Made by a program: the position numbers and the translations under genes. This document shows positions 1 through 64,000 of a stretch of DNA of 64,000 nt, one piece after another (position 1 is the stretch's first letter; every line of letters begins with the position of its first letter). The notes beneath the pieces were generated by a model, which saw only the letters and a program-made list of their open reading frames with translations, searched no databases and had not been told where the DNA came from. Source of the stretch: Myxococcus dinghuensis (GTDB taxonomy: Bacteria; Myxococcota; Myxococcia; Myxococcales; Myxococcaceae); NCBI RefSeq assembly GCF_024198235.1, contig NZ_JAKCFB010000005.1, positions 124,001-188,000 of the forward strand, in the 5' to 3' direction.

Positions 1-65
1 CCAGCCGTTCACCGTTCCACGAACGCGGCCCCGCGCCGCGCGGCGAGTGCCCATGCATCGCAGCC

Positions 66-1973
66 ATGCACGGCATGCACCCCAGACCTCCTGGCCTCAC
101 CGCGCTCCTCCCCCTCCTCGTCTGCCTCGCCGCGTCGCCCGACGCCGAGGCGCAAGCGCACTCCACGCTGTCCCCGCCCACCGTCTCCATCCAATCGATG
201 GACAACCTCCGCCACCTGCTCCACGGCGGCCTGAGCGGTGACGCCCCGTTCACCCGCGTCGAGGTCTACGAGGGCACCCGGCTCCTCGGCACGGCCCGCC
301 TCTCCACGAACACGTGGACCCTCCCGTGGACACCGACGCGCGACAGCCACTCGCTGCGGGTCGTCGCCTACGACGGCACGGGCGCCCAGGCGAAGGACCG
401 CGTCGACTTCCAGCACCGCTCCGCCCTGGACGACGCGGGGCTCTACCACCGCCCCACCCTGCTCACCCTGCCCACGCAACCCATCGGCAAGACGCGCTTC
501 ACGCTCGACGGCTCGCCCCCGACGCCCGACTCGCCCGTCTACACGGCGCCGCTCGCCCTGCTGGGGCGCGAGGGTGAATCCGCCCCGCTCAGCCACATCC
601 CCACCAACCCCGAGGACGCGCCCGCGGAGTGGCGGTGGCGCCCCCCCACGGGCGAGGTCACGCTCGCGACGGTGGTGCGCTTCCAGCAGTACGTGGGGCG
701 GCTCCCCATGGGCCCCGTGCAGACCCGCACCTATCTGGTCGGGCGCGCGCCCTACTCACTGCCCGTCCTGTCGCTGGCCACGGCGCCCGCGAACTTCTTC
801 GACTTCGACGTCGGCCTCTACGTCCCCGGGCGCGTCCACGCGGAGCACCCCGAATGGGAGAGCTACTGGGGCACGGGCAACTACATGGAGAGCGGCGAGG
901 CCTGGGAGCGCCCCGTCCACGTCGAGTGGTTCGACGCGTCGGGCACGCGGGTCCTCGCGCAGGAAGCGGGCGTGCGCATCCACGGCTCGGGGAGCGCGGC
1001 GCTCCCGCAGAAGAGCCTGCGGCTGTACGCCAAGGAGTCCTACGGCCCCAGCACCTTCGACGCGCCCTTCTTCCCCGAGCTGTCCCTGAAGCGCTTCAAG
1101 CGGCTCATCGTCCGCAACGGCGGCCAGGACCTCCTCTCCACCCGGCTCAAGGACTGCGTGCTCCAGGGCCTCCTGCGCGAGACGGACCTGCCCATCCAGG
1201 CCTGCCGCCCCGCCGTGGTGTTCCTCGACGGGGAGTACTGGGGACAGCACGACCTGCGCGAGCGCTTCGACGAGCACCACTTCGCCGCGCACCACGGGCT
1301 CGACCGGGACAAGGTCGTCGTCCTGGAGGGACAGGGCACGGTGGAGGTGGGCAAGGCGGCGGACGCCATCCCCTACCACGCGCTGCTGGAGTACGCGCGC
1401 ACCCACGACCTGGCCCAACCCGAGCACTACGCGCAGGTCGCCGGGCGCATCGACGTGGACGAGTTCATCGACTACCACGTCGCGCAGCTCTTCTTCGGCA
1501 ACGACGACTGGCCGTCCAACAACTACAAGGTGTGGCGCTATCGCGCGGAGGACGGAGGCCCGCTGCCGGGCAAGGGCGACGGCCGCTGGCGCTGGCTGGT
1601 GTACGACCTGGACGCGGCCTTCAACCTCCCGCCGGAGAGCAACACGCTGGCCCGCGTGCTCCACGACCCGCTCATCCCCCAGCCGTTCGTCCTCCTCCTC
1701 CGGCGGCTGTTGAAGGCACCCGGGTTCAGGGCGCGCTTCCTCTCCCGCTTCTCCTGGCACCTGGCGAACACCTTCGCGACGCCGCGCGTCCTCGCGGCCA
1801 TCGACGCGGCGGCGGCGCGGCTCGCGCCGGAGATGGCCGAGCACATCGCGCGCTGGCAGTTGCCTCCGTCCCCCGGGACCTGGCTGGCGAACGTCGAGCG
1901 GCTGCGCGACGCCGCGCGACGCAGGCCCGCGTTGATGCGCGCGCACCTGGAGGCGGAGTTCGGGACCTTCTGA
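66..1973 (+). CDS. Secreted CotH-kinase family protein
   Basis: The 635-residue product begins with a signal peptide (hydrophobic LTALLPLLVCLAAS, cleavage near AEAQA). It continues with a beta-sandwich stretch containing a chitobiase-like FTLDGSPPTPDSPVYT segment (about 135-165). The rest is a CotH domain: GVRIHGSGSAALPQKSLRLY (about 302-321), FLDGEYWGQHDLRERFDEH (about 387-405) and a WLVYDLDAAFNLP segment carrying the acidic D-x-D that fits CotH metal-binding residues. CotH proteins are atypical protein kinases first known from spore coats; secreted versions occur widely. Export is seen in the sequence; substrate is unknown. ATG at 66 or 75 could start it; 66 was taken because both keep the signal peptide intact. 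The next gene begins 30 bases downstream, so it may be the first gene of the operon that follows, or may end at the hairpin there. Confidence 0.85.
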   Translation: MHGMHPRPPGLTALLPLLVCLAASPDAEAQAHSTLSPPTVSIQSMDNLRHLLHGGLSGDAPFTRVEVYEGTRLLGTARLSTNTWTLPWTPTRDSHSLRVVAYDGTGAQAKDRVDFQHRSALDDAGLYHRPTLLTLPTQPIGKTRFTLDGSPPTPDSPVYTAPLALLGREGESAPLSHIPTNPEDAPAEWRWRPPTGEVTLATVVRFQQYVGRLPMGPVQTRTYLVGRAPYSLPVLSLATAPANFFDFDVGLYVPGRVHAEHPEWESYWGTGNYMESGEAWERPVHVEWFDASGTRVLAQEAGVRIHGSGSAALPQKSLRLYAKESYGPSTFDAPFFPELSLKRFKRLIVRNGGQDLLSTRLKDCVLQGLLRETDLPIQACRPAVVFLDGEYWGQHDLRERFDEHHFAAHHGLDRDKVVVLEGQGTVEVGKAADAIPYHALLEYARTHDLAQPEHYAQVAGRIDVDEFIDYHVAQLFFGNDDWPSNNYKVWRYRAEDGGPLPGKGDGRWRWLVYDLDAAFNLPPESNTLARVLHDPLIPQPFVLLLRRLLKAPGFRARFLSRFSWHLANTFATPRVLAAIDAAAARLAPEMAEHIARWQLPPSPGTWLANVERLRDAARRRPALMRAHLEAEFGTF

Positions 1974-1977
1974 GCGC

Positions 1978-2003
1978 GCGGGCGGTGATAGGCTGCCGCC
2001 CGC
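1978..2003 (+). terminator. Perfect 8-bp hairpin abutting the AAA ATPase start codon
   Basis: GCGGGCGG (1978-1985) pairs with CCGCCCGC (1996-2003) across a 10-base loop. The right arm ends exactly at the base before ATG 2004. No T-run follows, so it may be a weak terminator for the upstream gene or a structure that limits translation of the downstream gene, which lacks a clear Shine-Dalgarno sequence. Confidence 0.45.
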
Positions 2004-3539
2004 ATGGCGAACCAGGACTGGGTGTCGCGCCTGCTCTCCGGGCGCGCGTCGGTGGACAAGGGGCTGAACGTCCACCTCTCCGAGCGTGACGGCGGCAGCC
2101 TCCACGACAAGATGCGGCAGGCGTACTGGTGGATCACCAACAACGCCGTCATCTGCCCCTACTACGACATCGAGTTCGGCTCGTCCGCCGCGCTCAAGAA
2201 CTCCGCCGGGGACGAGCTGCACCTGCCCGAGGACATGAGCTACAGCTCGTTCGTCCTCATCCCCCTGCTCACCCTCTTCACCTGCCGGCGCGCGCTGCTC
2301 ATCGGCGGGCCGGGGCGCGGGAAGACGACGTCCGCCATCCTCATGGCCCTGCTGTCCGGCATGAGCCGCGAGGACATCCACCGCTCCATCCAGCGCGGCC
2401 ACCCCCAGCTGTCCATCGCGGACCTGCTCGGCGCGCCGCTGCCCTCCGACATGCTCAAGGCGGAGGACCTGTCCGCCGTGAAGGTGAGCTGGCGCAAGTG
2501 GATCACCCAACGGGTGAAGATCATCGACGAGTACAACCGCATCCCCACCAAGACGCAGTCCGCGCTCCTGTCCCTCATGGCCGAGGGCTACGCGGAGATG
2601 ATGGACCAGTACGTCTACGCGGGGCGCTCGTCCTGGTTCCTCACCGCCAACGACGACCAGGGCGGCGGCACCTTCCAGGTCATCGAGGCGCTCAAGGACC
2701 GGCTCGACGTCGTGGTGCGCGCCGTGCCCTTCAACTCGAACTTCATCGACACGCTGCTCCAGCGCATCGAGGCGGACAAGTCACCCGAGGAGCTGCTGCC
2801 GAAGGAGATCGTCTTCACGCCGGGCGAGCTGGAGCGCGCCTACGCCTCCATCCTGGAGGTGGAGGTGCCGCGCGACGTGCTGGAGCGGGTGGCCTTCTTC
2901 CTGGGGCAGCTCGACTTCTGCCGCATGGCCTCGCCGCGCTTCGAGTTCAAGCACAAGGACACGCTGAAGCTGGCCGGGCAGAGCGTGGCGGCGGTGTGCA
3001 ACGAGCAGTGCCCGCTCGACAAGAAGGTCCACCTCTGCACGCAGACGGAGAACGGCGTCAGCGTGCGCGCCTACCAGACCATCCTCCACTACGCGAAGGC
3101 GCTGGCCTTCTTCCGGGGCCGCACCGTGGTGGAGCTGGAGGACTTCCGGCAGATCGCCCCCTGGGTGCTGCACGAGAAGCTCGTCCCCAACACGCGCAGC
3201 GCGTTCTTCGAGGCGAAGAACCACCGGCTGCTGCTCCAGGACCGCGTGGCGTGGATCCGCAACATGTTCGACATGGCGATGCGCCACCACGACCAGCACG
3301 TGCCCGTGCGCCGCAAGGTGGCGGTGCTGCGCGCGGAGCTGGACAAGGGCCTGTCCGGCATCGACCTGCGCACCACGGAGAAGCGCCTGGCCTCCGTCAC
3401 CGCGCTGATGAACGAGCTGCTCACGAAGCAGGAGCTGTCCGGTCCCACCTACGAGGACCTCATCCACCTCAAGTCCATGTACAGCCGCTACCGCAACTAC
3501 GCGACGTGGCTGAAGGACAACCCGGGAGGCACGCCGTGA
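2004..3539 (+). CDS. MoxR-type AAA+ ATPase
   Basis: A 511-residue ATPase. Walker A GGPGRGKTT lies at 101-109, Walker B is KIIDEYNR at about 172-179, and a sensor-1-like TAN follows at 214-216. The N-terminal 95 residues and the C-terminal 200 (charged, helical, with EKRLASVTALMNELL) are specific to this protein. MoxR-type AAA+ proteins usually act as chaperones or remodelling motors with a von Willebrand factor A partner encoded nearby; here that partner lies two genes downstream. The stop codon overlaps the GTG start of the next gene (GTGA at 3536-3539), which implies translational coupling. Four cysteines at about 325-350 (VAAVCNEQCPL, HLCTQ) could be structural. Cytoplasmic, with no signal peptide or membrane segment. 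Confidence 0.85.
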   Translation: MANQDWVSRLLSGRASVDKGLNVHLSERDGGSLHDKMRQAYWWITNNAVICPYYDIEFGSSAALKNSAGDELHLPEDMSYSSFVLIPLLTLFTCRRALLIGGPGRGKTTSAILMALLSGMSREDIHRSIQRGHPQLSIADLLGAPLPSDMLKAEDLSAVKVSWRKWITQRVKIIDEYNRIPTKTQSALLSLMAEGYAEMMDQYVYAGRSSWFLTANDDQGGGTFQVIEALKDRLDVVVRAVPFNSNFIDTLLQRIEADKSPEELLPKEIVFTPGELERAYASILEVEVPRDVLERVAFFLGQLDFCRMASPRFEFKHKDTLKLAGQSVAAVCNEQCPLDKKVHLCTQTENGVSVRAYQTILHYAKALAFFRGRTVVELEDFRQIAPWVLHEKLVPNTRSAFFEAKNHRLLLQDRVAWIRNMFDMAMRHHDQHVPVRRKVAVLRAELDKGLSGIDLRTTEKRLASVTALMNELLTKQELSGPTYEDLIHLKSMYSRYRNYATWLKDNPGGTP

Positions 3540-4360
3540 GCTTCGCGGACGAGCTGGAGGCCAACGCCCGCGCGCGCTTCGTGCGCTGGAACCCGGACGT
3601 CTGGAAGGAGCTGCTCGCGGGCCCGGCCCCACGGCTGGGCGCGGCGCTGAGCCAGTCCGGCGCGCCCCCGGAGCGCTCCGAGGAGGTGCTGCGCGCGTAC
3701 CTGAACCTGGGCGCGGAGGGCATCGGCCTGGGCTACCTGTACCCGGCGTCCGCGGGCCGGCAGAACTTCTTCACCCTGGCGTGGATGGACCTGGTGCCCC
3801 GGCTGCTCGCGGGCGTGCCCGAGTCCGCGCGCGCCGGCACGCTCGCGCAGCTTTGGAACCTGGGGGAGAACCTGGAGTCCACGCCGCCGTGGGTGCAGCG
3901 CATCTTCCACCGCGTCAGCCAGCGGCTCGACTCGCTGGTGGACATCGAGGAGCGCCTGCGGCGCACGTCCGCGCTGGCCATGGAGCCCCCGGACCGGAAG
4001 CTCGGCGAGCAGGCGAAGCCCGTGCTGGTGGACCTGTCGCGCGAGGACAGCCGCTTCCTGCCCGGCGCGCTGCACTTCCTGTCGCCCGGCGTGCTGTGCG
4101 TGCATGACCGGCACCGCAAGGCCGTGGCCGGACGCGAGGCGGCCACGCAGGGCCTCTTGCTGGCGGACACCGTGCTGCCCCTGGGGAGCATGGGCTGCCG
4201 GGAGGCGCCGGAGGTGACCCACGCGCTGACGCCGCAGTTGTCCGCGGTGGCGTGGAACGACCCGCGCGTGGACACGTGGTTCGCCACCGTGACCAATGAC
4301 TGGCGGGCGGCGGGCACGCTGGACACCTCCCAGCACGTCGTGGTGCTCGTGCCCGCATGA
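3536..4360 (+). CDS. Unknown protein, second gene of the MoxR/vWA operon
   Basis: A 274-residue soluble protein starting at GTG 3536, whose start overlaps the stop of the ATPase; its own end overlaps the next ATG (ATGA at 4357-4360). I recognise no family. It is rich in Leu, Ala and Arg, with predicted helical N-terminal segments (WKELLAGPAPRLGAAL, SEEVLRAYLNLGAEGIGLGY) and a beta-rich C-terminal half ending in HVVVLVPA. No membrane span and few cysteines. Its position between a MoxR ATPase and a vWA protein suggests it is an adaptor or target of that pair; this is inference from context. The GTG start is supported by the overlap pattern shared by all genes of this operon. Confidence 0.8.
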   Translation: MSFADELEANARARFVRWNPDVWKELLAGPAPRLGAALSQSGAPPERSEEVLRAYLNLGAEGIGLGYLYPASAGRQNFFTLAWMDLVPRLLAGVPESARAGTLAQLWNLGENLESTPPWVQRIFHRVSQRLDSLVDIEERLRRTSALAMEPPDRKLGEQAKPVLVDLSREDSRFLPGALHFLSPGVLCVHDRHRKAVAGREAATQGLLLADTVLPLGSMGCREAPEVTHALTPQLSAVAWNDPRVDTWFATVTNDWRAAGTLDTSQHVVVLVPA

Positions 4361-6015
4361 AAGCGTCCGTCTTCACGCCCGAGCACATCGACCGGTGCTG
4401 GCGGGAGGCGCTGGCGCTGTGGGACGTGCAGGTGCGGCTCGGCCCTCCCGAACCCCATGCGCCCTTCCAGCCGGACGCGCCGCACGCGAACGAGCCGCTC
4501 GCGTACATCGACCTGGTGAAGCGGCAGGTCTACGTCCACTTCACGCTGCTGACGTCGATGGGGGCGGAGGACAGCCTGACGGCGGTGCTCGCGCATGAAA
4601 TCGGGCACCACGCGCGCTTCCCGCACACGCTGGGTTGGGACGCGCAGCTCCGGGTCATGGAGCAGCGGCTCATCCCAGGGCTGAAGCAGTCGCTCACCAA
4701 CCTCTTCTACGACCTCCAGGTGAACGAGGTGGTGGGCCGCACGCACGCGGAGGACCTGTGCCGGGTGTACCGCGGCTTCCAGCGCACGGCGAAGCCCGCC
4801 GTGTCGCCGCTGTTCCACTTCTACCTCGCCATCTACGAGGAGCTGTGGGGGCTCCCGCCCGGGGACCTGGTGCCGAAGGCGACGCTGAGGTCCATGGAGG
4901 AGGCGTATCCGGGCACGCGCGCGGAGGCGCGCATGTTCGCGCAGACGTTCTACGCGCTGCCCGACCCGCGCCTCCAGTTCCTCTACTTCTGCGCCGCGTT
5001 CATCCGCTACCTCGAGCGCCCCGACGAGCTGACGTACATGCTCCCCCTGGGGGGCGACGTCCCCATGCCGGACGTAGACGACCTGGACGGGGCGCTCCAG
5101 AGCGGGGGGTTGTGGGAGGAGGCGCTGGAAGAGGCCCGGGCGCGGGACTGGCTGGACGCGGCCGCCGAGGGCAAGGCACAGGACCCGCTGGACGCCATCG
5201 ACCGCATCACCCACCACATGCCGGGGCACGAGAAGGGCCAGGTGCGCCGCGCGCTCGTCTCGCGGCACTACCGACGGCTGGTGGACCAGCACATCCTGCC
5301 GCTGCCGGCCGCGCCGTCGCGTCCGGAGCCGTACCTGCGCACCACGCCCCAGGCGTGGGAGTACGGGGACGACCCGTCCGCCATCGACTGGACGTTGACG
5401 GTGCTGTCGCAGGGACACCTGGCCGCGGTGTCGCCGCTGCGCCGCGAGCTGGAGGCGGACGTGCCGCCGTCCTCGGAGCTGGGCGTGGCGGCGGTGGAGT
5501 TGTACCTGGACACCAGCGGCTCGATGCCCAACCCCGCGCACACGCTCAACAGCATGACGCTGGCCGCGCAGGTGCTGGCCGCGTCCGCGGTGCGCAAGAA
5601 GGCGATGGTGCGCGGCGTCGTCTATTCGAGCGGTCCCCCCCTCGTGTCCCCGTGGATGTACGACGAGGAGACGGCGCGGGACTTCCTGCTGCACTACGTC
5701 GGCGGCGGGACGGACTATCCATTCGAGGTGCTCACCGAGCTGTCGCGGGAGCGGCCGGACGCGCTGCGGGTCATCATCTCCGACAGCGACTTCCTGGCGA
5801 ACGTGGGCAACCCCGAGGACATGCGACGACTGGTGGAGGCCACGCGGCGCTCGCGGCTGGTCGTCGCGCTGCTGGCGCTCCCGGACGAGCGGCGCGCGCG
5901 CCAGGTGCTTCAACCCGCCTTGAAGGAGCGGGGCTTCCGGCTGGTGGTGGTGCAGTGGATGTCGGACTTCGGTCCGGCCGCCGCCGACCTCGCCCGGGCC
6001 CTGTTGGAGAAGTGA
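4357..6015 (+). CDS. Metallopeptidase-like/vWA fusion protein
   Basis: A 552-residue protein in two parts. The N-terminal part has a zincin-type motif AHEIGHH (HEIGH at 80-84) in a VLAHEIGHHARFPHT context, as in zinc metallopeptidases. The C-terminal part is a von Willebrand factor A domain with MIDAS residues LDTSGS (D385, S387, S389), Thr 452 in GGGTDYP, and a final acidic segment VIISDSDF. vWA partners of MoxR ATPases usually recruit or present substrates; here one polypeptide also carries a possible protease centre. It starts at ATG 4357 inside the end of the preceding gene, and its stop TGA shares bases with the next ATG (TGATG at 6013-6017). No signal peptide. I infer an ATPase/vWA/protease machine acting in the cytoplasm; the substrate is unknown. 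Confidence 0.85.
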   Translation: MKASVFTPEHIDRCWREALALWDVQVRLGPPEPHAPFQPDAPHANEPLAYIDLVKRQVYVHFTLLTSMGAEDSLTAVLAHEIGHHARFPHTLGWDAQLRVMEQRLIPGLKQSLTNLFYDLQVNEVVGRTHAEDLCRVYRGFQRTAKPAVSPLFHFYLAIYEELWGLPPGDLVPKATLRSMEEAYPGTRAEARMFAQTFYALPDPRLQFLYFCAAFIRYLERPDELTYMLPLGGDVPMPDVDDLDGALQSGGLWEEALEEARARDWLDAAAEGKAQDPLDAIDRITHHMPGHEKGQVRRALVSRHYRRLVDQHILPLPAAPSRPEPYLRTTPQAWEYGDDPSAIDWTLTVLSQGHLAAVSPLRRELEADVPPSSELGVAAVELYLDTSGSMPNPAHTLNSMTLAAQVLAASAVRKKAMVRGVVYSSGPPLVSPWMYDEETARDFLLHYVGGGTDYPFEVLTELSRERPDALRVIISDSDFLANVGNPEDMRRLVEATRRSRLVVALLALPDERRARQVLQPALKERGFRLVVVQWMSDFGPAAADLARALLEK

Positions 6016-6581
6016 TGGACTTCGACATCAAGCACATCCGGAAGCAGCTCGCCGACACGCCGCTCGTGTCGCCGTATCCACACGACCTCTCGGTGGCCAT
6101 CATCTGCGACACGTTCCGGCTGGCGAACCTCCGTCCACCCTCGCGGCAGGACTGGACGGTCCTGGAACAGCGCGACCGCGGGGCGGGGCTGTGGAAGGAG
6201 CAGGTGATGATGCTCGCCCACCTCCTGACGGCGACGGAGCTGCGCGCCACCACGGCGGCGACGCTGCGCCCGAACATGGACGCCACGACGCTCCTCCAGA
6301 GGTTCTTCACGGAGGTGGAGCCGTTGACGGCGGAGATGATCCGCTCCAACGTCTTCCGGCTGGAGGAGTTCCTGCGCAAGTGGGTCCACGCCGTGGAGGG
6401 ACGGGTGAAGGACGAGGCGCCCCAGCAGTCCGCCGCGCGGCTGAAGCAGCTCGACTACCGCACGGCGCTGCAGGAGATGCAGCGCGCGGACGAGGCCCGG
6501 AAGCAGGAGGTCGAGCGGCGGAAGCAGGAGCTCCAGGAGGCGGCCCTCCGCGCCACCGAGGCGCGCGGCTGGCGGGAGTGA
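6015..6581 (+). CDS. Unknown protein with charged coiled-coil C-terminus
   Basis: A 188-residue protein. The first 135 residues are a helical region (MDFDIKHIRKQLADTPLVS, then WKEQVMMLAHLLTATELRA). The last 50 are a highly charged helix (ALQEMQRADEARKQEVERRK), likely a coiled coil for oligomerisation or partner binding. I recognise no family. It starts at ATG 6015, one base inside the preceding stop, and ends in a GTGA overlap with the next gene. The tight coupling suggests a subunit or adaptor of the same complex; no enzymatic motif is visible. Confidence 0.8.
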   Translation: MDFDIKHIRKQLADTPLVSPYPHDLSVAIICDTFRLANLRPPSRQDWTVLEQRDRGAGLWKEQVMMLAHLLTATELRATTAATLRPNMDATTLLQRFFTEVEPLTAEMIRSNVFRLEEFLRKWVHAVEGRVKDEAPQQSAARLKQLDYRTALQEMQRADEARKQEVERRKQELQEAALRATEARGWRE

Positions 6582-7900
6582 CGGGAGCGCTCTCCGTGGA
6601 CGCGCGCGTGGCGCCGCGCGCGAACATCCGCCGGGACACGGCCTCGCAGCGCCCACACGTCCCGTGGGCGGAGTCCATCGCAGCGGGCCTGTCGCGGCTG
6701 GCGGCGGTGCCCCGCGAGGACGAGGCCCGCGCGCTCCTGGACGCCCGGCTGGAGTGGCTGCGGGGCGCGCTGCTCGCGTCGCCGTACTACGTGCGCCGGC
6801 TCCAGCAGGTGGGGCTCCACCCGGGCGACCTGCAATCGCTCCAGGACCTGCGGCACTTCCCGACGCTGGAGAGGACCGGGCTCGCGCTGCACTGGGGTGA
6901 GGTGTCGGCGCTCCCCTCCGAGGACGAGGGGTGCGTGGTGGTGAGGAGCTCCGGCTCGACGGGGGAGCCGGTGCGGGTGGTGAGGGACCGGCGCGACTGC
7001 CTGCACATGTGGGCCGTGCTGCGCTTCTGGCTGGAGCGGGCGGAGGTGGCGCTGCCCCCGCGTCCCCGCGTGGTGCTGCTGGACGCGCTGCCGGGAGGGC
7101 TGGAGTACTCGGTGCGCCTGCCCATCCTCCAGGACGGGGCGTTGCATCGCGTCTCCGTCCTGCGGGGTGACGCGCGTGAGCGCCTGCGCCGCGTCTCGCC
7201 CACGGTGGTCTTCTCCGATCCAGAGGGGCTGCGCTGGTGGGCGGAGCAGGACGGCCTGCCGGTGCCGGGGCTCGTGTTGAGCTCGGCGCAGCACCTGTCG
7301 GAGGCGCTGCGCGAGCGGCTGGCGCGGGTGCTCCCGGTGCCGGTGCTCAACTACTACGCGACGACGGAGACGGGGCCGCTGGCGTGGGAGTGTTTCCGGT
7401 CCACGGGCCACTTCCACGTGCTCGCGCCCGACGTGTGGCTGGAGCCGGACCAGGACGAGGTGGTGGTGACGCGGCTCCGGCCGAGCGTGTTGCCGTTGCT
7501 GCGCTACCGACCGGCGGACGCGGGGACGGTGCGCAGGGATGCGTGCGCATGTGGCTTCCAGGGCTGGACGCTCGAGGGCTTCGGTGGCCGTGGCGCCTGC
7601 GGGTTCACCACGCCCACGGGGCGGAGCGTGGATGCGTGGGCGCTCGCGTGGGTGTTCAAGCACCACGCGCTCCGGGCCTTCCGGTTGACGCAGCTCGCGC
7701 CCACGCACTTCGAGCTGGAGCTGGTGGACGCCACGGAGCCGGGTCCTCTCCGTGAGCGGCTCACCGGGGCGCTGCGCAACCTGGGGTGGAGCGACGCGCC
7801 ACGCCTCGACGTGCGCGCCGTGAGCGGCGACAGCCTCGTCACCGGCACCAAGCCCCTGCCGTTCCGCACACGAATCCCGCGCGAGGGCAATCACACATGA
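6578..7900 (+). CDS. Phenylacetate-CoA-ligase-like adenylating enzyme
   Basis: A 440-residue member of the adenylate-forming family, closest in layout to PaaK. The phosphate-binding loop is VVRSSGSTGEPVRV (about 122-135), followed by a PaaK-like YYATTETGPLAWEC segment and a C-terminal CGFQGW region with two nearby cysteines. Family members activate a carboxylate as acyl-AMP and pass it to CoA or another acceptor; the acid used here cannot be read from the sequence. GTG 6578 is chosen because it overlaps the preceding stop (GTGA), as at the other junctions; later GTG codons at 6596 and 6608 are alternatives. Its presence in a MoxR/vWA operon is unexpected and suggests that an acyl or aminoacyl modification is part of the system. 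Confidence 0.82.
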   Translation: MTGALSVDARVAPRANIRRDTASQRPHVPWAESIAAGLSRLAAVPREDEARALLDARLEWLRGALLASPYYVRRLQQVGLHPGDLQSLQDLRHFPTLERTGLALHWGEVSALPSEDEGCVVVRSSGSTGEPVRVVRDRRDCLHMWAVLRFWLERAEVALPPRPRVVLLDALPGGLEYSVRLPILQDGALHRVSVLRGDARERLRRVSPTVVFSDPEGLRWWAEQDGLPVPGLVLSSAQHLSEALRERLARVLPVPVLNYYATTETGPLAWECFRSTGHFHVLAPDVWLEPDQDEVVVTRLRPSVLPLLRYRPADAGTVRRDACACGFQGWTLEGFGGRGACGFTTPTGRSVDAWALAWVFKHHALRAFRLTQLAPTHFELELVDATEPGPLRERLTGALRNLGWSDAPRLDVRAVSGDSLVTGTKPLPFRTRIPREGNHT

Positions 7901-8211
7901 CCCACCCTGCGCAGCGCCCCTGCAAGACTTCATCGCCAGCGTCATCGCGAGCGCGGGAGAGCGGGTTGCTTCACACCCCATTGCCTGTCGTGCCGACAGC
8001 CATTCAACACGCCAACGCCTGACGCGCGTCCGAGGAGCGCGGAGCGTTCATCCGTCAATCAATTGCAAGACGGACCCGAGGCAGGGGCCTTTCGAATCGG
8101 ACCATCATGAGGGAAACGGCTCGCTCCGCGGACCACGCTCCGGTCACTCGCGGAGGGGCACATCCGTCACTCTCGGGGGCGGATGTCATCTCGCCATGAG
8201 GAAGCCCCGCC
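7901..8211. other. Intergenic region with two small inverted repeats
   Basis: No gene is supported in this 311-base stretch. CTGTCG-TGC-CGACAG at 7985-7999 could be a weak terminator for the upstream operon. A 7-bp inverted repeat CTCCGCG (8124-8130)/CGCGGAG (8149-8155) precedes the histidine kinase and could be an operator. No convincing promoter was found. Confidence 0.4.
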
Positions 8212-10401
8212 TTGCGCACGCACTCCTCCCCGGTGGCCACCGCCCCTTCGCCAGACACCACCGTCCGGCCCCTGCTGTCGTCCACCTCCCCGGGGCCGCG
8301 CGTCGCCCCGGACCCGAGGCGGTTCTGGCATTCCCTCCAGAAGTCGTGGGCCGGCCGCTACGGCATCGCGCTGCTGGGCCTGCTGGTGGCCTTCTTCCTC
8401 CAATCCCAGTTGCTGCCCTTCATGTCGTCCGGGCCCTTCCTCTTCTTCTACGGCGCCGTCATGGTCGCCGGCTGGTGGGGAGGCTGGGGCCCCGCGCTGC
8501 TCGTCACCGCCCTGTCCGTCGCGGTGGTGGACACACACTTCCTCCCTCCGCGCCTCTCCATCCAGATGCGCTCCGCGGACATCCTGGCGCTCAGCGTCTT
8601 CGGCCTGCTGGCCGTCTTCATCACCAAGCTCAACGTCACGCTCACCCACGCGCTCGCCGAACGCGCCGCGCTGCTGGAGCGCGAGCACCAGGCCCACGCC
8701 GCCGCGGAGGATGCCCGCTCCCGCCTGCACACCATCTTCATGCAGGCCCCCGCGCAGATCTTCTTCCTGCGCGGCCCCACCCACGCGTTCGACTTCTCCA
8801 ACGCGCAGAACAGCATCCTGCTCAAGCAGCAGGACGCCCCGGGCATGACGCTGCGCGAGGGCATGCTCAAGGTGGGAGACCAGGACGTGCGCGGCGTGCT
8901 CGACCGCGTCTACGCCACCGGCGAATCCTTCCTGGGATGCGCCGTGGCCCTGCGCATCCCCCAGTCCGACGGCACGGAGAAGGAGGCCTTCTACAACCTC
9001 ACCTACCAGCCCACCCGCGACGACCGCGGCCACGTGGAGGGCATCGCCGGCTTCGGCTTCGAGGTCACCGACCTGGTCCACGCCCGCCAGCGCGCGGAGG
9101 CGCTCGCCACGGAGCTGCGGCAAGCGGAGTTCCGCACCCGCGTGCTCGCGGAGGTCAGCACCGTGCTCGCCTCGTCACTCGACCACGAGACGACGCTGCG
9201 CAACCTGGCGAAGCTGGTGGTGCCCGCGCTCGCGGACTGGTGCTTCGTGGACCTGGCCGAACCCAACGGCGCCTTCCGCCGCCTGGAGGTGGCGCACGCG
9301 CGCCCCGAGGACGCCCCCGTGGCCGCCGAGGTCATCAACTTCAACCTCATGCCCGAGGGCAACCCCCGCCACCCGCCCACCGCCGCGCTGCTGAGGGGCG
9401 AGGCCATCCTCTTCGAGGAGATGACGCCCGCGCACATCAAGCGCAGCGCCCACAACGAGAACCACGCCCGCGTCATGCTGGCCACCGGCCTGCGCTCCTT
9501 CATCGCCGTGCCCCTCGTCGTGCGCGGCCACACGCTCGGCGTGTTCAGCTTCTTCACCTCCTTCTCCAACCGCCGCTACACGCAGGCGGACCTCGCCTTC
9601 GGCCTGGAGCTGGCCTACCGCGCGGCGCTCTCCATGGAGAACGCCCGGCTGTACCGGGAGGCCCAGGAGGCCATCCGCCTGCGCGACGAGTTCCTCTCCA
9701 TCGCCAGCCACGAGCTGAAGACGCCGCTCACCCCGCTGAGCCTCAAGCTCCAGGCGCTCGCCCGCGAGCTGGAGCGCCACCCGGACACCATCCCCTACTC
9801 CGTCGTGAAGGGGTACGTGGACACCGGCGCCCGGCAGGTGAAGAAGCTGGCGGAGCTGGTGGGCGACCTGCTCGACGTGTCCCGCATCGCGGCGGGCCGG
9901 CTCGCGCTGGAGCTGGAGGACGTGGACCTGGGCGAGCTGCTGCGCGAGGTGGCGCAGCGGTACGAGCCCCACGCCGCGCGCGCCGGCTCCGTCCTCCAGA
10001 TAGAGGGCGGGGAGACGGCGCTGGTGGGCCGGTGGGACCGCCTCCGCCTGGAGCAGGTGGTCACCAACCTCATCGACAACGCGGTGAAGTACGGCGCGGG
10101 CAAGCCCATCACGCTGACGCTGGAGCAGGGCCCCACGCGCGCGCGCCTGCGGGTCCGGGACCAGGGCATCGGCATCGCGCCGGAGCACCTGCCCCGCCTC
10201 TTCGGCCGCTTCGAGCGCGCCGTGTCGGAACGGCACTACGGCGGCCTGGGCCTGGGGCTCTACATCACCCGGACGCTCGTGGAGGCCATGGGGGGCCGGG
10301 TCCGCGTGGAGAGCGAGCAGGGCCGGGGCTCCACCTTCACCGTGGATCTCCCCCGCGAGCACGCGCTTCCGGTTGACGTGCAGGCCCTTCCCTCGCAGTA
10401 A
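8212..10401 (+). CDS. Membrane sensor histidine kinase (DUF4118-PAS-GAF)
   Basis: A 729-residue sensor kinase. Residues about 48-145 hold several hydrophobic segments of the KdpD-like DUF4118 type (YGIALLGLLVAFFLQ, MVAGWWGGWGPALLVTAL), followed by a helical linker, a PAS-like region (about 170-290) and a GAF domain (about 310-480). The HisKA H-box is SHELKTPLTP with phospho-acceptor His 500. The HATPase domain has NLIDNAVKYG (N-box), DQGIGIAPE (G1) and GGLGLGLYI (G2). The kinase should autophosphorylate and pass phosphate to a response regulator, but none is encoded next to it, so it is an orphan kinase. The start was chosen upstream of the membrane segments; a weak RBS leaves it uncertain by a few codons. 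Confidence 0.88.
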   Translation: MRTHSSPVATAPSPDTTVRPLLSSTSPGPRVAPDPRRFWHSLQKSWAGRYGIALLGLLVAFFLQSQLLPFMSSGPFLFFYGAVMVAGWWGGWGPALLVTALSVAVVDTHFLPPRLSIQMRSADILALSVFGLLAVFITKLNVTLTHALAERAALLEREHQAHAAAEDARSRLHTIFMQAPAQIFFLRGPTHAFDFSNAQNSILLKQQDAPGMTLREGMLKVGDQDVRGVLDRVYATGESFLGCAVALRIPQSDGTEKEAFYNLTYQPTRDDRGHVEGIAGFGFEVTDLVHARQRAEALATELRQAEFRTRVLAEVSTVLASSLDHETTLRNLAKLVVPALADWCFVDLAEPNGAFRRLEVAHARPEDAPVAAEVINFNLMPEGNPRHPPTAALLRGEAILFEEMTPAHIKRSAHNENHARVMLATGLRSFIAVPLVVRGHTLGVFSFFTSFSNRRYTQADLAFGLELAYRAALSMENARLYREAQEAIRLRDEFLSIASHELKTPLTPLSLKLQALARELERHPDTIPYSVVKGYVDTGARQVKKLAELVGDLLDVSRIAAGRLALELEDVDLGELLREVAQRYEPHAARAGSVLQIEGGETALVGRWDRLRLEQVVTNLIDNAVKYGAGKPITLTLEQGPTRARLRVRDQGIGIAPEHLPRLFGRFERAVSERHYGGLGLGLYITRTLVEAMGGRVRVESEQGRGSTFTVDLPREHALPVDVQALPSQ

Positions 10402-10418
10402 ACGCCCTCGCACCTGGA

Positions 10419-10437
10419 CGCCGTCGCCCCGACGGCG
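10419..10437 (+). terminator. Hairpin after the histidine kinase gene
   Basis: CGCCGTC (10419-10425) and GACGGCG (10431-10437) form a 7-bp stem with loop GCCCC, between the kinase stop and the strong RBS GAGGAGGGG of the next gene. No T-run, so partial termination at most. Confidence 0.4.
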
Positions 10438-10455
10438 CGAGGAGGGGATGTCGAC

Positions 10456-11457
10456 ATGGAGACACGGACGCTCGGGAAGCAGGGACTGAAGGTATCCGCG
10501 ATGGGGCTCGGCTGCATGGGCATGTCCGACTTCTACGCGGGCCGGGACGACGTGGAGTCGGAGGCCACGCTGCTGCACGCCGTGGAGCGGGGCGTCACCT
10601 TCTTCGACACCGCGGACATGTACGGCGCCGGAAGGAACGAGGAGCTGGTGGGGCGCGTGCTCGGGCCGCACCGCGCGAAGCTGGTGCTGGCGACGAAGTT
10701 CGGCATCCGCCGCGACCCGAACAACCCCAACGCGCGCACCATCGACGCCACGCCGGCGTACGCGAAGCAGGCGGTGGAGGCGAGCCTGAAGCGGCTGGGC
10801 GTGGACGTCATCGACCTGTACTACCTGCACCGCATGGACGGGAAGACGCCCATCGAGGACACGGTGGGCGCGATGGCGGACCTGGTGCGCGAGGGCAAGG
10901 TGCGCCACCTGGGCCTGTCGGAGGTGGACGGGGACACGCTGCGCCGCGCCTCCAAGGTGCACCCCATCGCCGCGCTCCAGAGCGAGTACTCGCTGTGGAG
11001 CCGCGACCCGGAGGATGGCGTGCTGGAGGCATGCCGCGAGCTGGGCATCGGCTTCGTGCCCTACAGCCCGCTGGGGCGCGGCTTCCTGACGGGGCAGCTC
11101 AAACGCTTCGAGGACCTGGAGGCCGACGACTACCGCCGTCACTCCCCGCGCTTCCAGGGTGAGAACTTCACGCGCAACCTGGCGCTGGTGGGCCACGTGG
11201 AGCGGCTGGCGAAGGAGAAGGGCTGCTCGCCGGCGCAACTGGCGCTCGCGTGGGTGATGGCGCGCGGCCAGGACCTCGTCCCCATCCCGGGCACCAAGCG
11301 CCGCAAGTACCTGGACGAGAACCTGGGCGCGCTCGACGTGAAGCTCACGGCGAAGGACCTGGCGGACATCGAGGCCGTGGCGCCTCCGGGCGTCGCCGTG
11401 GGGGACCGCTATCCCGCGGCCGCGCAGAGCACGCTGCCGAAGTCCGGCAAGCGCTGA
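10456..11457 (+). CDS. Aldo/keto reductase
   Basis: A 333-residue NAD(P)H-dependent oxidoreductase of the AKR superfamily (TIM barrel). The catalytic tetrad is visible: Asp 51 and Tyr 56 in [11 protein letters not shown], Lys 81 in LATKFG, His 125 in YYLHRMD. The C-terminal [17 protein letters not shown] segment fits the cofactor phosphate-binding region, suggesting NADPH. Length is normal for the family. RBS GAGGAGGGG lies about 10 bases before ATG 10456; an ATG at 10448 is out of frame. Substrate unknown; such enzymes reduce aldehydes and ketones in detoxification or metabolism. The gene ends 1 base before the convergent radical SAM gene. Confidence 0.9.
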
Positions 11458-11458
11458 G

Positions 11459-12247
11459 TCAGGCGCGGTCCCGAGCCAGCTGCGCGTGCGGCAGCCACGC
11501 GCCGCTGGCCCCCAGGCAGTAGCGGCAGGTGGCCAGCGGCGTGTCCGCCTCGAGGTAGGCGAGCATCCGCTCCAGCAGCTCCGGCGCGTCGAGCCGCACG
11601 CCGTCCACGTCTCCCAGCCCGCGCAGCTCCGGGTGCGTGGGCCCGAGCACGGTGGCGACGTGCGGAGGCCGCGTGCACGCGTAGAAGCGCCCCTGGTGGA
11701 CCAGGTGGCAGCGGACCTTGAGCCAGCAGCGCGCGTGGACCTCGCGCGTCACCGCCTCCGTTTCGTGGGGCGCGTCCGGGGACAGTTGCTGGAAGGCGTC
11801 GATGCGCTTGACGGTGAGGTGGATGCGGTGGGCGTCGCAGCGCTCGGTGATGCGGGTGATGGACTTCTCCGGGAGCGGCGCGGACGTGTAGACGGAGAGG
11901 GTCATCCGGTCCAACCGCTCGTAGACCGCGTCCGGGGCGCGCTGGGCGAGGAAGCCGTTGGTGGTGACGGACACCTGCTCGGAGATGCCGGAGGCGCGGA
12001 CGGCGTCGAGCACGGCGGGCAGGTCCGGGTGGAGGAAGGGCTCGCCCCCCGTGAGCTTGAAGACGTTGGGGCGCAGCACGCGGGCCAGGCGCGTCAGGTC
12101 CGCGCCCAGCGCCGAGGGCTCCACCGCCCAGGCCGGCAGGTGGGGCGACATGGGGCAGCACTGCACGCAGCGCAGGTTGCAGTGCGTGACGACATGCGTC
12201 TCCAGGGACCAGGTGAGGATGCGACCGTCGTGCAGCTCGTAATGCAC
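11459..12247 (-). CDS. Radical SAM protein
   Basis: A 262-residue radical SAM enzyme. The cluster-binding motif is CNLRCVQC (Cys 23, 27, 30), followed by TGGEPFLHPDLPAVLDAV, which matches the GGEP SAM-contacting motif. A C-terminal CRYCLG and other cysteines (CWLKVRC, FYACTRP) hint at a shortened SPASM-like auxiliary region. Radical SAM enzymes with such tails often modify peptides, sugars or aminocyclitols. Start GTG 12247 places the motif at the usual distance from the N-terminus; the frame continues upstream without a better start. It is transcribed divergently from an asparagine-synthetase-like gene with 55 bases between the starts, suggesting a shared control region and pathway. Confidence 0.8.
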   Translation of the reverse strand: MHYELHDGRILTWSLETHVVTHCNLRCVQCCPMSPHLPAWAVEPSALGADLTRLARVLRPNVFKLTGGEPFLHPDLPAVLDAVRASGISEQVSVTTNGFLAQRAPDAVYERLDRMTLSVYTSAPLPEKSITRITERCDAHRIHLTVKRIDAFQQLSPDAPHETEAVTREVHARCWLKVRCHLVHQGRFYACTRPPHVATVLGPTHPELRGLGDVDGVRLDAPELLERMLAYLEADTPLATCRYCLGASGAWLPHAQLARDRA

Positions 12248-12302
12248 GAGGAGGACTATAGCGGGGTTGCCCCGGGCCCCAGGGGCTTGAGACAGTCCGC
12301 GC

Positions 12303-13595
12303 GTGTCCTCCCGCCCCGGCGATGCCAGCGGCCCGCTCGCCACCCTGCCCGGCCACCGGCCCACCGGGACGTCCTCGCCCCGCCCCGCCGACTCCGTGTG
12401 GCCGTTGGCGACGGCGCTCGACCCCGACGCGGTGGCGGCCCTGCTGTGCCATGTGCTCCCCGCCGACGCGAGCCTCTTCGGCGGGGTGACGCGCGTCCTC
12501 CCGCCGCTGCCTCGCGTCCGGCGCGCCGCGGAGCCCGCCGACACCGAGGAGGCGCTCGCGCGGCGCCTCCTGGCCTCGCTCACCGAGGCGGTGAGCACAC
12601 GGGTGGCGTCAGGCGTCCATGACGTGAGCCTCAGCGGCGGCGTGGACAGCGCGACCTTGTGCGCCCTCGCCGCGCGCGCGGCGCCGGGCCGCGTGCGTGC
12701 GTGGACCATGGACGTCCACTTCGCGGACGCGCAGGAGCGCCACCACGCGCGGACGGTGGCGCGCGAGGCCGGCGTGGAGCTGGTGGACATCACCATCCCG
12801 GACGACGTGCTCCCGGACCTCTTCGAGCCCGCGGTCGTGAGCAACGAGGGCGTCATCATCAACGCCCGCGCGGTGGCGAGCTTCGCGTTCTACGCGGGCG
12901 CGCGGAGACACGGCGCCACGCGACTGTTGAGCGGCGCGGGCGCGGACGAGGTGCTCCTGGGGAACCCGCGCGCGCTCGGGTCGGCGGCGGCACGCGTCGC
13001 GGAGGACCGTGGACTCGCGCGCGCCGTGCTGCGCCGCCCCCCTGTGGACGACTTGGGGGTGATGCCCTGGGCGGGAGCCCCCGAGGACGCGGCGGTCTCC
13101 GAGGAGGTCCGCCACGCCGCGTGGGTGCTGCGCGAGCTGGTGCTCCCTCCCGAGCTGCGAGGCGCGCGGACGCACGGGCTCACGGTCCACACGCCCTATC
13201 TCGACACCCCGGTCGCGGACGTGGCGCTCGCGCTCCCCGGCGCCTTGCTCACACGGGCGGGCGAGGGCAAGTGGCTCTTCCGTCACGCGGTCCGAGGACT
13301 CGTGCCCGAACCGGTGCGCCTGGCGCGAAAGACGCCTCGCTACGGACACACCGCGCTCTCCAGTCCCGTGCGGGCTCGCTGGCTGGAGCTGTATCGCGCC
13401 TGGCTCTCCCCGGAACGCCTGGAACCCCTGGGGGTGATCGACCCGGGGGCCACGCGCGCGCTCCTGGAACGCTACGCGCGCCTGCCCGTCGAGGCCCCCG
13501 AAGCCGCGGGAGTGGATCGTTTGTTGATGCGGGTGTGTTCCCTGTCCATTCTGCGCGCCCACGCACGGACGCCCCCGCCATGTCCCGAGTCCTGA
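12303..13595 (+). CDS. Asparagine-synthetase-like amidotransferase without glutaminase domain
   Basis: A 430-residue protein holding only the synthetase half of an AsnB-type enzyme. The linker that normally joins the two halves is present (DPDAVAALLCHV, LFGGVTRVLPP, about 40-70). The ATP-pyrophosphatase loop follows (SLSGGVDSA, SGGVDS at 111-116), then LLSGAGADEVLLG (about 212-224) and a C-terminal PVRLARKTPRYGH. The N-terminal glutaminase domain with its catalytic Cys is absent, so free ammonia or another amine would be the nucleophile. Glutaminase-lacking relatives include beta-lactam synthetase-like and lasso-cyclase-like enzymes that make amide bonds in natural products. Start is GTG 12303. 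The next gene begins inside its 3' end (13580). Confidence 0.75.
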   Translation: MSSRPGDASGPLATLPGHRPTGTSSPRPADSVWPLATALDPDAVAALLCHVLPADASLFGGVTRVLPPLPRVRRAAEPADTEEALARRLLASLTEAVSTRVASGVHDVSLSGGVDSATLCALAARAAPGRVRAWTMDVHFADAQERHHARTVAREAGVELVDITIPDDVLPDLFEPAVVSNEGVIINARAVASFAFYAGARRHGATRLLSGAGADEVLLGNPRALGSAAARVAEDRGLARAVLRRPPVDDLGVMPWAGAPEDAAVSEEVRHAAWVLRELVLPPELRGARTHGLTVHTPYLDTPVADVALALPGALLTRAGEGKWLFRHAVRGLVPEPVRLARKTPRYGHTALSSPVRARWLELYRAWLSPERLEPLGVIDPGATRALLERYARLPVEAPEAAGVDRLLMRVCSLSILRAHARTPPPCPES

Positions 13596-14773
13596 TTGCC
13601 ACCTCGCCCGAGAAGGGCCACATCAACCCGATGACGGGCGTCGCGCAGTGGCTGCTCCGGATGGGGCACACCGTGGGCTGGCTGTGCCTGCCCGAGCCCG
13701 CGCCCCAGTTGGCGCGGATGGGCGTGGAGGTGCTCACGCTGCCCCACGTCGCGGCCGAGGCGCCCCCCCTCGAGACGGGCGGCGAGGCGCTGGCGGACCT
13801 GGTGCGCGACGAGGCGGCGCTCGGCGGATGGATTCGTGGGCTGCTGCTGGACGCGGTGCCCTCGCTGCTGGAGCCCGTGCGGCAGGTGGTGCGCGCCTTC
13901 CGTCCGGACGTGATGGCGCTGGATGGGATGCAGTACGCCGCGGTGCTCACCGCGCACCAGGAGCGCATCCCCTGGGCGGGGGTCTCCTCCGCGCTGTCCC
14001 TGCTGGAGCCCATGGAGGACTACGGCCTGCGGCGCAACGTGCGCCTGCTCGCGGAGGACCGGCGGGCCCTCTTCGCGCGCCATGGCTTCGACGCGCGCTT
14101 CCGCAACTGCGAGTGCCTCTCGCCGCGCCTCAACAGCCTCTTCACGACCGAGGCCTTCCTCGGCCCCGACGTGGACCTGCCGCCCGCCACGCACCTGGTG
14201 GGCCCCTCGATTCCGCCGGACGAGCGCGGGGACGAGGTCGACTTCCCGTGGAGCCGGCTCGGCGCGAGGCCCGTGGTGTACGTGTCCTTCGGCAGCCAGA
14301 TTTCATGGCAGCCCGCGCTGTTCCGCACCATCGCCGAGGCCGCCGCCCCGCTGGAGGTGACGGTGGTGCTGAGCGCGGGTGAGCTGGCGGACACGGACTT
14401 CTCGCGCTCGCTGCCCGGCGACGTGGTGGCGGTCCCCTACACCCCGCAGCGACAGCTGCTCCCACGCACGGCGGCCTTCGTCTCGCACGGCGGCGCGAAC
14501 TCGGTGATGGAGGCGATGACGGCCGGCGTCCCCATGCTGCTGCTGCCCGTCTGCAACGACCAGCCCATCCAGGCCCACTTCCTCCAGAAGTCCGGAGCGG
14601 GGCTCGCGCTGGAGCCGGGGAGCCTGACCGTGGAGACGTGTCGCGCGGCGCTCCGTCAGCTCCTCGCCCCCGGGACGCCCCTGCGTCAGAAGGCCTCCGA
14701 CATCTCCCAGTCCTATCGCGCGCGCGATGGAGCGCGGGAGGCGGCGGAGCGCATCGTCGGGCTCGTCTCGTGA
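13580..14773 (+). CDS. MGT/UGT-type glycosyltransferase
   Basis: A 397-residue GT-B glycosyltransferase of the YjiC/macrolide-glycosyltransferase type. The N-terminal acceptor domain begins SRVLIATSPEKGHINPM. The C-terminal nucleotide-sugar site reads VSHGGANSVMEAMTAG followed by GVPMLLLPVCNDQPIQA, the HGG...DQ signature of family 1. Such enzymes move sugar from an NDP-sugar to a small lipophilic acceptor. ATG 13580 overlaps the preceding gene by 16 bases and the stop overlaps the next start (GTGA at 14770-14773), so the three genes form one operon. The acceptor is probably the product of the neighbouring radical SAM and amide-forming enzymes; this is inference. Confidence 0.87.
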   Translation: MSRVLIATSPEKGHINPMTGVAQWLLRMGHTVGWLCLPEPAPQLARMGVEVLTLPHVAAEAPPLETGGEALADLVRDEAALGGWIRGLLLDAVPSLLEPVRQVVRAFRPDVMALDGMQYAAVLTAHQERIPWAGVSSALSLLEPMEDYGLRRNVRLLAEDRRALFARHGFDARFRNCECLSPRLNSLFTTEAFLGPDVDLPPATHLVGPSIPPDERGDEVDFPWSRLGARPVVYVSFGSQISWQPALFRTIAEAAAPLEVTVVLSAGELADTDFSRSLPGDVVAVPYTPQRQLLPRTAAFVSHGGANSVMEAMTAGVPMLLLPVCNDQPIQAHFLQKSGAGLALEPGSLTVETCRAALRQLLAPGTPLRQKASDISQSYRARDGAREAAERIVGLVS

Positions 14774-15639
14774 GTCTCCACACGCACGACTGGAGCCCCC
14801 GGCGATACCGTCCGGCGGGCGTGACGCCGCTGGAGGTGTGGAACCTCCCGGTCCTGGGACACGAGCTGTGGGAGCTGCTCGGGGCGCCGAGCCTGGACGC
14901 GGCGCGCTGGACGGGTGTCCCCGAGGAGCGGCTCGCGAACACGTTGATGCCGCCCCTCGTCGTCGCCCTGGAGACGCTGGCGCGGCGACACGAAGTGGAC
15001 GCCATCTGGCTCAGCGGCGGACTCGCCTGCCTGGAGGACTTCGGTCCGCGGCTCGAGGAGGCCACCGTGGGCCTCGGCCGTCCCGTGCATGTCGCCCCGG
15101 AGCCCCGCTTCGCGCCGGTCCAGGCGGGGCTGCGGGTGCTGGAGCGCGCGGGTGCGCGACGTCCCCTGGCGCTCGACGTGGGACAGACGAGCATCAAGTG
15201 CCGAGGCCTCGGCGGCTCCCACGTCTTCGAGCGGGACATCACGGCGCTGCCGCGCCTGCTCATCGGCGCGCCTCGCCCGGAGGATGGGAGCCACGTCGTC
15301 GCGGCGGTGCGCTTCATCGCGGACGCCCTGCGCGCGAACCTGGCCCCGGACGACTACGTCACGCCCGACGCGCTCTGCCTGGCGCTGCCGTGTCCGCTCG
15401 ACGAGGCCCTGCGGCCCGGGGGCTGCACGTATGGGTGGGAAGGACATGCGTCCCTCGTCCGGGACATCCTGACGGAGGCGGACGTGCTCCCCTCCGGCGT
15501 GGGCGACGTCCTCGTGATGAACGACGCGGAGCTCGCGGCCGAGGCGGCCCGTGAGGACGTGCGGCTGACACACCACCGTCGCATCCTGTGTCTCACGCTG
15601 GGCTTCGGTCCGGGCGGCGCCCTGCTCGAGCGTGTGTGA
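14770..15639 (+). CDS. ASKHA (ROK-like) sugar kinase homolog with permuted motif order
   Basis: A 289-residue protein starting at GTG 14770 within the preceding stop. It contains a phosphate-1 loop LALDVGQTSIKCRGL (about 134-148), a connecting region, and LTLGFGPGGALLERV at the very C-terminus, which resembles the second phosphate motif (LGTGIGGAL). The region resembling the C-terminal adenosine motif of sugar kinases comes before phosphate-1: DAIWLSGGLACLEDFGPRLEEA (about 77-98), then APVQAGLRVLE. In ROK and other ASKHA kinases that element is last. The order therefore suggests a circular permutation; this is my inference. Predicted role: ATP-dependent phosphorylation of a sugar or similar hydroxyl substrate in the same pathway as the adjacent glycosyltransferase. 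Confidence 0.65.
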   Translation: MSLHTHDWSPRRYRPAGVTPLEVWNLPVLGHELWELLGAPSLDAARWTGVPEERLANTLMPPLVVALETLARRHEVDAIWLSGGLACLEDFGPRLEEATVGLGRPVHVAPEPRFAPVQAGLRVLERAGARRPLALDVGQTSIKCRGLGGSHVFERDITALPRLLIGAPRPEDGSHVVAAVRFIADALRANLAPDDYVTPDALCLALPCPLDEALRPGGCTYGWEGHASLVRDILTEADVLPSGVGDVLVMNDAELAAEAAREDVRLTHHRRILCLTLGFGPGGALLERV

Positions 15640-15689
15640 GCCGGAGGTCGACACAGCACCTCCCCGGACAGTGAGGTGACCTCCCCGAA

Positions 15690-15712
15690 CGGGCAGGTCC
15701 GCATCCTGCCCG
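15690..15712 (+). terminator. Hairpin after the amide-synthetase/glycosyltransferase operon
   Basis: CGGGCAGG (15690-15697) pairs with CCTGCCCG (15705-15712), 8 bp with a 7-base loop. A smaller GGAGGT/ACCTCC stem lies just upstream (15643-15663). Position between two operons fits a terminator; there is no strong T-run. Confidence 0.45.
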
Positions 15713-15770
15713 GTCCGCCGATGTGGCGTGCCTTCGAGGCTCTTACCTTCCTCCTCGAAAGGAACACGCC

Positions 15771-16670
15771 ATGTCCACCGACCTCCTCCAATCCCTCTCC
15801 CACTCCCTCGCCTCCGTCGTGGAGCGCGTCGCGCCGAGCGTCGTCCGCATCGAGGCCCGCCGTCGTCGCGGCGCCACCGGCATCGTCTGGAGCACCGAAG
15901 GCCACATCCTCACCACCAGCCACGCCGTCGAGCACGAAGGCTCCATCCAGGTAGGACTCCCCGACGGCCGCACCGTCTCCGCCGAGCTCGTCGGCCGGGA
16001 CGCCAGCACCGACCTCGCGCTGCTGAAGCTCGACCCTTCGGGCCACGCGCCGCTGACGCCCGCGGTGCTGGACGACGTGAAGGTCGGCCACCTCGTCGTC
16101 ACGGTCGCCCGGCCGGGACGCACGGCGCGCGCCACGCTGGGCATGGTGAGCACCCACGGCGAGGGCTGGCGCACCCACGCGGGCGGACGCGTGGACCGCT
16201 ACCTCGAGACGGACGCGGACCTGCCGCCCGGCTTCTCCGGTGGCGCGCTGGTCGACTCCCAGGGGCGCCTCGTCGGCCTGCTCACGGCGGCCTTCTCGCG
16301 CACGGCCGCGGTGGTCATCCCCGTCGACACGTTGACGCGCGTGGCCTCCACGCTGAAGGAGCACGGCGGCATCCGCCGGGGCTACCTGGGCGTGGGGGCG
16401 TATCCCGTGAAGCTGCCTCGTCACCAGTGGGAGGCCGCCGGGACGGAGGCGGGGCTCATCTTCCTCTCCGTGGACCCAGACGGGCCCGCGAGCAAGGCGG
16501 GGCTGGTGTTGGGCGACGTGCTGGTGAGCCTGGGCGGACAGGCGCTGCTCGGCGTGGAGGACCTGTTGGGCTACCTGGGCGACGAGAAGGTGGGCACCAC
16601 CGTCCAGGCCCGCGTGCTGCGCGCCGGTGAGGTGCGCGAAGTGCCCGTCACCATCGGCCGGCGTTCGTGA
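15771..16670 (+). CDS. HtrA-like serine protease with PDZ domain, cytoplasmic form
   Basis: A 299-residue trypsin-fold protease of the S1C/HtrA group. Catalytic triad: His 51 (TTSHAVE), Asp 81 (ASTDLALLKL) and Ser 156 (PPGFSGGAL). The usual GNSGG reads GFSGG; the nucleophile is kept but the oxyanion-loop Asn is replaced by Phe. A PDZ domain occupies about 205-295 (AGLIFLSVDPDGPASKAGLVLGD). There is no signal peptide or membrane anchor, unlike periplasmic DegP/DegS. ATG 15771 is preceded by GAAAGGA; an upstream in-frame ATG at 15723 lacks an RBS. Lies 16 bases before a second HtrA gene, so the two are co-transcribed and may form mixed oligomers. Confidence 0.85.
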   Translation: MSTDLLQSLSHSLASVVERVAPSVVRIEARRRRGATGIVWSTEGHILTTSHAVEHEGSIQVGLPDGRTVSAELVGRDASTDLALLKLDPSGHAPLTPAVLDDVKVGHLVVTVARPGRTARATLGMVSTHGEGWRTHAGGRVDRYLETDADLPPGFSGGALVDSQGRLVGLLTAAFSRTAAVVIPVDTLTRVASTLKEHGGIRRGYLGVGAYPVKLPRHQWEAAGTEAGLIFLSVDPDGPASKAGLVLGDVLVSLGGQALLGVEDLLGYLGDEKVGTTVQARVLRAGEVREVPVTIGRRS

Positions 16671-16686
16671 GGAGCGAGGACACACC

Positions 16687-17601
16687 ATGAAGCTCTTGCA
16701 GCAGTTCTCGGATGATTTGGAGACGCTCGTCTCCCGCGCCTCGCCCGCGGTGGTGGGCGTGGAGCATGCCCGGGGCCATGGCACCGGCCTCTTCCTCACC
16801 CCGGATGGCTACGTCCTCACCAACCGGCACGTGGTGATGCGGGGCTCGCGCAAGCTGACGGTGCAGCTCTCCAATGGGGAGGAGCTGCGGGGCACGCTGG
16901 TGGGCGGAGACGCGCCCACGGACCTCGCCGTCGTCCGCGCCGAGGGCACCGACTTCCCCACGCTGCCCCTGACGGCGCCGGAGACGGTGCGCGTGGGGCA
17001 GCTGGTCATGGCCATCGGGAACCCGTTCCGGTTGGAGCAGTCCGTGGCCATGGGCGTGGTGAGCGCCGTCAACCGCAGCGTCACGTTGCCGGACGGCGTC
17101 ATCCTGGAGGGCATGCTCCAGACGGACGCGGCCATCAACCCGGGCAACTCGGGCGGGCCGCTCATCAACACGCGCGGAGAGGTGGTGGGGCTCAACACGC
17201 TGGTGCTCCCGTATGCCCAGGGCATCGGCTTCGCGGTGAGCGCCACCACGGCGGCCTGGGTGGCCAGCCTGCTCATCCAGCGAGGACGCGTGGAGCGCCG
17301 CTTCCTCGGCATCGCCGCGACGGCGGTGAACCTGGACACGGCGCGGGCGAAGGACGCCGGACAGCCGCGCGCGGTCCGCGTCCTCCACGTCAAGGAGGGG
17401 ACCCCGGCGGACGACGCGGGTCTCCAGCCGGACGACCTGCTGCTGGCCATCAATCAGCGGGCCGTCAGCAGCGTGGACGACCTCCAGCGCTTGATGGCCC
17501 TGGCCACGGACGAAGAGGTCTCGCTGGAGGTGCTGCGCAAGGGTCGCAGGAAGCAGCTCTCCGCCCGCACCCGCCCGCGCCCCGAGTCCTTCGCCGCGTG
17601 A
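16687..17601 (+). CDS. HtrA-like serine protease with PDZ domain
   Basis: A 304-residue HtrA-type protease with an intact triad: His 48 (TNRHVV), Asp 79 (APTDLAVV) and Ser 155 in the canonical NPGNSGGPL. One C-terminal PDZ domain (about 215-295) contains GTPADDAGLQPDDLLLAINQ. No signal peptide or transmembrane segment, so a cytoplasmic protein-quality-control or regulated proteolysis role is more likely than a periplasmic one. RBS GAGGAGCGAGGA lies upstream of ATG 16687. Paralog of the preceding gene, from which it differs in having the standard oxyanion loop. Confidence 0.88.
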   Translation: MKLLQQFSDDLETLVSRASPAVVGVEHARGHGTGLFLTPDGYVLTNRHVVMRGSRKLTVQLSNGEELRGTLVGGDAPTDLAVVRAEGTDFPTLPLTAPETVRVGQLVMAIGNPFRLEQSVAMGVVSAVNRSVTLPDGVILEGMLQTDAAINPGNSGGPLINTRGEVVGLNTLVLPYAQGIGFAVSATTAAWVASLLIQRGRVERRFLGIAATAVNLDTARAKDAGQPRAVRVLHVKEGTPADDAGLQPDDLLLAINQRAVSSVDDLQRLMALATDEEVSLEVLRKGRRKQLSARTRPRPESFAA

Positions 17602-17614
17602 GTCTTCCAGCCCC

Positions 17615-17643
17615 GGGGCCCACGCGAACGTGGCGTGGGCCCC
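17615..17643 (+). terminator. Strong hairpin after the HtrA pair
   Basis: GGGGCCCACGC (17615-17625) and GCGTGGGCCCC (17633-17643) form a perfect 11-bp stem with loop GAACGTG, 14 bases past the HtrA stop. Likely a terminator although the following bases are not T-rich. Confidence 0.6.
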
Positions 17644-17777
17644 GCGCGGGCAGGAATGACAATCACCGATTCCCAATCCCTGTCGTCCTGTCAGCCCCGC
17701 GCGCCTCACCGCAGGCGTGCTCCCGGGAGACAGGTGCCGCGCGATGACAGGCACGCGGGTTGAATCGTGAATCGGGG

Positions 17778-18227
17778 ATGCACCCTCCCGTCCCGAGCAG
17801 GCCCCTGAGTCATGCCTTGCGCGAAGCTGGCAAGGCGACGTTCTTCGCCGCCACCCTGTGCGCGGGGGTGCTCCTCCCGAACTGGCTTCTCCGAGTGGCC
17901 AGCGAGCTCAGCGTCTACGCATACCGCAACAGGAGCCATCACTCGGGACACGACAGAGCCCTGCTGGACCTGAGGAACATCGCAGCCGCGCTCCGCGTCC
18001 ACCATCGATACACCGGGCGATACCCCACCCAGGCCGAGGGACTCCAACCGCTCCTGGACATGGGAGGTCTCGAAACGCGGCCGTTCGACCCGTGGGGCGA
18101 CGAATACGAGTACGCCTCGTGTGAAGGACGGATCCTCCTCTGGAGCCTGGGCGCGGACGGCAAGCCAGGAGGAGACGGCCCTGACGCGGACCTCGTGTTG
18201 CCGGGAGCACGCCCCACCGCTCAGTGA
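17778..18227 (+). CDS. Orphan GspG-like pseudopilin-domain protein
   Basis: A 149-residue protein. Residues about 18-40 (ATFFAATLCAGVLLPNWLL) form one hydrophobic anchor. The rest resembles the C-terminal domain of the type II secretion major pseudopilin GspG: LRNIAAALRVHHRYTGRYPT, then FDPWGDEYEY and GADGKPGGDGPDADL, the last matching the calcium-binding loop. The prepilin-peptidase site (G-FTLxE) is missing, so normal assembly into a pseudopilus is doubtful. No secretion genes lie nearby. ATG 17778 was preferred over an upstream TTG (17760). It could be a GspG derivative reused as a membrane-anchored protein. Confidence 0.7.
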   Translation: MHPPVPSRPLSHALREAGKATFFAATLCAGVLLPNWLLRVASELSVYAYRNRSHHSGHDRALLDLRNIAAALRVHHRYTGRYPTQAEGLQPLLDMGGLETRPFDPWGDEYEYASCEGRILLWSLGADGKPGGDGPDADLVLPGARPTAQ

Positions 18228-18344
18228 GCAACCATCAAGGCTTCACCCTCCGCACGGGTCGAACACCTTGTCCAGGAAAGACTGAGCAGGCGAGGCTCGC
18301 CGCGCCCCCGTCTCCCGGCTTGCATCCATGGCATCCGTCCAAGT

Positions 18345-18374
18345 ATTCCGCCAGCACCTGGCGTGCTGCGGAAT
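18345..18374 (+). terminator. Long hairpin just upstream of the HAD gene RBS
   Basis: ATTCCGCCAGCAC and GTGCTGCGGAAT form a 12-bp stem with one bulged C and a 5-base loop. It ends 10 bases before the AGGGGGG ribosome-binding site of the next gene. It may terminate the upstream transcript or act as a leader attenuator. Confidence 0.5.
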
Positions 18375-18395
18375 CCCAGCATGCAGGGGGGTTCG

Positions 18396-18953
18396 ATGAT
18401 CCGCTGCCTGCTGTTCGACATGGATGGGACGCTGCTCTTCACCGAGGAGGCGAACTTCGTCTCATACCGTCGCGCCTTCGCCGACGTGGGCTTCACGCTC
18501 GAGCGCGCCGCGTATCAGCGGGCCTTCGGCCTGCGCTTCGACGCCATGGTGCGTGAGGTCGGCGCGCGGTTGAGCCCCGAGGACGCCGCGCGCGTGAAGG
18601 AGGCCAAGGCCCGCTACTACCCCGAGTCCTTCGACCAGGTGCGCCCCAACCTGCCGCTCATCGGCTTCCTGCGCTCGGTGCGCGGGCACCACGCCACGGG
18701 CCTGGTGACGACGGCCGCCACGCCGAACGCGCGCGCCTTGATGCGCCACTTCGACCTCACGCACCTCTTCGACGTCACCGTCTTCGGCGAGGACGTCGCG
18801 AAGCCCAAGCCGGACCCGGAGGGCTACCAGCGCGCGATGAAGCTCGTCGGCATGGCCCCCGCCGACTGCCTGGCCTTCGAGGACAGCCCCAGCGGCATCG
18901 CCGCGGCCGAGGCGGCGGGCATCCACGTGGTCCGCATCCAGGAGCCGACGTGA
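18396..18953 (+). CDS. HAD-family phosphatase (beta-phosphoglucomutase-like)
   Basis: A 185-residue haloacid-dehalogenase hydrolase. Motif I is LLFDMDGTLLF (catalytic DxD near the N-terminus), motif II is VTTAATPNA, and motif III/IV reads KPKPDPEGYQRAMK then AFEDSPSGIAAAEAAG, typical of the GPH/beta-PGM branch. It probably removes phosphate from a small sugar phosphate. ATG 18396 fits the AGGGGGG RBS at 18384-18390; an ATG at 18381 would add five residues. The stop overlaps the GTG of the next gene (GTGA at 18950-18953), tying it to a lipid/sugar-handling membrane kinase. Confidence 0.87.
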   Translation: MIRCLLFDMDGTLLFTEEANFVSYRRAFADVGFTLERAAYQRAFGLRFDAMVREVGARLSPEDAARVKEAKARYYPESFDQVRPNLPLIGFLRSVRGHHATGLVTTAATPNARALMRHFDLTHLFDVTVFGEDVAKPKPDPEGYQRAMKLVGMAPADCLAFEDSPSGIAAAEAAGIHVVRIQEPT

Positions 18954-21118
18954 AGCGCTCGCGGTTGTGGGCGCTCGCCCTGGTGGGCCTGGGACTGCTC
19001 GTCAGCGCCCTCTTCCTCACGCGGTTCATCGACGAGTCGCGGGAGTCCGGCCAGTGGGTGCCCTCCGGGCACGTGCCGCTCTGGGCCATCCCCGTGGCGG
19101 TGCTCTGCCAGGTGGTGGCGCACGCGCTGCGGACGAAGAACTCCCAGCGCCTCCTGCGCGTGGTGCGTCCCACCACGTGGCGCATCCTCTTCTCCGGCCT
19201 GTCCGTCGGCTACCTCTTCAACGCCATCCTGCCGTTCCGCCTGGGTGAGCTGGTGCGCGCGCACCTCATCGGCACGCGCATGCGCATCAGCCGCGCGGTG
19301 GTGCTGTTCACCATCCTCTTCGAGCGCGCGGTGGACGGCCTGCTCCTGGGCCTGTGCGCGCTGGGCGTGGTGGTGGCCACCTGGACGCGGGCACCCGAGG
19401 CCGCGGCGCTGATGCTCCGGCTCGCGCTGGGCGTGGGCGCGGTGAGCCTCACGGCGGCGCTGCTCATCTGGCTGCTGTACACGCAGAACCGCCGCATGCT
19501 GCGGGCCCTGGGCGGGCTCACCGCCCTGCTCAACGACCGGCTGAAGGACCGCATCCGCTTCGTCCTCTGGTCGCTCATCTACGGCACGCACGTCATCTTC
19601 CGCTCCGCGCGCCTGGGCCGCTTCGTGCTCACGTCGATGACGATGTGGGCGCTCTACCTCGCCTCGGCGGCCGCGCTGGTGTGGGGCTACCTGCCGGACC
19701 GGGACCCCGTGGGCACCCTGGGCACCGCCATCGGCGCCTACCTCTCCGTGGGTGTGCCCTCCGGCCCCGGCTTCGTGGGGACGTTCCACTACTACTACTC
19801 GGAGCTGGCGCGAGGGCTGCTCGGCATCACCGGCGTGCCCGTGGGCCTGTCGCTGGTGACGTGGGCGGTGCTCATCGGCCCGTTCGCGCTGGTGGGCCTG
19901 TACTTCCTGGTGGAGCGCCAGCGGGAGCGCGCCGCCACCGCGACGCCCCGGCTGGAGCGACTGAAGAACAAGCTGCACCGGGACGCGGACATCAGCCGCG
20001 AGTTCAGCCACTTCCTGGACGAGTACTTCTCCGGGCAGGCGCTCAGCCACGTGTTGTCCACGGGCGAGCTGCGCGGTGACTTCCGCATGGTGCGCACCTT
20101 CAAGGGCGGCTCCAACGCCAGCACCCTGCTCGTGTGGGCCGGGCAGGCGCTGAGCGTGCGCAAGGTGACGCTGCCGCAGCACGCGGAGAAGCTGAAGGTG
20201 CAGCACGACTGGCTGTTGTCGCGCAAGGACGTCCCGCACCTGCCCCGCATCCTGCGCGAGCTGCGCACCGACGACTCCTACGCCTTCGACCTGGAGTACC
20301 GCGAGCAGTACATCCCCTTCTTCCAGTTCATCCACTCGGAGGAGGTGGAGCGCTCCAAGCAGGTGCTGGACCAGGTGCTGGACTTCGTGGGCACGCACAT
20401 CTACGCGAAGGGGGAGCGGCGCGACGAGCCCGCGCTGCTGGAGCGCTACCTGCGCGAGAAGGTCGAGGACAAGGTGCGCGACGCGGCGGCGCTGAGCCCC
20501 CGGCTGGCGGAGCTGCTCACGCACGACACGCTCTCCATCAACGGGCAGCGCTACGAGAACGTGTTCCCCGCGCTCGCGCGCCTGCGCGCCAACCCGCGCG
20601 CGCTGGCGGAGCTGGCCAGCGTGCGGGACACGCCCATCCACGGCGACCTGACGGTGGACAACCTCATCGTGCGGCGCGAGGACGCGGACTTCCTCGTGCT
20701 CGACCCGAACAACGAGAACGCCATCAGCGACCCGGTGGTGGACCTGGGCAAGCTGTGCCAGTCGCTGCACTCCGGCTACGAGTTCCTCTGCCAGCTCGAG
20801 CGGGCGCGCAGCGAGGACGCGGTGGTGGAGTACGAGGAGGCCACGTCCTCGCGCTACGCGGAGCTGTATACCCACCTCCAGCGCCGCTTCGAGACGACGC
20901 TGCCCCCCGAGGTGCGCCGCGCCGTCCTCTTCCACGAGGCGGTGCACTACTGCCGCATGCTCACCTACCGGGCCCGCATCAACCCCGACAGCCTGGTGGC
21001 CTTCTTCGCCACCGCGGTGCGCCTGTTCAACGCCTTCAACGCCCAGTACACGCCGGAGGCGCTGGGCTCCGGCCCGGACGCCCCCACGTCGTCGACCTCC
21101 CTCCAGCGCACGGCCTGA
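18950..21118 (+). CDS. Flippase-like membrane protein fused to APH-type kinase domain
   Basis: A 722-residue fusion. The first 330 residues carry about eight membrane spans of the UPF0104/lysylphosphatidylglycerol-synthase-like flippase family, with GLSVGYLFNAILPFRLGEL as the signature and ISRAVVLFTILFERAVDGLL following. The C-terminal half (about 380-700) is a cytosolic aminoglycoside-phosphotransferase/choline-kinase-like domain: VRKVTLPQHAEKLK (ATP-binding Lys region), HGDLTVDNLIVRR (catalytic loop) and LDPNNENAISDPVVDLGKL (metal-binding). A lipid-linked substrate may be phosphorylated and moved across the membrane by one protein; that is inference from the fusion. Start GTG 18950 overlaps the HAD stop. 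Confidence 0.85.
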   Translation: MKRSRLWALALVGLGLLVSALFLTRFIDESRESGQWVPSGHVPLWAIPVAVLCQVVAHALRTKNSQRLLRVVRPTTWRILFSGLSVGYLFNAILPFRLGELVRAHLIGTRMRISRAVVLFTILFERAVDGLLLGLCALGVVVATWTRAPEAAALMLRLALGVGAVSLTAALLIWLLYTQNRRMLRALGGLTALLNDRLKDRIRFVLWSLIYGTHVIFRSARLGRFVLTSMTMWALYLASAAALVWGYLPDRDPVGTLGTAIGAYLSVGVPSGPGFVGTFHYYYSELARGLLGITGVPVGLSLVTWAVLIGPFALVGLYFLVERQRERAATATPRLERLKNKLHRDADISREFSHFLDEYFSGQALSHVLSTGELRGDFRMVRTFKGGSNASTLLVWAGQALSVRKVTLPQHAEKLKVQHDWLLSRKDVPHLPRILRELRTDDSYAFDLEYREQYIPFFQFIHSEEVERSKQVLDQVLDFVGTHIYAKGERRDEPALLERYLREKVEDKVRDAAALSPRLAELLTHDTLSINGQRYENVFPALARLRANPRALAELASVRDTPIHGDLTVDNLIVRREDADFLVLDPNNENAISDPVVDLGKLCQSLHSGYEFLCQLERARSEDAVVEYEEATSSRYAELYTHLQRRFETTLPPEVRRAVLFHEAVHYCRMLTYRARINPDSLVAFFATAVRLFNAFNAQYTPEALGSGPDAPTSSTSLQRTA

Positions 21119-21153
21119 CCCCAGGCGCGCCCCTTCACTCGAAAGCCCCTCCC

Positions 21154-21903
21154 ATGCGTCCGCTCCACGTCCTGCTGCCCATGGCCGGCCTCGGCTCGCG
21201 CTTCGCCGACGCGGGCTTCACCACGCCCAAGCCCCTCATCCCGGTGGACGGCGTGCCCATGGTGCTCAAGGCCCTCTCCAGCCTGTCGGGCTGGGGGCTG
21301 GACGTCGTGCACACCGCCGTGGTGCGCCGGCCGCACGAGGAGCAGTTCCGGCTGGCCACGCTGCTGCGCGAGGCCGTGCCCGGGCTGGAGGTGGTGATTC
21401 TGGAGGAGATGACCCGGGGCGCGGTGGAGACGGCGCTCGCCGCGTCCGGGCGGATGACGGGGGAGCGGGGCCTGCTGGTCATGGACTGCGACCTGTGGTT
21501 CGACAGCCCGGCGTACGGCGAGCTGGTGCGCGCCGCGCTCGCCAGCGACGACCCGACGCTCGCCGGAGGGCTGCTCACCTTCCCCTCCCAGCTCCCGCGC
21601 TACAGCTATGCGAAGTGCGAGGGGGAGCGGGTGGTGCGCACGGCGGAGAAGGTGGTCATCTCCGACGCGGCCATCATGGGCGCCTACTTCTTCGCCACCG
21701 AACGCCACTTCCTCACCGCGGGCCGCCAGCTCATGGACCGCCCCATCTCCGACGGCATGCGCGAGTACTACCTGTCGCTGCTCTACAACCTCCTGCTGGA
21801 GGCGGGGGGCACGGTGCGGGCGGCGCGGGTGGCGCGCTACGCCTCCTTCGGCACGCCGGAGGAGCTGCGTCAGTACGAGGCCCAGGGCCCCACGACGCCT
21901 TGA
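21154..21903 (+). CDS. Sugar-phosphate nucleotidyltransferase-like protein
   Basis: A 249-residue NTP-transferase. The N-terminal loop PMAGLGSRFADAGFTTPKPL is the nucleotide-binding GxGxR...PKP signature, and LLVMDCDLWFDSP supplies the metal-binding acidic residues (VMDCD, about 109-113). Members make NDP-sugars from NTP and sugar-1-phosphate. It follows the flippase/kinase gene by 35 bases on the same strand, consistent with one surface-glycan operon: kinase, nucleotidyltransferase, then a GT2 enzyme. The exact sugar cannot be told. Confidence 0.85.
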   Translation: MRPLHVLLPMAGLGSRFADAGFTTPKPLIPVDGVPMVLKALSSLSGWGLDVVHTAVVRRPHEEQFRLATLLREAVPGLEVVILEEMTRGAVETALAASGRMTGERGLLVMDCDLWFDSPAYGELVRAALASDDPTLAGGLLTFPSQLPRYSYAKCEGERVVRTAEKVVISDAAIMGAYFFATERHFLTAGRQLMDRPISDGMREYYLSLLYNLLLEAGGTVRAARVARYASFGTPEELRQYEAQGPTTP

Positions 21904-21961
21904 ACGGCGTCAGGCGTCGCGGTAGGGGAGCCGCGACGCATCTTCCGCGAAGGAGCCTCCC

Positions 21962-22804
21962 GTGGCCGCCGAACGCATCCTCGTCTTCGTCCCCATGTAC
22001 AACTGCGAGCGGCAGATTCCGCGCGTGCTCGGCCGCTTCAGCGAGGACGTGCAGCGCCGCTTCGCCGAAATCATCGTGGTGGACAACGGCAGCCGCGACA
22101 ACGGCGTGGAGGCCGCGGCGCAGGGGCTCGCGAAGCTCCAGCACCTGCCGGGCAAGGTGCTCGTCAACGACGACAACTACAACCTCGGCGGCTCGCACAA
22201 GGTGGCCTTCGAGTACGCGCTCGCGCACGGCTTCGACCACGTGGTGGTGCTGCACGGCGATGACCAGGCGGACATCAACGACCTGGTCCCCATCCTCGAC
22301 GCCGGCAACTACCGGCAGCAGGACTCGCTGCTGGGCAGCCGCTTCATGCGCGGCTCGCGGCTGCAGGGCTATTCGCTGTTCCGCACCCTGGGCAACCACG
22401 TCTTCAACCTGCTGTTCTCCGCGGCGGCGCGGCGGCGCGTGTACGACCTGGGCTCCGGCCTCAACCTGTACTCGGTGCGCTACCTGGAGCCGCGCTTCTA
22501 CCTGGGCTTCCCGGACAACCTCACGTTCAACATCCACCTGCTGCTGGCGGGCATCCACCGGCGCTCGCACTTCGGCTTCTTCCCGCTGAGCTGGCGCGAG
22601 GAGGACCAGGTCAGCAACGTGCGCATGGTGCGCCAGTCGCTCCAGACGGGCCGCATCGCGCTGGAGTACGCGCAGGACCCGGAGGCCTTCCTCGCGAAGG
22701 ACTGGAGCAGCCGCCCGGGCCGGCCCTACACCTCAACCGTTGTGGCGCAGGTGAGCGGGGGCCACATCGACCGGACCCGCGGCCCCGCCTTCCCCGCCCG
22801 CTGA
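21962..22804 (+). CDS. Family 2 glycosyltransferase
   Basis: A 280-residue GT-A enzyme. N-terminal ILVFVPMYNCERQI, IIVVDNGSRDNG and VVVLHGDDQADINDL (a DxD-like GDDQAD) place it with dolichol-phosphate-mannose-synthase-like GT2 transferases. ENLTF-like DNLTFNIHLLLAGI follows, but there are no clear C-terminal membrane spans. Start GTG 21962 has an AAGGAG RBS about 8 bases upstream. The 3' end overlaps the convergent membrane protein gene by 72 bases. It likely moves a sugar to a lipid carrier made available by the upstream genes. Confidence 0.87.
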   Translation: MAAERILVFVPMYNCERQIPRVLGRFSEDVQRRFAEIIVVDNGSRDNGVEAAAQGLAKLQHLPGKVLVNDDNYNLGGSHKVAFEYALAHGFDHVVVLHGDDQADINDLVPILDAGNYRQQDSLLGSRFMRGSRLQGYSLFRTLGNHVFNLLFSAAARRRVYDLGSGLNLYSVRYLEPRFYLGFPDNLTFNIHLLLAGIHRRSHFGFFPLSWREEDQVSNVRMVRQSLQTGRIALEYAQDPEAFLAKDWSSRPGRPYTSTVVAQVSGGHIDRTRGPAFPAR

Positions 22805-24484
22805 CGGCGGCTGGGCGGCGACCCGCGCGCGGAGCACCCGCGCCTCGAACCAGGCCAGCGGCACGGCGAGATAGCCGAACACCCACAGGTCGGTGACGTA
22901 GGACGGGTGGCTGGCGGGCGCGGCCAGGAACACCATGGCGGCGGGGCCCAGGATGGCGCCCGCCGTCACCGCGGAGACGGGCAGCGTGCGCCACCGGCTG
23001 ACCAGCCACAGCGCCAGCAGCAGCGCGGGCAGGCCGTTCCAGGGGAAGAAGAGGTAGCGTCCGCCCAGCGCCTCCGGCCAGCTCGCGTCGCGCAGCCAGT
23101 GGGTGACGCGGGCGATGGACTGGGGCGCCTTCGCCGGGTCCAGGCCATGCTCCGCGAGCAACTGGGCTCCCGCGGGCGAGTAGGCCGCGTTCACGTCCGC
23201 GGTCTCCCGGTGCGGGATGAAGGGCGGCGGCACCCTGACGCTCAGGCCCAGCACGCCCGCGAACGTGATGAGGCGGTTGGACAGCAGCAGCGCGGGGTTG
23301 TCGCGCGCCATGCGGAAGTAGACCCGCTTCAGCTCCGCCATCTTCTCGGGCGTCACCGGCGGGTGGAGGGCGTCCCAGTAGCAGGGGGACTCTTCGAGCA
23401 GGTACCGGTCCCGCAGGCAGGAGTAGGCGACCACCTCCTCCATCGCCGCCTTGTCCCCCTCCGGGTCCGGCGTGAAGTAGTGGTTGTTGACCATGAAGCC
23501 CAGCGGGTTGAGCAGGAGCGTCAGGGTGTAGCGCTGCTTGATTTCGGGCCACTCGACCAGGAGGCGCGGCTCGATGCCGCGCCGGAACACCTGCATGAGC
23601 CCCACCGTGCCCACGAGCACCGCCACCGCGAGCGCCACGCGGACCTGGCGCGACAGCACCAGCACGACGGGCACGTAGAGCACCAGCGCCAGGCTGTCGC
23701 CGCGCAGGAAGGTGGCCGTGGCGGTCAGGAGCACCAGCGCCGGCAGGGTGACGGGCGTGACGCCGGACCTCCCGGTGAGCGAGCGCCGCACCATGGCGCG
23801 CAGCAGGATGAGCGCGATGCCCAGGCGCAGCAGCGCGTTGAGGATGTCGTGCGAGACGAAGATGACGAGCACGCCCAGGGGGATGGACGTCACCACCAGC
23901 GCGATGAAGAGGCCCCCCACCCTGCGCGACAACCCCAGGTGCAGGAGCAGGGAGAAGAAGTCCGCGAGCACCACCGCGAACACGAGGACGTTGAAGAGCG
24001 TGGTGGTGGAGAACTGGCCGGTGGCGCGGTGGAGCCCGTGCGCCCAGATGCCCCAGAAGGTGCTCAGCCACGGCTCCACCCGGAACTCGCTGGAGACGCG
24101 CAGCGACTGACGCGAGTCGCTGATGTAGTGGCCGGGCCACTCGCCCACCCACCACGTCAAGAAGACCACCGCGAACAGGGCCCACAGGCCGAGGAAGCTC
24201 CGCCAGCGGTGACGGACCGAGACGGGGTCCTCGCGGCGGGCGCCCAGCGTGAAGGACCAGGCGACGACGAACGTGCAGACGGTGGTGGCGAGCGCCAGCA
24301 GCATGTCGCTCGTCTGGAGCAGGCGCCGCTCCAGCTGGGCCGGGAGGGGCGAGGGCCACGTCAGCCGCATCAGCCCGAAGACGACGGCCCCCACGCACAG
24401 GGCCCCCAGGGCCAGCCCCAGCTCGGGCCGAAACCGCCGCCACCCCGAGGGAGCCAGGACTCCCTCCCCGCTTCGCGCCTCCAT
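22733..24484 (-). CDS. Polytopic membrane protein, GT-C glycosyltransferase-like
   Basis: A 583-residue integral membrane protein with about eleven hydrophobic spans (for example ELGLALGALCVGAVVFGLM, LTLPALVLLTATATFL). A large extracytoplasmic loop near residues 110-130 contains GEWPGHYISDSRQSLR, with acidic residues where GT-C enzymes have their metal site. A second long loop (about 340-470) includes FMVNNHYFTPDPEGDK. It resembles bacterial GT-C-like proteins of unknown acceptor, using polyprenyl-phosphate sugars. ATG 24484 was chosen; an in-frame GTG at 24535 would add 17 residues. Its 3' end overlaps the GT2 gene on the other strand. Confidence 0.78.
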   Translation of the reverse strand: MEARSGEGVLAPSGWRRFRPELGLALGALCVGAVVFGLMRLTWPSPLPAQLERRLLQTSDMLLALATTVCTFVVAWSFTLGARREDPVSVRHRWRSFLGLWALFAVVFLTWWVGEWPGHYISDSRQSLRVSSEFRVEPWLSTFWGIWAHGLHRATGQFSTTTLFNVLVFAVVLADFFSLLLHLGLSRRVGGLFIALVVTSIPLGVLVIFVSHDILNALLRLGIALILLRAMVRRSLTGRSGVTPVTLPALVLLTATATFLRGDSLALVLYVPVVLVLSRQVRVALAVAVLVGTVGLMQVFRRGIEPRLLVEWPEIKQRYTLTLLLNPLGFMVNNHYFTPDPEGDKAAMEEVVAYSCLRDRYLLEESPCYWDALHPPVTPEKMAELKRVYFRMARDNPALLLSNRLITFAGVLGLSVRVPPPFIPHRETADVNAAYSPAGAQLLAEHGLDPAKAPQSIARVTHWLRDASWPEALGGRYLFFPWNGLPALLLALWLVSRWRTLPVSAVTAGAILGPAAMVFLAAPASHPSYVTDLWVFGYLAVPLAWFEARVLRARVAAQPPSAGGEGGAAGPVDVAPAHLRHNG

Positions 24485-24577
24485 CTCACGCCACCTCGTG
24501 GCGGCCGGTGCCGCCGTGCTCGAAGAGGCGCGCACCGTAGCCGATTCCCGAGAGGAGCGTCGAGGCGACGCGCGGGC

Positions 24578-24871
24578 CTAGGTCCGGACTTCGCCCGCCT
24601 GCTGGGGCCGGTCGTCCATGAAGATGCGGTCCTCGAAGCACCACACCCACGTCTCCCCCGGCTCGAAGGACTGGATGACGGGGTGGCGCGTCTGGTGGAA
24701 GTGCTTCGTCGCGTGCTTGTTGGGCGACGAGTCACAGCACCCCACGTGGCCACACTCCAGACAGCGGCGGAGGTGGACCCAGCGGGCGCCCATCTTCAGA
24801 CACTCCTCGCAGCCCTGGGTCCGCGGCTCCGGGTTCCCCGCCCGCGCGATGTGATTGCACTCGGTCGCCAT
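24578..24871 (-). CDS. UBP-type zinc finger protein
   Basis: A 97-residue protein made of one ZnF-UBP fold. The Cys/His ligands are in order: TECNHI, GCEECLKMG, HLRRCLECGHVGCCDSS, then KHATKHFHQTRHPV. An aromatic patch TWVWCFEDRIF follows. In eukaryotes this fold binds the C-terminus of free ubiquitin; bacterial single-domain versions have unknown partners. Start ATG 24871 has a strong AAGGAGGG (24879-24886). It lies divergent from the MFS gene with 181 bases between the starts. Confidence 0.88.
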   Translation of the reverse strand: MATECNHIARAGNPEPRTQGCEECLKMGARWVHLRRCLECGHVGCCDSSPNKHATKHFHQTRHPVIQSFEPGETWVWCFEDRIFMDDRPQQAGEVRT

Positions 24872-25052
24872 GTGCCGTCCCTCCTTGGGATTGGGGACAC
24901 GTGTCCCGGCCGACATGCTGCGCACGCCGCGCCACGTCCACCATCCACGAGGGGCGCGGGCAGGCGGGCCCCCGTTCGCGTGGAGGAGCCGGTGTCGGGC
25001 CTCGCCCGGGGACGGGTGGCGCGCGCGGGGCCGGAGTCCCACGCTGGAGTGT

Positions 25053-26543
25053 ATGCCCGCCGACGCGACCACCGTCTCGTATGACAGCCGCGGTGGGAAG
25101 GCCGTCCTCCTGGCGAGCGTGCTCGGCAGCGGCATGGCCTTCCTCGACTCCACGGCGGTCAACGTCGCCCTGCCCGCGCTGGGCCGGGAGCTGCACACGG
25201 GCCTGTCCGGCCTCCAGTGGGCGGTGGATGGCTACCTGCTCACGCTCAGCGCGCTGGTGCTCACCGGTGGCGCGTTGGGGGACGTCCGGGGGCAGCGGCG
25301 CGTCTTCCTGTTCGGCGTGTTCGCCTTCACCGTGTGCTCGGTGCTGTGCGGCCTGGCGCCGAGCACCTGGACGCTCGCCCTCTTCCGGGCGGCGCAGGGC
25401 CTGGGCGCCGCGCTGCTCGTGCCCGCGAGCCTCGCCATGCTGCGCACGTCCTTCCCCGAGCAGGACCGGCAGCGCGCGGTGTCCGCCTGGGCGGGCCTGT
25501 CCGGCGTCACCACGGCGCTGGGGCCGCTGCTCGGCGGCTGGTTGGTGGACGTGGCGTCGTGGCGGCTGGTGTTCTTCATCAACGTGCCCATGGCGCTCAT
25601 CACCGCGTGGACGACGCTGCGGCACGTGCCGGACGACACGCCGTCGGGGACGCCGCGGAAGCTGGATGTGGCCGGTTCGGTGACGGCGGCGCTCGGCCTG
25701 GGCGGCGTCATCTACGCGCTCATCGAGGGCCCCGCGCACGGCTGGAGGGCCTCCACCGTGCTCGCAGCCGTGGGCGGCGTGGTGATGCTCGGCGTGTTCC
25801 TCGGCATCCAGGCGCGGGGACGCCACCCCATGCTGCCGCTCGGCCTGTTCGCCTCGCGGACGTTCTCCGGCGCGAACCTCACCACGCTCGCCGTCTACTT
25901 CGCGCTCGGCGGCGTCAGCTTCCTCGTCATCCTCGCGCTGCAACAGGAGCTGGGCTACTCGGCGCTGTCCGCGGGCGCCTCGCTGCTGCCGCTCACCGTG
26001 CTGATGCTGGTGCTGTCGCCCCCCGTGGGACGGCTCGCGGGGTACACCGGCGCCAGGCCGCTGATGACGGTGGGGCCGCTGCTGGCCGGCGCGGGCATGG
26101 CGCTGCTGACGCGCATGCACCGGGGCGGAGGCTACGTGGGCAGCGTGTTGCCGGGCGTGCTCGTGCTGGGCGTGGGCCTGAGCCTCACGGTGGGGCCGCT
26201 CACGTCCGTGGTGCTGGGCGCGGTGGAGGAGCGACACGCGGGCATCGCGTCGGGCGTGAACAACGCGGTGGCGCGCATCGCCGGCCTGCTGGCGGTGGCG
26301 CTGCTCCCGCTGCTGGGGGGCCTCGCGGGCAAGACGGGTGAAGCGTTCCTCGCGGGCACCCGCACCGCGCTGTGGATTTCGGCGGGGCTGTGCGTGGTGG
26401 GCGCGCTGTGCTCCTGGCTCATGCTCCCGCGCGACGTGGGCCGGCTGACGCGCGGCGGGGCGGCGAAGGACACACCGCCCCCACCCCACCCTCCGCGCGC
26501 GACCTCACGCCTCGGGCTCCACCTCCGCCGTCGCCACGACTAG
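25053..26543 (+). CDS. MFS drug exporter, DHA2 (EmrB/QacA) family
   Basis: A 496-residue transporter with about 14 transmembrane helices, the usual count for DHA2. Motif A reads GGALGDVRGQRRVFLFG after helix 2, and motif C-like GVTTALGPLLGGWLVD in helix 5. Proton-driven export of hydrophobic compounds is expected. ATG 25053 has GGAG six bases upstream; the frame is open further upstream but without good starts. It has no adjacent regulator or membrane-fusion partner. The C-terminal tail is proline- and arginine-rich (TPPPPHPPRA) and cytosolic. Confidence 0.88.
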   Translation: MPADATTVSYDSRGGKAVLLASVLGSGMAFLDSTAVNVALPALGRELHTGLSGLQWAVDGYLLTLSALVLTGGALGDVRGQRRVFLFGVFAFTVCSVLCGLAPSTWTLALFRAAQGLGAALLVPASLAMLRTSFPEQDRQRAVSAWAGLSGVTTALGPLLGGWLVDVASWRLVFFINVPMALITAWTTLRHVPDDTPSGTPRKLDVAGSVTAALGLGGVIYALIEGPAHGWRASTVLAAVGGVVMLGVFLGIQARGRHPMLPLGLFASRTFSGANLTTLAVYFALGGVSFLVILALQQELGYSALSAGASLLPLTVLMLVLSPPVGRLAGYTGARPLMTVGPLLAGAGMALLTRMHRGGGYVGSVLPGVLVLGVGLSLTVGPLTSVVLGAVEERHAGIASGVNNAVARIAGLLAVALLPLLGGLAGKTGEAFLAGTRTALWISAGLCVVGALCSWLMLPRDVGRLTRGGAAKDTPPPPHPPRATSRLGLHLRRRHD

Positions 26544-26559
26544 GGCGCTCCCAGGAGGC

Positions 26560-27054
26560 TCACGCCCCGGGCTTCCACTCCAGGGCCGTGGGGTTGGTGG
26601 AGAAGCCCATCGCCTCGTAGAGCGGACGCCCGTCGTTGGAGGCATGCAGCCACAGCCGCCCCAGCCCCAGCTCGCGCGCGAAGTCGAGCATGTCCGTCAT
26701 GAGCGCGCGGGAGATGCCCCGGCGCCGCCAGCGCGGCGCGGTGTACATGTTGACGATGTAGCCCTCCAGGCCGGAGAGCCCCTCCGGGGACGGGGGCCGC
26801 TCGTACGGCGCCAGCCCCGCGCACGCCACGGCCTCCCCGTCGACGTAGGCCAGCCACACGTGGAAGCGGCCCGCGGGCAGCGCGGTCGGCAGGTAGCGCC
26901 GCGTGGCCTCCGCCCAGACCGCCAGCTCCTCGGGATGGGGAGCGGCCAGCTCACACATCAACGCGAGCCGCAATCGGATGACGTCTTCCAGCTCCGCGAG
27001 TCCTGCCTTGCGGATGATGTATTCCCCGGCGGTCGTGGTCAGCATGACGACCAT
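26560..27054 (-). CDS. GNAT-family N-acetyltransferase
   Basis: A 164-residue acetyltransferase. The acetyl-CoA loop is APRWRRRGISRALM (R-x-x-G-x/A type), preceded by GYIVNMYT (beta-4) and followed by LHASNDGRPLYEAMGF, all standard GNAT features. ATG 27054 or 27045 could start it; 27054 is preceded by AGGGG. It ends 16 bases from the convergent exporter. Substrate is not predictable. Confidence 0.85.
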   Translation of the reverse strand: MVVMLTTTAGEYIIRKAGLAELEDVIRLRLALMCELAAPHPEELAVWAEATRRYLPTALPAGRFHVWLAYVDGEAVACAGLAPYERPPSPEGLSGLEGYIVNMYTAPRWRRRGISRALMTDMLDFARELGLGRLWLHASNDGRPLYEAMGFSTNPTALEWKPGA

Positions 27055-27134
27055 CGTAGGCCCCTGGAAAACACAGACAATAAGGGCAACCCGAGGATGA
27101 GACACCGCGCACACGAGCCCCCTCGGGAAACACG

Positions 27135-27168
27135 CAGGCCCACTCCCCCCAGAGGAGAAGTGGGCCTG
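27135..27168 (-). terminator. Terminator hairpin of the redoxin-dsbD operon
   Basis: CAGGCCCACT (27135-27144) and AGTGGGCCTG (27159-27168) form a perfect 10-bp stem. It lies 24 bases beyond the redoxin stop; on the minus strand the stem is followed by CGTGTTTCCC. Confidence 0.6.
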
Positions 27169-27192
27169 TATCATCCCGTGTGACGCGGGGGC

Positions 27193-27780
27193 TCAGCTCG
27201 CGGACTTGTACTTCACGGAGCAGCCGTAGGGCGTGGTGGTGGACGCCGGGACGGGCTTGCCGCCCAGCAGCGCGTCGACCGTCGTCTTCACGTGGTTGAC
27301 CTTCTTCTCGTTCTTGCCGCGCGGGTCGTCGTCGATGGCGCCGGCGTAGCGGACCACGCCCTGCTCGTCGATGACGTACATGTGCGGCGTCGTCTTGGCG
27401 CCGTACGCCTTGCCCGTGGCGCCGCTGGCGTCCTGGAGGACCGGATAGGTGAAGCCCTCGTCCTTCTTCCAGGCCGCGGACTTCTCCGGCGTGTTGTGCG
27501 CCGTGGAGTCCACCGCGAGCCAGACGACCTTCTTGGCGTCGAAGCCCTTCAGGGTGTTGGCCATGGTGTCCGCCTCGTAGTGCCGCTTCACGAACGGGCA
27601 CTCCGGGTTGGTCCACTCCAGCACCACCACCTTGCCCTTGTACTGCGACAGCGAGTGCTCCTTGCCCGCCTCGTCCTTCAGGGTGAAGGCGGGCGCCGGC
27701 TTGCCGACCTCCGCGTCCGCGAAGGCGGGCGCGCCCGCGAAGAGCGAACCCAGCGCGACGGCGGTGAAGACCTGCTTCAT
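27193..27780 (-). CDS. Exported redoxin/thioredoxin-like protein
   Basis: A 195-residue protein with signal peptide (MKQVFTAVALGSLFAGAPAFA). The AhpC/TSA-redoxin fold follows: PAPAFTLKDEAGKEHSLSQ, then VLEWTNPECPFVKRHYE with one active Cys in a CPF context rather than CxxC, and KTTPHMYVIDEQG with the cis-Pro. A second Cys lies near the C-terminus (YGCSVKYK). It lies 31 bases downstream of dsbD on the same strand, so it may receive electrons from DsbD in the periplasm. RBS CAGGAGG precedes ATG 27780. Confidence 0.87.
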   Translation of the reverse strand: MKQVFTAVALGSLFAGAPAFADAEVGKPAPAFTLKDEAGKEHSLSQYKGKVVVLEWTNPECPFVKRHYEADTMANTLKGFDAKKVVWLAVDSTAHNTPEKSAAWKKDEGFTYPVLQDASGATGKAYGAKTTPHMYVIDEQGVVRYAGAIDDDPRGKNEKKVNHVKTTVDALLGGKPVPASTTTPYGCSVKYKSAS

Positions 27781-27811
27781 GGCGTACCTCCTGGTTGGGT
27801 GCAGCGTGTGT

Positions 27812-30136
27812 TCAAGGCTTGGGGAGACGCGCCGCGCAGAGGACCTTCGAGCCATCCGCCCGGTTCGAGGGCGAGCACGCGGAGGCGCGCTTCACGGCGT
27901 CCACCACCGAATCCACCGTCAGCAGCTCCGGCAGCACCTCCGGCGCGTCCGGCGCCGCGGGGTCGAGCACCAGGTACATGGGCACGCCCGCGCGGCCGTG
28001 CTCCGCCAGCCGGGCGGTGATGCGCGCGTCGCGGCGCGTCCAGTCCGCGACGAAGAAGGCCACCTGGTGCTCGGTGAAGGCCGCGCGGACCTCCTCGCGC
28101 GACAGCACGGTGCGCTCGTTGAACTTGCAGGTGAGGCACCAGTCCGCGGTGAAGTCGACGAACACGGGCTGACCCGCCGCCAGCGCGGCGGACACCGCCT
28201 CGTCGCTCCAGGGCTGCGCCTGCGCCACCGTGGAGGAGGTCGCGCGCGGGGTGGCCGCGGCCGCGTCGTCGAAGCGCAGCGTCGCCACGCCCGCGCCCAC
28301 CAGCACCACCACCGCCACGCCGAGCGAGGCCCACCGGCGGCCGCCCTCCTGCGTCTGCGACTGGCCGTAGACCCACGTGCCCAGGCCCACCGCCACGAGG
28401 AACGCCAGCAGGCGCGCCATGCCGTCCACGCCGGCGAGGCCGCCCATCACCCACACCAACCACACCGTGGTGCCCAGCAGCGCGAAGCCCAGCACCTGCT
28501 TGAAGCGCTCCATCCACGCGCCCGGCTTGGGCAGCCGCTTCGCCAGCCCCGGCACCAGCACCAGCACGCAGAACGGCAGCGCGAGCCCCAGCCCCAGCGC
28601 GGTGAAGACGGCCAGCACCGTGATGGGGCCCGCCGCGAAGGCGAAGCCCACCGCCGTGCCCAGCAGCGGCGCGGAGCACGGCGTGGCGAGCACCACCGCC
28701 AGCACGCCCTCGCCCGCGCTGTGCATGAGCCCGTGGCTCTGGTCCACCTTGCCCGCGAGCGAGGTGCCGTCCAGGCCCACGTTGAAGACCCCGAAGAGGT
28801 TGAGCGCGAAGGCGACGAGCACCGCGCTCACCGCCGCGACGAAGAGCGGCTCCTGGAACTGGAAGCCCCAGCCCACGCCCGCGCCGCCGGCGCGAACCGC
28901 GAGCACCGCGCCCGCCAGCAGCAGCATGCTGCCCACGATGCCGCCGGCATACGCCGCGGCGTGCGCGCCCACGCGGCCCTGCTCCTGCCGCACCATGCGC
29001 GTGAAGCCGTACGCCTTGAGCGCCAGCACCGGGAACACGCACGGCATCAGGTTGAGCAGCGCGCCCCCGAGGAACGCGAACACCAGCGCCATGCCCAGCC
29101 CCAGCGACGACTCCGCGGGCGCGGCGGCGGGCACCACGGCCGCGGGCTTCACCGCCGCGAGCGAGTCCTTGATGGACGGAGGCTTCGCCACCGCCGCGGG
29201 CGCCGCGCCCGGAACGGCCGCCGCGGCCACGACGGGCGCCAGCGGGGCGTCCACCTCCAGCGCGTGGTAGCCCGTGGCCGCCGTGCCCAGGCGCAGCACG
29301 CCCTCGAGCCGGGGCTCGGCTTGCGGCACGTCCGGCTCCGCCTTGCCCTCGAGCGCGAAGCGCCCGGGCGCCGTCTCCTTCAGGTGCACCACGTCCACGC
29401 CGGGGATGCGCGCGGGGACGAAGAAGTCCTTCTCCAGCGGCGGCAGCGGCGCGCCCTTCGTCGAGGTCAGCGTGAGCGTCCCCGTGAAGGGCTGGCCCGC
29501 GGTGAGCGGCTTCGTGGCGAGCTCCACCTTCACATCGTAGCCGCTGTCCGCCATGGGGCGCGGGACGCGGGCGCGCGCGGCGTCGAACGTCGGCATCGCC
29601 TCCGCGTCCGGGAGCGTCTGGGGCCCCACGGGGATGGTGCGCGTGAGCATCATGTCCGCGGGGATGCAGTGCACCTCGCACACCAGCGCGTTCACCGCGG
29701 CGGAGAGCTGGAGCGAGCCCTGGGCCTGCGCGGACGCGGTGGCGTTCGCGAACAGGAGCACCTCGCCCTCGTAGCCGTGGGTGACGATGAAGCCGTCCGG
29801 CGTGCGGAAGGTGCTGGGGAAGGGCCACTGGAGCGGGCCCACGGTGCTGCCCGGCGTGTCCCAGTCGATCTCCGTCTCCAGGCCGGAGTCACCGGGGTTC
29901 TTCCAGTAGATGTGCCAGCCCGGATCCAACCGGAAGCGCACGCCCACGCGGAAGGTGTCGCCCGGCTTCACCTGGGTGGCGTCGACGAGCAGCGAGGCCT
30001 CCACCCGGGGGTCGCCCTCGTCGGGCGCGCTCGTGGCCACCGCGGACGGGGGCAACGCCGCGTGGGCCACCGTCGCCAGCAGCCACAGACACAGACCGCC
30101 CACCGGGACGAGCCTCTTGGACACCGTGTGCTTCAT
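27812..30136 (-). CDS. dsbD: Thiol:disulfide interchange protein DsbD
   Basis: A 774-residue protein with the three DsbD parts. First comes a signal peptide and periplasmic alpha-like domain (about 25-300) of the CcdA/ScsB-like type. Then comes the eight-helix membrane beta domain (about 340-600), with NLMPCVFPVLALKAYGF and ATPCSAPLLG holding the redox Cys pair. Last is a thioredoxin-like gamma domain with ADWCLTCKFNE (CxxC, about 664-668). It carries reducing equivalents from cytoplasmic thioredoxin to periplasmic proteins. Start ATG 30136 has GGGAGG upstream. Forms an operon with the redoxin gene. A proline/alanine-rich linker at about 310-335 joins the first two domains. Confidence 0.92.
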   Translation of the reverse strand: MKHTVSKRLVPVGGLCLWLLATVAHAALPPSAVATSAPDEGDPRVEASLLVDATQVKPGDTFRVGVRFRLDPGWHIYWKNPGDSGLETEIDWDTPGSTVGPLQWPFPSTFRTPDGFIVTHGYEGEVLLFANATASAQAQGSLQLSAAVNALVCEVHCIPADMMLTRTIPVGPQTLPDAEAMPTFDAARARVPRPMADSGYDVKVELATKPLTAGQPFTGTLTLTSTKGAPLPPLEKDFFVPARIPGVDVVHLKETAPGRFALEGKAEPDVPQAEPRLEGVLRLGTAATGYHALEVDAPLAPVVAAAAVPGAAPAAVAKPPSIKDSLAAVKPAAVVPAAAPAESSLGLGMALVFAFLGGALLNLMPCVFPVLALKAYGFTRMVRQEQGRVGAHAAAYAGGIVGSMLLLAGAVLAVRAGGAGVGWGFQFQEPLFVAAVSAVLVAFALNLFGVFNVGLDGTSLAGKVDQSHGLMHSAGEGVLAVVLATPCSAPLLGTAVGFAFAAGPITVLAVFTALGLGLALPFCVLVLVPGLAKRLPKPGAWMERFKQVLGFALLGTTVWLVWVMGGLAGVDGMARLLAFLVAVGLGTWVYGQSQTQEGGRRWASLGVAVVVLVGAGVATLRFDDAAAATPRATSSTVAQAQPWSDEAVSAALAAGQPVFVDFTADWCLTCKFNERTVLSREEVRAAFTEHQVAFFVADWTRRDARITARLAEHGRAGVPMYLVLDPAAPDAPEVLPELLTVDSVVDAVKRASACSPSNRADGSKVLCAARLPKP

Positions 30137-30275
30137 GTGCCTCCCGTTAACCCAGACGAGGCCCGCCCGCCAGCACCCGGCACGCACCTCATTCAGGGAG
30201 GAACCCTCCAGGCGAGCGGACATTCCCCGGGCGCGCGGGGCCCAGGCCCCGTGTGGGCAACCAGGCGAGCGCCCC

Positions 30276-31538
30276 TCAGTCCTCCGACTTCCAGGGGTTC
30301 ATCACGGACACGGGGGCGGCGGGCCCCACGCGGCTCAGCGTGATGCGGGACACCTCCGAGCGCGCGCGCCGCATCACCAGTCCCTGCGGGTTGGCCGCGC
30401 GCTTCTCGACGTAGCGACGCAGGTCGGCCAGCCGCTCCATGTGACGCTGCGGCAGCACCTCCGGGGCGCCCAGCCGCGCCAGCTTGTAGAGGGCGAGGTC
30501 GGCGACCTCCAGGGCCTGCTCCGCGACGTCCTGCTGCTTGCGGCCCAGCGCCTTCCACGCGGCCGACTCCGCGGCCACCAGCTCCAGCTCCGCGGACACC
30601 GCGCGCACGAAGCGCCCCTGGTCGCTGTCCGGCGACAGGCGCGTCACCGTCACGGGCGCGCGGCGCGTGTCGCCGTTCTCCACGTAGGAGGCCGTCACGC
30701 CCAGGTTCCACGCGGAGCCCACGGACGCGTCCAGCGTGCCGTCGAAGAGGACGCGGCGCGCGAAGGACTGCGACACGGAGCCGAGCACCGCGCTCATCGC
30801 GTCTCCCTCCACGCGCGCGGGGTAGCGATGGCGGCAGCGCAGCGCGGAGAAGCCCGTGGGCAGCACGTACACGCGCGCGTCCGAGGCCACCTCGCCGAAC
30901 AGCTCCGCGGACATCGCGGCCACGGCGAGCGGCAGGCTCTCCGGGTCGTCCACGTGCACGAAGCCCGTGCCCGCCGGGGACGTGAGCGCGTCCAGGATGT
31001 CGGGCAGGTAGTGCCGCCCCAACCCCAGCGCGTGCATGACGACGCCGGACTCCGCCACGCGGCCGCCCAGCGTGCGGAACTCCGCCAGGTGCGACGGGCC
31101 CACGGACGGCTCGCCGTCGGTGAGCATCAGCACCTGGGGCCGGGCGCCGGGGACGAACACGCGCCGCACCGCCTCCGCGCTCCGCTCGACGGCCTCGTGC
31201 AGCGCGGTGCCCTCGCCGGACTCGAGCCGGGCGAGCGTGCGCAGGAACTGGGCCTTGGCGGAGGTGTCCATCGCGCGCACCGGCAGCACCTGCTCCGCCT
31301 CCGCGTCGAAGGTGAGCAGCCCCAGGTAGTCACGCGGGGTGGCGCGCTCCACCAGCGCCTGCGCCGCCTGGATGGCCGCCAGGAGCGGCACGCCCCGCAT
31401 GGACGCGCTGCGGTCGATGGCCAGGTTGACCGCCACGGGCGCGCGGGGAGCGTCCGCGTCCGCCTCCAAGGAGACGAGCAGGAGCACCTCGCGGCCATGC
31501 TCGGCGTCACGCTCCACTGCCCAGGCCGTCTGCTTCAT
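30276..31538 (-). CDS. vWA-domain protein, cytoplasmic
   Basis: A 420-residue protein with one von Willebrand factor A domain near the N-terminus. MIDAS residues are IDRSASM (D42, S44, S46), with VLMLTDGEPS as the C-terminal acidic site. After the domain comes a beta-rich region (about 220-310) and helical C-terminus (LEVADLALYKLARLG). This layout recalls the TerY/YfbK-like vWA proteins without a signal peptide. ATG 31538 follows the pattern MKQTAWAVERD; further upstream codons lack coding character. No AAA ATPase lies beside it; it precedes dsbD by 139 bases on the same strand. Confidence 0.82.
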   Translation of the reverse strand: MKQTAWAVERDAEHGREVLLLVSLEADADAPRAPVAVNLAIDRSASMRGVPLLAAIQAAQALVERATPRDYLGLLTFDAEAEQVLPVRAMDTSAKAQFLRTLARLESGEGTALHEAVERSAEAVRRVFVPGARPQVLMLTDGEPSVGPSHLAEFRTLGGRVAESGVVMHALGLGRHYLPDILDALTSPAGTGFVHVDDPESLPLAVAAMSAELFGEVASDARVYVLPTGFSALRCRHRYPARVEGDAMSAVLGSVSQSFARRVLFDGTLDASVGSAWNLGVTASYVENGDTRRAPVTVTRLSPDSDQGRFVRAVSAELELVAAESAAWKALGRKQQDVAEQALEVADLALYKLARLGAPEVLPQRHMERLADLRRYVEKRAANPQGLVMRRARSEVSRITLSRVGPAAPVSVMNPWKSED

Positions 31539-31650
31539 CCGCGCTCCCGCGTGTACCGCCCGCCATTCTGCCGTGAAACCACCCCGGAGGGCCGGTGCCC
31601 CCGACGGCGAGACGTCGCGTGGGTCACAACGACAGGGCGCGCGGGCTCGG

Positions 31651-31685
31651 GGGAGTGCCTCTGCGACGAGGATGTCGGCACTCCC
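31651..31685 (-). terminator. Inverted repeat downstream of the zinc-ribbon gene
   Basis: GGGAGTGC (31651-31658) and GCACTCCC (31678-31685) pair over 8 bp, with a small inner stem CCTC/GAGG. It lies 70 bases past the stop of the minus-strand zinc-ribbon gene. Confidence 0.4.
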
Positions 31686-31755
31686 GCCCCGGAAGCAAGA
31701 GGGGACTCCCACACCGAGCCCTCACGGTCGAGGGGCACCCACACGCCGCTCGGCG

Positions 31756-32079
31756 TCAGCGGACCGCGCCACAGGCCGCGCAGTGCCGGGCCTCGGGCGT
31801 GCGCAGCGGCTTGCCGCACGCCGCGCAGGGCGGGCCGTACAAACTCAGCCGGTGAGGCATCACCGCGTTCGCGTTCGTCTCCGCGAAGCCCGTCAACCGC
31901 GTGTACGCCTCGCACACGGGCGCGAACAGCGCCTCCAGGCCCTCCACGGGGACGTCACCGTGCCTCGACGCCCCGAGCCCGAGCCTGGCGCCCACATGCA
32001 GCGCCCACACCGGCTCGAACTCCTCCTCGTCGAGCATCGGGACATCCGACTGGCAGCGCCAGCACCCGCGCACCTCCAT
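31756..32079 (-). CDS. Small double zinc-ribbon protein
   Basis: A 107-residue protein with an N-terminal CWRC pair and a C-terminal treble of pairs (PPCAACGKPLRTPEARHCAACG), together able to bind one or two zinc ions. The middle (DEEEFEPVWALHVGARLGLG) is acidic then hydrophobic. I recognise no named family. ATG 32079 has GGAGGG five bases upstream; a GTG at 32091 is the alternative. Role unknown; nucleic-acid or protein contacts are typical of such ribbons. Confidence 0.72.
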   Translation of the reverse strand: MEVRGCWRCQSDVPMLDEEEFEPVWALHVGARLGLGASRHGDVPVEGLEALFAPVCEAYTRLTGFAETNANAVMPHRLSLYGPPCAACGKPLRTPEARHCAACGAVR

Positions 32080-32313
32080 CCCACCCTCCACGCACGAGCC
32101 CGGACACGGGGCTCCCAGGATGGGCCGCGCGGGCGCGAGCGCCGACGTGCTTCACGAGGAGGGGATGACACGCGCCACCTGGACGCGACGTCCAGAGGCG
32201 AAAGGCCTGCCCGGGAGCCACCCACCTGGGGGCCACCACACGGGCGGGATGACGACGACTTCAAGGACCTCGAACGAGGCCCCCGCGCTTCCACGGGCCG
32301 CGGGGGCAGCCCA

Positions 32314-32478
32314 TCAATCCACGCCGCTCCAGCCGCCCCAGGACTCCTCGGAGTAGTTCCACATGCGGCCGCCGGGAGAGCCCTCCACGGGAATCACCGA
32401 CTCGCACTCGCCATCCTCCGCGAGGTCCACATACGGCAGCCCCTCATCGTCCATGTACGTGGTGTCATCGTGAACCAT
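32314..32478 (-). CDS. Small acidic protein of unknown function
   Basis: A 54-residue acidic protein (MVHDDTTYMDDEGLPYVDLA, ending MWNYSEESWGGWSGVD). GAGGAG six bases before ATG 32478 supports translation. No cysteines beyond one (GECES), no membrane span. The composition (many Asp, Glu and aromatic residues) is not what random high-GC frames usually give, which favours a real gene. Function unknown. Confidence 0.55.
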   Translation of the reverse strand: MVHDDTTYMDDEGLPYVDLAEDGECESVIPVEGSPGGRMWNYSEESWGGWSGVD

Positions 32479-33055
32479 GTCCGGCTCCTCACGGGCGCTC
32501 CGACGGGTGGAGGGTGGACGGCCTCGCGGCTCGCCTCTCTCCTGGGCGCCCCCTGTTCGGTCACCGTGGGCCCGCCCCATGCGAAGCCCCGTCCTCAGTC
32601 GTTGACCGATTTACGAACCATGGTGCCCATGCTGCCTCGCGTTGTAAAGCCCTTGGGACGTCAAAGTCTCGTTCACCCTGGGCCCCCTTCGCTCCCCTGT
32701 CCGCCAGGACACACGATTCCAAGTCTTTTCAGTCACTTGGGAATGCGTCCACTGACCGACAACCTGCGAGGCCGTCGTACAAGGTAGGGCCGACCGCCGC
32801 CGGATGGAACCTCACACCGGTCAACACCGGTGCATTTTCAACCCCGCACGGGAATGGGGTTCGTGCAGTAAATCTGTGTATCGCGAGCATTCCCATGCAG
32901 GAGGGCGCGGGTCCGTGCTTCACTCGCGGACACCGCGACGGCTCGGCGCTTGATTCGAGAATCACCCCTGTTAGGGTGGACGCACACTCAAGCTTTGCCG
33001 CGTCGCGGCAACGGGCGCCTTCCGCCGCGTACCCACAGAGGTCCCCCGAGTCCCA
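32479..33055. other. Long intergenic region, lower GC, likely promoter region
   Basis: This 577-base region is visibly less GC-rich than its neighbours, particularly 32600-32990. It holds the tandem ACACCGGT repeats described separately. TTGATT (32950-32955) with TAGGGT 16 bases later (32972-32977) is a weak promoter candidate for the Fe-S oxidoreductase gene. No protein gene is supported. Confidence 0.5.
32814..32831. promoter_or_regulatory. Two direct ACACCGGT repeats one helical turn apart
   Basis: ACACCGGT occurs at 32814-32821 and again at 32824-32831, a period of 10 bases. Each copy contains the palindrome ACCGGT. In an intergenic region before a membrane oxidoreductase gene, this could be a binding site for a transcription factor; there is no direct proof. 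Confidence 0.35.
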
Positions 33056-35239
33056 ATGAGTCCCATCATCACCGGCCTATTGCTCGCCATCGCCATCCCC
33101 ATCTTCGTCATGACCATGTCCGGTCGCGTGGGCGTGTTGCTCGCGATGAAGAAGGAGAACCGGCTCGACCAAATCCCGCTGCGCATCACGCGGCTCGTGC
33201 GCTTCGGGCTCGGGCAGAGGCGCATGGTGGATCCGGAGGAGTTCACGCCGGGGTTGATGCACGTGCTCATCTTCGCGGCGTTCCTGGTGCTGCAGTTGCG
33301 CACCCTCATGATGTTCGCGATGGGCTTCTCCACGGGCGCGCTGGAGCTCTTCACGGACCTGAGCCATCCGTTCTGGCTCGACCAGCCGGCGCTCTCGGGG
33401 CTGTACCGCGTCTACCTGCTGATCAAGGACGTGGTGGCGGCGCTGGCGGTGATGGCCTGCGGCTACTACGTGTGGACGCGCTGGAAGGTGAAGCCGGACC
33501 GCATGACGCAGTCCTGGGAGGCGTACCTCATCCTGGGCTTCATCTCCGGCTTGATGATTTCGGAGTTCATGTTCGGCGGCAGCCACATGGTGGCCGCGCG
33601 CGTGGCGCAGGCGTCCACGGCGCCCTCGCTGGTGTGGTGGGAGCCGTTCACCAGCCTGGTGGGCATGGCGATGATGCCCCTGGGCGCCACGGCGGCGCAC
33701 GTGCTGGGCACGGCGGGCTTCTGGATCCACCTCACCATCGTCCTGGCGTTCCTGAACTTCCTGCCCATCGGCAAGCACTTCCACATCATCACCGGCCTGC
33801 CCAACGTCTTCTTCCAGCGCACCCACTCCACCGGCAAGCTGTCCACGCCGAACCTGGAGAAGGAGGAGTTCGGCGCGGCGACGGTGAAGGACCTGACGTG
33901 GAAGCAGGGCCTGGACCTGTACTCCTGCACCGAGTGCGGCCGCTGCCAGACGCACTGCCCCACGTACATCACCGGCAAGCCGCTCACGCACAAGGCCGTC
34001 AACCAGGACCTGAAGCACTGGCTCTGGGACAACGAGCAGTGGGTGGAGGAGGGCTACGGCCCCAACCACGTGAAGGAGGGGCTGCCGGAAATCGTGGGCA
34101 CCGCGCTGAAGTCCGAGACGGTGTGGGCCTGTACGAGCTGCGGCTGGTGCGAGCAGGCGTGTCCGGTGTTCATCGAGAACGTCCCGCGCCTCATCGACAT
34201 GCGCCGCTACCAGGTGCAGGTGAAGGCGGACTTCCCGCCTGAAATCCAGCGCGTGTTCGAGGGCATCGAGCGCCAGGGCAACCCCTGGGGCCTGGGCCAG
34301 GACCGGCGCGACGAGTGGGCGGAGGACCTGGCGCTGCCCACGTGGGGCGACGAGGGCGGCCCGTACGAGTACCTCTTCTTCGTGGGCTGCGCGGGCAGCT
34401 ACGACGACAAGCAGAAGAAGGTCAGCCGCTCGCTGGTGAAGATCATGCGCGAGGCGGGTGTGAGCTTCGCGACGCTGTCGAAGCAGGAGATGTGCAACGG
34501 CGACTCCGCGCGCCGCATGGGCAACGAGTACCTGTACCAGACGATGGCGAAGACGAACGTCGAGTCGTGGAACTCGATGGGCGTGAAGGCCGTCATCACC
34601 CAGTGCCCGCACTGCTTCAACACCATCAAGAACGAGTACCCGGAGTTCGGCGGTGAGTACCGGGTCATCAACCACACGGAGCTCATCAACGAGCTGCTGC
34701 GCGAGAAGCGCATCAAGCTGTCCCAGGTGATGAACACCAAGCTCACCTACCACGACCCCTGCTACCTGGGCCGGCACAACGGCGTGTACGACGCGCCCCG
34801 CGAAGTGCTCAAGGCCATCCCCGGGCTGGAGGTGGTGGAGATGCAGCGCAGCAAGCGCGAGGGCTTCTGCTGCGGCGCCGGTGGCGGCCGGATGTGGATG
34901 GAAGAGCACATCGGCACGCGCATCAACCACAACCGCCTCAACGAGGCGGCGCTCACGCTCAAGCACGCCGAGGACCCGTCCACGCCGTTCCCCGACGCCG
35001 CGGACAAGAAGAAGCCGGGCCAGGTGGGCGACTACAAGGAGAAGGGCGGCACGGGCGTCGTCGCGGTGGCCTGCCCCTTCTGCTCCACGATGCTCAAGGA
35101 CGCGGTCAACGACACCGGCCGCGAGGAGAACATCAAGGTCAAGGACATCACCGAGCTGGTGGCCGACGCGCTGGAGACGCGCAGTGGCGCCGCCGGTGGC
35201 GTGGCGCCCGGCACGACGCTGAGCGCCAAGCCGGAGTAG
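33056..35239 (+). CDS. Membrane Fe-S oxidoreductase, ETF:menaquinone-oxidoreductase-like
   Basis: A 727-residue protein. About six N-terminal membrane helices of the nitrate-reductase-gamma-like type (for example LIFAAFLVLQLRTLMMFAMG) may bind haem and quinone. Two [4Fe-4S] sites follow: CTECGRCQTHCP (from C291) and CTSCGWCEQACP (from C359). Two CCG/heterodisulfide-reductase domains follow: FFVGCAGSYDD, VITQCPHCFN, YHDPCYLGRHNG, GFCCGAGGGRMW and ACPFCSTML. This architecture matches proteins that pass electrons from ETF (fatty-acid or amino-acid oxidation) to menaquinone. ETF genes are not in this window. Start ATG 33056 sits directly before MSPIITGLLLAIAIP. Single-gene unit ending at a bidirectional terminator. 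Confidence 0.85.
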   Translation: MSPIITGLLLAIAIPIFVMTMSGRVGVLLAMKKENRLDQIPLRITRLVRFGLGQRRMVDPEEFTPGLMHVLIFAAFLVLQLRTLMMFAMGFSTGALELFTDLSHPFWLDQPALSGLYRVYLLIKDVVAALAVMACGYYVWTRWKVKPDRMTQSWEAYLILGFISGLMISEFMFGGSHMVAARVAQASTAPSLVWWEPFTSLVGMAMMPLGATAAHVLGTAGFWIHLTIVLAFLNFLPIGKHFHIITGLPNVFFQRTHSTGKLSTPNLEKEEFGAATVKDLTWKQGLDLYSCTECGRCQTHCPTYITGKPLTHKAVNQDLKHWLWDNEQWVEEGYGPNHVKEGLPEIVGTALKSETVWACTSCGWCEQACPVFIENVPRLIDMRRYQVQVKADFPPEIQRVFEGIERQGNPWGLGQDRRDEWAEDLALPTWGDEGGPYEYLFFVGCAGSYDDKQKKVSRSLVKIMREAGVSFATLSKQEMCNGDSARRMGNEYLYQTMAKTNVESWNSMGVKAVITQCPHCFNTIKNEYPEFGGEYRVINHTELINELLREKRIKLSQVMNTKLTYHDPCYLGRHNGVYDAPREVLKAIPGLEVVEMQRSKREGFCCGAGGGRMWMEEHIGTRINHNRLNEAALTLKHAEDPSTPFPDAADKKKPGQVGDYKEKGGTGVVAVACPFCSTMLKDAVNDTGREENIKVKDITELVADALETRSGAAGGVAPGTTLSAKPE

Positions 35240-35291
35240 GCACGGGACACGGGGCGGGCCTTCCGGGCCCGCGCCCCTGACGACACACGAC

Positions 35292-35330
35292 GAGGCCCGG
35301 CGGCTTCCCTCTCGGGGAGCCCCGGGCCTT
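35292..35330. terminator. Bidirectional terminator between convergent genes
   Basis: AGGCCCGG (35293-35300) pairs with CCGGGCCT (35322-35329), and GGCTTCCC with GGGGAGCC inside it, giving about 16 bp with one mismatch and one G-T pair, loop TCTC. It lies between the stops of the Fe-S oxidoreductase (+) and the ankyrin gene (-). Confidence 0.65.
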
Positions 35331-35354
35331 CGTCGTTCCAGGAAGAGACGACCG

Positions 35355-35822
35355 TCAGGGCTTGCGCTGCTTCTCCGAGCGCAGCATCCGCTCCAGCCGC
35401 TTCGTGGGCCCGTCGTCACCCAGCTTGCCGGCCACGTACGCGCCGGCCGAGGCGAGCTTGCGGCTGAAGCCCTCCGGCGGGGTCGCGGGGTCGGGCCGGA
35501 GGTCCGTCAGGCCCACGCCGGCCAGCAGCGTGCCGGCCAGGTCCCGCTCGTCGTCGGAGGCGTGCGGCAGGAGCACCTCGCACACCGCCCGGTGCCCGTG
35601 CGCGGCGGCCATGATGAAGCCCGTCTCACCCACCGCGTCGGTCAGCTCCGGGTCGGCGCCCGCCGCCAGCAGCGCCCGCACCAGGTCCACGCGGCCGTGG
35701 CGCGCCGCCAGCATCAGCGGCGTGCGGTTCTCGTCGTCGAAGGGGTTGGGGTCCGCCCCCGCGGCGAGCTGGGACTCCAGGGAGTCGCGGTCACCCGCGA
35801 GCACGGCATCGAAGAGGGACAT
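35355..35822 (-). CDS. Ankyrin-repeat protein
   Basis: A 155-residue protein with about three ankyrin repeats: SLESQLAAGADPNPFDDENR, TPLMLAARHGRVDLVRALLA, then GADPELTDAVGETGFIMAAA HGH. The repeats carry the usual TPLxxAAxxG and LLxxGADP signatures. The C-terminal 50 residues (PEGFSRKLASAGAYVAGKLG) are not ankyrin. It mediates protein contacts in the cytoplasm; partner unknown. Start ATG 35822 precedes MSLFDAVLAGD. Confidence 0.87.
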   Translation of the reverse strand: MSLFDAVLAGDRDSLESQLAAGADPNPFDDENRTPLMLAARHGRVDLVRALLAAGADPELTDAVGETGFIMAAAHGHRAVCEVLLPHASDDERDLAGTLLAGVGLTDLRPDPATPPEGFSRKLASAGAYVAGKLGDDGPTKRLERMLRSEKQRKP

Positions 35823-35881
35823 CACCACCTCCAGCGCCCCAGCATGGCGCCCCGGGACACGGGACGCCAGCGAGGGTCGGA

Positions 35882-36853
35882 CTACAGGGGGCCGTACGAG
35901 GGCTCGAGCGCGCTGGGCACGGCGAGCGTCACGGAGTTCGACGGCTGGAGCGCCACGGTGGACCGGTAGATGCCCGGGTCGCCGCCGCTGGTGTCCACGA
36001 AGAGGAAGCCCACCTGGTCCGAGCGCGTCCACGTGGGCCACGTCTCCTGGGCGTTGGCGCTGCCGAAGTTCGTCACGCGCCGGGGATTGCCCATGCGCCC
36101 CGCCGTCAGCTCCGCCACGTAGACGCGCGTGTTGCCGGATGCGCCGCGGCCATCGAAGGCCACCTGGGCGCCGCTCGGGGACGCCACGACGCGGTTGACC
36201 ACCGCCAGCACCTCGTTGCCCAGCAGCGAGTAGATGATGGCGCCGCCGTTCAGCGGCACGTAGGCCACCTGGCTGGAGCCCAACCCGTTGTTGGCCAGCG
36301 CCACCACCGCGCCCCCATCCGGCAGGGCGGACGGCGCCGAGTACGCGTAGCCCCCGTTGGGCGTCAGCTCCTGGAAGCCGCTGCCATCCGTGTTCACCCG
36401 CCCCAGCGTCGACAGCGAGCTGCCGTTCTTCGAGAAGGAGAACACCACGCTGCGCCCGTCCGGGCTGAACGTGGGCGAGCGGAAGTCGAAGCAGCCCTGG
36501 ATGCAGACCGGGTCGTTGGCGCTCAAGAGCGTGGCCACCGCCCCGCCCGTGGAGGGCACCGTGCGCAGCGCGGTGCTCGCCCCGGCGCGCTGCACGAAGA
36601 CGATGCTGCGCCCGTCGCGCGACACGGCCGGCGTGTACACCCCACCCACCGAGGTCAACCGCTGGGGGCTGTTGGGGTCACCCGCGTCATCCACCACGTA
36701 GACGTTGCGGTCGCTCTCCCGCACGAAGGCGAAGCCCCGGGTGAACGCCACCGTCCCGCCGCCACCGCCACCACCGTCATCCAGGGGCTCGCAGCCACCC
36801 AAGAGCCCCACCGCGAGAACTCCCCCGAGGAAAAACCGAATACCCGTCTTCAC
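35882..36853 (-). CDS. Lipoprotein with TolB-like beta-propeller
   Basis: A 323-residue lipoprotein (signal peptide, lipobox GLLGGC, then a poly-Gly linker). The rest is a repeated TolB/WD40-like PD40 pattern: VYTPAVSRDGRSIVFVQ, FRSPTFSPDGRSVVFSFS, VASPSGAQVAFDGRG. Such repeats form a beta-propeller used for protein contacts in the periplasm or at the outer membrane. It is upstream of the ankyrin gene on the same strand, 59 bases apart, perhaps in one transcript. It has no Tol-Pal partners nearby. Confidence 0.86.
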   Translation of the reverse strand: MKTGIRFFLGGVLAVGLLGGCEPLDDGGGGGGGTVAFTRGFAFVRESDRNVYVVDDAGDPNSPQRLTSVGGVYTPAVSRDGRSIVFVQRAGASTALRTVPSTGGAVATLLSANDPVCIQGCFDFRSPTFSPDGRSVVFSFSKNGSSLSTLGRVNTDGSGFQELTPNGGYAYSAPSALPDGGAVVALANNGLGSSQVAYVPLNGGAIIYSLLGNEVLAVVNRVVASPSGAQVAFDGRGASGNTRVYVAELTAGRMGNPRRVTNFGSANAQETWPTWTRSDQVGFLFVDTSGGDPGIYRSTVALQPSNSVTLAVPSALEPSYGPL

Positions 36854-36953
36854 AGTCGCTCCGCGTCCCGGCCTGGTTGAAGCCCCGTACTAGAGGGCGC
36901 GCCGGGTCGGTCGTCAACGCATGGAGCGGCAGGCAGGCAGGCGAAGGGGCCGC

Positions 36954-37481
36954 TCAGCGGTTGAGCTTGTGGAGCTCGTTGCGGCACTGGTTGCAGAGCG
37001 AGAGCTGCTTGCGGTCGCAGTCCTGCGGGGACTGCGCGAAGAACATCACGCAGCGGGGGTCCTCGCAGTAGGACAGGCCGAGCAGGTGCCCCGTCTGGTG
37101 GACCACCTCCACCTGCACGCGCCGCCGCAGGTGGTCGCCGTCCGCGCCCTGGCGGAGGCGGGAGATGCTCACCACGGCGGTGCGCGACTCGCGGTCCGCC
37201 TCGCCGAAGACGAAGGGCGAGTCCGGGACGAAGAGGTCCACGTCGGTGAGCCCCAGCACGAGCTGCTGCCCCGGCTCCATCATCGGCGTCAGCCGCCGCA
37301 TGATGGCGTTGCAGTGGTACTGGGAGCGGTCCTTGTTGAAGGCGTAGGCCGGCGTCGGAAGCGCGGCTTTCGCCACCACCGAGGCAGTGCCCATGTGCGC
37401 AGCCACCGGGTCCTGCAGGTCTTTCAACAGGGAGGCCGTCGGGCTACCCACGGAGACCAGCAGGAGCGTCTTCTGCGGCAT
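36954..37481 (-). CDS. Archaemetzincin-like protein with substituted catalytic Glu
   Basis: A 175-residue protein matching archaemetzincins. The family signature is HExxHxxGx3Cx4CxM followed by CxxC; here it reads VVHQTGHLLGLSYCEDPRCVM then LCNQC. The His ligands (128, 132), Gly 135, Cys 139/144 and CNQC (163-166) are kept, but the Glu that activates water is Gln 129. CAG is read directly on the minus strand. Zinc binding should persist but peptidase activity is doubtful. ATG 37481 is preferred because AAGGA lies 10 bases upstream; ATG 37499 is the alternative. The tRNA-Gln gene lies just upstream on the same strand. Confidence 0.8.
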   Translation of the reverse strand: MPQKTLLLVSVGSPTASLLKDLQDPVAAHMGTASVVAKAALPTPAYAFNKDRSQYHCNAIMRRLTPMMEPGQQLVLGLTDVDLFVPDSPFVFGEADRESRTAVVSISRLRQGADGDHLRRRVQVEVVHQTGHLLGLSYCEDPRCVMFFAQSPQDCDRKQLSLCNQCRNELHKLNR

Positions 37482-37547
37482 CGGGCCACCGTCCTTCATG
37501 CACGCGGACGGACGCGCTGACTACGACCGCGTCCCCCCGGAGCGGAG

Positions 37548-37621
37548 TGGCTGGGGCGCAAGGATTCGAACCTTGATACTCAGAGTCAAAGTCTGATGTC
37601 CTGCCATTAGACGACGCCCCA
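37548..37621 (-). tRNA. tRNA-Gln (anticodon TTG)
   Basis: On the minus strand the sequence folds as a complete cloverleaf. The acceptor stem is TGGGGCG/CGCCCCA with discriminator G and encoded CCA, and the anticodon stem TCAGA/TCTGA encloses loop CTTTGAC (anticodon TTG). The T arm is CAAGG-TTCGAAT-CCTTG. Length 74 including CCA. Confidence 0.97.
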
Positions 37622-37814
37622 GCAGGTTCGCACGTGTACTTCTGGCGGCCGATTCTACGGCATCTGGACGGGCTCGGGAACCCACCCTGACGCATGTCGG
37701 AGCTACCGCGCCTCGCGGTGGGGATCAACCCAGGAAAGCACCGGTACCGGACAGGTGTCCGCGCGCAGGATTCCACCTGGAGTGAAGGCATCCCGCCCGC
37801 GCGTATTGGAGCCG

Positions 37815-37840
37815 AGGCCCGGGGGGCGGTGCCCCCGGGC
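37815..37840 (-). terminator. Terminator of the RbfA-like/rtcB operon
   Basis: GGCCCGGGGG (37815-37824) and CCCCCGGGCC (37831-37840) form a 10-bp all-GC stem 14 bases beyond the rtcB stop on the minus strand. No T-run. Confidence 0.55.
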
Positions 37841-37854
37841 CATGGCGTGGAGCG

Positions 37855-39013
37855 TCAGCCCTTGAGGACGGCGAGTGGCGTCAGCCGCAACCGGGGCGCG
37901 ACGAGGTCCGCCTCGTCCTCGAGCACCTCGGCGATGTCGCGGTAGGCGGCGGGCGCCTCCTCCACGAGCGAGGCCGCGCGGCCCGCGTCGAACACCACGC
38001 GGCGCAGGGCGTGGGCCAGCGCGTCCGGGCGGATGCGCTCGCGGGCCTCGCGGCGGGTGAGGACGCGCCCCGCGCCGTGGGAGCAGGAGCGGAACGCCCG
38101 CGCTTCACCGAGCCCCTCGACGACGTAGGAGGCGGTGCCCATGGAGCCGGGGACGAGGCCCCGCTCGCCCCGCTCCAGCCCCACCGCGCCCTTGCGGTGG
38201 ACCCACAGCGGCCGGCCGAAGTGGACCTCACGCGAGACGTGGTTGTGGTGGACGTCCACGGTGTCCGCGTCCTCCGGCGCCACGCCCAGCGCCTCCGCCA
38301 CGAGGGCCACCGCCCGCGCGGCCAGCACGTCGCGGTTCGCCCGGGCGAAGTGGCAGGCGAGCGCCACGTCCGCGAGGCACGCGGCGCCCTCCGGCGTGCG
38401 CACGTCGAGCCCCGGCAGGCTCCCCACGCCGAGCGTCGCGGCCACGCGCAGGTGGTGGTCGGCGATGGCGGCCCCCACGCCCCGCGAGCCGGTGTGCAGC
38501 AGCAGCCACAGGTCCCCGCCCGCGTCGCGGTCCAGCTCGAGGAAGTGGTTGCCGCCCCCGAGCGTGCCCAGGTGCCTGGGCGCCAGCCGCTCCCAGGCGC
38601 GGGCCAGCTTCTGGGTGGACAGGGCGGGCGACTCCAGCTCCGGAGGGAGGGGCAGCCCCGCGCCGCGGTGTACGGCGTCGCCCACGGGCACCCCCCGGGC
38701 CAGCCGCGTGAGCAGCCGCTCCAGCACGTCCCTCCCGAGCGACGCGGCGGGGAACGGGAAGTGGTGCGCGCTCACGCCGCAGCCCAGGTCCCCGCCCAGC
38801 GCGCCGGGGACGACGTGGTGCTCGGTGGCGAAGACGGTGCCCACCGCGATGCCCTGGGCGACGTGGAGGTCCGGCATGGCGGCCACGTGCTCGACGACAT
38901 AGGGCTGGGCGGCGGATGTGGCGCAGCTGCTCCTCCGCGCCGGGCGGCAGGACGCGCGCCCACACGAGGATGGGCACCGCGCCCGGGTCGGGTTCGAGCC
39001 GACGCGCGCTCAT
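37855..39013 (-). pseudogene. rtcB: RNA ligase RtcB, interrupted by a one-base frameshift
   Basis: RtcB joins RNA 2',3'-cyclic phosphate or 3'-phosphate ends to 5'-OH ends using GTP. The long downstream frame contains MPDLHVAQGIAVGTVFAT, GGDLGCGVSA, GTLGGGNHFLEL, HTGSRGVG, HRKGAVG, GSMGTASY and SHGAGR, all family signatures. The N-terminal 37 residues (MSARRLEPDPG to GAEEQLRHI) lie in another frame starting at ATG 39013. At about 38910-38916 one extra base (GGCGGCGG region) shifts the frame. Removing it joins RHI to AAQPYVVEHVAAMPD, with exactly the family spacing, and gives 385 residues. ATG 39013 overlaps the preceding stop (ATGA), so this start is real. It could be a true pseudogene, a phase-variable slip or a sequence error; downstream GTG 38886 could give a truncated product. 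Confidence 0.82.
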
Positions 39014-39471
39014 CGTCCACCCCCTTCCGGGTCCTCACCCTCCGACGCGGCGTCGGGGGGCGGCGGGAGCGACTCGCGCGGGGGTTCGGAGACGCCGATG
39101 TAGACGAAGCGCAACTGCGGCACCCGCTTGAGGTCGAGGTGCTCGGCCAGCCGCGAGCGCAGGTAGCCGCAGGCCCGGTCCAGCGCCTGCCGCGCCGCGT
39201 GTGTCCCGGCGGCCTCCGCCTCCGGGGTGAGGGTGTAGCCGATGCGCACCAGGCGGCCATCCGGCGTCAGCGCCAGGGACGTGAGCGAGACACCTTCGAG
39301 CCGGGGGTCGGCCAGCTCGCTCCGGAAGAGCAGGTCGATCTCCTGGGAGAGGGAGGACTGCACGCGCAGGTGACGCGCGTTGGGACTGTCGGAAGGGGAC
39401 AACGAGAACGACGACGTGGCGGCGTCACGGCGACGCGACGCGCGGGAACGGCGATTCCTGGAAGAAGACAT
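39010..39471 (-). CDS. RbfA-like ribosome-binding-factor protein
   Basis: A 153-residue protein. After a basic Ser/Arg-rich N-terminus (SSSRNRRSRASRRRD) comes an RbfA-type KH fold: RHLRVQSSLSQEIDLLFRSE, DPRLEGVSLTSLALTPDGR, then ALDRACGYLRSRLAEHLDLK and VPQLRFVYIG. RbfA binds the 30S subunit during maturation. The usual rbfA is near infB and nusA, not here, so this is likely a second, divergent copy. It ends in an ATGA overlap with rtcB, linking it to RNA repair. ATG 39471 was chosen to include the basic tail. Confidence 0.75.
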   Translation of the reverse strand: MSSSRNRRSRASRRRDAATSSFSLSPSDSPNARHLRVQSSLSQEIDLLFRSELADPRLEGVSLTSLALTPDGRLVRIGYTLTPEAEAAGTHAARQALDRACGYLRSRLAEHLDLKRVPQLRFVYIGVSEPPRESLPPPPDAASEGEDPEGGGR

Positions 39472-40006
39472 GCGTGGACGAACGGCTCTCAGCAGGTCGC
39501 GCGGGGGCCGTCGTCCCTCGGGAGTCACGACTCCCGGAGGCGACACGCGCCACGCGACGACCGGAATGCACGGCAAACCGCTCCGCGCTCACCGCGGTCC
39601 ACGACAGGAACGAGCCCGCTCCCCTCCACCCGACCCGAGGGCCGGGGAGGGAGGCGCTCACCCGAGGAGGAACCGGGGCGATGCGAAGCGACCCGAGACA
39701 CCGTTGGATACAGTCCCCATGGCACACCTCCCGCCGCGCCGCGCGTCGGCACGGGCCGTCATCCCCCGCGCATCCTGGCACGGGCGGAGCCCCGACGCAT
39801 CCGCCCTCGCGGTCCTGACGGGCGCGTCCCTCCAGACAATGCGTCCGTCGGATGGAGGACAGCGAATCGCGCCCGCACGCCCCCGGAATTCGCGGCGATG
39901 TTCGGTGGGCGCCACCCCCTGTTTCCACCATCCGACGAGGAGCCTCCGGCGGGATTGGCCGTGACGACTGTCCCTGCGTACGCAGCGGAGAACGAGGAAC
40001 GCGCGC
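39472..40006. other. Intergenic region between divergent genes
   Basis: This 535-base stretch separates the RbfA-like gene and the FAD oxidoreductase, both leading away from it. Both promoters should lie here. I see no convincing protein gene, RNA or repeat; frames that stay open show only the composition expected of GC-rich non-coding DNA. Confidence 0.45.
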
Positions 40007-41398
40007 ATGGCGGAAGGCTTCGACGTGGTGGTGCTGGGCGGAGGGCCCTCGGGCGAGAACGCGGCGGCGAGGGCCGCGGCGGCCGGGCTGTCCGTCGCGC
40101 TGGTGGAGCACGAGCTGCTCGGGGGCGAGTGCTCCTACTGGGCCTGCGTCCCGAGCAAGGCGCTCTTGCGGCCGGGCGAGGCGCTGTGGCTCGCGAAGCA
40201 CACGCCCGGCGCGCGGGAGGCCCTCAAGGGGCCGCTCGTCGCCAGCGCGGTGCTCCAGCACCGCGACGCCATGGTCGGCTACTACAACGACGCGTCACAG
40301 GAGAAGTGGGCCGAGGGCGCGAAGCTCACCGTGGTGCGCGGCCACGGCAAGCTGGCCGGCCCGCGCAAGGTGCGCGTGGAGGCGAAGGACGGGAGCGTCC
40401 GGGAGCTGGAGGCGCGACGCGCGGTGGTGCTCGCCACGGGCAGCCGGCCGCGCATCCCGGACATCCCGGGGCTGAGGGAGGCGAAGCCCTGGGACAACCG
40501 CGAGGGCACCGGCGCGAAGCAGGTGCCCCGGCGCCTGCTGGTGCTCGGCGGTGGCGTGGTGGCGGTGGAGCTGGCGCAGGCCTGGCGCGCGCTCGGCGCG
40601 GAGGTGACCCTGGTGGAGCGCGGCAAGGCGCTGCTGGGGCGCTTCGAGCCCTTCGTCGGCGAGCAGGTGGCGCAGGCGCTGCGCGACGACGGCGTGAAGG
40701 TGTTGTTCGAATCCGAGGTCGCGAGCGTCAGCCGCCCGGGGGGACAGGGCGAGGCGACGGTGAAGTTGAAGAGCGGCGAGGAGCTGCGCGGGGACGCGCT
40801 CCTCGTGGCCATGGGCCGCGTGCCGCGCACGGACGCGCTCGGCGTGGAGACGGTGGGCCTGAAGCCCGGCGCGGTGGTGGAGGTGGACGACCAGCTTCGC
40901 GCGAAGGGCGTGGAGGGCGGGTGGCTCTACGCGTGCGGCGACGTGAACGGGCGCAACCTGCTCACGCACATGGGCAAGTACCAGGCGCGGCTGGTGGGCG
41001 ACGTCATCGCCGGCAAGCAGGTGCGCGCCTGGGCGGACACCAAGGCGACGCCGCAGGTCATCTTCACGCACCCCCAGGTGGCGAGCGTGGGGCTGACGGA
41101 GGCGCGGGCCCGGAAGGAGGGGCTGCCCGTGCGCACGGTGCAGTACGAGCTGGGCAAGGTCACCGGCACGTCGCTGCTGGGCAAGGACCTGAAGGGCACC
41201 GCGAAGCTCGTCGTGGACGAGAAGCGACGCATCGTCGTGGGCGCCACGTTCACCGGCCCGGAGGTGGGCGAGATGCTGCACGCGGCCACCATCGCCGTCG
41301 CGGGAGAGGTGTCGCTCGACACGCTCTGGCACGCCGTGCCCTCGTTCCCCACCATGAGCGAGGTGTGGCTGCGGCTGCTGGAGACCTACGGCCTGTGA
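40007..41398 (+). CDS. Pyridine nucleotide-disulfide oxidoreductase (Lpd-like)
   Basis: A 463-residue FAD enzyme of the lipoamide-dehydrogenase/mercuric-reductase class. The FAD loop is VVLGGGPSGENAA, the redox-active disulfide GGECSYWACVPSKAL (C42, C47), the NAD(P) loop VLGGGVVAVELA, and the second FAD motif YACGDVNGR. The C-terminal catalytic motif of Lpd is H-P-T-x-S-E; here it reads SFPTMSEVW, so Phe replaces the general-base His while a nearby His (LWHAV) is kept. That pattern suggests a role other than lipoamide oxidation, such as quinone or small-disulfide reduction. Stand-alone gene; no E2 or E1 genes adjacent. Confidence 0.87.
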   Translation: MAEGFDVVVLGGGPSGENAAARAAAAGLSVALVEHELLGGECSYWACVPSKALLRPGEALWLAKHTPGAREALKGPLVASAVLQHRDAMVGYYNDASQEKWAEGAKLTVVRGHGKLAGPRKVRVEAKDGSVRELEARRAVVLATGSRPRIPDIPGLREAKPWDNREGTGAKQVPRRLLVLGGGVVAVELAQAWRALGAEVTLVERGKALLGRFEPFVGEQVAQALRDDGVKVLFESEVASVSRPGGQGEATVKLKSGEELRGDALLVAMGRVPRTDALGVETVGLKPGAVVEVDDQLRAKGVEGGWLYACGDVNGRNLLTHMGKYQARLVGDVIAGKQVRAWADTKATPQVIFTHPQVASVGLTEARARKEGLPVRTVQYELGKVTGTSLLGKDLKGTAKLVVDEKRRIVVGATFTGPEVGEMLHAATIAVAGEVSLDTLWHAVPSFPTMSEVWLRLLETYGL

Positions 41399-41469
41399 GC
41401 CGCGCGCGCTGGCCGTACCTCCGGGGACACGGCCCCTAGAGTCGCGGGCCCCGCGCCCCCGGAGCGTCC

Positions 41470-41895
41470 ATGACCGAGCAGTGGCAGAAGCGGCTGCGCA
41501 CCCGTCGTTGCACGGCCATCGCCGGCCACGAGCTGATCTCGCTCGCGCAGGCGCTGCGCCCGTTCACCTGGGACCAGCGACGGGCCGCCGTCGCCTCCGA
41601 TGCGCCGGGCTTCGCCGACGCCTTCAACAGGGAGCACCGGCTCGGGATGCGGGTGGAGCCCGGCGGGCTCGCGGCGTCGCTCCTCGTGGACAAGGGCTTG
41701 GGCGACCCCCTGCGTCCACCGGTGTTCGACGGACGGACGCTGGCGTACCAGGTCCTCGCCGTCCCGGGGCTCGACGCGCCCGTCCCACCCACGGGGCGCG
41801 TGGGCAGGCTGCTCGCCGTGGAGGTCGACGTCGCCGAGGGGAGGGTCCGACACGCGGAGCTCGCACGCTACGTGGAGCCGCCGCGGGCCCGCTGA
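41470..41895 (+). CDS. Small unknown protein
   Basis: A 141-residue soluble protein, no recognised family. It has LISLAQALRPFTWDQRRAAV near the N-terminus and a beta-like C-terminus (GRLLAVEVDVAEGRVRHAEL). ATG 41470 follows GGAGCGTCC. It sits 71 bases after the FAD oxidoreductase on the same strand. Amino acid composition and codon use look like a real gene, but no function can be given. Confidence 0.6.
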   Translation: MTEQWQKRLRTRRCTAIAGHELISLAQALRPFTWDQRRAAVASDAPGFADAFNREHRLGMRVEPGGLAASLLVDKGLGDPLRPPVFDGRTLAYQVLAVPGLDAPVPPTGRVGRLLAVEVDVAEGRVRHAELARYVEPPRAR

Positions 41896-42201
41896 GCCGC
41901 GGGCCGCGCGCGGCACGGGGGGCCCCGCACATCCGGAGACGCCCCGGGCCTCGTCTCGACCCGCACGTGACAGCAGGCGGCCGGGCTCCGAAGGTATCCT
42001 CCAGGCCCTCGCGCCACGGAGGGCGTTGCCGGGTGGGCCTCGGGCGTGAAATGGTGAACACCCTCCCCCGCTCCCAGCATCCTCGATGACCGTCGACGCC
42101 CCGGGGCCGTTCCGACTCCACGGCCCGCTTCGCCCCTGCCCATCACTCCGAGTGAATGGGCTCCTCCCCGCTCCCAACCACACGGACTGGAGGTTGGCGC
42201 C
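41896..42201. other. Intergenic region, no features seen
   Basis: This 306-base stretch before the membrane glycosyltransferase contains short GC-rich inverted repeats near 41895-41930 that might end the upstream transcript. No gene or clear promoter was found. Confidence 0.4.
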
Positions 42202-43458
42202 GTGACGTCCTCATCCCAATCGGCCGCCGCGCTGGATGACGCGGCGAGTCCCTCCGACCTCATGAACTCGAAGTGGGCGCGGTGGCTGTGGTGGCTGGTG
42301 ATGGCGGTGTTGCTGGTGGCCGCCGTCGCGGTGGGCCAGCACCCCCGCCGGGGCGTGGACTTCCGCGTCTACCTCACCGCCGCGGAGCGCTTCCTGGAGG
42401 GCACCGACCTCTACCGCCTCTCCGACGGCACCATGCCGTTCAAGTACGCGCCCATCACCGCGCCGCTCTTCCTGCCCTTCAGCTTCCTGCCCGCGCGGCT
42501 CGCGGTGGCGCTGTGGAACGTGGGCTCCATCCTCGCGCTGGCCGCGGTGGCCCGCCTCACGCGCCGCGAGCAGCACGGCCCCGGCGAGGCCGCGTCCTGG
42601 GACTGGGGACCGCCGCTGGCCACCATCGCGCTGCTGCCCGCCTTCACCTTCGAGCTGTTCTACGGCCAGGTCGACGTCGTGATGCTGCTGCTCGTGGTCG
42701 TCGCGGCGCTCGGCGCCGAGCGTGGCCAGGTGTGGCGTCCCGGCGCAGCGTTCGCCATCGCCTTCCTCCTCAAGCCCCCCGCGGCGCTCGTCGGCCTCTT
42801 CTTCCTGTGGCGCCGGCACTGGCGCGTCCTCGGCGCCACCGCCGTGTTCGGCGTGCTGCTCACCCTGCCGACACTCGCCCGTTACGGTTGGGCGGGCACG
42901 CTCACCCAGTTCCACCTGTGGAGCGAGACGCTCGCCCGCACCACGCCGCCCTGGGTGCTGGCCGGCAACGCGCAGGGGCTCCCCTCGCTGCTGATGTCGC
43001 TCTTCTATCCGAGCACCGTCATCCCGCCCTCCTCCGCCATCACCCTGGCGCAGGGGGTCGCCATCGTCCTGTTCCTCGCGGCCGTGGTGTGGGCGCGCCC
43101 CGGCCCCGCGGACCTGCTCGCCGTCTGTTGCCTGGGCGTGACGCTCCTGTCACCGCTGGCCTGGCGCGCCAACTTCGTGCTCGCGTGGCCGCTGGTGCGG
43201 GCCGCCACGGAGGGGCGCTACCGCCCCAACCTCGCGCTCGTCGGGATGATCGCGCTGGTGGGGACGCTCATCTCCGACACGGGCCTGGGCGAGCTGTCGC
43301 GCGACGCGCTGCTGGCGAGGCCCTTCGCGCTCGCGTACGGCGCGCTGTTGATCGCCATGTTGTGGCAGGTCCGGCGCGCGGGTGCGCCTCGCGCGGTGAC
43401 GCCGGGTGGAGTCCTCGCCCGTCTGCCACGCACCCTGCGTGGCGTCCGAGCGCCGTGA
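42202..43458 (+). CDS. GT87/DUF2029-type membrane mannosyltransferase
   Basis: A 418-residue integral membrane protein with about ten helices. The first extracytoplasmic loop contains GVDFRVYLTAAERFLEGTDL (the D-F/Y acidic motif) and then PFKYAPITAPLFLPFSFLP, which matches the GT87 pattern xxYxPxxxxxxxPxxxLP. FELFYGQVDVVMLLLVVVA is the third family element. GT87 enzymes move mannose from polyprenyl-phosphate-mannose to lipids or glycans. GTG 42202 has CTGGAGG about 10 bases upstream. Confidence 0.87.
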   Translation: MTSSSQSAAALDDAASPSDLMNSKWARWLWWLVMAVLLVAAVAVGQHPRRGVDFRVYLTAAERFLEGTDLYRLSDGTMPFKYAPITAPLFLPFSFLPARLAVALWNVGSILALAAVARLTRREQHGPGEAASWDWGPPLATIALLPAFTFELFYGQVDVVMLLLVVVAALGAERGQVWRPGAAFAIAFLLKPPAALVGLFFLWRRHWRVLGATAVFGVLLTLPTLARYGWAGTLTQFHLWSETLARTTPPWVLAGNAQGLPSLLMSLFYPSTVIPPSSAITLAQGVAIVLFLAAVVWARPGPADLLAVCCLGVTLLSPLAWRANFVLAWPLVRAATEGRYRPNLALVGMIALVGTLISDTGLGELSRDALLARPFALAYGALLIAMLWQVRRAGAPRAVTPGGVLARLPRTLRGVRAP

Positions 43459-43540
43459 CAGTTCCGTCATCCGGCTGGCCTCGAAGTGTCACGGGGGCAG
43501 AACACCCCTGAGACATGGCGTCGCTATATGCGGCCCAGCC

Positions 43541-44317
43541 ATGTTCGAAACGTTCGACAGCGCCACCGATGTCAGCTCGGCGCGGCGGTTCGCGCTCTCC
43601 ACCACGGCCTCGGTCGGGGTGTTCGTCCTCATCGGCGTCGCGGTCGTCTCCGCTGCGGGCAAGGTCCGCGAGGTCATCCAGGAGAAGAAGGGGACGGATG
43701 TGGTCTTCCGTCCGCCCCCGCCTCCCGTGGTCGAGGTGAAGCCACCTCCGCCTCCGCCGCCCCCTCCCCCCAAGCCGAAGCTGGCGCCCAAGGCCGCGCC
43801 GCCCGCCATCGCCAACACGCCGCCGCCCGCGGCGCCCGTGGTGACGCCGGCGCCCATCGTCGCGCCGTCCACGGTGCCGCTCGACAAGCCGCCCGAGGCG
43901 GAGCGGGAGACGGTGGCCGCCGCGCCCATCGCCGTGGGTGGCACGGGCTCGCTGGTCCCCGGCGGCGTGGTGGGTGGCACGGGCGCGGGTGAGGGCCTGG
44001 CCGGCGGCGGTGGTGGCCGCGCGGCGCCCATCAACCTCCCGGAGTCGGCCACGCCTCCCGAGCCGCTCGAGTCCAACCTCATCCCCGACTATCCCGCTGA
44101 CGCGCGCTCCAAGGGATTGGAGGGCATGGTCATCCTCAAGGGTGTCGTCGAGGTGGATGGTCGCGTCACGCAGCTCAAGGTCATGCGTGGCGACGAGCCC
44201 TTCGCCAGCGCGGCGCTCACGGCCGTGAAGTCCTGGCGCTTCAAGCCCGCCGTCGTCGAGGGCCGGCCCACCGCCGTGTTCCGCATCTTCAAGGTTCCGT
44301 TCCGTCTCAAGTCGTAG
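43541..44317 (+). CDS. tonB: Energy transducer TonB
   Basis: A 258-residue TonB. One N-terminal anchor (STTASVGVFVLIGVAVVS), then a proline-rich spacer (PPPPPPPPPPKPK) crossing the periplasm, a Gly-rich stretch, and a TonB_C domain (YPADARSKGLEGMVILKGVV, SWRFKPAVVEGRPTAV). It carries proton-motive force from ExbBD to outer-membrane receptors. ATG 43541 is 11 bases after a CTATAT sequence (43524-43529), so the transcript may be short-leadered. First gene of tonB-exbB-exbD-exbD-receptor. Confidence 0.92.
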   Translation: MFETFDSATDVSSARRFALSTTASVGVFVLIGVAVVSAAGKVREVIQEKKGTDVVFRPPPPPVVEVKPPPPPPPPPPKPKLAPKAAPPAIANTPPPAAPVVTPAPIVAPSTVPLDKPPEAERETVAAAPIAVGGTGSLVPGGVVGGTGAGEGLAGGGGGRAAPINLPESATPPEPLESNLIPDYPADARSKGLEGMVILKGVVEVDGRVTQLKVMRGDEPFASAALTAVKSWRFKPAVVEGRPTAVFRIFKVPFRLKS

Positions 44318-44359
44318 GCCGTTCGTCTCACCTGCCCTGCCCCCCAGGAGCTACTCGTC

Positions 44360-45112
44360 ATGAATTTCAATCTTCGGGACATCTACAGCCACATGGGCGT
44401 CTTCGCCCTGGGCATCGCCTGGACGCTCATCGCCTTCGCGGTCGCGTCGCTGGCGGTGTTCTTCGAGCGACTGTTCGTCTTCTTCCGCTCGCGCAGCGTG
44501 TCCCGCCGCTTCGCCGCGCGCGCCGGGCAGCTGCTCACGCAGCAGCAGCACGAGGAGTTGGTGAAGGAGGCCGAGGCGACCAAGGGCAGCCACCTGGCCG
44601 TCCTGCTCGGCGGTGGCATGAAGACCTTCCTCGCCAAGTCCCGCCAGCCGGCCGGCAAGCTGGGCCCGGTCGAGCTGACGCGCCGCGAGCTGGTGCGCAT
44701 CAACGAGCGCGTCAGCGCCGACGTGCGCCGCGGCATGTCCGTGCTCGCCACGGTGGGCTCGGTGGCGCCGTTCGTCGGTCTGCTCGGCACGGTGGTCGGC
44801 ATCATCGAGGCCTTCTCCGGCATCGCCAAGGAGGGCTCCGGCGGCCTGGGCGCGGTCTCCGCCGGTATTGCGGAGGCGCTCGTCGTCACGGCCCTGGGCC
44901 TGCTCGTCGCCATCCCCGCGGTGCTGATGTTCAACTTCCTGTCCACGCGCGCGGACGCGCTCCAGCTGTCCCTGGACGCGGCCCGCAGCGAGCTGATGGA
45001 CCACCTGGAGGACATGTCATTAGACAAGCGCTCCGGCGTGAACAACGGCGCCGTCGCCACGGGCCCGGAGACGATGGCCCGCCGGGAGGGGCTCGATGTC
45101 CGCCCGGCGTAG
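44360..45112 (+). CDS. exbB: ExbB/TolQ/MotA-type proton channel protein
   Basis: A 250-residue protein with three membrane helices: GVFALGIAWTLIAFAVASLAV, a second in LATVGSVAPFVGLLGTVVGI, and a third in GLLVAIPAVLMFNFL. The GLLGTVVGIIEAFSGIA stretch is the ExbB signature. Forms the pentameric stator with ExbD. Its stop overlaps the start of the first exbD by 17 bases. Confidence 0.93.
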   Translation: MNFNLRDIYSHMGVFALGIAWTLIAFAVASLAVFFERLFVFFRSRSVSRRFAARAGQLLTQQQHEELVKEAEATKGSHLAVLLGGGMKTFLAKSRQPAGKLGPVELTRRELVRINERVSADVRRGMSVLATVGSVAPFVGLLGTVVGIIEAFSGIAKEGSGGLGAVSAGIAEALVVTALGLLVAIPAVLMFNFLSTRADALQLSLDAARSELMDHLEDMSLDKRSGVNNGAVATGPETMARREGLDVRPA

Positions 45113-45503
45113 CAGCCTCACCCCGGAGATGAACGTGACGCCGCTGGTGGACGTGGTGCTCGTCCTCCTCATCATCTTCATGGTCGTCACGCCGCAGATC
45201 GAAGCGGGCGCGGCGGTGGACCTGCCCACCGCGTCGAATCCGGACAAGGAGAACAAGGAGCTGGAGCCCACCACGGTGAGCCTGGCGTCCAACGGGGCGT
45301 TCTACCTGGACCGCAAGGAGTTGAAGAAGGACGCGCTCATCGCGGAGCTCAAGGGCCTGCGCGAGAAGAAGCCGGACTCCCCCGTGGTGCTGAAGGCCGA
45401 CCGGGGCGTCCGCTACTCGGAGGTGCGCAGCCTCTTCAAGAGCATGCAGGACCTGGGCTTCCCCGGCATCAACCTCCAGGTCGTGGACAGGCCGAAGCAC
45501 TAG
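45096..45503 (+). CDS. exbD: ExbD-family protein, first copy
   Basis: A 135-residue protein with the ExbD/TolR membrane helix PLVDVVLVLLIIFMVVTP; the Asp in it (VDVV) is the proton-carrying residue. The periplasmic part ends VLKADRGVRYSEVRSLF. Overlaps exbB. Nearly identical in its helix, at DNA level, to the next gene. Confidence 0.92.
   Translation: MSARRSSLTPEMNVTPLVDVVLVLLIIFMVVTPQIEAGAAVDLPTASNPDKENKELEPTTVSLASNGAFYLDRKELKKDALIAELKGLREKKPDSPVVLKADRGVRYSEVRSLFKSMQDLGFPGINLQVVDRPKH
45138..45190 (+). repeat. 53-bp block identical between the two exbD genes
   Basis: Bases 45138-45190 recur without change at 45567-45619 in the second exbD gene. The block encodes the membrane helix. Flanking bases differ at scattered positions. 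Since other parts of the two genes are far apart, the block suggests recent gene conversion or strong codon-level constraint. Confidence 0.75.
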
Positions 45504-45512
45504 GAGCGCGCC

Positions 45513-45941
45513 ATGGCATTCGACCTCGGAGGCGGAAAGAAGGGGCTCAAGCCCTCGATGAACGTCACGCCGCTGGTGGACGTGGTGCTCGTCCTCCTCA
45601 TCATCTTCATGGTCGTCACCCCGCTGCTCACCAAGCAGATGTGGATGACGGTGCCGGCCAAGAACGACAAGCAGGAGGAGCAGCCGCCACCGCCACCCGA
45701 CGCGCTACCGCCGGTGGTGCTCACGGTGGACAAGGGCGGCGTGCTGCGCATCAACCGGGAGGAAGTGTCGCGCGACCAGGTGGTGGCGCGGCTGCAGCGC
45801 ATGCTCAACGCGCGCCCGGACAAGATCGTCTTCTTCGACGCGGGCGACGACGTGCCCTACGGCGCCGCCATGGAAGTGCTGGACATCGCCCGAGGTGGAA
45901 ACATCACCGTGGGCGTGCTGCCGGACAAGCTCGCGGACTGA
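45513..45941 (+). CDS. exbD: ExbD-family protein, second copy
   Basis: A 142-residue ExbD/TolR protein with the same helix (PLVDVVLVLLIIFMVVTP) and a different, Pro-rich periplasmic spacer (EEQPPPPPDALPP). Two ExbD types beside one ExbB are known in delta-proteobacterial gliding or uptake clusters. The C-terminus (YGAAMEVLDIARGGNITVGV) is standard. Nine bases separate it from the first copy. Confidence 0.92.
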   Translation: MAFDLGGGKKGLKPSMNVTPLVDVVLVLLIIFMVVTPLLTKQMWMTVPAKNDKQEEQPPPPPDALPPVVLTVDKGGVLRINREEVSRDQVVARLQRMLNARPDKIVFFDAGDDVPYGAAMEVLDIARGGNITVGVLPDKLAD

Positions 45942-45952
45942 AGCTGTCGACC

Positions 45953-45990
45953 GGCGGCGGGTCGTGACGCCGAGTTTTCGATCCGCCGCC
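45953..45990 (+). terminator. 12-bp hairpin between exbD and the receptor gene
   Basis: GGCGGCGGGTCG (45953-45964) pairs with CGATCCGCCGCC (45979-45990), one G-T pair, 14-base loop. It begins 12 bases after the second exbD stop and lies 80 bases before the receptor gene; probably a partial terminator or attenuator setting receptor levels. Confidence 0.55.
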
Positions 45991-46070
45991 TCAATCGTCA
46001 CAAGCCATCCATTCCAATGCCATGTGTGTCGCGTTGTTTACGGCGCGACCCGACGGCAAGGAGAGACGTG

Positions 46071-49000
46071 TTGTCTCGCTCAACCTTCCCGCGCGCCTTC
46101 GTGGCTGCGCTCTCACTCATCACCGCGCCCGTGGCACTCGCGACCGCCACGACCGCCGTCGTGTCTCCTCCCTCCGTCCGGCCGACGCAGTCCGTGGCCG
46201 CTTCGCCCCGCACGCAGCTCCTCGCCCAGGTCACTCCCGCGGCGCCCGGCGCCGCGCAGACGCAGCCCTCCCCGGGCGTCGCTCCCGCGAACGCCGCGCA
46301 GATGCAGGACGCCGCGCAGCCCGCGACGGGCGCCTCGCAGATGCAGGACGCCGCGCAGCCCGCGACGGGCACCGCGCAGACGCAGGACGCCGCGCAGCCC
46401 GCGACGGGCGCCGCGCAGACGCAGGACGCCGCGCAGCCCGCGACGGGCGCCGCGCAGATGCAGGACGCCGCGCAGCCCGCGACGGGCACCGCGCAGACGC
46501 AGGACGCGCAGCCGGGCGCCGCGCAGCCCTCCGACGCGCAGCCGACCGCCGACGAGGCCGTGGCGGGTGACGCGGCGGCGGACGACGAGGCGCTGATGGC
46601 CGAGTCCGCCGCGCCGCCCCCGGGCTTCACCGGCATCTTCGGCAAGGTCGTCGACGAGACGAGCAAGGAAGGCCTCATCGAGGCCACCGTGAAGGTCGTC
46701 ACCGGCGCGGACAAGCAGGTGCTCACCGACCTGGACGGCCACTACAAGGTCGCGCTGCCGCCCGGGAAGTACGACCTGCGCGTCTTCTACGACGTCTACC
46801 AGGGCCGCCGCATCACCGGCGTCGTCGTCACCCAGGGCAAGGCCACCCAGCTCGACGTCGCGCTCAGCGCGGACGTGGGCGCCGTGCAGGAGGTCGTCGT
46901 CGAGGCCCGCGCGGACCGCCGCGCCGAGGGCGCCCTCCTCCAGGAGCGCAAGAAGGCCGCCGCCGTCTCCGACGCCATCAGCGCGCAGGAGATCTCCCGC
47001 ACCCCGGACTCCAGCGCCTCCGACGCCGTCAAGCGCGTGGTCAGCGCCACCGTCGTCGACGGCCGCTACGTCCTCCTGCGCGGCCTGGGCGGCCGCTACA
47101 GCACCACGCTCCTCAACGGCGCGCTGCTGCCCAGCCCGGAGCCCGACGAGCCCAGCGTCCCGCTCGACCTGTTCCCCACCTCGCTGCTCGCCAACCTCAA
47201 CGTGGTGAAGAGCTACACCGCCGACCTCCCCGGCTCCTTCGGCGGCGGCACGCTCCTCATCGAGACCAACACCTACCCGAGCCAGTTCGAGTTCAAGCCG
47301 CGCATCACCTTCGGCGGCGACACGCAGACCACCGGCCAGGAGCGCAACGCGCAGCGCGGCGGCGGCGCCCTCGAGTTCCTCGGCTTCCCGGGCGGCAGCC
47401 GCAAGCTGCCGGACGCCATCCCCACCGACCACGCGCTCGGCAACGGCAGCGAGTCCCCCGCCGAGCTGGAGTCGCAGTGGGAGAGCTTCCCCAACGTGTG
47501 GAAGGCGCGGCAGAAGACGGCGCTGCCCAACATGGGCCTGAGCGCGTCGCTCGGTGACACGCTGCGCTTCGGCAACCAGCGCCTGGGCTACCTGGCCACC
47601 GTCAACTACGGCCACAAGGAGTCCGTGCAGGACACGCGCTACACCAAGGCCGCGTTCGACCTGGACGGCACCTTCACCACGTACGACGACGCCCGCGCGA
47701 AGCTGGGCGTGGAGACGGCCAACCTCAGCGGCCTGGCCAGCGTGGGCTACCAGCTGGACCGAGACAACGAGCTGACCGTCTTCAGCCTCTTCACGCGCGG
47801 CACCGACACGCGCACCACCACCAGCAGCGGCACGGACATGCTGCGCGGCGACCTCTACGAGGGCAGCCGCCTCCAGTTCATCGTCCGCCAGCTCTCCTTC
47901 AACCAGGTGCGCGGCTTCCACCGTCTGGGGCTGCTCGGCGACGCGGAGGTGGACTGGCAGGCCAACCTCTCCCGCGTGGACCGCGACGAGCCGGACACGC
48001 GCGACACCCTCTACAGCGACAGCCTGGGCTCCCCCGCCGGCGCCGTCTCCTTCCCCAACCAGGCCAACAGCGGCGAGCGCTTCTTCGCCGAGCTGGGTGA
48101 GACGTCCACGGGCGGCAGCGTCAACGTCACCGTCCCCTTCACCGACGTGCGCCTCAAGCTGGGCGGCCTGACGCAGTTCTCCTTCCGCGACTTCCGCGCC
48201 CGCCGCTTCCGCTTCGGCATCCAGCCGGGCCGCGAGGTGGACCGCTTCCTGCCCCCCGAGCAGCTGTTCAGCGCGGACCTGCTCGGCAACGGCATGCGCG
48301 TCACGGAGAGCACCCGCCCGGACTCGGACGCGTACGACGCGTCGCTCAGCGTGTACGCGGGCTACGCGACGGCGGACGTCACGCCCACCGAGCAGCTTCG
48401 CCTGGTGGGTGGCATCCGCCTGGAAGGCTCCACCCAGGACCTGACCGCCATCAACCAGTTCACCGGCACCGAGCAGGCCCGCAACAAGGTGGACTACCTG
48501 GACTGGCTGCCCACCTTCAACGCCATCTACGCGCTCACGCCGACCGTCAACCTGCGCGCGGGCTACAGCTACACGCTGGCGCGGCCCACCTTCCGCGAGC
48601 TGGCGCCCTTCACCTTCTACGACTTCGTGCGCCGCCGGAACATCTCCGGCAACCCGGACCTGAAGCAGACGCGCATCCACAACGCGGACGCCCGCGTGGA
48701 GTGGTTCGTGGGCGACAACGAGGTGCTCGCCGCCAGCGCCTTCTACAAGCGCTTCGAGAACCCCATCGAGCGCGTCATCAACTCCGCGGGCGCCGGCGAC
48801 ATGAACTTCGAGAACACGCCCGCCGCGAACACCTACGGCGTGGAGCTGGAGGCGCGCACGTCGCTGGGCCGCATCACCCCCGCGCTCCAGCCGGTGCGCT
48901 TGGGCGCCAACCTCACCCTCATCGAGTCCAGCATCGACCTGGGCAACGTGCAGGGCCTGCAGACCAACGCCAGCCGCCCGCTCCAGGGCCAGTCGCCCTA

Positions 49001-49301
49001 CGTGGTCAACGTCAACGTCGGCTACGAGCGCCCGCAGAGCGGCACCGAGGTCGCGCTGCTCTACAACGTGTACGGCCGGCGCATCAGCGAGGTGGGCACC
49101 GACAACCTGCCCGACGTCTACGAGCAGCCGTTCCACCGCGTGGACATCGCCGTCACCCAGCAACTGGGCCGCGCCACGCAGCTCAAGCTCACCGCCTCCA
49201 ACATCCTCGATTCGAAGGTCACCCTCCAGCAGGGCGACGTCACGCTCCTCCAGTACCGGCCGGGTATCGCGTTCTCCGCGGCGCTCGGCCTCTCCCTGTA
49301 G
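46071..49301 (+). CDS. TonB-dependent outer-membrane receptor with repeat-rich N-terminus
   Basis: A 1076-residue receptor. Signal peptide (FPRAFVAALSLITAPVALATA), a low-complexity segment of 13-residue repeats (about 78-147), and a carboxypeptidase-regulatory-like domain (FTGIFGKVVDETSKEGLIEA). These are followed by the plug (VVSATVVDGRYVLLRGLGGR) and a 22-strand barrel ending in Leu (AALGLSL), as needed for outer-membrane assembly. This is the Oar-like layout. TTG 46071 has AAGGAG with a 7-base gap; GTG 46068 is the alternative. With tonB-exbB-exbD-exbD upstream and a lipoprotein downstream it forms an energised uptake or surface system; substrate unknown. Confidence 0.88.
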   Translation: MSRSTFPRAFVAALSLITAPVALATATTAVVSPPSVRPTQSVAASPRTQLLAQVTPAAPGAAQTQPSPGVAPANAAQMQDAAQPATGASQMQDAAQPATGTAQTQDAAQPATGAAQTQDAAQPATGAAQMQDAAQPATGTAQTQDAQPGAAQPSDAQPTADEAVAGDAAADDEALMAESAAPPPGFTGIFGKVVDETSKEGLIEATVKVVTGADKQVLTDLDGHYKVALPPGKYDLRVFYDVYQGRRITGVVVTQGKATQLDVALSADVGAVQEVVVEARADRRAEGALLQERKKAAAVSDAISAQEISRTPDSSASDAVKRVVSATVVDGRYVLLRGLGGRYSTTLLNGALLPSPEPDEPSVPLDLFPTSLLANLNVVKSYTADLPGSFGGGTLLIETNTYPSQFEFKPRITFGGDTQTTGQERNAQRGGGALEFLGFPGGSRKLPDAIPTDHALGNGSESPAELESQWESFPNVWKARQKTALPNMGLSASLGDTLRFGNQRLGYLATVNYGHKESVQDTRYTKAAFDLDGTFTTYDDARAKLGVETANLSGLASVGYQLDRDNELTVFSLFTRGTDTRTTTSSGTDMLRGDLYEGSRLQFIVRQLSFNQVRGFHRLGLLGDAEVDWQANLSRVDRDEPDTRDTLYSDSLGSPAGAVSFPNQANSGERFFAELGETSTGGSVNVTVPFTDVRLKLGGLTQFSFRDFRARRFRFGIQPGREVDRFLPPEQLFSADLLGNGMRVTESTRPDSDAYDASLSVYAGYATADVTPTEQLRLVGGIRLEGSTQDLTAINQFTGTEQARNKVDYLDWLPTFNAIYALTPTVNLRAGYSYTLARPTFRELAPFTFYDFVRRRNISGNPDLKQTRIHNADARVEWFVGDNEVLAASAFYKRFENPIERVINSAGAGDMNFENTPAANTYGVELEARTSLGRITPALQPVRLGANLTLIESSIDLGNVQGLQTNASRPLQGQSPYVVNVNVGYERPQSGTEVALLYNVYGRRISEVGTDNLPDVYEQPFHRVDIAVTQQLGRATQLKLTASNILDSKVTLQQGDVTLLQYRPGIAFSAALGLSL
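46302..46511 (+). repeat. 39-bp tandem repeat within the receptor gene
   Basis: Five full 39-base units and one partial unit (46302-46496, then to 46511) encode [MT]QDAAQPATG[AT][AS]Q. Because 39 is a multiple of three, unit gain or loss keeps the frame. The units differ at few positions, which favours recombination or slippage. Confidence 0.9.
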
Positions 49302-49334
49302 TCGTCAGTGCCTCTCTCGAAAGGAAGTCTCTCC

Positions 49335-50714
49335 ATGAAGCGCCTGCTTGCCTCCCTCCTGACCCTGTCCGCCCTCTCCCTGGGGTTCGGCTGCGGCGAC
49401 GATGATGACAAGCCGACCCCGGTCGATCCCGGCCCCACCGACCCGGAGGGCGAGAAGATCACCGTCAGCGAGAACATCACGGCCGACACCACCTGGAAGG
49501 CGGGGAACACGTACACGCTGACGAAGTACATCTTCGTGGAGCGCGGCACGCTCACCATCGAGGCGGGCGCCACCGTCCTGGGTGACCAGGGCAGCGCGCT
49601 CATCATCACCCGCAACGCGAAGATCAACGCCGTGGGCACCGCGCAGAAGCCCATCGTCTTCACGTCGTCGCGCGCCGTGGGCTCCCGCGAGTCCGGCAAC
49701 TGGGGCGGCGTGGTGCTGCTCGGCCGGGCCCGCATCAACGTCTCCGGCGGCGAGACGACCATCGAGGGCTTCTTCGCCTCGAGCGGCAACGACCTGACCA
49801 AGTACGGCGGCAGCGACGACACCCACAACTGCGGCACGCTGAAGTACGCGCGCATCGAGTTCGCGGGCTACGAGCTGGCCCCGAACAACGAGCTGAACGG
49901 CCTGACCACGGGCGCGTGCGGCAGCACCACGAACATCGACTACGTGCAGGTGCACAAGGGCCTGGACGACGGCATCGAGATGTTCGGCGGCACCGCGCCG
50001 CTCACGCACATCCTCATCACCCAGGCGGACGACGACGGCCTGGACTACGACCAGGGCTACAGCGGCAAGGTGCAGTTCCTCATCGTGCAGCAGAGCGCGG
50101 CCGTGGGTGACCGTGGCATCGAGGCGTCCAGCCACAAGACGACCGCCACGCAGGAGCCCATCAGCATCCCTGAGATCTGGAACGCGACGTTCATCGGCTC
50201 CAACGCGAACCCGGGCGGCAACCCCTCGCAGGAGGGCCTGGTGTTCAACACGGGCGCCGGCGGCAAGCTGCGCAACATCATCGTCGCCTACTTCAAGGAC
50301 CAGGCGGTGGACGTGGACGGCACCGCCTCCGCGGCGCTCTTCAACGAGCCGGGTGACTCGCGCCTGGCCATCCGCAACACCTTCTTCTGGGACAACGCGA
50401 ACCTGACGGACACCATCCCCTTCGCGCCGAACCCGAAGGTGGAGAACGGCGTCACCACCGACCCGGACGTCAGCAAGTTCAACGAGGCGGAGAAGATCAT
50501 CGTCGCCGCCAACGGCGTGAAGGTCGTGGACCCGCAGCTGACGGACGCGCTGAACCTGCTCGCGCCCAACTTCATGCCGAAGACGGGCTCCCCGGCGCTG
50601 AACCCGGACAACGCGGCCACGCCTCCGGCGGGCTTCGACACCACCGCCCGCTTCGTGGGCGCGGTGGGCACCACCAACTGGCTGGCCGGCTGGACGGCCT
50701 TCCCGGAGAACTAG
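49335..50714 (+). CDS. Beta-helix-like lipoprotein linked to the receptor
   Basis: A 459-residue lipoprotein (lipobox LGFGC, then acidic GDDDDKPTP). The body has right-handed-beta-helix character: GTLTIEAGATVLGDQGSALI, NWGGVVLLGRARINV, IEMFGGTAPLTHILITQADD. Two CG-type cysteines (HNCGTLKY, GACGSTT) may form a disulfide. Similar proteins occur beside TonB receptors in other Gram-negatives and are thought to bind the substrate at the surface. ATG 49335 has AAGGAAG. It lies 33 bases after the receptor and is followed by a strong terminator. Confidence 0.82.
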   Translation: MKRLLASLLTLSALSLGFGCGDDDDKPTPVDPGPTDPEGEKITVSENITADTTWKAGNTYTLTKYIFVERGTLTIEAGATVLGDQGSALIITRNAKINAVGTAQKPIVFTSSRAVGSRESGNWGGVVLLGRARINVSGGETTIEGFFASSGNDLTKYGGSDDTHNCGTLKYARIEFAGYELAPNNELNGLTTGACGSTTNIDYVQVHKGLDDGIEMFGGTAPLTHILITQADDDGLDYDQGYSGKVQFLIVQQSAAVGDRGIEASSHKTTATQEPISIPEIWNATFIGSNANPGGNPSQEGLVFNTGAGGKLRNIIVAYFKDQAVDVDGTASAALFNEPGDSRLAIRNTFFWDNANLTDTIPFAPNPKVENGVTTDPDVSKFNEAEKIIVAANGVKVVDPQLTDALNLLAPNFMPKTGSPALNPDNAATPPAGFDTTARFVGAVGTTNWLAGWTAFPEN

Positions 50715-50738
50715 TCCGACACGGACGTGGATGAAGAA

Positions 50739-50774
50739 CCGGTGCTCCGCGAAGCTGCCCACGCGGAGCACCGG
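50739..50774 (+). terminator. Perfect 13-bp terminator hairpin after the receptor operon
   Basis: CCGGTGCTCCGCG (50739-50751) and CGCGGAGCACCGG (50762-50774) form a perfect stem with a 10-base loop. A second smaller stem CCGCG/CGCGG followed by TTTTT lies at about 50826-50847. Together they likely end transcription from the receptor side. Confidence 0.7.
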
Positions 50775-50857
50775 CACCGTGGGCCCGGTCGCGGGCCTCT
50801 TCCGGAGGGGGGCTCCGGGGAGGCCCCGCGTCCGGGCCGCGGTTTTTCCGGGGGGCC

Positions 50858-51269
50858 CTACCCGGACCGGGCCTCTTCGCGTGTCGTCTCGAGGCCTTGT
50901 CGCTCGAACAGGGCGAGGTAGGGCTCATGGCGATACAGGCGATTGCGCTTCTGCCCCGTGGTCTCCCGCAGCAGGCCCGCGTCGACCAGTTGCTCGATGA
51001 CCGAGCTGGCCGTCACGTAGGAGCACCCGAGGAACTCCTCCGTGGCGCGGACCGAGGTCACGGGCCGCGCGAAGAGGAAGTCCAGCAGACGCACCGCCTG
51101 CGCGCCCTGCGCGAGCGCATGACGCGACTGCTCGCGCAACTTGAGGATGGCGCGCGGTCGCCGTCGCGTCATGCGCCCCCTCGAGCTTCACGGGCGGAGC
51201 GGGTGGCAGGGCGGCGGGGATGAACGCCCGGTCCCCCGAGTGCTGCTGGACATACGTGCCTGCCCGCAT
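50858..51269 (-). pseudogene. Decayed Fic-family gene with its catalytic core deleted
   Basis: The N-terminus starts at ATG 51269 as MRAGTYVQQHSGDRAFIPAA followed by LPPAPPVKLEG, which is the start of Fic/DOC-type proteins (GxYxxQxxGYRAFIPAPLPP). The frame then shifts directly to the C-terminal winged helix (SRHALAQGAQAVRLLDFLFA, LGCSYVTASSVIEQLVDAG and TGQKRNRLYRHEPYL), which normally lies after 200 residues of Fic domain. The HPFxxGNGR core is missing entirely. The join lies near 51175-51190. A 104-residue product from ATG 51172 could still be made as a winged-helix fragment. Confidence 0.75.
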
Positions 51270-51295
51270 CGCCCGCCCCCCAGTCATGGACCACG

Positions 51296-51374
51296 GAAAT
51301 AGGCCTCAACGTTACCGGGCACTATTTCGGGCGGAGTCTTGAAATACCGAACCGAAGCGGCGCCAGGTATTTCA
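51296..51374. promoter_or_regulatory. Two nested GAAATA inverted repeats upstream of the fic remnant
   Basis: GAAATAG (51296-51302) with CTATTTC (51322-51328), and TGAAATACC (51340-51348) with GGTATTTCA (51366-51374). All four arms share GAAATA. They lie just upstream of the decayed fic gene in an AT-richer stretch and could be a repressor site of the type that autoregulates toxin genes. Confidence 0.4.
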
Positions 51375-51447
51375 GAACCCTTCAATGCCCGACACGGAGG
51401 GGTTTCACTGGGAGACAGAGTCCCCTCTCCCAGCGCCCCTCCTCACG

Positions 51448-51966
51448 CTACGCCGTGGGCAGCACGCCGTTGCCCTCGTGGGCGACGGCCAGGGCCTCGG
51501 GGCTGGGGCCCTCGGAGAACAGCGTCGCGCCCGGCGCCGGACGCACCTTCGGCGGACGGCCGCGGCGCTTGGGGGCGTTGTCCTCGTTGCCGTTCGCCGC
51601 GACGGGCTCCGACGACACCGCCGCCTCCACCTTCCCGCTCTTGCGCACCGCGCGCGACAGGTGGATGGCGTCCAGCTTCGCGCTCAGCTCCGGGTTCTCC
51701 TCGGAGAACACCCGCGCGTACGCCAGCGCCCGCTGGCCCTTCTGCGCCAGCGCGTCCTGGCTCTCCTGCAGCGCCTGACGCGCGGCCTCCAACGCCCCCT
51801 GCGCCTTCGCCACCGCCTCCGCCTTCGCCCGCACCTGCGCCGCCGCCTCGTCCAGCACGTCCCCGTTCATGTCCGGGAAGCGCACCTCCGCGAGGTCCGT
51901 GGTGAACAGCTCGAGCAGCGCGCGCAGCGCCGGGGAAATGGGGTCGTTCTCGTTCGAGTCGAACAT
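51448..51966 (-). CDS. Coiled-coil protein with C-terminal AT-hook
   Basis: A 172-residue protein. A long helical region (AKAEAVAKAQGALEAARQAL) follows an acidic N-terminus. The C-terminal PKRRGRPPKVRP is a classic AT-hook (R-G-R-P), which binds the minor groove of AT-rich DNA. A chromosome-structuring or transcription role is plausible. AGGAGG precedes ATG 51966. Confidence 0.8.
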   Translation of the reverse strand: MFDSNENDPISPALRALLELFTTDLAEVRFPDMNGDVLDEAAAQVRAKAEAVAKAQGALEAARQALQESQDALAQKGQRALAYARVFSEENPELSAKLDAIHLSRAVRKSGKVEAAVSSEPVAANGNEDNAPKRRGRPPKVRPAPGATLFSEGPSPEALAVAHEGNGVLPTA

Positions 51967-52128
51967 GGCGGGCCTCCTGGCTCCTCGCTTGGTGCCCACC
52001 ATCTGCTCACGTGTTCAGTGTCAGATCAAGAGGGTACGCTGCCAGGCCGGAAAGTCGGCCTCGCGCGCGTTTCGTGCCCCACACGGCCAGCGGCGCGCCT
52101 GTTCAGTGCCGCCCATTCCGGCCGCCGG

Positions 52129-53244
52129 TCAGTCCACGCGGATCAATGACACCTCGCGCAGCCCCTCGTCCGCGCTCACATCCACCGCCAGGTAGTGGCG
52201 CCCCACCCCGTCGAAGGTCTCCGGAATCGCGCCGCCCCCACCGGAGATGAAGGCGGGGATGCCCGCGTTGGTGAACGAGTAGTACGAGTGGATGTGCCCG
52301 TAGAGCGTGAGGTCCACGCCCGCGCGCGCCAGCTTCCCCACCAGCGCCGCGGACTCGCCCCGGTTCGCGAAGCCACCGCCGCGCAGGCCCACCGGGTCCT
52401 GCGGCGGGACGTGCATGGCCACCACGTGCGTGCCCTGACGCGAGGCCTCGAGCCAACCCTCGAGCTGCTCCTCCACGATGGGGTCCAGCGTGCCGTTGCT
52501 CGAGTCCACCACCGTGAAGCGCACGCCCTGGAAGACGAAGCTCTGGCTGCCCCGGCCCACCAGCGACGTGTACTCGCGCGCGTCCCCCGTGAAGGTCTCG
52601 TGGTTGCCCAGCGTGGCGTACAGCGGGATGCGCGAGCCGGCCTCCAGCCGCTCCTGGAACTCCATCAACTGCTCCCGCGTCCCGTTCTCCGTCAGGTCTC
52701 CCGCGAAGAGGATGAAGCGCAGGGAGTCGTCGCGCGTCAGGCGCGCGTAGATGTCCCCCACGCGCGGCAGCGCCTCCTGCACGTCCGCCAGCGCCGCGAA
52801 GCGGAACGGCGCCGAGGAGTCCCACCCCGGAGGCGCCACGCGCAACCGCGCCACCGCGCCCGCGCGCAGCGCCACGCGCCACATCTTCACCGTGGGCACC
52901 ACCTGCGCCACCGGCTCCACCGCGAGCACCTCGCCGCCGTCCTCCAGCTCCGCCACGAGCTGCGCATCCGGCATCGCGTTGCGCACCGTCACCAGCCAGT
53001 CCGGCCGCGCGTCCGCGTCCAACGTGGCCCGCGCGGTGAACACCGGCGCGTTGCCCCACAACACCACCTCACCCGGCGCGACGCCGCGCACGGAGGCCAG
53101 CCCGCCCTCGACGACGAGCGACAACCCGCCGCCCTCGCCCAGCCCCACCTTCGCGTCGCGCACCGCGCGCTCCTCCGCCGGACGCAGACACGCCCCCAGC
53201 ATCAGCCCCGCCACCAGCCCGACCACCAGGCCCACGCGCTTCAT
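52129..53244 (-). CDS. Lipoprotein metallophosphoesterase
   Basis: A 371-residue calcineurin-type phosphoesterase with lipobox MLGAC. After an N-terminal beta domain, the metal motifs are AALADVQEA (Dx[HQ]; Gln replaces His), FILFAGDLTE (GD), ATLGNHETF (GNHE), VVAMHVPP (H) and LYGHIHSYYS (GHxH). Exported to the periplasm or outer membrane. ATG 53244 overlaps the stop of the preceding gene (ATGA). The first motif has Gln where most have His, still seen in some subfamilies. Confidence 0.87.
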   Translation of the reverse strand: MKRVGLVVGLVAGLMLGACLRPAEERAVRDAKVGLGEGGGLSLVVEGGLASVRGVAPGEVVLWGNAPVFTARATLDADARPDWLVTVRNAMPDAQLVAELEDGGEVLAVEPVAQVVPTVKMWRVALRAGAVARLRVAPPGWDSSAPFRFAALADVQEALPRVGDIYARLTRDDSLRFILFAGDLTENGTREQLMEFQERLEAGSRIPLYATLGNHETFTGDAREYTSLVGRGSQSFVFQGVRFTVVDSSNGTLDPIVEEQLEGWLEASRQGTHVVAMHVPPQDPVGLRGGGFANRGESAALVGKLARAGVDLTLYGHIHSYYSFTNAGIPAFISGGGGAIPETFDGVGRHYLAVDVSADEGLREVSLIRVD

Positions 53245-54563
53245 GCGTCACCATCCAGCGCGTAGATGAGCGACAGGCGCCCCACCAACGCGCCACCCGC
53301 CTGCATCTCCGCCGCCACACCCCAGCGTTCATCGAGCAGCACGCGGCCGCGCAGACCGAAGTTGCCCACCACGCCGCCGCCGAACGTGCGCAGCCCTCCG
53401 GCGAAGCCGTCCTTACGGTGGTCGTAGTAGAGCATCGCCTCGCCTCGCAGCGGCCCGCCGCGCCCCAGCCACACGCCGTAGCCGAACGTGAACAGCAACT
53501 GCTCGTGCAGGTTCCCGTCGTCCACGGGCCCCATGTAGCTGTAGCCCTGCAGCGCCATGCCGATGCTCGCCTCCGCGAACGAGCCCGCCAGCGCGGGGCT
53601 CACGCGCGCCATGGCGTAGCGGCCCCGCAGCCCCACCTCGCCACCGCCCACCGTGAAGCCCTCCGTGGGGAAGCGGTGGAACAGGCCGAACAGCTCCGCG
53701 TCCAGCGACGAGCCATCCGACCCACCGAGCCGACGCGCCGGCGCCCCGAGCAGCCGGTACGCGCCGCCCAGCCGCACCTGCGTGTTGCCCTCGTCCGGCG
53801 CGAAGCGCGCGGTCGCCTCCAGCGTCATCGTGTCGAGCCGCGCCCGCCCGCCCAGCGTCACGAAGTGGTCGTAGTCGAAGGACGTGTCGCTCACGTACTG
53901 GTAGCCCATCTCCAGCTCCAGCGGCGGCAGCGACGCGGCCGGCACGCCCGGGTCGAACGTGGGCGACACCACCGAGTAGAGGCTGGCCAGCGCGGAGACC
54001 CCGAACACGCTGAAGCCCGCGAGCGTCACCGCGTACAGCGGCGCGATGGTGCGCCGCGACGCCCCGGTGAGCACGATGGGCACGCCGCCCAGCGCGATGA
54101 GCCCCAGCCCCGTGCCCTCCATCGCGAACAGCCGCCCCGCCGTAGGCCCATCCCCCGCGACGAGCGGCGCCAGCCCGTGGAACAGCAGCCCCGGCACCAC
54201 CGACACCGCCGCCGGCAGCACCCGGAACTCCTCGCGCCGCGCCAGGGGCGACAGCGGCTCCGACGACGGCCCGGGCACGGCGGGGGGCGGCACCGGCAAC
54301 GACAGGGGCACGTCCGCCCCCGCCGCGGCCCCCGCCTCCCAGCCCGTCACGCGCTTCGCGGGGCCCACCGTCACCCGACCCGGCAGGTCTCTCGGGAGGT
54401 CCGTCCCGCCCAGCTCCGGCCCCCGCGACAGCAGGTCGAACGCCGACGGGCGGGTGGACTCCACCTCCTGGGCCCAGGCCCGGGGCGCCAGGGAGATCCA
54501 CGCGCCCAGCAACATCCCCGAGACCACCTTCGCGCGCGGAGCCAGCCCGGACAGCATCGCCAT
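53241..54563 (-). CDS. Exported outer-membrane-associated protein of unknown family
   Basis: A 440-residue protein with signal peptide (MLLGAWISLAPRAWAQ), a Pro-rich linker, and several short hydrophobic segments (GLGLIALGGVPIVL, ITVLAGFSVFGVSAL-like). The C-terminal half has amphipathic beta strands (MTLEATARFAPDEGNTQVRLG, HEQLLFTFGYGVWLG) ending in Ala, as in a beta-barrel. I recognise no family. GGAGG lies 10 bases before ATG 54563; the second ATG at 54557 is also possible. Translationally coupled to the metallophosphoesterase. Confidence 0.72.
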   Translation of the reverse strand: MAMLSGLAPRAKVVSGMLLGAWISLAPRAWAQEVESTRPSAFDLLSRGPELGGTDLPRDLPGRVTVGPAKRVTGWEAGAAAGADVPLSLPVPPPAVPGPSSEPLSPLARREEFRVLPAAVSVVPGLLFHGLAPLVAGDGPTAGRLFAMEGTGLGLIALGGVPIVLTGASRRTIAPLYAVTLAGFSVFGVSALASLYSVVSPTFDPGVPAASLPPLELEMGYQYVSDTSFDYDHFVTLGGRARLDTMTLEATARFAPDEGNTQVRLGGAYRLLGAPARRLGGSDGSSLDAELFGLFHRFPTEGFTVGGGEVGLRGRYAMARVSPALAGSFAEASIGMALQGYSYMGPVDDGNLHEQLLFTFGYGVWLGRGGPLRGEAMLYYDHRKDGFAGGLRTFGGGVVGNFGLRGRVLLDERWGVAAEMQAGGALVGRLSLIYALDGDA

Positions 54564-55005
54564 CGCCTCGTTTCCTCCGGAATGGGCGCGATCACCCTTC
54601 CCGCCGCCGGCCTTCATAACCGGCAATCCGCGCCGCGCCGCACGAACCCCCGTGAAGAAATGTGAAGTGACCCGACAGAAGTTCCGTTCCGGGAGGGTCA
54701 CACACCCGCAACCCATTGGAATCCCGAGTCGAAACGGGCGACATCCCCCGGACCCCGGACTATCCATCTCCCCTGACGAATCATTCTGAGAACCAACAGC
54801 CTTCAGTCCGAGAGGCGCTGTCCCCTGAGGTCATCCACACCCCAGTGGCTGGGATTGCGCCCTGGGGGATGGGCGGGCGCGGCGCGGGAAGGTGACCCAC
54901 CACCTCCAGCGAAAACTTCGCGTGCGACGCGAGCCGGTTCCGGGACTTTCACCGGAAGAGGAGTATGCTCACTGTTTCACAACGACCTGACCTGGCCTTG
55001 TAACC
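54564..55005. other. Intergenic region between divergent genes
   Basis: Both flanking genes lead away from this 442-base stretch, so it must hold two promoters. GAGGAG at 54958-54963 lies well upstream of the kinase start. I see no protein gene, hairpin or convincing -10/-35 pair. Confidence 0.45.
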
Positions 55006-57843
55006 GTGGCGGAATCCCCCCAGCCCCAGCAATTCGGTAAGTACGTCCTTCTTTCGAAGATTGCCGCGGGCGGCATGGCCGTTACCTACCGCGCCCGGAT
55101 GACCGGAGCGGCGGGCGTCACCAAGCCGTGCGTCATCAAGCAGATCCTGCCGCACTACGTCGACGACCCGGACTTCGTCGAGATGTTCGTGGGCGAGGCG
55201 CGGCTGGTGGCCAGCATGAGCCACAGCAACATCGCCCAGGTCTTCGACTTCGGCGAGGTGGACGGCCAGTACTTCATCGCGATGGAGCTGGTGCAGGGCC
55301 AGCCGTTGTCGAAGCTGCTGCGGCGCGCGCAGAAGGCGGGCATGGGGTTGTTCCCCGAGGCGCTCGCGCTGCACATCGCCAGCAAGCTGTGTGACGGCCT
55401 GGACTACGCGCACCGCCACGTGGGCGAGGACGGCCAGGAGATGGGGCTCGTCCACCGCGACGTGTCGCCGGACAACGTCCTCATCTCCTACGAGGGCGAG
55501 GTCAAGGTCATCGACTTCGGCATCGCCAAGGCGACGAGCGCGGTGGAGGCGAAGACGTCGCCCGGCACGCTCAAGGGCAAGTACCCGTACTTCTCCCCGG
55601 AGCAGGCGCAGGGCCGGCAGGACCTGGACTCGCGCACGGACGTGTACGCGGCCGGCGTGGTCCTCTACGAGATGGTGTGCGGCAAGCGCCCGTACGAGGG
55701 CGAGTTCGTCACCGTCCTGCCGCGCATCCTCACCGGCGACTGCCTGCCGCCCTCGGCGCTCAACTCGTCGGTGACGCCGGACGTGGAGACGGTCATCTCC
55801 CACGCCATGGCGCTGGACCGCGAGGTCCGGTACCAGACGGCGAAGGAGCTGAGCGAGTCGCTGGTGGAGCTGCTCTACCGCGACAACCCGCGCTTCACGC
55901 CCGCGCTGCTGTCGCAGTTGATGGCCTACCTCTTCTCCGAGGAGCTGGCGGCCGAGGGCCGCAAGGTGGAGGTGACGCCCGCCTTCAAGGAGCAGGTGGC
56001 CCTGTGGCAGAGCAGCGCCGTGGAGTCCTCCGCCGGACGCGCGCGCCCCGTCTCCTCCGGCTCCGGGAGCATCCGCCCCTCCAGCTCCGGCCTGCGCTCG
56101 CGGCCGGGCAGTGACGGGGGCATGCCCGCCAGCGAGGGTGGCACGCGCCGGCCCGTCACGGGCAGCGCTCCGGGTGGCCGCAAGGTCACGAGCGCGGGGA
56201 GCATGCGTCGGGTGACGAACCCGAACATGGCCCGCGCGGACACCGGGTCGATGCGCCGCCCCGTCACCAGCGAACGCCCGGGCCCGCCCGTGCCGAACCT
56301 GCCGGACGAACCGGACACCGACGCGGCCCACCTCATCCAGACGATGGTCCCCACCGTCGTCCCCGCCGCCGTGGCGACGCTGGCCGCGCCGCACGACACG
56401 CCCATCGAGACCCCCGCGACCGCCGCGGCCGCCGCGGCCCAGGGTGGCGCGCCCGTCGTGGCGCGCACGTACACCGGCGCGGGCTACCGCACGACGGTGG
56501 ACGAGGCGCGCGAGAAGCTGAAGCAGGAAGAAGAAGAGGCGCGCGCCAAGCAGCAGAAGGCCGTGAAGACGATGAGCCTCTACGTGTTCGGCTCGGCCAT
56601 CGTCCTGCTGTTCATCGCGCTCTTCTACCACTTCGTCATCAAGTCGGACGCGCCCGGCGCGGGCGCCCACCCCACGGGCACCCTGTGGTTGACCTCCGTC
56701 CCCGCGGGCGCCGCGGTGAAGCTCAACGGCCGGGACGTCACGGGCAAGACGCCGCTGATGGTGGAGGGTGTCCTCATCGGCGAGGCCAACACGCTCGTCC
56801 TCACGCTGCCGGGCCACCTGGCGTGGACGCGCCGCTTCACGCCCGCCTCGGCGATGATGGAGCCGATGAACGCGGAGCTGCAGAAGCTCGCCACGCCTGC
56901 GGCGGAGGCCCCCCCGCCGCCCGTGCTGAAGACCGCCACGGACACGCCGCCGGCGGGCGAAGCCGTGGCCGCGGCCCCCGTCGCCGCGGACGCGGGCAGC
57001 GTGCCCCCGGACGCCGACGGCGGCGTCGCGGAGAAGGTGGCGCAGGGCGAGGCGAAGCCCCCGGAGAACGCGGAGCCGAAGTCGGACGCCTTCCGGGAGA
57101 TGAACGAGGTGGACTACCCCACCCGCCTGCTGGTGCTGCGGCCCATGTTCAACGCCGCGCCCATCCCCGAGTACCCCGCGGCCACCATCGACCTGAACCC
57201 GACCGTCTCCTACTCCATCTGGACGCAGGGCAGCGCGTCGCTCGCCGAGGGCCGCAACACCGCCTCCGGCACGCTCGTGTACTTCGCGGAGGGCGACGGC
57301 CCGGTCGACGACAGCTTCGGCCTCTTGAGCAACTCGACGCGCACCGTGAAGGGCGCGCGCAAGCTGCATGTCTTCGCCATCGACGACAACGGCCCCGAGG
57401 ACAACGAGGGCACCATCCAGGTCGTCGTCCGCCAGTCCGCCTACGTCCCGCCGCGCTCGCTCACCTTCGACGCGAAGGCGAACGCGTTCCAGCTCAAGCC
57501 CGAGCACAAGGTGCTGCTGCGCGGCCTCAACCCGCGCGCCACGTACCTGTTCACCGTGCGCGACGACTTCGCGGAGCTGCGCCCGGGCGCCAACGGCCGC
57601 GTCCAGCAGGTGCTGTGCGTGGAGCGCGGCACCTCGCCCGTGTCGGCGCGCGTGTCGCACCGGCTCCTCGAGACGGGCAAGCGCTACCAGGTCACCGGCG
57701 CCGAGGACGTGAGCTGCTTCTTCCCGGACACCCGCCGGGGCGACAACCAGGGCGCGCTCGAGGTGGACGTGGTGGACGTCACCACGCTGTCCCGCAAGGA
57801 GCGCACCCAGGCCCTGCGTGGCTCGCGCCGCGCGGAGCGCTGA
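55006..57843 (+). CDS. Ser/Thr protein kinase with PEGA domain
   Basis: A 945-residue membrane kinase. The Hanks-type domain (about 10-290) has IAAGGMAVTYRAR (Gly loop), CVIKQIL (ATP Lys), HRDVSPDN (from residue 150), DFGIAKA (from residue 170) and FSPEQAQG. A Ser/Pro/Arg-rich linker contains repeated GSMRRV/GSMRRP motifs that may be phosphorylation sites. A charged helix (KLKQEEEEARAKQQKAVK) leads to the single membrane span YVFGSAIVLLFIALFYHFV (about 525-545). Outside is a PEGA domain (GTLWLTSVPAGAAVKLNGRD) and a 250-residue sensory region. GTG 55006 is the start. Confidence 0.92.
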   Translation: MAESPQPQQFGKYVLLSKIAAGGMAVTYRARMTGAAGVTKPCVIKQILPHYVDDPDFVEMFVGEARLVASMSHSNIAQVFDFGEVDGQYFIAMELVQGQPLSKLLRRAQKAGMGLFPEALALHIASKLCDGLDYAHRHVGEDGQEMGLVHRDVSPDNVLISYEGEVKVIDFGIAKATSAVEAKTSPGTLKGKYPYFSPEQAQGRQDLDSRTDVYAAGVVLYEMVCGKRPYEGEFVTVLPRILTGDCLPPSALNSSVTPDVETVISHAMALDREVRYQTAKELSESLVELLYRDNPRFTPALLSQLMAYLFSEELAAEGRKVEVTPAFKEQVALWQSSAVESSAGRARPVSSGSGSIRPSSSGLRSRPGSDGGMPASEGGTRRPVTGSAPGGRKVTSAGSMRRVTNPNMARADTGSMRRPVTSERPGPPVPNLPDEPDTDAAHLIQTMVPTVVPAAVATLAAPHDTPIETPATAAAAAAQGGAPVVARTYTGAGYRTTVDEAREKLKQEEEEARAKQQKAVKTMSLYVFGSAIVLLFIALFYHFVIKSDAPGAGAHPTGTLWLTSVPAGAAVKLNGRDVTGKTPLMVEGVLIGEANTLVLTLPGHLAWTRRFTPASAMMEPMNAELQKLATPAAEAPPPPVLKTATDTPPAGEAVAAAPVAADAGSVPPDADGGVAEKVAQGEAKPPENAEPKSDAFREMNEVDYPTRLLVLRPMFNAAPIPEYPAATIDLNPTVSYSIWTQGSASLAEGRNTASGTLVYFAEGDGPVDDSFGLLSNSTRTVKGARKLHVFAIDDNGPEDNEGTIQVVVRQSAYVPPRSLTFDAKANAFQLKPEHKVLLRGLNPRATYLFTVRDDFAELRPGANGRVQQVLCVERGTSPVSARVSHRLLETGKRYQVTGAEDVSCFFPDTRRGDNQGALEVDVVDVTTLSRKERTQALRGSRRAER

Positions 57844-58168
57844 GCCCCCCACGCACCCAGCAGCCGGGCGGACGGGCCCCACCCGCTCCGCCCGGTGTGC
57901 GGGCCTGCGTCGGAGCCTCGCGCCGGGAGCCCGGCCCCGCGCATTCCCCCACCGGGTCGCGGTGTCCAACCTTCCCGGAGCCGCGCTCCTCGCGGCGCCC
58001 CCTCCCGGGGACGTCTCCACGAGGGCGGCCAAGCTTTCCGGACGGGTTCCTCCGTAAGGGCCAGCGAGGGCCGAGGCAGGACGGTCGGCCCGGCTCGACA
58101 AGACGGGAAAGGCACGTGGGCGCGGAGCCGAAGGAGGGCACCGGGCCCACGAGTCTATCCAGGCCCCG
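57844..58168. other. Intergenic region between convergent genes, with terminator
   Basis: CCGGGCGGA (57864-57872) and TCCGCCCGG (57887-57895) form a 9-bp stem with an inner CGGG/CCCG stem, 20 bases after the kinase stop; a good terminator. The other 270 bases before the PaiB-like stop hold nothing I can identify. Confidence 0.6.
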
Positions 58169-58792
58169 TCACCGCTCGCGCGAGCGCATCAACCCCGCCA
58201 GCGCCAGGTCGTCCGGGCGCTGGCCACGCTCCAGGCCGTCGATGACGCCGCGCCGGTCCGCCTCCGACTTGTTCTGGCTGAGCTTGAACTTGCCCTCCAG
58301 CCGCGACACGCGCAGGTCGAACGCGACGATGCCGCCCATCAACCGCCGCACATACTCCTCCGCCTGGGCCGGCGCCCACGGCGGCGCGTTGCCCGCCTCG
58401 TAGCGCGCGGCGGTGTCGCGCAGGATGCGCAGCACCGCGTCCGGCGCGTCGAGGACCTGGACGCGGCCATAGGCATGCACGGTGGCGTAGTTCCACGTGG
58501 GCACCTGGGGCGCACTCGCATACCAGGTGGGCGACACGTAGCCGTGCGGGCCCTGGAAGATGGCGAGCACGTCGCGCTCGGCGCGGAAGCTCCGCCACTG
58601 GGGGTTCGGCAACGCCATGTGGGAGAGCAGGTGGACCTCCCCCGCCGCGTCGCGCTCCACCAGGAAGGGCAGGTGCGTGGCGAAGGGCGCGCCGTCCTCC
58701 CCCACCGGCACCAGCGTGGCGAACGCATGGGCGCGCATGAGGGGCAGGAGCTGCTCCAGGTCCTGCTCCTGGAAGTGGCGTGGGATGTACAT
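58169..58792 (-). CDS. PaiB-like FMN-binding protein
   Basis: A 207-residue split-barrel flavin protein of the FMN-binding negative transcriptional regulator (PaiB) family. Signatures: MYIPRHFQEQD at the start, THLPFLVERD, VLAIFQGPHGYVSPTWYASA and WNYATVHAYGRVQ, ending in KLSQNKSEADRRGV. In Bacillus, PaiB affects sporulation and degradative-enzyme genes. Start ATG 58792 agrees with the family N-terminus. Confidence 0.9.
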   Translation of the reverse strand: MYIPRHFQEQDLEQLLPLMRAHAFATLVPVGEDGAPFATHLPFLVERDAAGEVHLLSHMALPNPQWRSFRAERDVLAIFQGPHGYVSPTWYASAPQVPTWNYATVHAYGRVQVLDAPDAVLRILRDTAARYEAGNAPPWAPAQAEEYVRRLMGGIVAFDLRVSRLEGKFKLSQNKSEADRRGVIDGLERGQRPDDLALAGLMRSRER

Positions 58793-58947
58793 GCCGCCAT
58801 GCGTCCCCCAGGACCACACGCCGCGTCAATCCCGACCGGCCTCGCGGCGCGGACCGCTTAAGGAAGTCGCAAGGTTCGCCTCCTACCTTGGGCATGGGCG
58901 CGGGGCCGGCCATGCGCCTTTCGAAGTCCATGCATCCGGAGTCACCC

Positions 58948-59976
58948 ATGAGACTCAAGGCAGGTTTGTCGGCCGCCGCGCTGCTCGTCGCGGGTTGTTC
59001 CCAGCAGTCGCCGGAGTCGTCCAACACCCCCGAGTCCTCCGCCACCGTCGCGGTGGCCGCGGCGATTGGCGAGGCCCAGTCCGCGGACGTCCCGCTCGGC
59101 GCCCGCTTCCTGGGTGGCTTCCCCCTGGAGGTCCGTCGCTGGGAGCACGAGGGCCAGCAGTGTGACGACGCGCCGGAGACGGCCACCGTGGAGGTGTGCG
59201 GTCAGGCGTATCCGTCCGAGCTGCACCTGTCCTGGAGCGACTGCCAGGCCCGCGTCCGAGGGCGGGGCGGCTGTGGCTGGAACCGGGGCGGCCCCGGGGC
59301 TCCGCCCCCTCCCGCGGCCGACGACGCCGGCACCCCCACGGAGGACGGCGGCATGGTGTCCGCCGGCACGGTGGACGTGGTGACGGCCATCACCCCCGAG
59401 GAGGCGTGCGGAGAGCACGCGCCGCTGCGCTTCGAGCAGCAGTCCACCCACGACATCACCCACACCGCGACGGACGGGCAGCGCGCGCGGATGACGGGCA
59501 ACGTGAGCTCCACCACGGTGCGCATCCCAGGCGCGGAGACGCTCAGCCGCGCCGCGACCTTCGACACCACGCGCACGCACCTGGACGCGGAGGGCGCCGT
59601 CCTCGACAGCCTCCACCTGGCGGGCAACCTGTCCGAGGTCTTCGACCCGACGGCCACCACGCCCACGCGCACCAGCAACGGCACCCTCACCGCCACGCTC
59701 GCGGACGGCAGCGCGTCCACCGTGACGCTGACCGACATCGTCCGCGTGCCGCCGTCCACCTGCGCGTGGCCGGTGTCCGGGACGGAAGCACGCACCCTGG
59801 CGGACGGCACCGTGCACACGCTCGTCTTCGGCCCCGAGTGCGGCCAGGCCACGCTCGACGACGAGGCCATCACCCTGCCCTCGCGCCCCATGGGCCCCCG
59901 TGACGGCGGCTTCGGCGGCAGGCCCCCGGGCGGCGGTGGCCAGGGCGGCGGCGGGCCCCGTCCCGGCCACCCCTGA
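58948..59976 (+). CDS. Lipoprotein of unknown function
   Basis: A 342-residue lipoprotein (lipobox LLVAGC). A Ser-rich spacer is followed by six cysteines in QQCDDAPET, EVCGQAYP, SDCQARVR, GGCGWN, EEACGEH and TCAWPV, suggesting several disulfides. The C-terminus is Gly/Pro-rich (PPGGGGQGGGGPRPG). No named family seen. ATG 58948 has CCGGAG nine bases upstream. Ends before a bidirectional terminator shared with gyrB. Confidence 0.8.
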   Translation: MRLKAGLSAAALLVAGCSQQSPESSNTPESSATVAVAAAIGEAQSADVPLGARFLGGFPLEVRRWEHEGQQCDDAPETATVEVCGQAYPSELHLSWSDCQARVRGRGGCGWNRGGPGAPPPPAADDAGTPTEDGGMVSAGTVDVVTAITPEEACGEHAPLRFEQQSTHDITHTATDGQRARMTGNVSSTTVRIPGAETLSRAATFDTTRTHLDAEGAVLDSLHLAGNLSEVFDPTATTPTRTSNGTLTATLADGSASTVTLTDIVRVPPSTCAWPVSGTEARTLADGTVHTLVFGPECGQATLDDEAITLPSRPMGPRDGGFGGRPPGGGGQGGGGPRPGHP

Positions 59977-59999
59977 GCGCGGCGACGGCCCGAAACGAC

Positions 60000-60034
60000 A
60001 CGGGGCGCGGTGCCTGTGCGGCGCCGCGCCCCGT
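60000..60034. terminator. Bidirectional terminator between the lipoprotein and gyrB
   Basis: ACGGGGCGCGG (60000-60010) and CCGCGCCCCGT (60024-60034) form an 11-bp perfect stem, 13-base loop, between convergent stop codons. Confidence 0.65.
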
Positions 60035-60069
60035 TGCTCGTCACGGGCCGCCCGAGCGGCCCGACACGC

Positions 60070-62623
<2,554 letters not shown>

Positions 62624-62679
62624 TATTCGTGAAAATCGTTGCGCCGCCCCCTCGGCGGGCGCTGCCCGGAAACCGGGCG

Positions 62680-63138
62680 TCAGGCGTCGAATCGCGACGG
62701 CGGAAGGCGGTCCTCCAGCGCCGCGATCAGCTCTTCGAAAACAGCCTTGCGGGCGAAGAGATGCCGGGTGACGAGCACGCGGCCCTCTTCCTTCAGGAAC
62801 AGACCGAGCACGTCTCCCCTCCGGCCGAGCCGGCGCACGGAATCAATCTGGCCCCAGTGCAGGTCCAGCTCGCGGGCGCTGAAGGGACGGGCCACGCGCA
62901 CGCCGCGCGTGTCGAGCGTCACGCCCCACCCCGAGCGGGGCCGCAGCCGGTGGAAGGCGAGCAGGAAGGCCAGCATCAACCCCAACGAGACGCCGGCGCG
63001 GGCCATGGCGAGGGTGCCGCCGCCGGAGCGCGCGTCCGCGAGGGCCCAGGCCGTCAGGACCGCCAGGACGCACGCGCCCAGGAACAGGCCGATGCGGGTG
63101 GCACGGGGGTCGAAGGCGTAGAAGCGGGGGCTGCTCAT
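62680..63138 (-). CDS. Small membrane protein with PH-like domain
   Basis: A 152-residue protein. Two N-terminal membrane spans (IGLFLGACVLAVLTAWALAD, AGVSLGLMLAFLLAFHRL) are followed by a PH-like beta fold (GWGVTLDTRGVRVARPFSAR). The fold continues with ELDLHWGQIDSVRRLG and ends in FEELIAALEDRLPPSR. Function unknown; it precedes gyrB on the same strand but has no operon link, as gyrB has its own promoter. Confidence 0.75.
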   Translation of the reverse strand: MSSPRFYAFDPRATRIGLFLGACVLAVLTAWALADARSGGGTLAMARAGVSLGLMLAFLLAFHRLRPRSGWGVTLDTRGVRVARPFSARELDLHWGQIDSVRRLGRRGDVLGLFLKEEGRVLVTRHLFARKAVFEELIAALEDRLPPSRFDA

Positions 63139-63237
63139 GTGTGCGGACGCACCCTAGCCGTCCTGGAGGACGAGCGCGCGGTTTTGCTCGGGGGCTGTTC
63201 GAAGCCCGGCGCGCCCGCCCTACGCTGGGCGCGCCCC

Positions 63238-63990
63238 ATGACCGATGCCGAACTGAACCAGCGCCTGCTCACCAACGTCATCGCCTTCAAGCACCTGCAG
63301 CGGGAGCGGGGGCTGCTGACGCACTGGGGGCGTCCGGGACTGGACGCCTTCGCCCTGCCCGGCCACCCCGCCGAGGCGCACTTCCAGCAGGCCTACTTCG
63401 CGGACGCGGGCGCGCTGGAGGCGGGCCTGCCCGCGCTGGCGGACTTCTACCAAAGCCAGGGCGTCACCGCCTGGCGCGTCGCGGTGACGCCGGGCCAGGA
63501 GGCCGGGGCCCCGGTGCTGGAGGCCGCGGGCTACCGCCCCGACAACCGTCTCCCCGGCATGGGGCTGGCCCTGGCGGACGTGCCCGACGCCCCGCCCCGC
63601 CTCGCGCTGGACACGCCGGACACCCAGGACGTGCTGGTGGACCTGAACATCCGCGTGTGGGGGAAGTGGGACGACATCCTCACCGTGTGGAAGCGCCCGC
63701 CTCGCCTGCCCGTGCACACGTTGGTGGCGCGCGAGCAGGGGGTCCCCCTCGCCTGCGGCTTCTCGCTCGACGTGGACGACACCGCGGGCGTGTACATGGT
63801 CGTCACCGCGCCGGAGGGGCGGGGACGGGGGCTCGCCTCGGAGGTGATGAAGGGGCTGCTCTGCGGCGCCCGCGCGCGGGGCATGGCGGCGTCCGTCCTC
63901 CAGGCCACCGAGGAGGGCCGCGGCGTGTACCGGCGCCTGGGCTACCGCGAGCTGGGCGACCTGGAGAACTGGGTGTTCCGCGTGCCGTGA
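63238..63990 (+). CDS. GNAT-family N-acetyltransferase
   Basis: A 250-residue protein with a C-terminal GNAT fold: AGVYMVVTAPEGRGRGLASE (acetyl-CoA loop R-G-x-G-L/A) followed by GMAASVLQATEEGRGVYRRL and GYRELGDLENW. The N-terminal half (about 1-130) may be a degenerate second GNAT lobe (FADAGALEAGLPALADFYQS). Start ATG 63238, 99 bases from the divergent PH-like gene. The gene ends 10 bases from the window end. Confidence 0.84.
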   Translation: MTDAELNQRLLTNVIAFKHLQRERGLLTHWGRPGLDAFALPGHPAEAHFQQAYFADAGALEAGLPALADFYQSQGVTAWRVAVTPGQEAGAPVLEAAGYRPDNRLPGMGLALADVPDAPPRLALDTPDTQDVLVDLNIRVWGKWDDILTVWKRPPRLPVHTLVAREQGVPLACGFSLDVDDTAGVYMVVTAPEGRGRGLASEVMKGLLCGARARGMAASVLQATEEGRGVYRRLGYRELGDLENWVFRVP

Positions 63991-64000
63991 GGGGGCCGGC

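Follow-up and report, generated by a model that had tools for sequence, protein, structure and literature searches.

Several described systems come close to the locus considered here. SpeY and BtrN oxidise a secondary alcohol to a ketone, RiPP clusters often contain AsnB-like cyclases and radical-SAM maturases, and the ROK family of kinases carries a cysteine-rich zinc motif. MoxR ATPases and vWA proteins are found together in ternary systems, the third components of which are VMAP, iSTAND, FtsH or beta-propeller proteins, and one vWA-MoxR ternary system has a radical-SAM effector (in the part of PMC7159879 drawn on here).

Within the window (the whole 64,000-nucleotide stretch of DNA analysed), the original prediction had singled out four enzyme genes as a possible natural-product mini-cluster; their coordinates, the divergent region and both overlaps are borne out by the sequence. 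A radical-SAM gene on the minus strand (11459..12247, GTG start) encodes a SpeY-like twitch enzyme of 262 amino acids and is separated by 55 bases (12248..12302) from a divergent plus-strand gene for an AsnB-like amide synthetase devoid of a glutaminase domain (12303..13595); the corresponding gap measures 47 bp in the planctomycetal locus L060 and about 26 bp in the Myxococcales locus L063. The synthetase gene overlaps by 16 bases a plus-strand gene for a GT1-type (MGT/YjiC-like) glycosyltransferase (13580..14773), which in turn overlaps by 4 bases the plus-strand gene of a ROK-like ASKHA protein of 289 amino acids (14770..15639, GTG start), a start internal to a longer listed ORF that begins at 14638. 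Inspection of the ORFs and their families revealed no NRPS or PKS gene beside the four, as had been claimed, and the enzymes are indeed of kinds used in specialised metabolism that form a conserved unit.

The prediction had hinged on the four genes recurring together in other genomes, and they do. The ASKHA gene is present in 39 of 145 related genomes (E <= 0.001) and the radical-SAM gene in the identical 39 (E <= 1e-20); the AsnB-like gene was detected in 37 (E <= 1e-20), and the two genomes missed by that search, G087 and G092, have a full-length AsnB in the gene run of the ASKHA protein. Twenty-seven of the 39 positive genomes belong to one genus and do not count as independent events; in that genus the radical-SAM and ASKHA genes occur in all 27 genomes sampled. 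Taken from the lower coordinates of the matches, the positions of these two genes are under 4 kb apart in 30/39 genomes and share a contig, no more than 16 kb from each other, in 38/39, the exception being G087, where they lie on two contigs. The AsnB-GT-ASKHA order and strand are kept in 27 of 28 named loci, with the radical-SAM gene inside the flank in 25. A comparison with one close relative, G011, put dN/dS at 0.23 for the radical-SAM gene, 0.23 for AsnB, 0.27 for the glycosyltransferase and 0.33 for ASKHA. The four genes are thus a real and co-conserved unit. A wider search for ASKHA relatives gave matches in 65 of 195 genomes, 49 of which were retained after 16 with only short, weak matches (E 1e-6 to 1e-4, probably PilM/MreB-like) had been dropped; searches for viral relatives and for a plasmid relative of the ASKHA gene returned none. 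In one locus, L061, the ASKHA gene stands on a 12-kb contig devoid of other members of the set.

What did not hold is the notion of a free-standing cluster of four, since distant genomes interleave these genes (hereafter module B) with others. In two Planctomycetota loci (L060 and L066) and in a Myxococcales MAG (L063), both modules form one compact run with gaps of at most about 65 bp, in which the four genes are accompanied by a MoxR ATPase, an M48/VWA protein, unnamed proteins, a PaaK-like ligase and a PIG-L deacetylase. The AsnB start positions behind these distances are approximate, one of the alignments has truncated rows for L044, L046 and L051, and it was tblastn and ORF lists that located the L062 glycosyltransferase and a number of L063 and L064 genes. 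Module A consists of the MoxR ATPase, p274, the M48/VWA protein, p188, an optional p206 and the PaaK-like ligase. In the window it occupies 2004-7900, starting about 9.5 kb upstream of the four-gene set and lying entirely on the plus strand: a MoxR-type AAA+ ATPase of 511 amino acids (2004..3539; AAA_lid_2/AAA_3), homologues of which, 74-75% identical, come first in the runs of L060 and L066; the unnamed p274 (3536..4360), conserved in L060, L063 and L066, for which Pfam gave no match at E <= 0.1 in any of six members; a 552-residue protein (4357..6015), conserved in the same three loci, that combines an M48-like metallopeptidase motif (Peptidase_M48, E 1e-5) with a VWA-like domain (VWA_2, E 0.11, below its cut-off); the unnamed conserved p188 (6015..6581); and a PaaK-like adenylate-forming ligase (6578..7900), the profile of which best matches, in the PDB, the phenylacetate-CoA ligase 4r1l (E 3e-18).

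Both p188 (41/145 relatives) and the ligase (42/145) are found in 38 of the 39 genomes that have the radical-SAM and ASKHA genes. The ligase gene directly adjoins the radical-SAM gene in G040, G087, L060, L065 and L066, the p188 gene is flanked by the PIG-L and ligase genes in L063 and L064, and the PIG-L gene adjoins ASKHA in 6 of 28 loci and in G087. PIG-L is not among the genes of the Myxococcaceae loci, and a single query, run without a positive control, found no match for it in the window's genome; all other members of the set lie at 2004-15639. The linkage is usual but not invariable: the modules are on different contigs in G087, G092 has module B while p188 and the ligase gave no match at the cut-offs used, and module A also has relatives in the vicinity of other radical-SAM genes (L067, L072). 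The last two observations indicate that the modules are separable.

The radical-SAM enzyme (Radical_SAM, E 4e-8) is a SpeY homologue and would be of the twitch dehydrogenase type. Homology to SpeY (7wzv/7wzx/7x0b) runs from end to end of the protein and takes in the twitch region (hmmsearch E 6e-56), and structural comparison agrees (Foldseek E 7e-25, TM 0.88; VIA Z 31.3, rmsd 1.9 over 255 residues, 32% identity). The CxxxCxxC motif and C174, C191, C241 and C244, all aligned to cysteines of SpeY, are invariant in 16/16 sequences, and some of the latter four probably bind a second, auxiliary cluster. Because of this homology, oxidation of a sugar or cyclitol appears likelier than peptide maturation. 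Viperin was considered as an alternative identity and rejected, SpeY being a far better match: the NCBIfam viperin score is 42 against a cut-off of 180, with E 2e-7 and Z 12. A SpeY-like radical-SAM gene whose product is 35% identical is also seen in a Streptomyces plasmid region, together with glycosyltransferase genes, two DegT-type aminotransferases and epimerases.

The AsnB-like and ASKHA assignments of the original prediction both proved correct. The former protein matches Asn_synthase (PF00733, E 1e-39) in the absence of a glutaminase domain, and the best PDB matches of its profile are the hydroxyamidotransferase 7ylz (4e-20), which we take to be TsnB9, AsnB 1ct9 (2e-19) and the beta-lactam synthetase 1jgt (2e-18), the last of these not separating it from AsnB. 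K323, R327 and K343 are invariant in 18/18 sequences. The glutaminase domain is absent from the aligned Myxococcaceae rows and from L060, degenerate in L063, and kept in L062 and L024; the amine donor may therefore differ between lineages. The glycosyltransferase matches UDPGT (E 1e-19) and, below the cut-off, the MGT model TIGR01426 (E 7e-47), and finds full-length PDB matches in 8h5d (E 2e-46), 7vm0 (2e-44) and YjiC 6kqw (3e-41).

The ASKHA protein holds a feature on which the original prediction had made no remark. Neither Pfam nor NCBIfam gives a match for it at E <= 0.1. The profile of its N-terminal half matches the C-terminal part of ASKHA proteins and that of its C-terminal half the N-terminal part of ROK kinases, so that residues 1-129 correspond to the usual C-terminal part and residues 130-289 to the usual N-terminal part. 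Against 34 diverse ROK proteins, the native order gave two weak matches (probability 38 and 12), whereas exchanging the halves gave a single match of 243 columns with probability 91. It is on this deeper ROK set that the claim rests: profiles and an AF2 model (pLDDT 92.2, pTM 0.90) together indicate that the protein is circularly permuted, with a predicted cut within the first strands of the second domain. D136, G138, T140, K143, N251, D252, G278, G280, G83 and G84 are invariant in 26/26 sequences, and the phosphate-1, phosphate-2 and adenosine motifs of the superfamily, named as in the part of PMC1079889 drawn on here, are present (D136, G138, T140, G278, G280, G83 and G84).

Other comparisons were less decisive. 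The Pfam ROK model PF00480, which scores above its cut-off on ROK genes in 103 of 117 genomes and hence works, reached its gathering score in none of 16 members (6/16 at E <= 1, best 0.065) and gave no match at E <= 1 for the protein of the window. HMMER scores were no better after the halves had been exchanged, on sets of unequal size (9 versus 16 sequences): ROK was found in 2/9 at E <= 1 (best 0.17), and the PDB matches 1woq, 4htl and 2qm1 scored 6e-4, 4e-3 and 0.09 as against 1e-3, 9e-4 and 3e-3 in native order, although one 4htl stretch spans the junction. In the half searches, non-ASKHA rows were set aside as chance: 9 of 27 for the N-terminal half, headed by two designed helical repeats at E 2e-7, along with 4 of 17 for the C-terminal half. 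Many ASKHA rows are weak singly (E up to 1.7). A first profile-profile scan in global mode, against 14 usable of 20 Myxococcus ROK loci, gave probabilities of 68-78 at cuts 120-160; none of the remaining 15 cuts exceeded 42, and the native order stood at 39. In local mode, against two shallow Myxococcus-only ROK groups (10 and 4 sequences), no cut stood out and probabilities stayed at or below 12.5, which lends the permutation no support; in the control, one ordinary ROK group against the other, the peak fell at the native order. Full-length Foldseek and VIA matches of the model were sequential and low-scoring (the TM by query did not exceed 0.44 among the 50 matches listed, best Z 9.7), and as such would neither show nor exclude a permutation.

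Is the permuted protein a kinase at all? It might instead control another protein of the set, as a nucleotide switch or activator in the manner of BadF-type activases, MreB or PilM, given that MreB (E 1e-4) and an activase (E 0.1) come out ahead of every ROK kinase in the search with its N-half profile and that the protein bears no ROK zinc motif, the N-half alignment of 26 sequences having no invariant cysteine or histidine. Nevertheless, each of the 13 ASKHA rows that the C-half search yielded is a sugar kinase, and no sequence departs from the ND pair that occupies the active-site position of ROK kinases, which makes a switch unlikely, if the most serious of the competing readings.

Taking the protein as a kinase, we slightly favour the interpretation that a conserved sugar-tailoring pathway has these four genes at its core, usually linked to module A and with PIG-L completing module B outside the Myxococcaceae; the probable product of the roughly ten conserved genes is a modified sugar compound. 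The glycosyltransferase would transfer the sugar of an NDP-sugar to an acceptor, PIG-L, where present, would remove an N-acetyl group, and the radical-SAM enzyme, like SpeY and BtrN, would turn a secondary alcohol of the sugar or cyclitol into a ketone. Carboxylates may be activated with ATP by the AsnB-like enzyme, the PaaK-like ligase or both, yielding an amide or ester, and the ASKHA protein may phosphorylate a hydroxyl, thereby priming or masking the product; the MoxR/VWA pair could serve as a dedicated remodelling machine for one pathway enzyme or for the target. Whether all this amounts to a MoxR(AAA+)/VWA-coupled pathway of a new class, common to myxobacteria and planctomycetes, yielding a sugar-derived amide or phosphate and including the first naturally permuted ASKHA-fold kinase, we judge to be evenly balanced.

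A different role for the same genes would be that of a MoxR-vWA conflict or defence system, the enzymes making or releasing a small effector, such as a sugar or nucleotide derivative, when triggered. MoxR and vWA genes in myxobacteria and planctomycetes are the very setting of ternary systems (again in part of PMC7159879), the radical-SAM protein matches prokaryotic viperin profiles (E 3e-11, PADLOC), and in Corallococcus other genes are inserted beside the radical-SAM gene. Yet PADLOC left eight of the nine proteins without a match, the ninth showing only the radical-SAM similarity (pVip), viperin ranks far behind SpeY, and the constant presence of the radical-SAM and ASKHA genes throughout the genus, with dN/dS well below 1, differs from the patchy distribution of defence genes; moreover, 'asparagine synth', 'M48' and 'DUF2201' are absent from the main text of PMC7159879. 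We therefore regard defence as rather improbable.

That the radical-SAM enzyme, the AsnB-like cyclase and the glycosyltransferase mature a ribosomal peptide from an overlooked small gene is considerably less probable still, even though such enzymes fit RiPP clusters and the AsnB-like protein resembles macrolactam and lasso cyclases at scores below the cut-offs. The compact runs of L060, L066 and L063, with their narrow gaps, have no room for a precursor gene, and the radical-SAM enzyme is SpeY-like rather than a SPASM peptide maturase, which together make the hidden precursor peptide sought by the original prediction unlikely within the locus; nor was a leader peptidase or RRE recognised in the general inspection of genes and families. 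There is equally little to recommend a detoxification cassette, in which the glycosyltransferase and the kinase would inactivate foreign antibiotics and the other enzymes would be hitch-hikers: the glycosyltransferase does match macrolide-inactivating and OleI-type models, but under their curated cut-offs, and co-conservation with the radical-SAM enzyme, AsnB, the ligase and MoxR/VWA would be left unexplained. Finally, chance or slow rearrangement of unrelated neighbours, although most occurrences fall within one family, is refuted by the same gene set in Planctomycetota and other Myxococcota families and by the identical presence and absence of the radical-SAM and ASKHA genes, and would survive only if all distant MAG contigs were mis-assembled.

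The locus is thus real, partly reinterpreted and apparently undescribed, no account of it or of a permuted ASKHA kinase having been found in the open-access literature. Since Myxococcus and Corallococcus are culturable genera, it offers a compact handle on a pathway that seems not to have been described, with SpeY-like oxidation as a concrete first chemistry in place of a list of enzyme families. If true, the permuted kinase would amount to a natural experiment in how freely an ancient two-domain fold tolerates new chain ends, and the recurrent MoxR/VWA-radical-SAM link, seen in a paralogous locus too, turns the target of such machines into a testable question.

Compared with known systems, the AsnB-like protein shares the ATP-pyrophosphatase synthetase domain of the AsnB superfamily but, unlike glutamine-dependent asparagine synthetases, is without the N-terminal glutaminase domain with its Cys2, and the glycosyltransferase is homologous over its full length to YjiC/MGT GT1 enzymes, while scoring under the curated cut-offs of the macrolide models. 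The radical-SAM enzyme differs from SpeY in one more invariant cysteine, C180, and in having no spectinomycin-type gene set around it. With the ROK sugar kinases (4htl, 2qm1, 1woq, 6jdc) the ASKHA protein has in common the phosphate-1, phosphate-2 and adenosine-like motifs and the ND pair, but its halves appear swapped, DVGQT replaces the usual DxGGT and the zinc motif is missing. With the vWA-MoxR ternary systems, as far as the consulted part of PMC7159879 portrays them, the locus shares MoxR and vWA genes and an occurrence in myxobacteria and planctomycetes, and it is set apart from them by its M48-like domain, its unnamed partners and its biosynthetic enzymes.

The original prediction had proposed a natural-product mini-cluster of four genes, encoding a radical-SAM protein (11459-12247, reverse strand), an AsnB-like synthetase (12303-13595), a glycosyltransferase (13580-14773) and an ASKHA-like protein (14770-15639), the last three on the forward strand. 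The sequence bears out all four positions and the families named for the first three; the ASKHA-like protein itself matched no Pfam or NCBIfam model in a family search. Co-conservation in other genomes, on which the proposal hinged, was found: the ASKHA and radical-SAM genes occur in the identical 39 of 145 relatives of the 10.4-Mb genome carrying the window, the carriers including, by name, Myxococcus, Pyxidicoccus, Corallococcus and Citreicoccus. The AsnB-like gene was matched in 37/145; in the other two of the 39 (genomes G087 and G092) a full-length AsnB shares a gene run with ASKHA. Since 27 of the 39 carriers belong to a single genus, the weight of co-conservation rests on distant loci.

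In 28 loci recovered by scanning genome contigs with a profile from the ASKHA alignment, the AsnB, glycosyltransferase and ASKHA genes are consecutive on one strand in 27; locus L062 has about 1 kb, including another ORF, between glycosyltransferase and ASKHA, and L061, on a short contig, has ASKHA without the other members. The radical-SAM gene lies within the flank in 25/28; it was not found in the flanks of L050 and L054, but on Corallococcus contigs of identical length to theirs, G070:C42 and G063:C409, it stands 15 and 13 kb off. Varied insertions occupy the radical-SAM-AsnB gap in Corallococcus (L021, 2909-11919; L022, 2604-11776; L027, 3181-6883; L034, 6429-17191), by eye RecQ-like helicase, subtilase-like and transposase-like genes and an AbiE-like pair, which suggests an insertion hot spot. 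The Myxococcus-type locus also turns up, from VWA to ASKHA in the stretch examined, under the name Comamonas sp. KCTC 72670 (L055, 10001-10840), probably a mislabelled or contaminated assembly.

The unit is bigger than four genes, and the mini-cluster is to that extent not borne out, as distant loci pack the core together with MoxR, VWA, p188, ligase and PIG-L deacetylase genes. Two loci from Planctomycetota MAGs (L060 and L066) have the order MoxR, p274, M48/VWA, p188, p206, PaaK-like ligase, radical SAM (opposite strand), AsnB, glycosyltransferase, ASKHA, PIG-L, with no gap above 47 bp; a Myxococcales MAG (L063) has MoxR, p274, VWA, radical SAM (opposite strand), AsnB, glycosyltransferase, ASKHA, PIG-L, p188, ligase, with gaps reaching about 65 bp, and the second part of this order recurs in L064. 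Among the 145 relatives, the ligase gene occurs in 42 and the gene for the 188-residue p188 in 41; both sets take in 38 of the 39 carriers and miss G092. The window has MoxR, p274, VWA, p188 and ligase at 2004-7900, followed, before the core, by a histidine kinase (8233-10401) and an aldo-keto reductase (10456-11457) that look like Myxococcaceae additions, because L042 has neither and, in the distant loci, similarity to the former does not go beyond the general level among histidine kinases (28-32%). Are the two halves of this unit bound to each other? They are separable: G087 has MoxR to radical SAM on one contig and AsnB-glycosyltransferase-ASKHA-PIG-L on a second, G092 has the latter module and no match for p188 or ligase in the searches of the 145 relatives, and in two genomes of the genus a paralogous MoxR-p274-VWA-p188-p206 core (L067, 6676-13050; L072, 3834-9297 and 14949-15836) lies close to another radical-SAM gene, of CNLRCPFCF type. 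In G087 a second PaaK-like ligase also adjoins a second, distant radical-SAM gene (L073, 6718-8981). Beyond the locus in the window lie two tandem trypsin/PDZ (HtrA-like) genes (15771-17601), with homologues in the examined flank of 19 of 21 loci (L039-L059), and, at 46302-49301, a 999-residue ORF call opening with several QDAAQPATGAAQ-like repeat copies.

On profile and model evidence, the two halves of the ASKHA protein stand in circularly permuted order. In PDB searches its whole-protein profile matched 4htl with positions 231-277 on residues 95-141 and 20-96 on 191-267, and 2qm1 with 121-275 on 6-150 and 45-96 on 241-293. The N-terminal half (residues 1-129; 26 sequences) gave 27 matches to E 1.1, 9 unrelated and 18 to ASKHA proteins, all of the latter in about the final third of the target (e.g. 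MreB, 243-326 of 348, E 1e-4; activase, 162-238 of 243, E 0.1); the C-terminal half (130-289) gave 17 to E 1.7, 4 unrelated and 13 to sugar kinases, every one of these inside target residues 1-161. In local hhalign against a diverse ROK profile (34 proteins below 80% identity, from 52 loci, 48 usable), native residues 125-287 fell on columns 36-188 (probability 38) and, as a second separate block, 50-97 on columns 256-304 (probability 12); with the halves exchanged, a single 243-column alignment reached probability 91. Of 18 cut points, those at the junction (120, 140, 160) scored 91-92 locally and 95-96 globally, while the remaining 15 did not exceed 74 and 86, respectively. A shallow, Myxococcus-only ROK set in local mode gave probabilities of at most 12.5 and no favoured cut point. 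On the proteins of the diverse ROK set, HMMER matches of the half-profiles above 5 bits put the N-half on the C-terminal half in 8/8 and the C-half on the N-terminal half in 5/5. The AF2 model (pLDDT 92.2, pTM 0.90), its DSSP read by eye, places one full RNase-H-like domain at about 132-261 and builds a second from two C-terminal strands (271-287) plus a remainder at about 8-126. The glycosyltransferase gene abuts or overlaps the ASKHA ORF upstream, as PIG-L does downstream in L060 and L063, which leaves no room for a missing piece immediately next to it. Because score cut-off, domain order and zinc motif all fail, the protein is left outside the ROK family; three ordinary ROK genes are also present in the window's genome. 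PMC1079889 grants, as a general matter, that circular permutation may link kinase families within one fold group; its relevant passages name no permuted ASKHA kinase, and no paper describing the locus or such a kinase was found in the open-access literature.

What might these proteins do together? The most economical reading of the sequences is a sugar-centred tailoring pathway and, each step being drawn from family membership, it would comprise glycosyl transfer, radical oxidation, ATP-driven amide formation, phosphorylation and, where PIG-L exists, deacetylation, with MoxR/VWA as a machine attached to the pathway. The main rival would make the locus a conflict system. The glycosyltransferase is MGT/YjiC-like by family and PDB matches, the ligase PaaK-like, and the PIG-L of G087 a Pfam match (E 4e-15); the PIG-L of L063 found no match in the window's genome in one search run without a positive control. 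In profile comparison with the PDB, the synthetase domain of the AsnB-like protein stands at much the same distance from 7ylz, AsnB and beta-lactam synthetase, and K323, R327 and K343 are invariant in 18/18; the Corallococcus proteins of L044, L046 and L051 have an insertion in which VDNL/VDNP motifs recur. The profile of the radical-SAM protein (16 members) matched SpeY, titled 'Twitch Radical SAM Dehydrogenase SpeY' in the PDB, over positions 1-260 with E 6e-56; MoaA (4e-8) and viperin (2e-7) were the next families. Its AF2 model (pLDDT 88.6, pTM 0.87) superposes on SpeY with TM 0.88, Z 31.3 and rmsd 1.9 over 255 residues, followed by BtrN ('BtrN in complex with AdoMet and 2-DOIA') at Z 14.3. 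SpeY has a role in spectinomycin synthesis; a SpeY-like gene (35% identical) lies amid aminotransferase, glycosyltransferase and epimerase genes on a Streptomyces plasmid, and a more remote one (30%) near glycosyltransferase genes on a Planctomyces plasmid.
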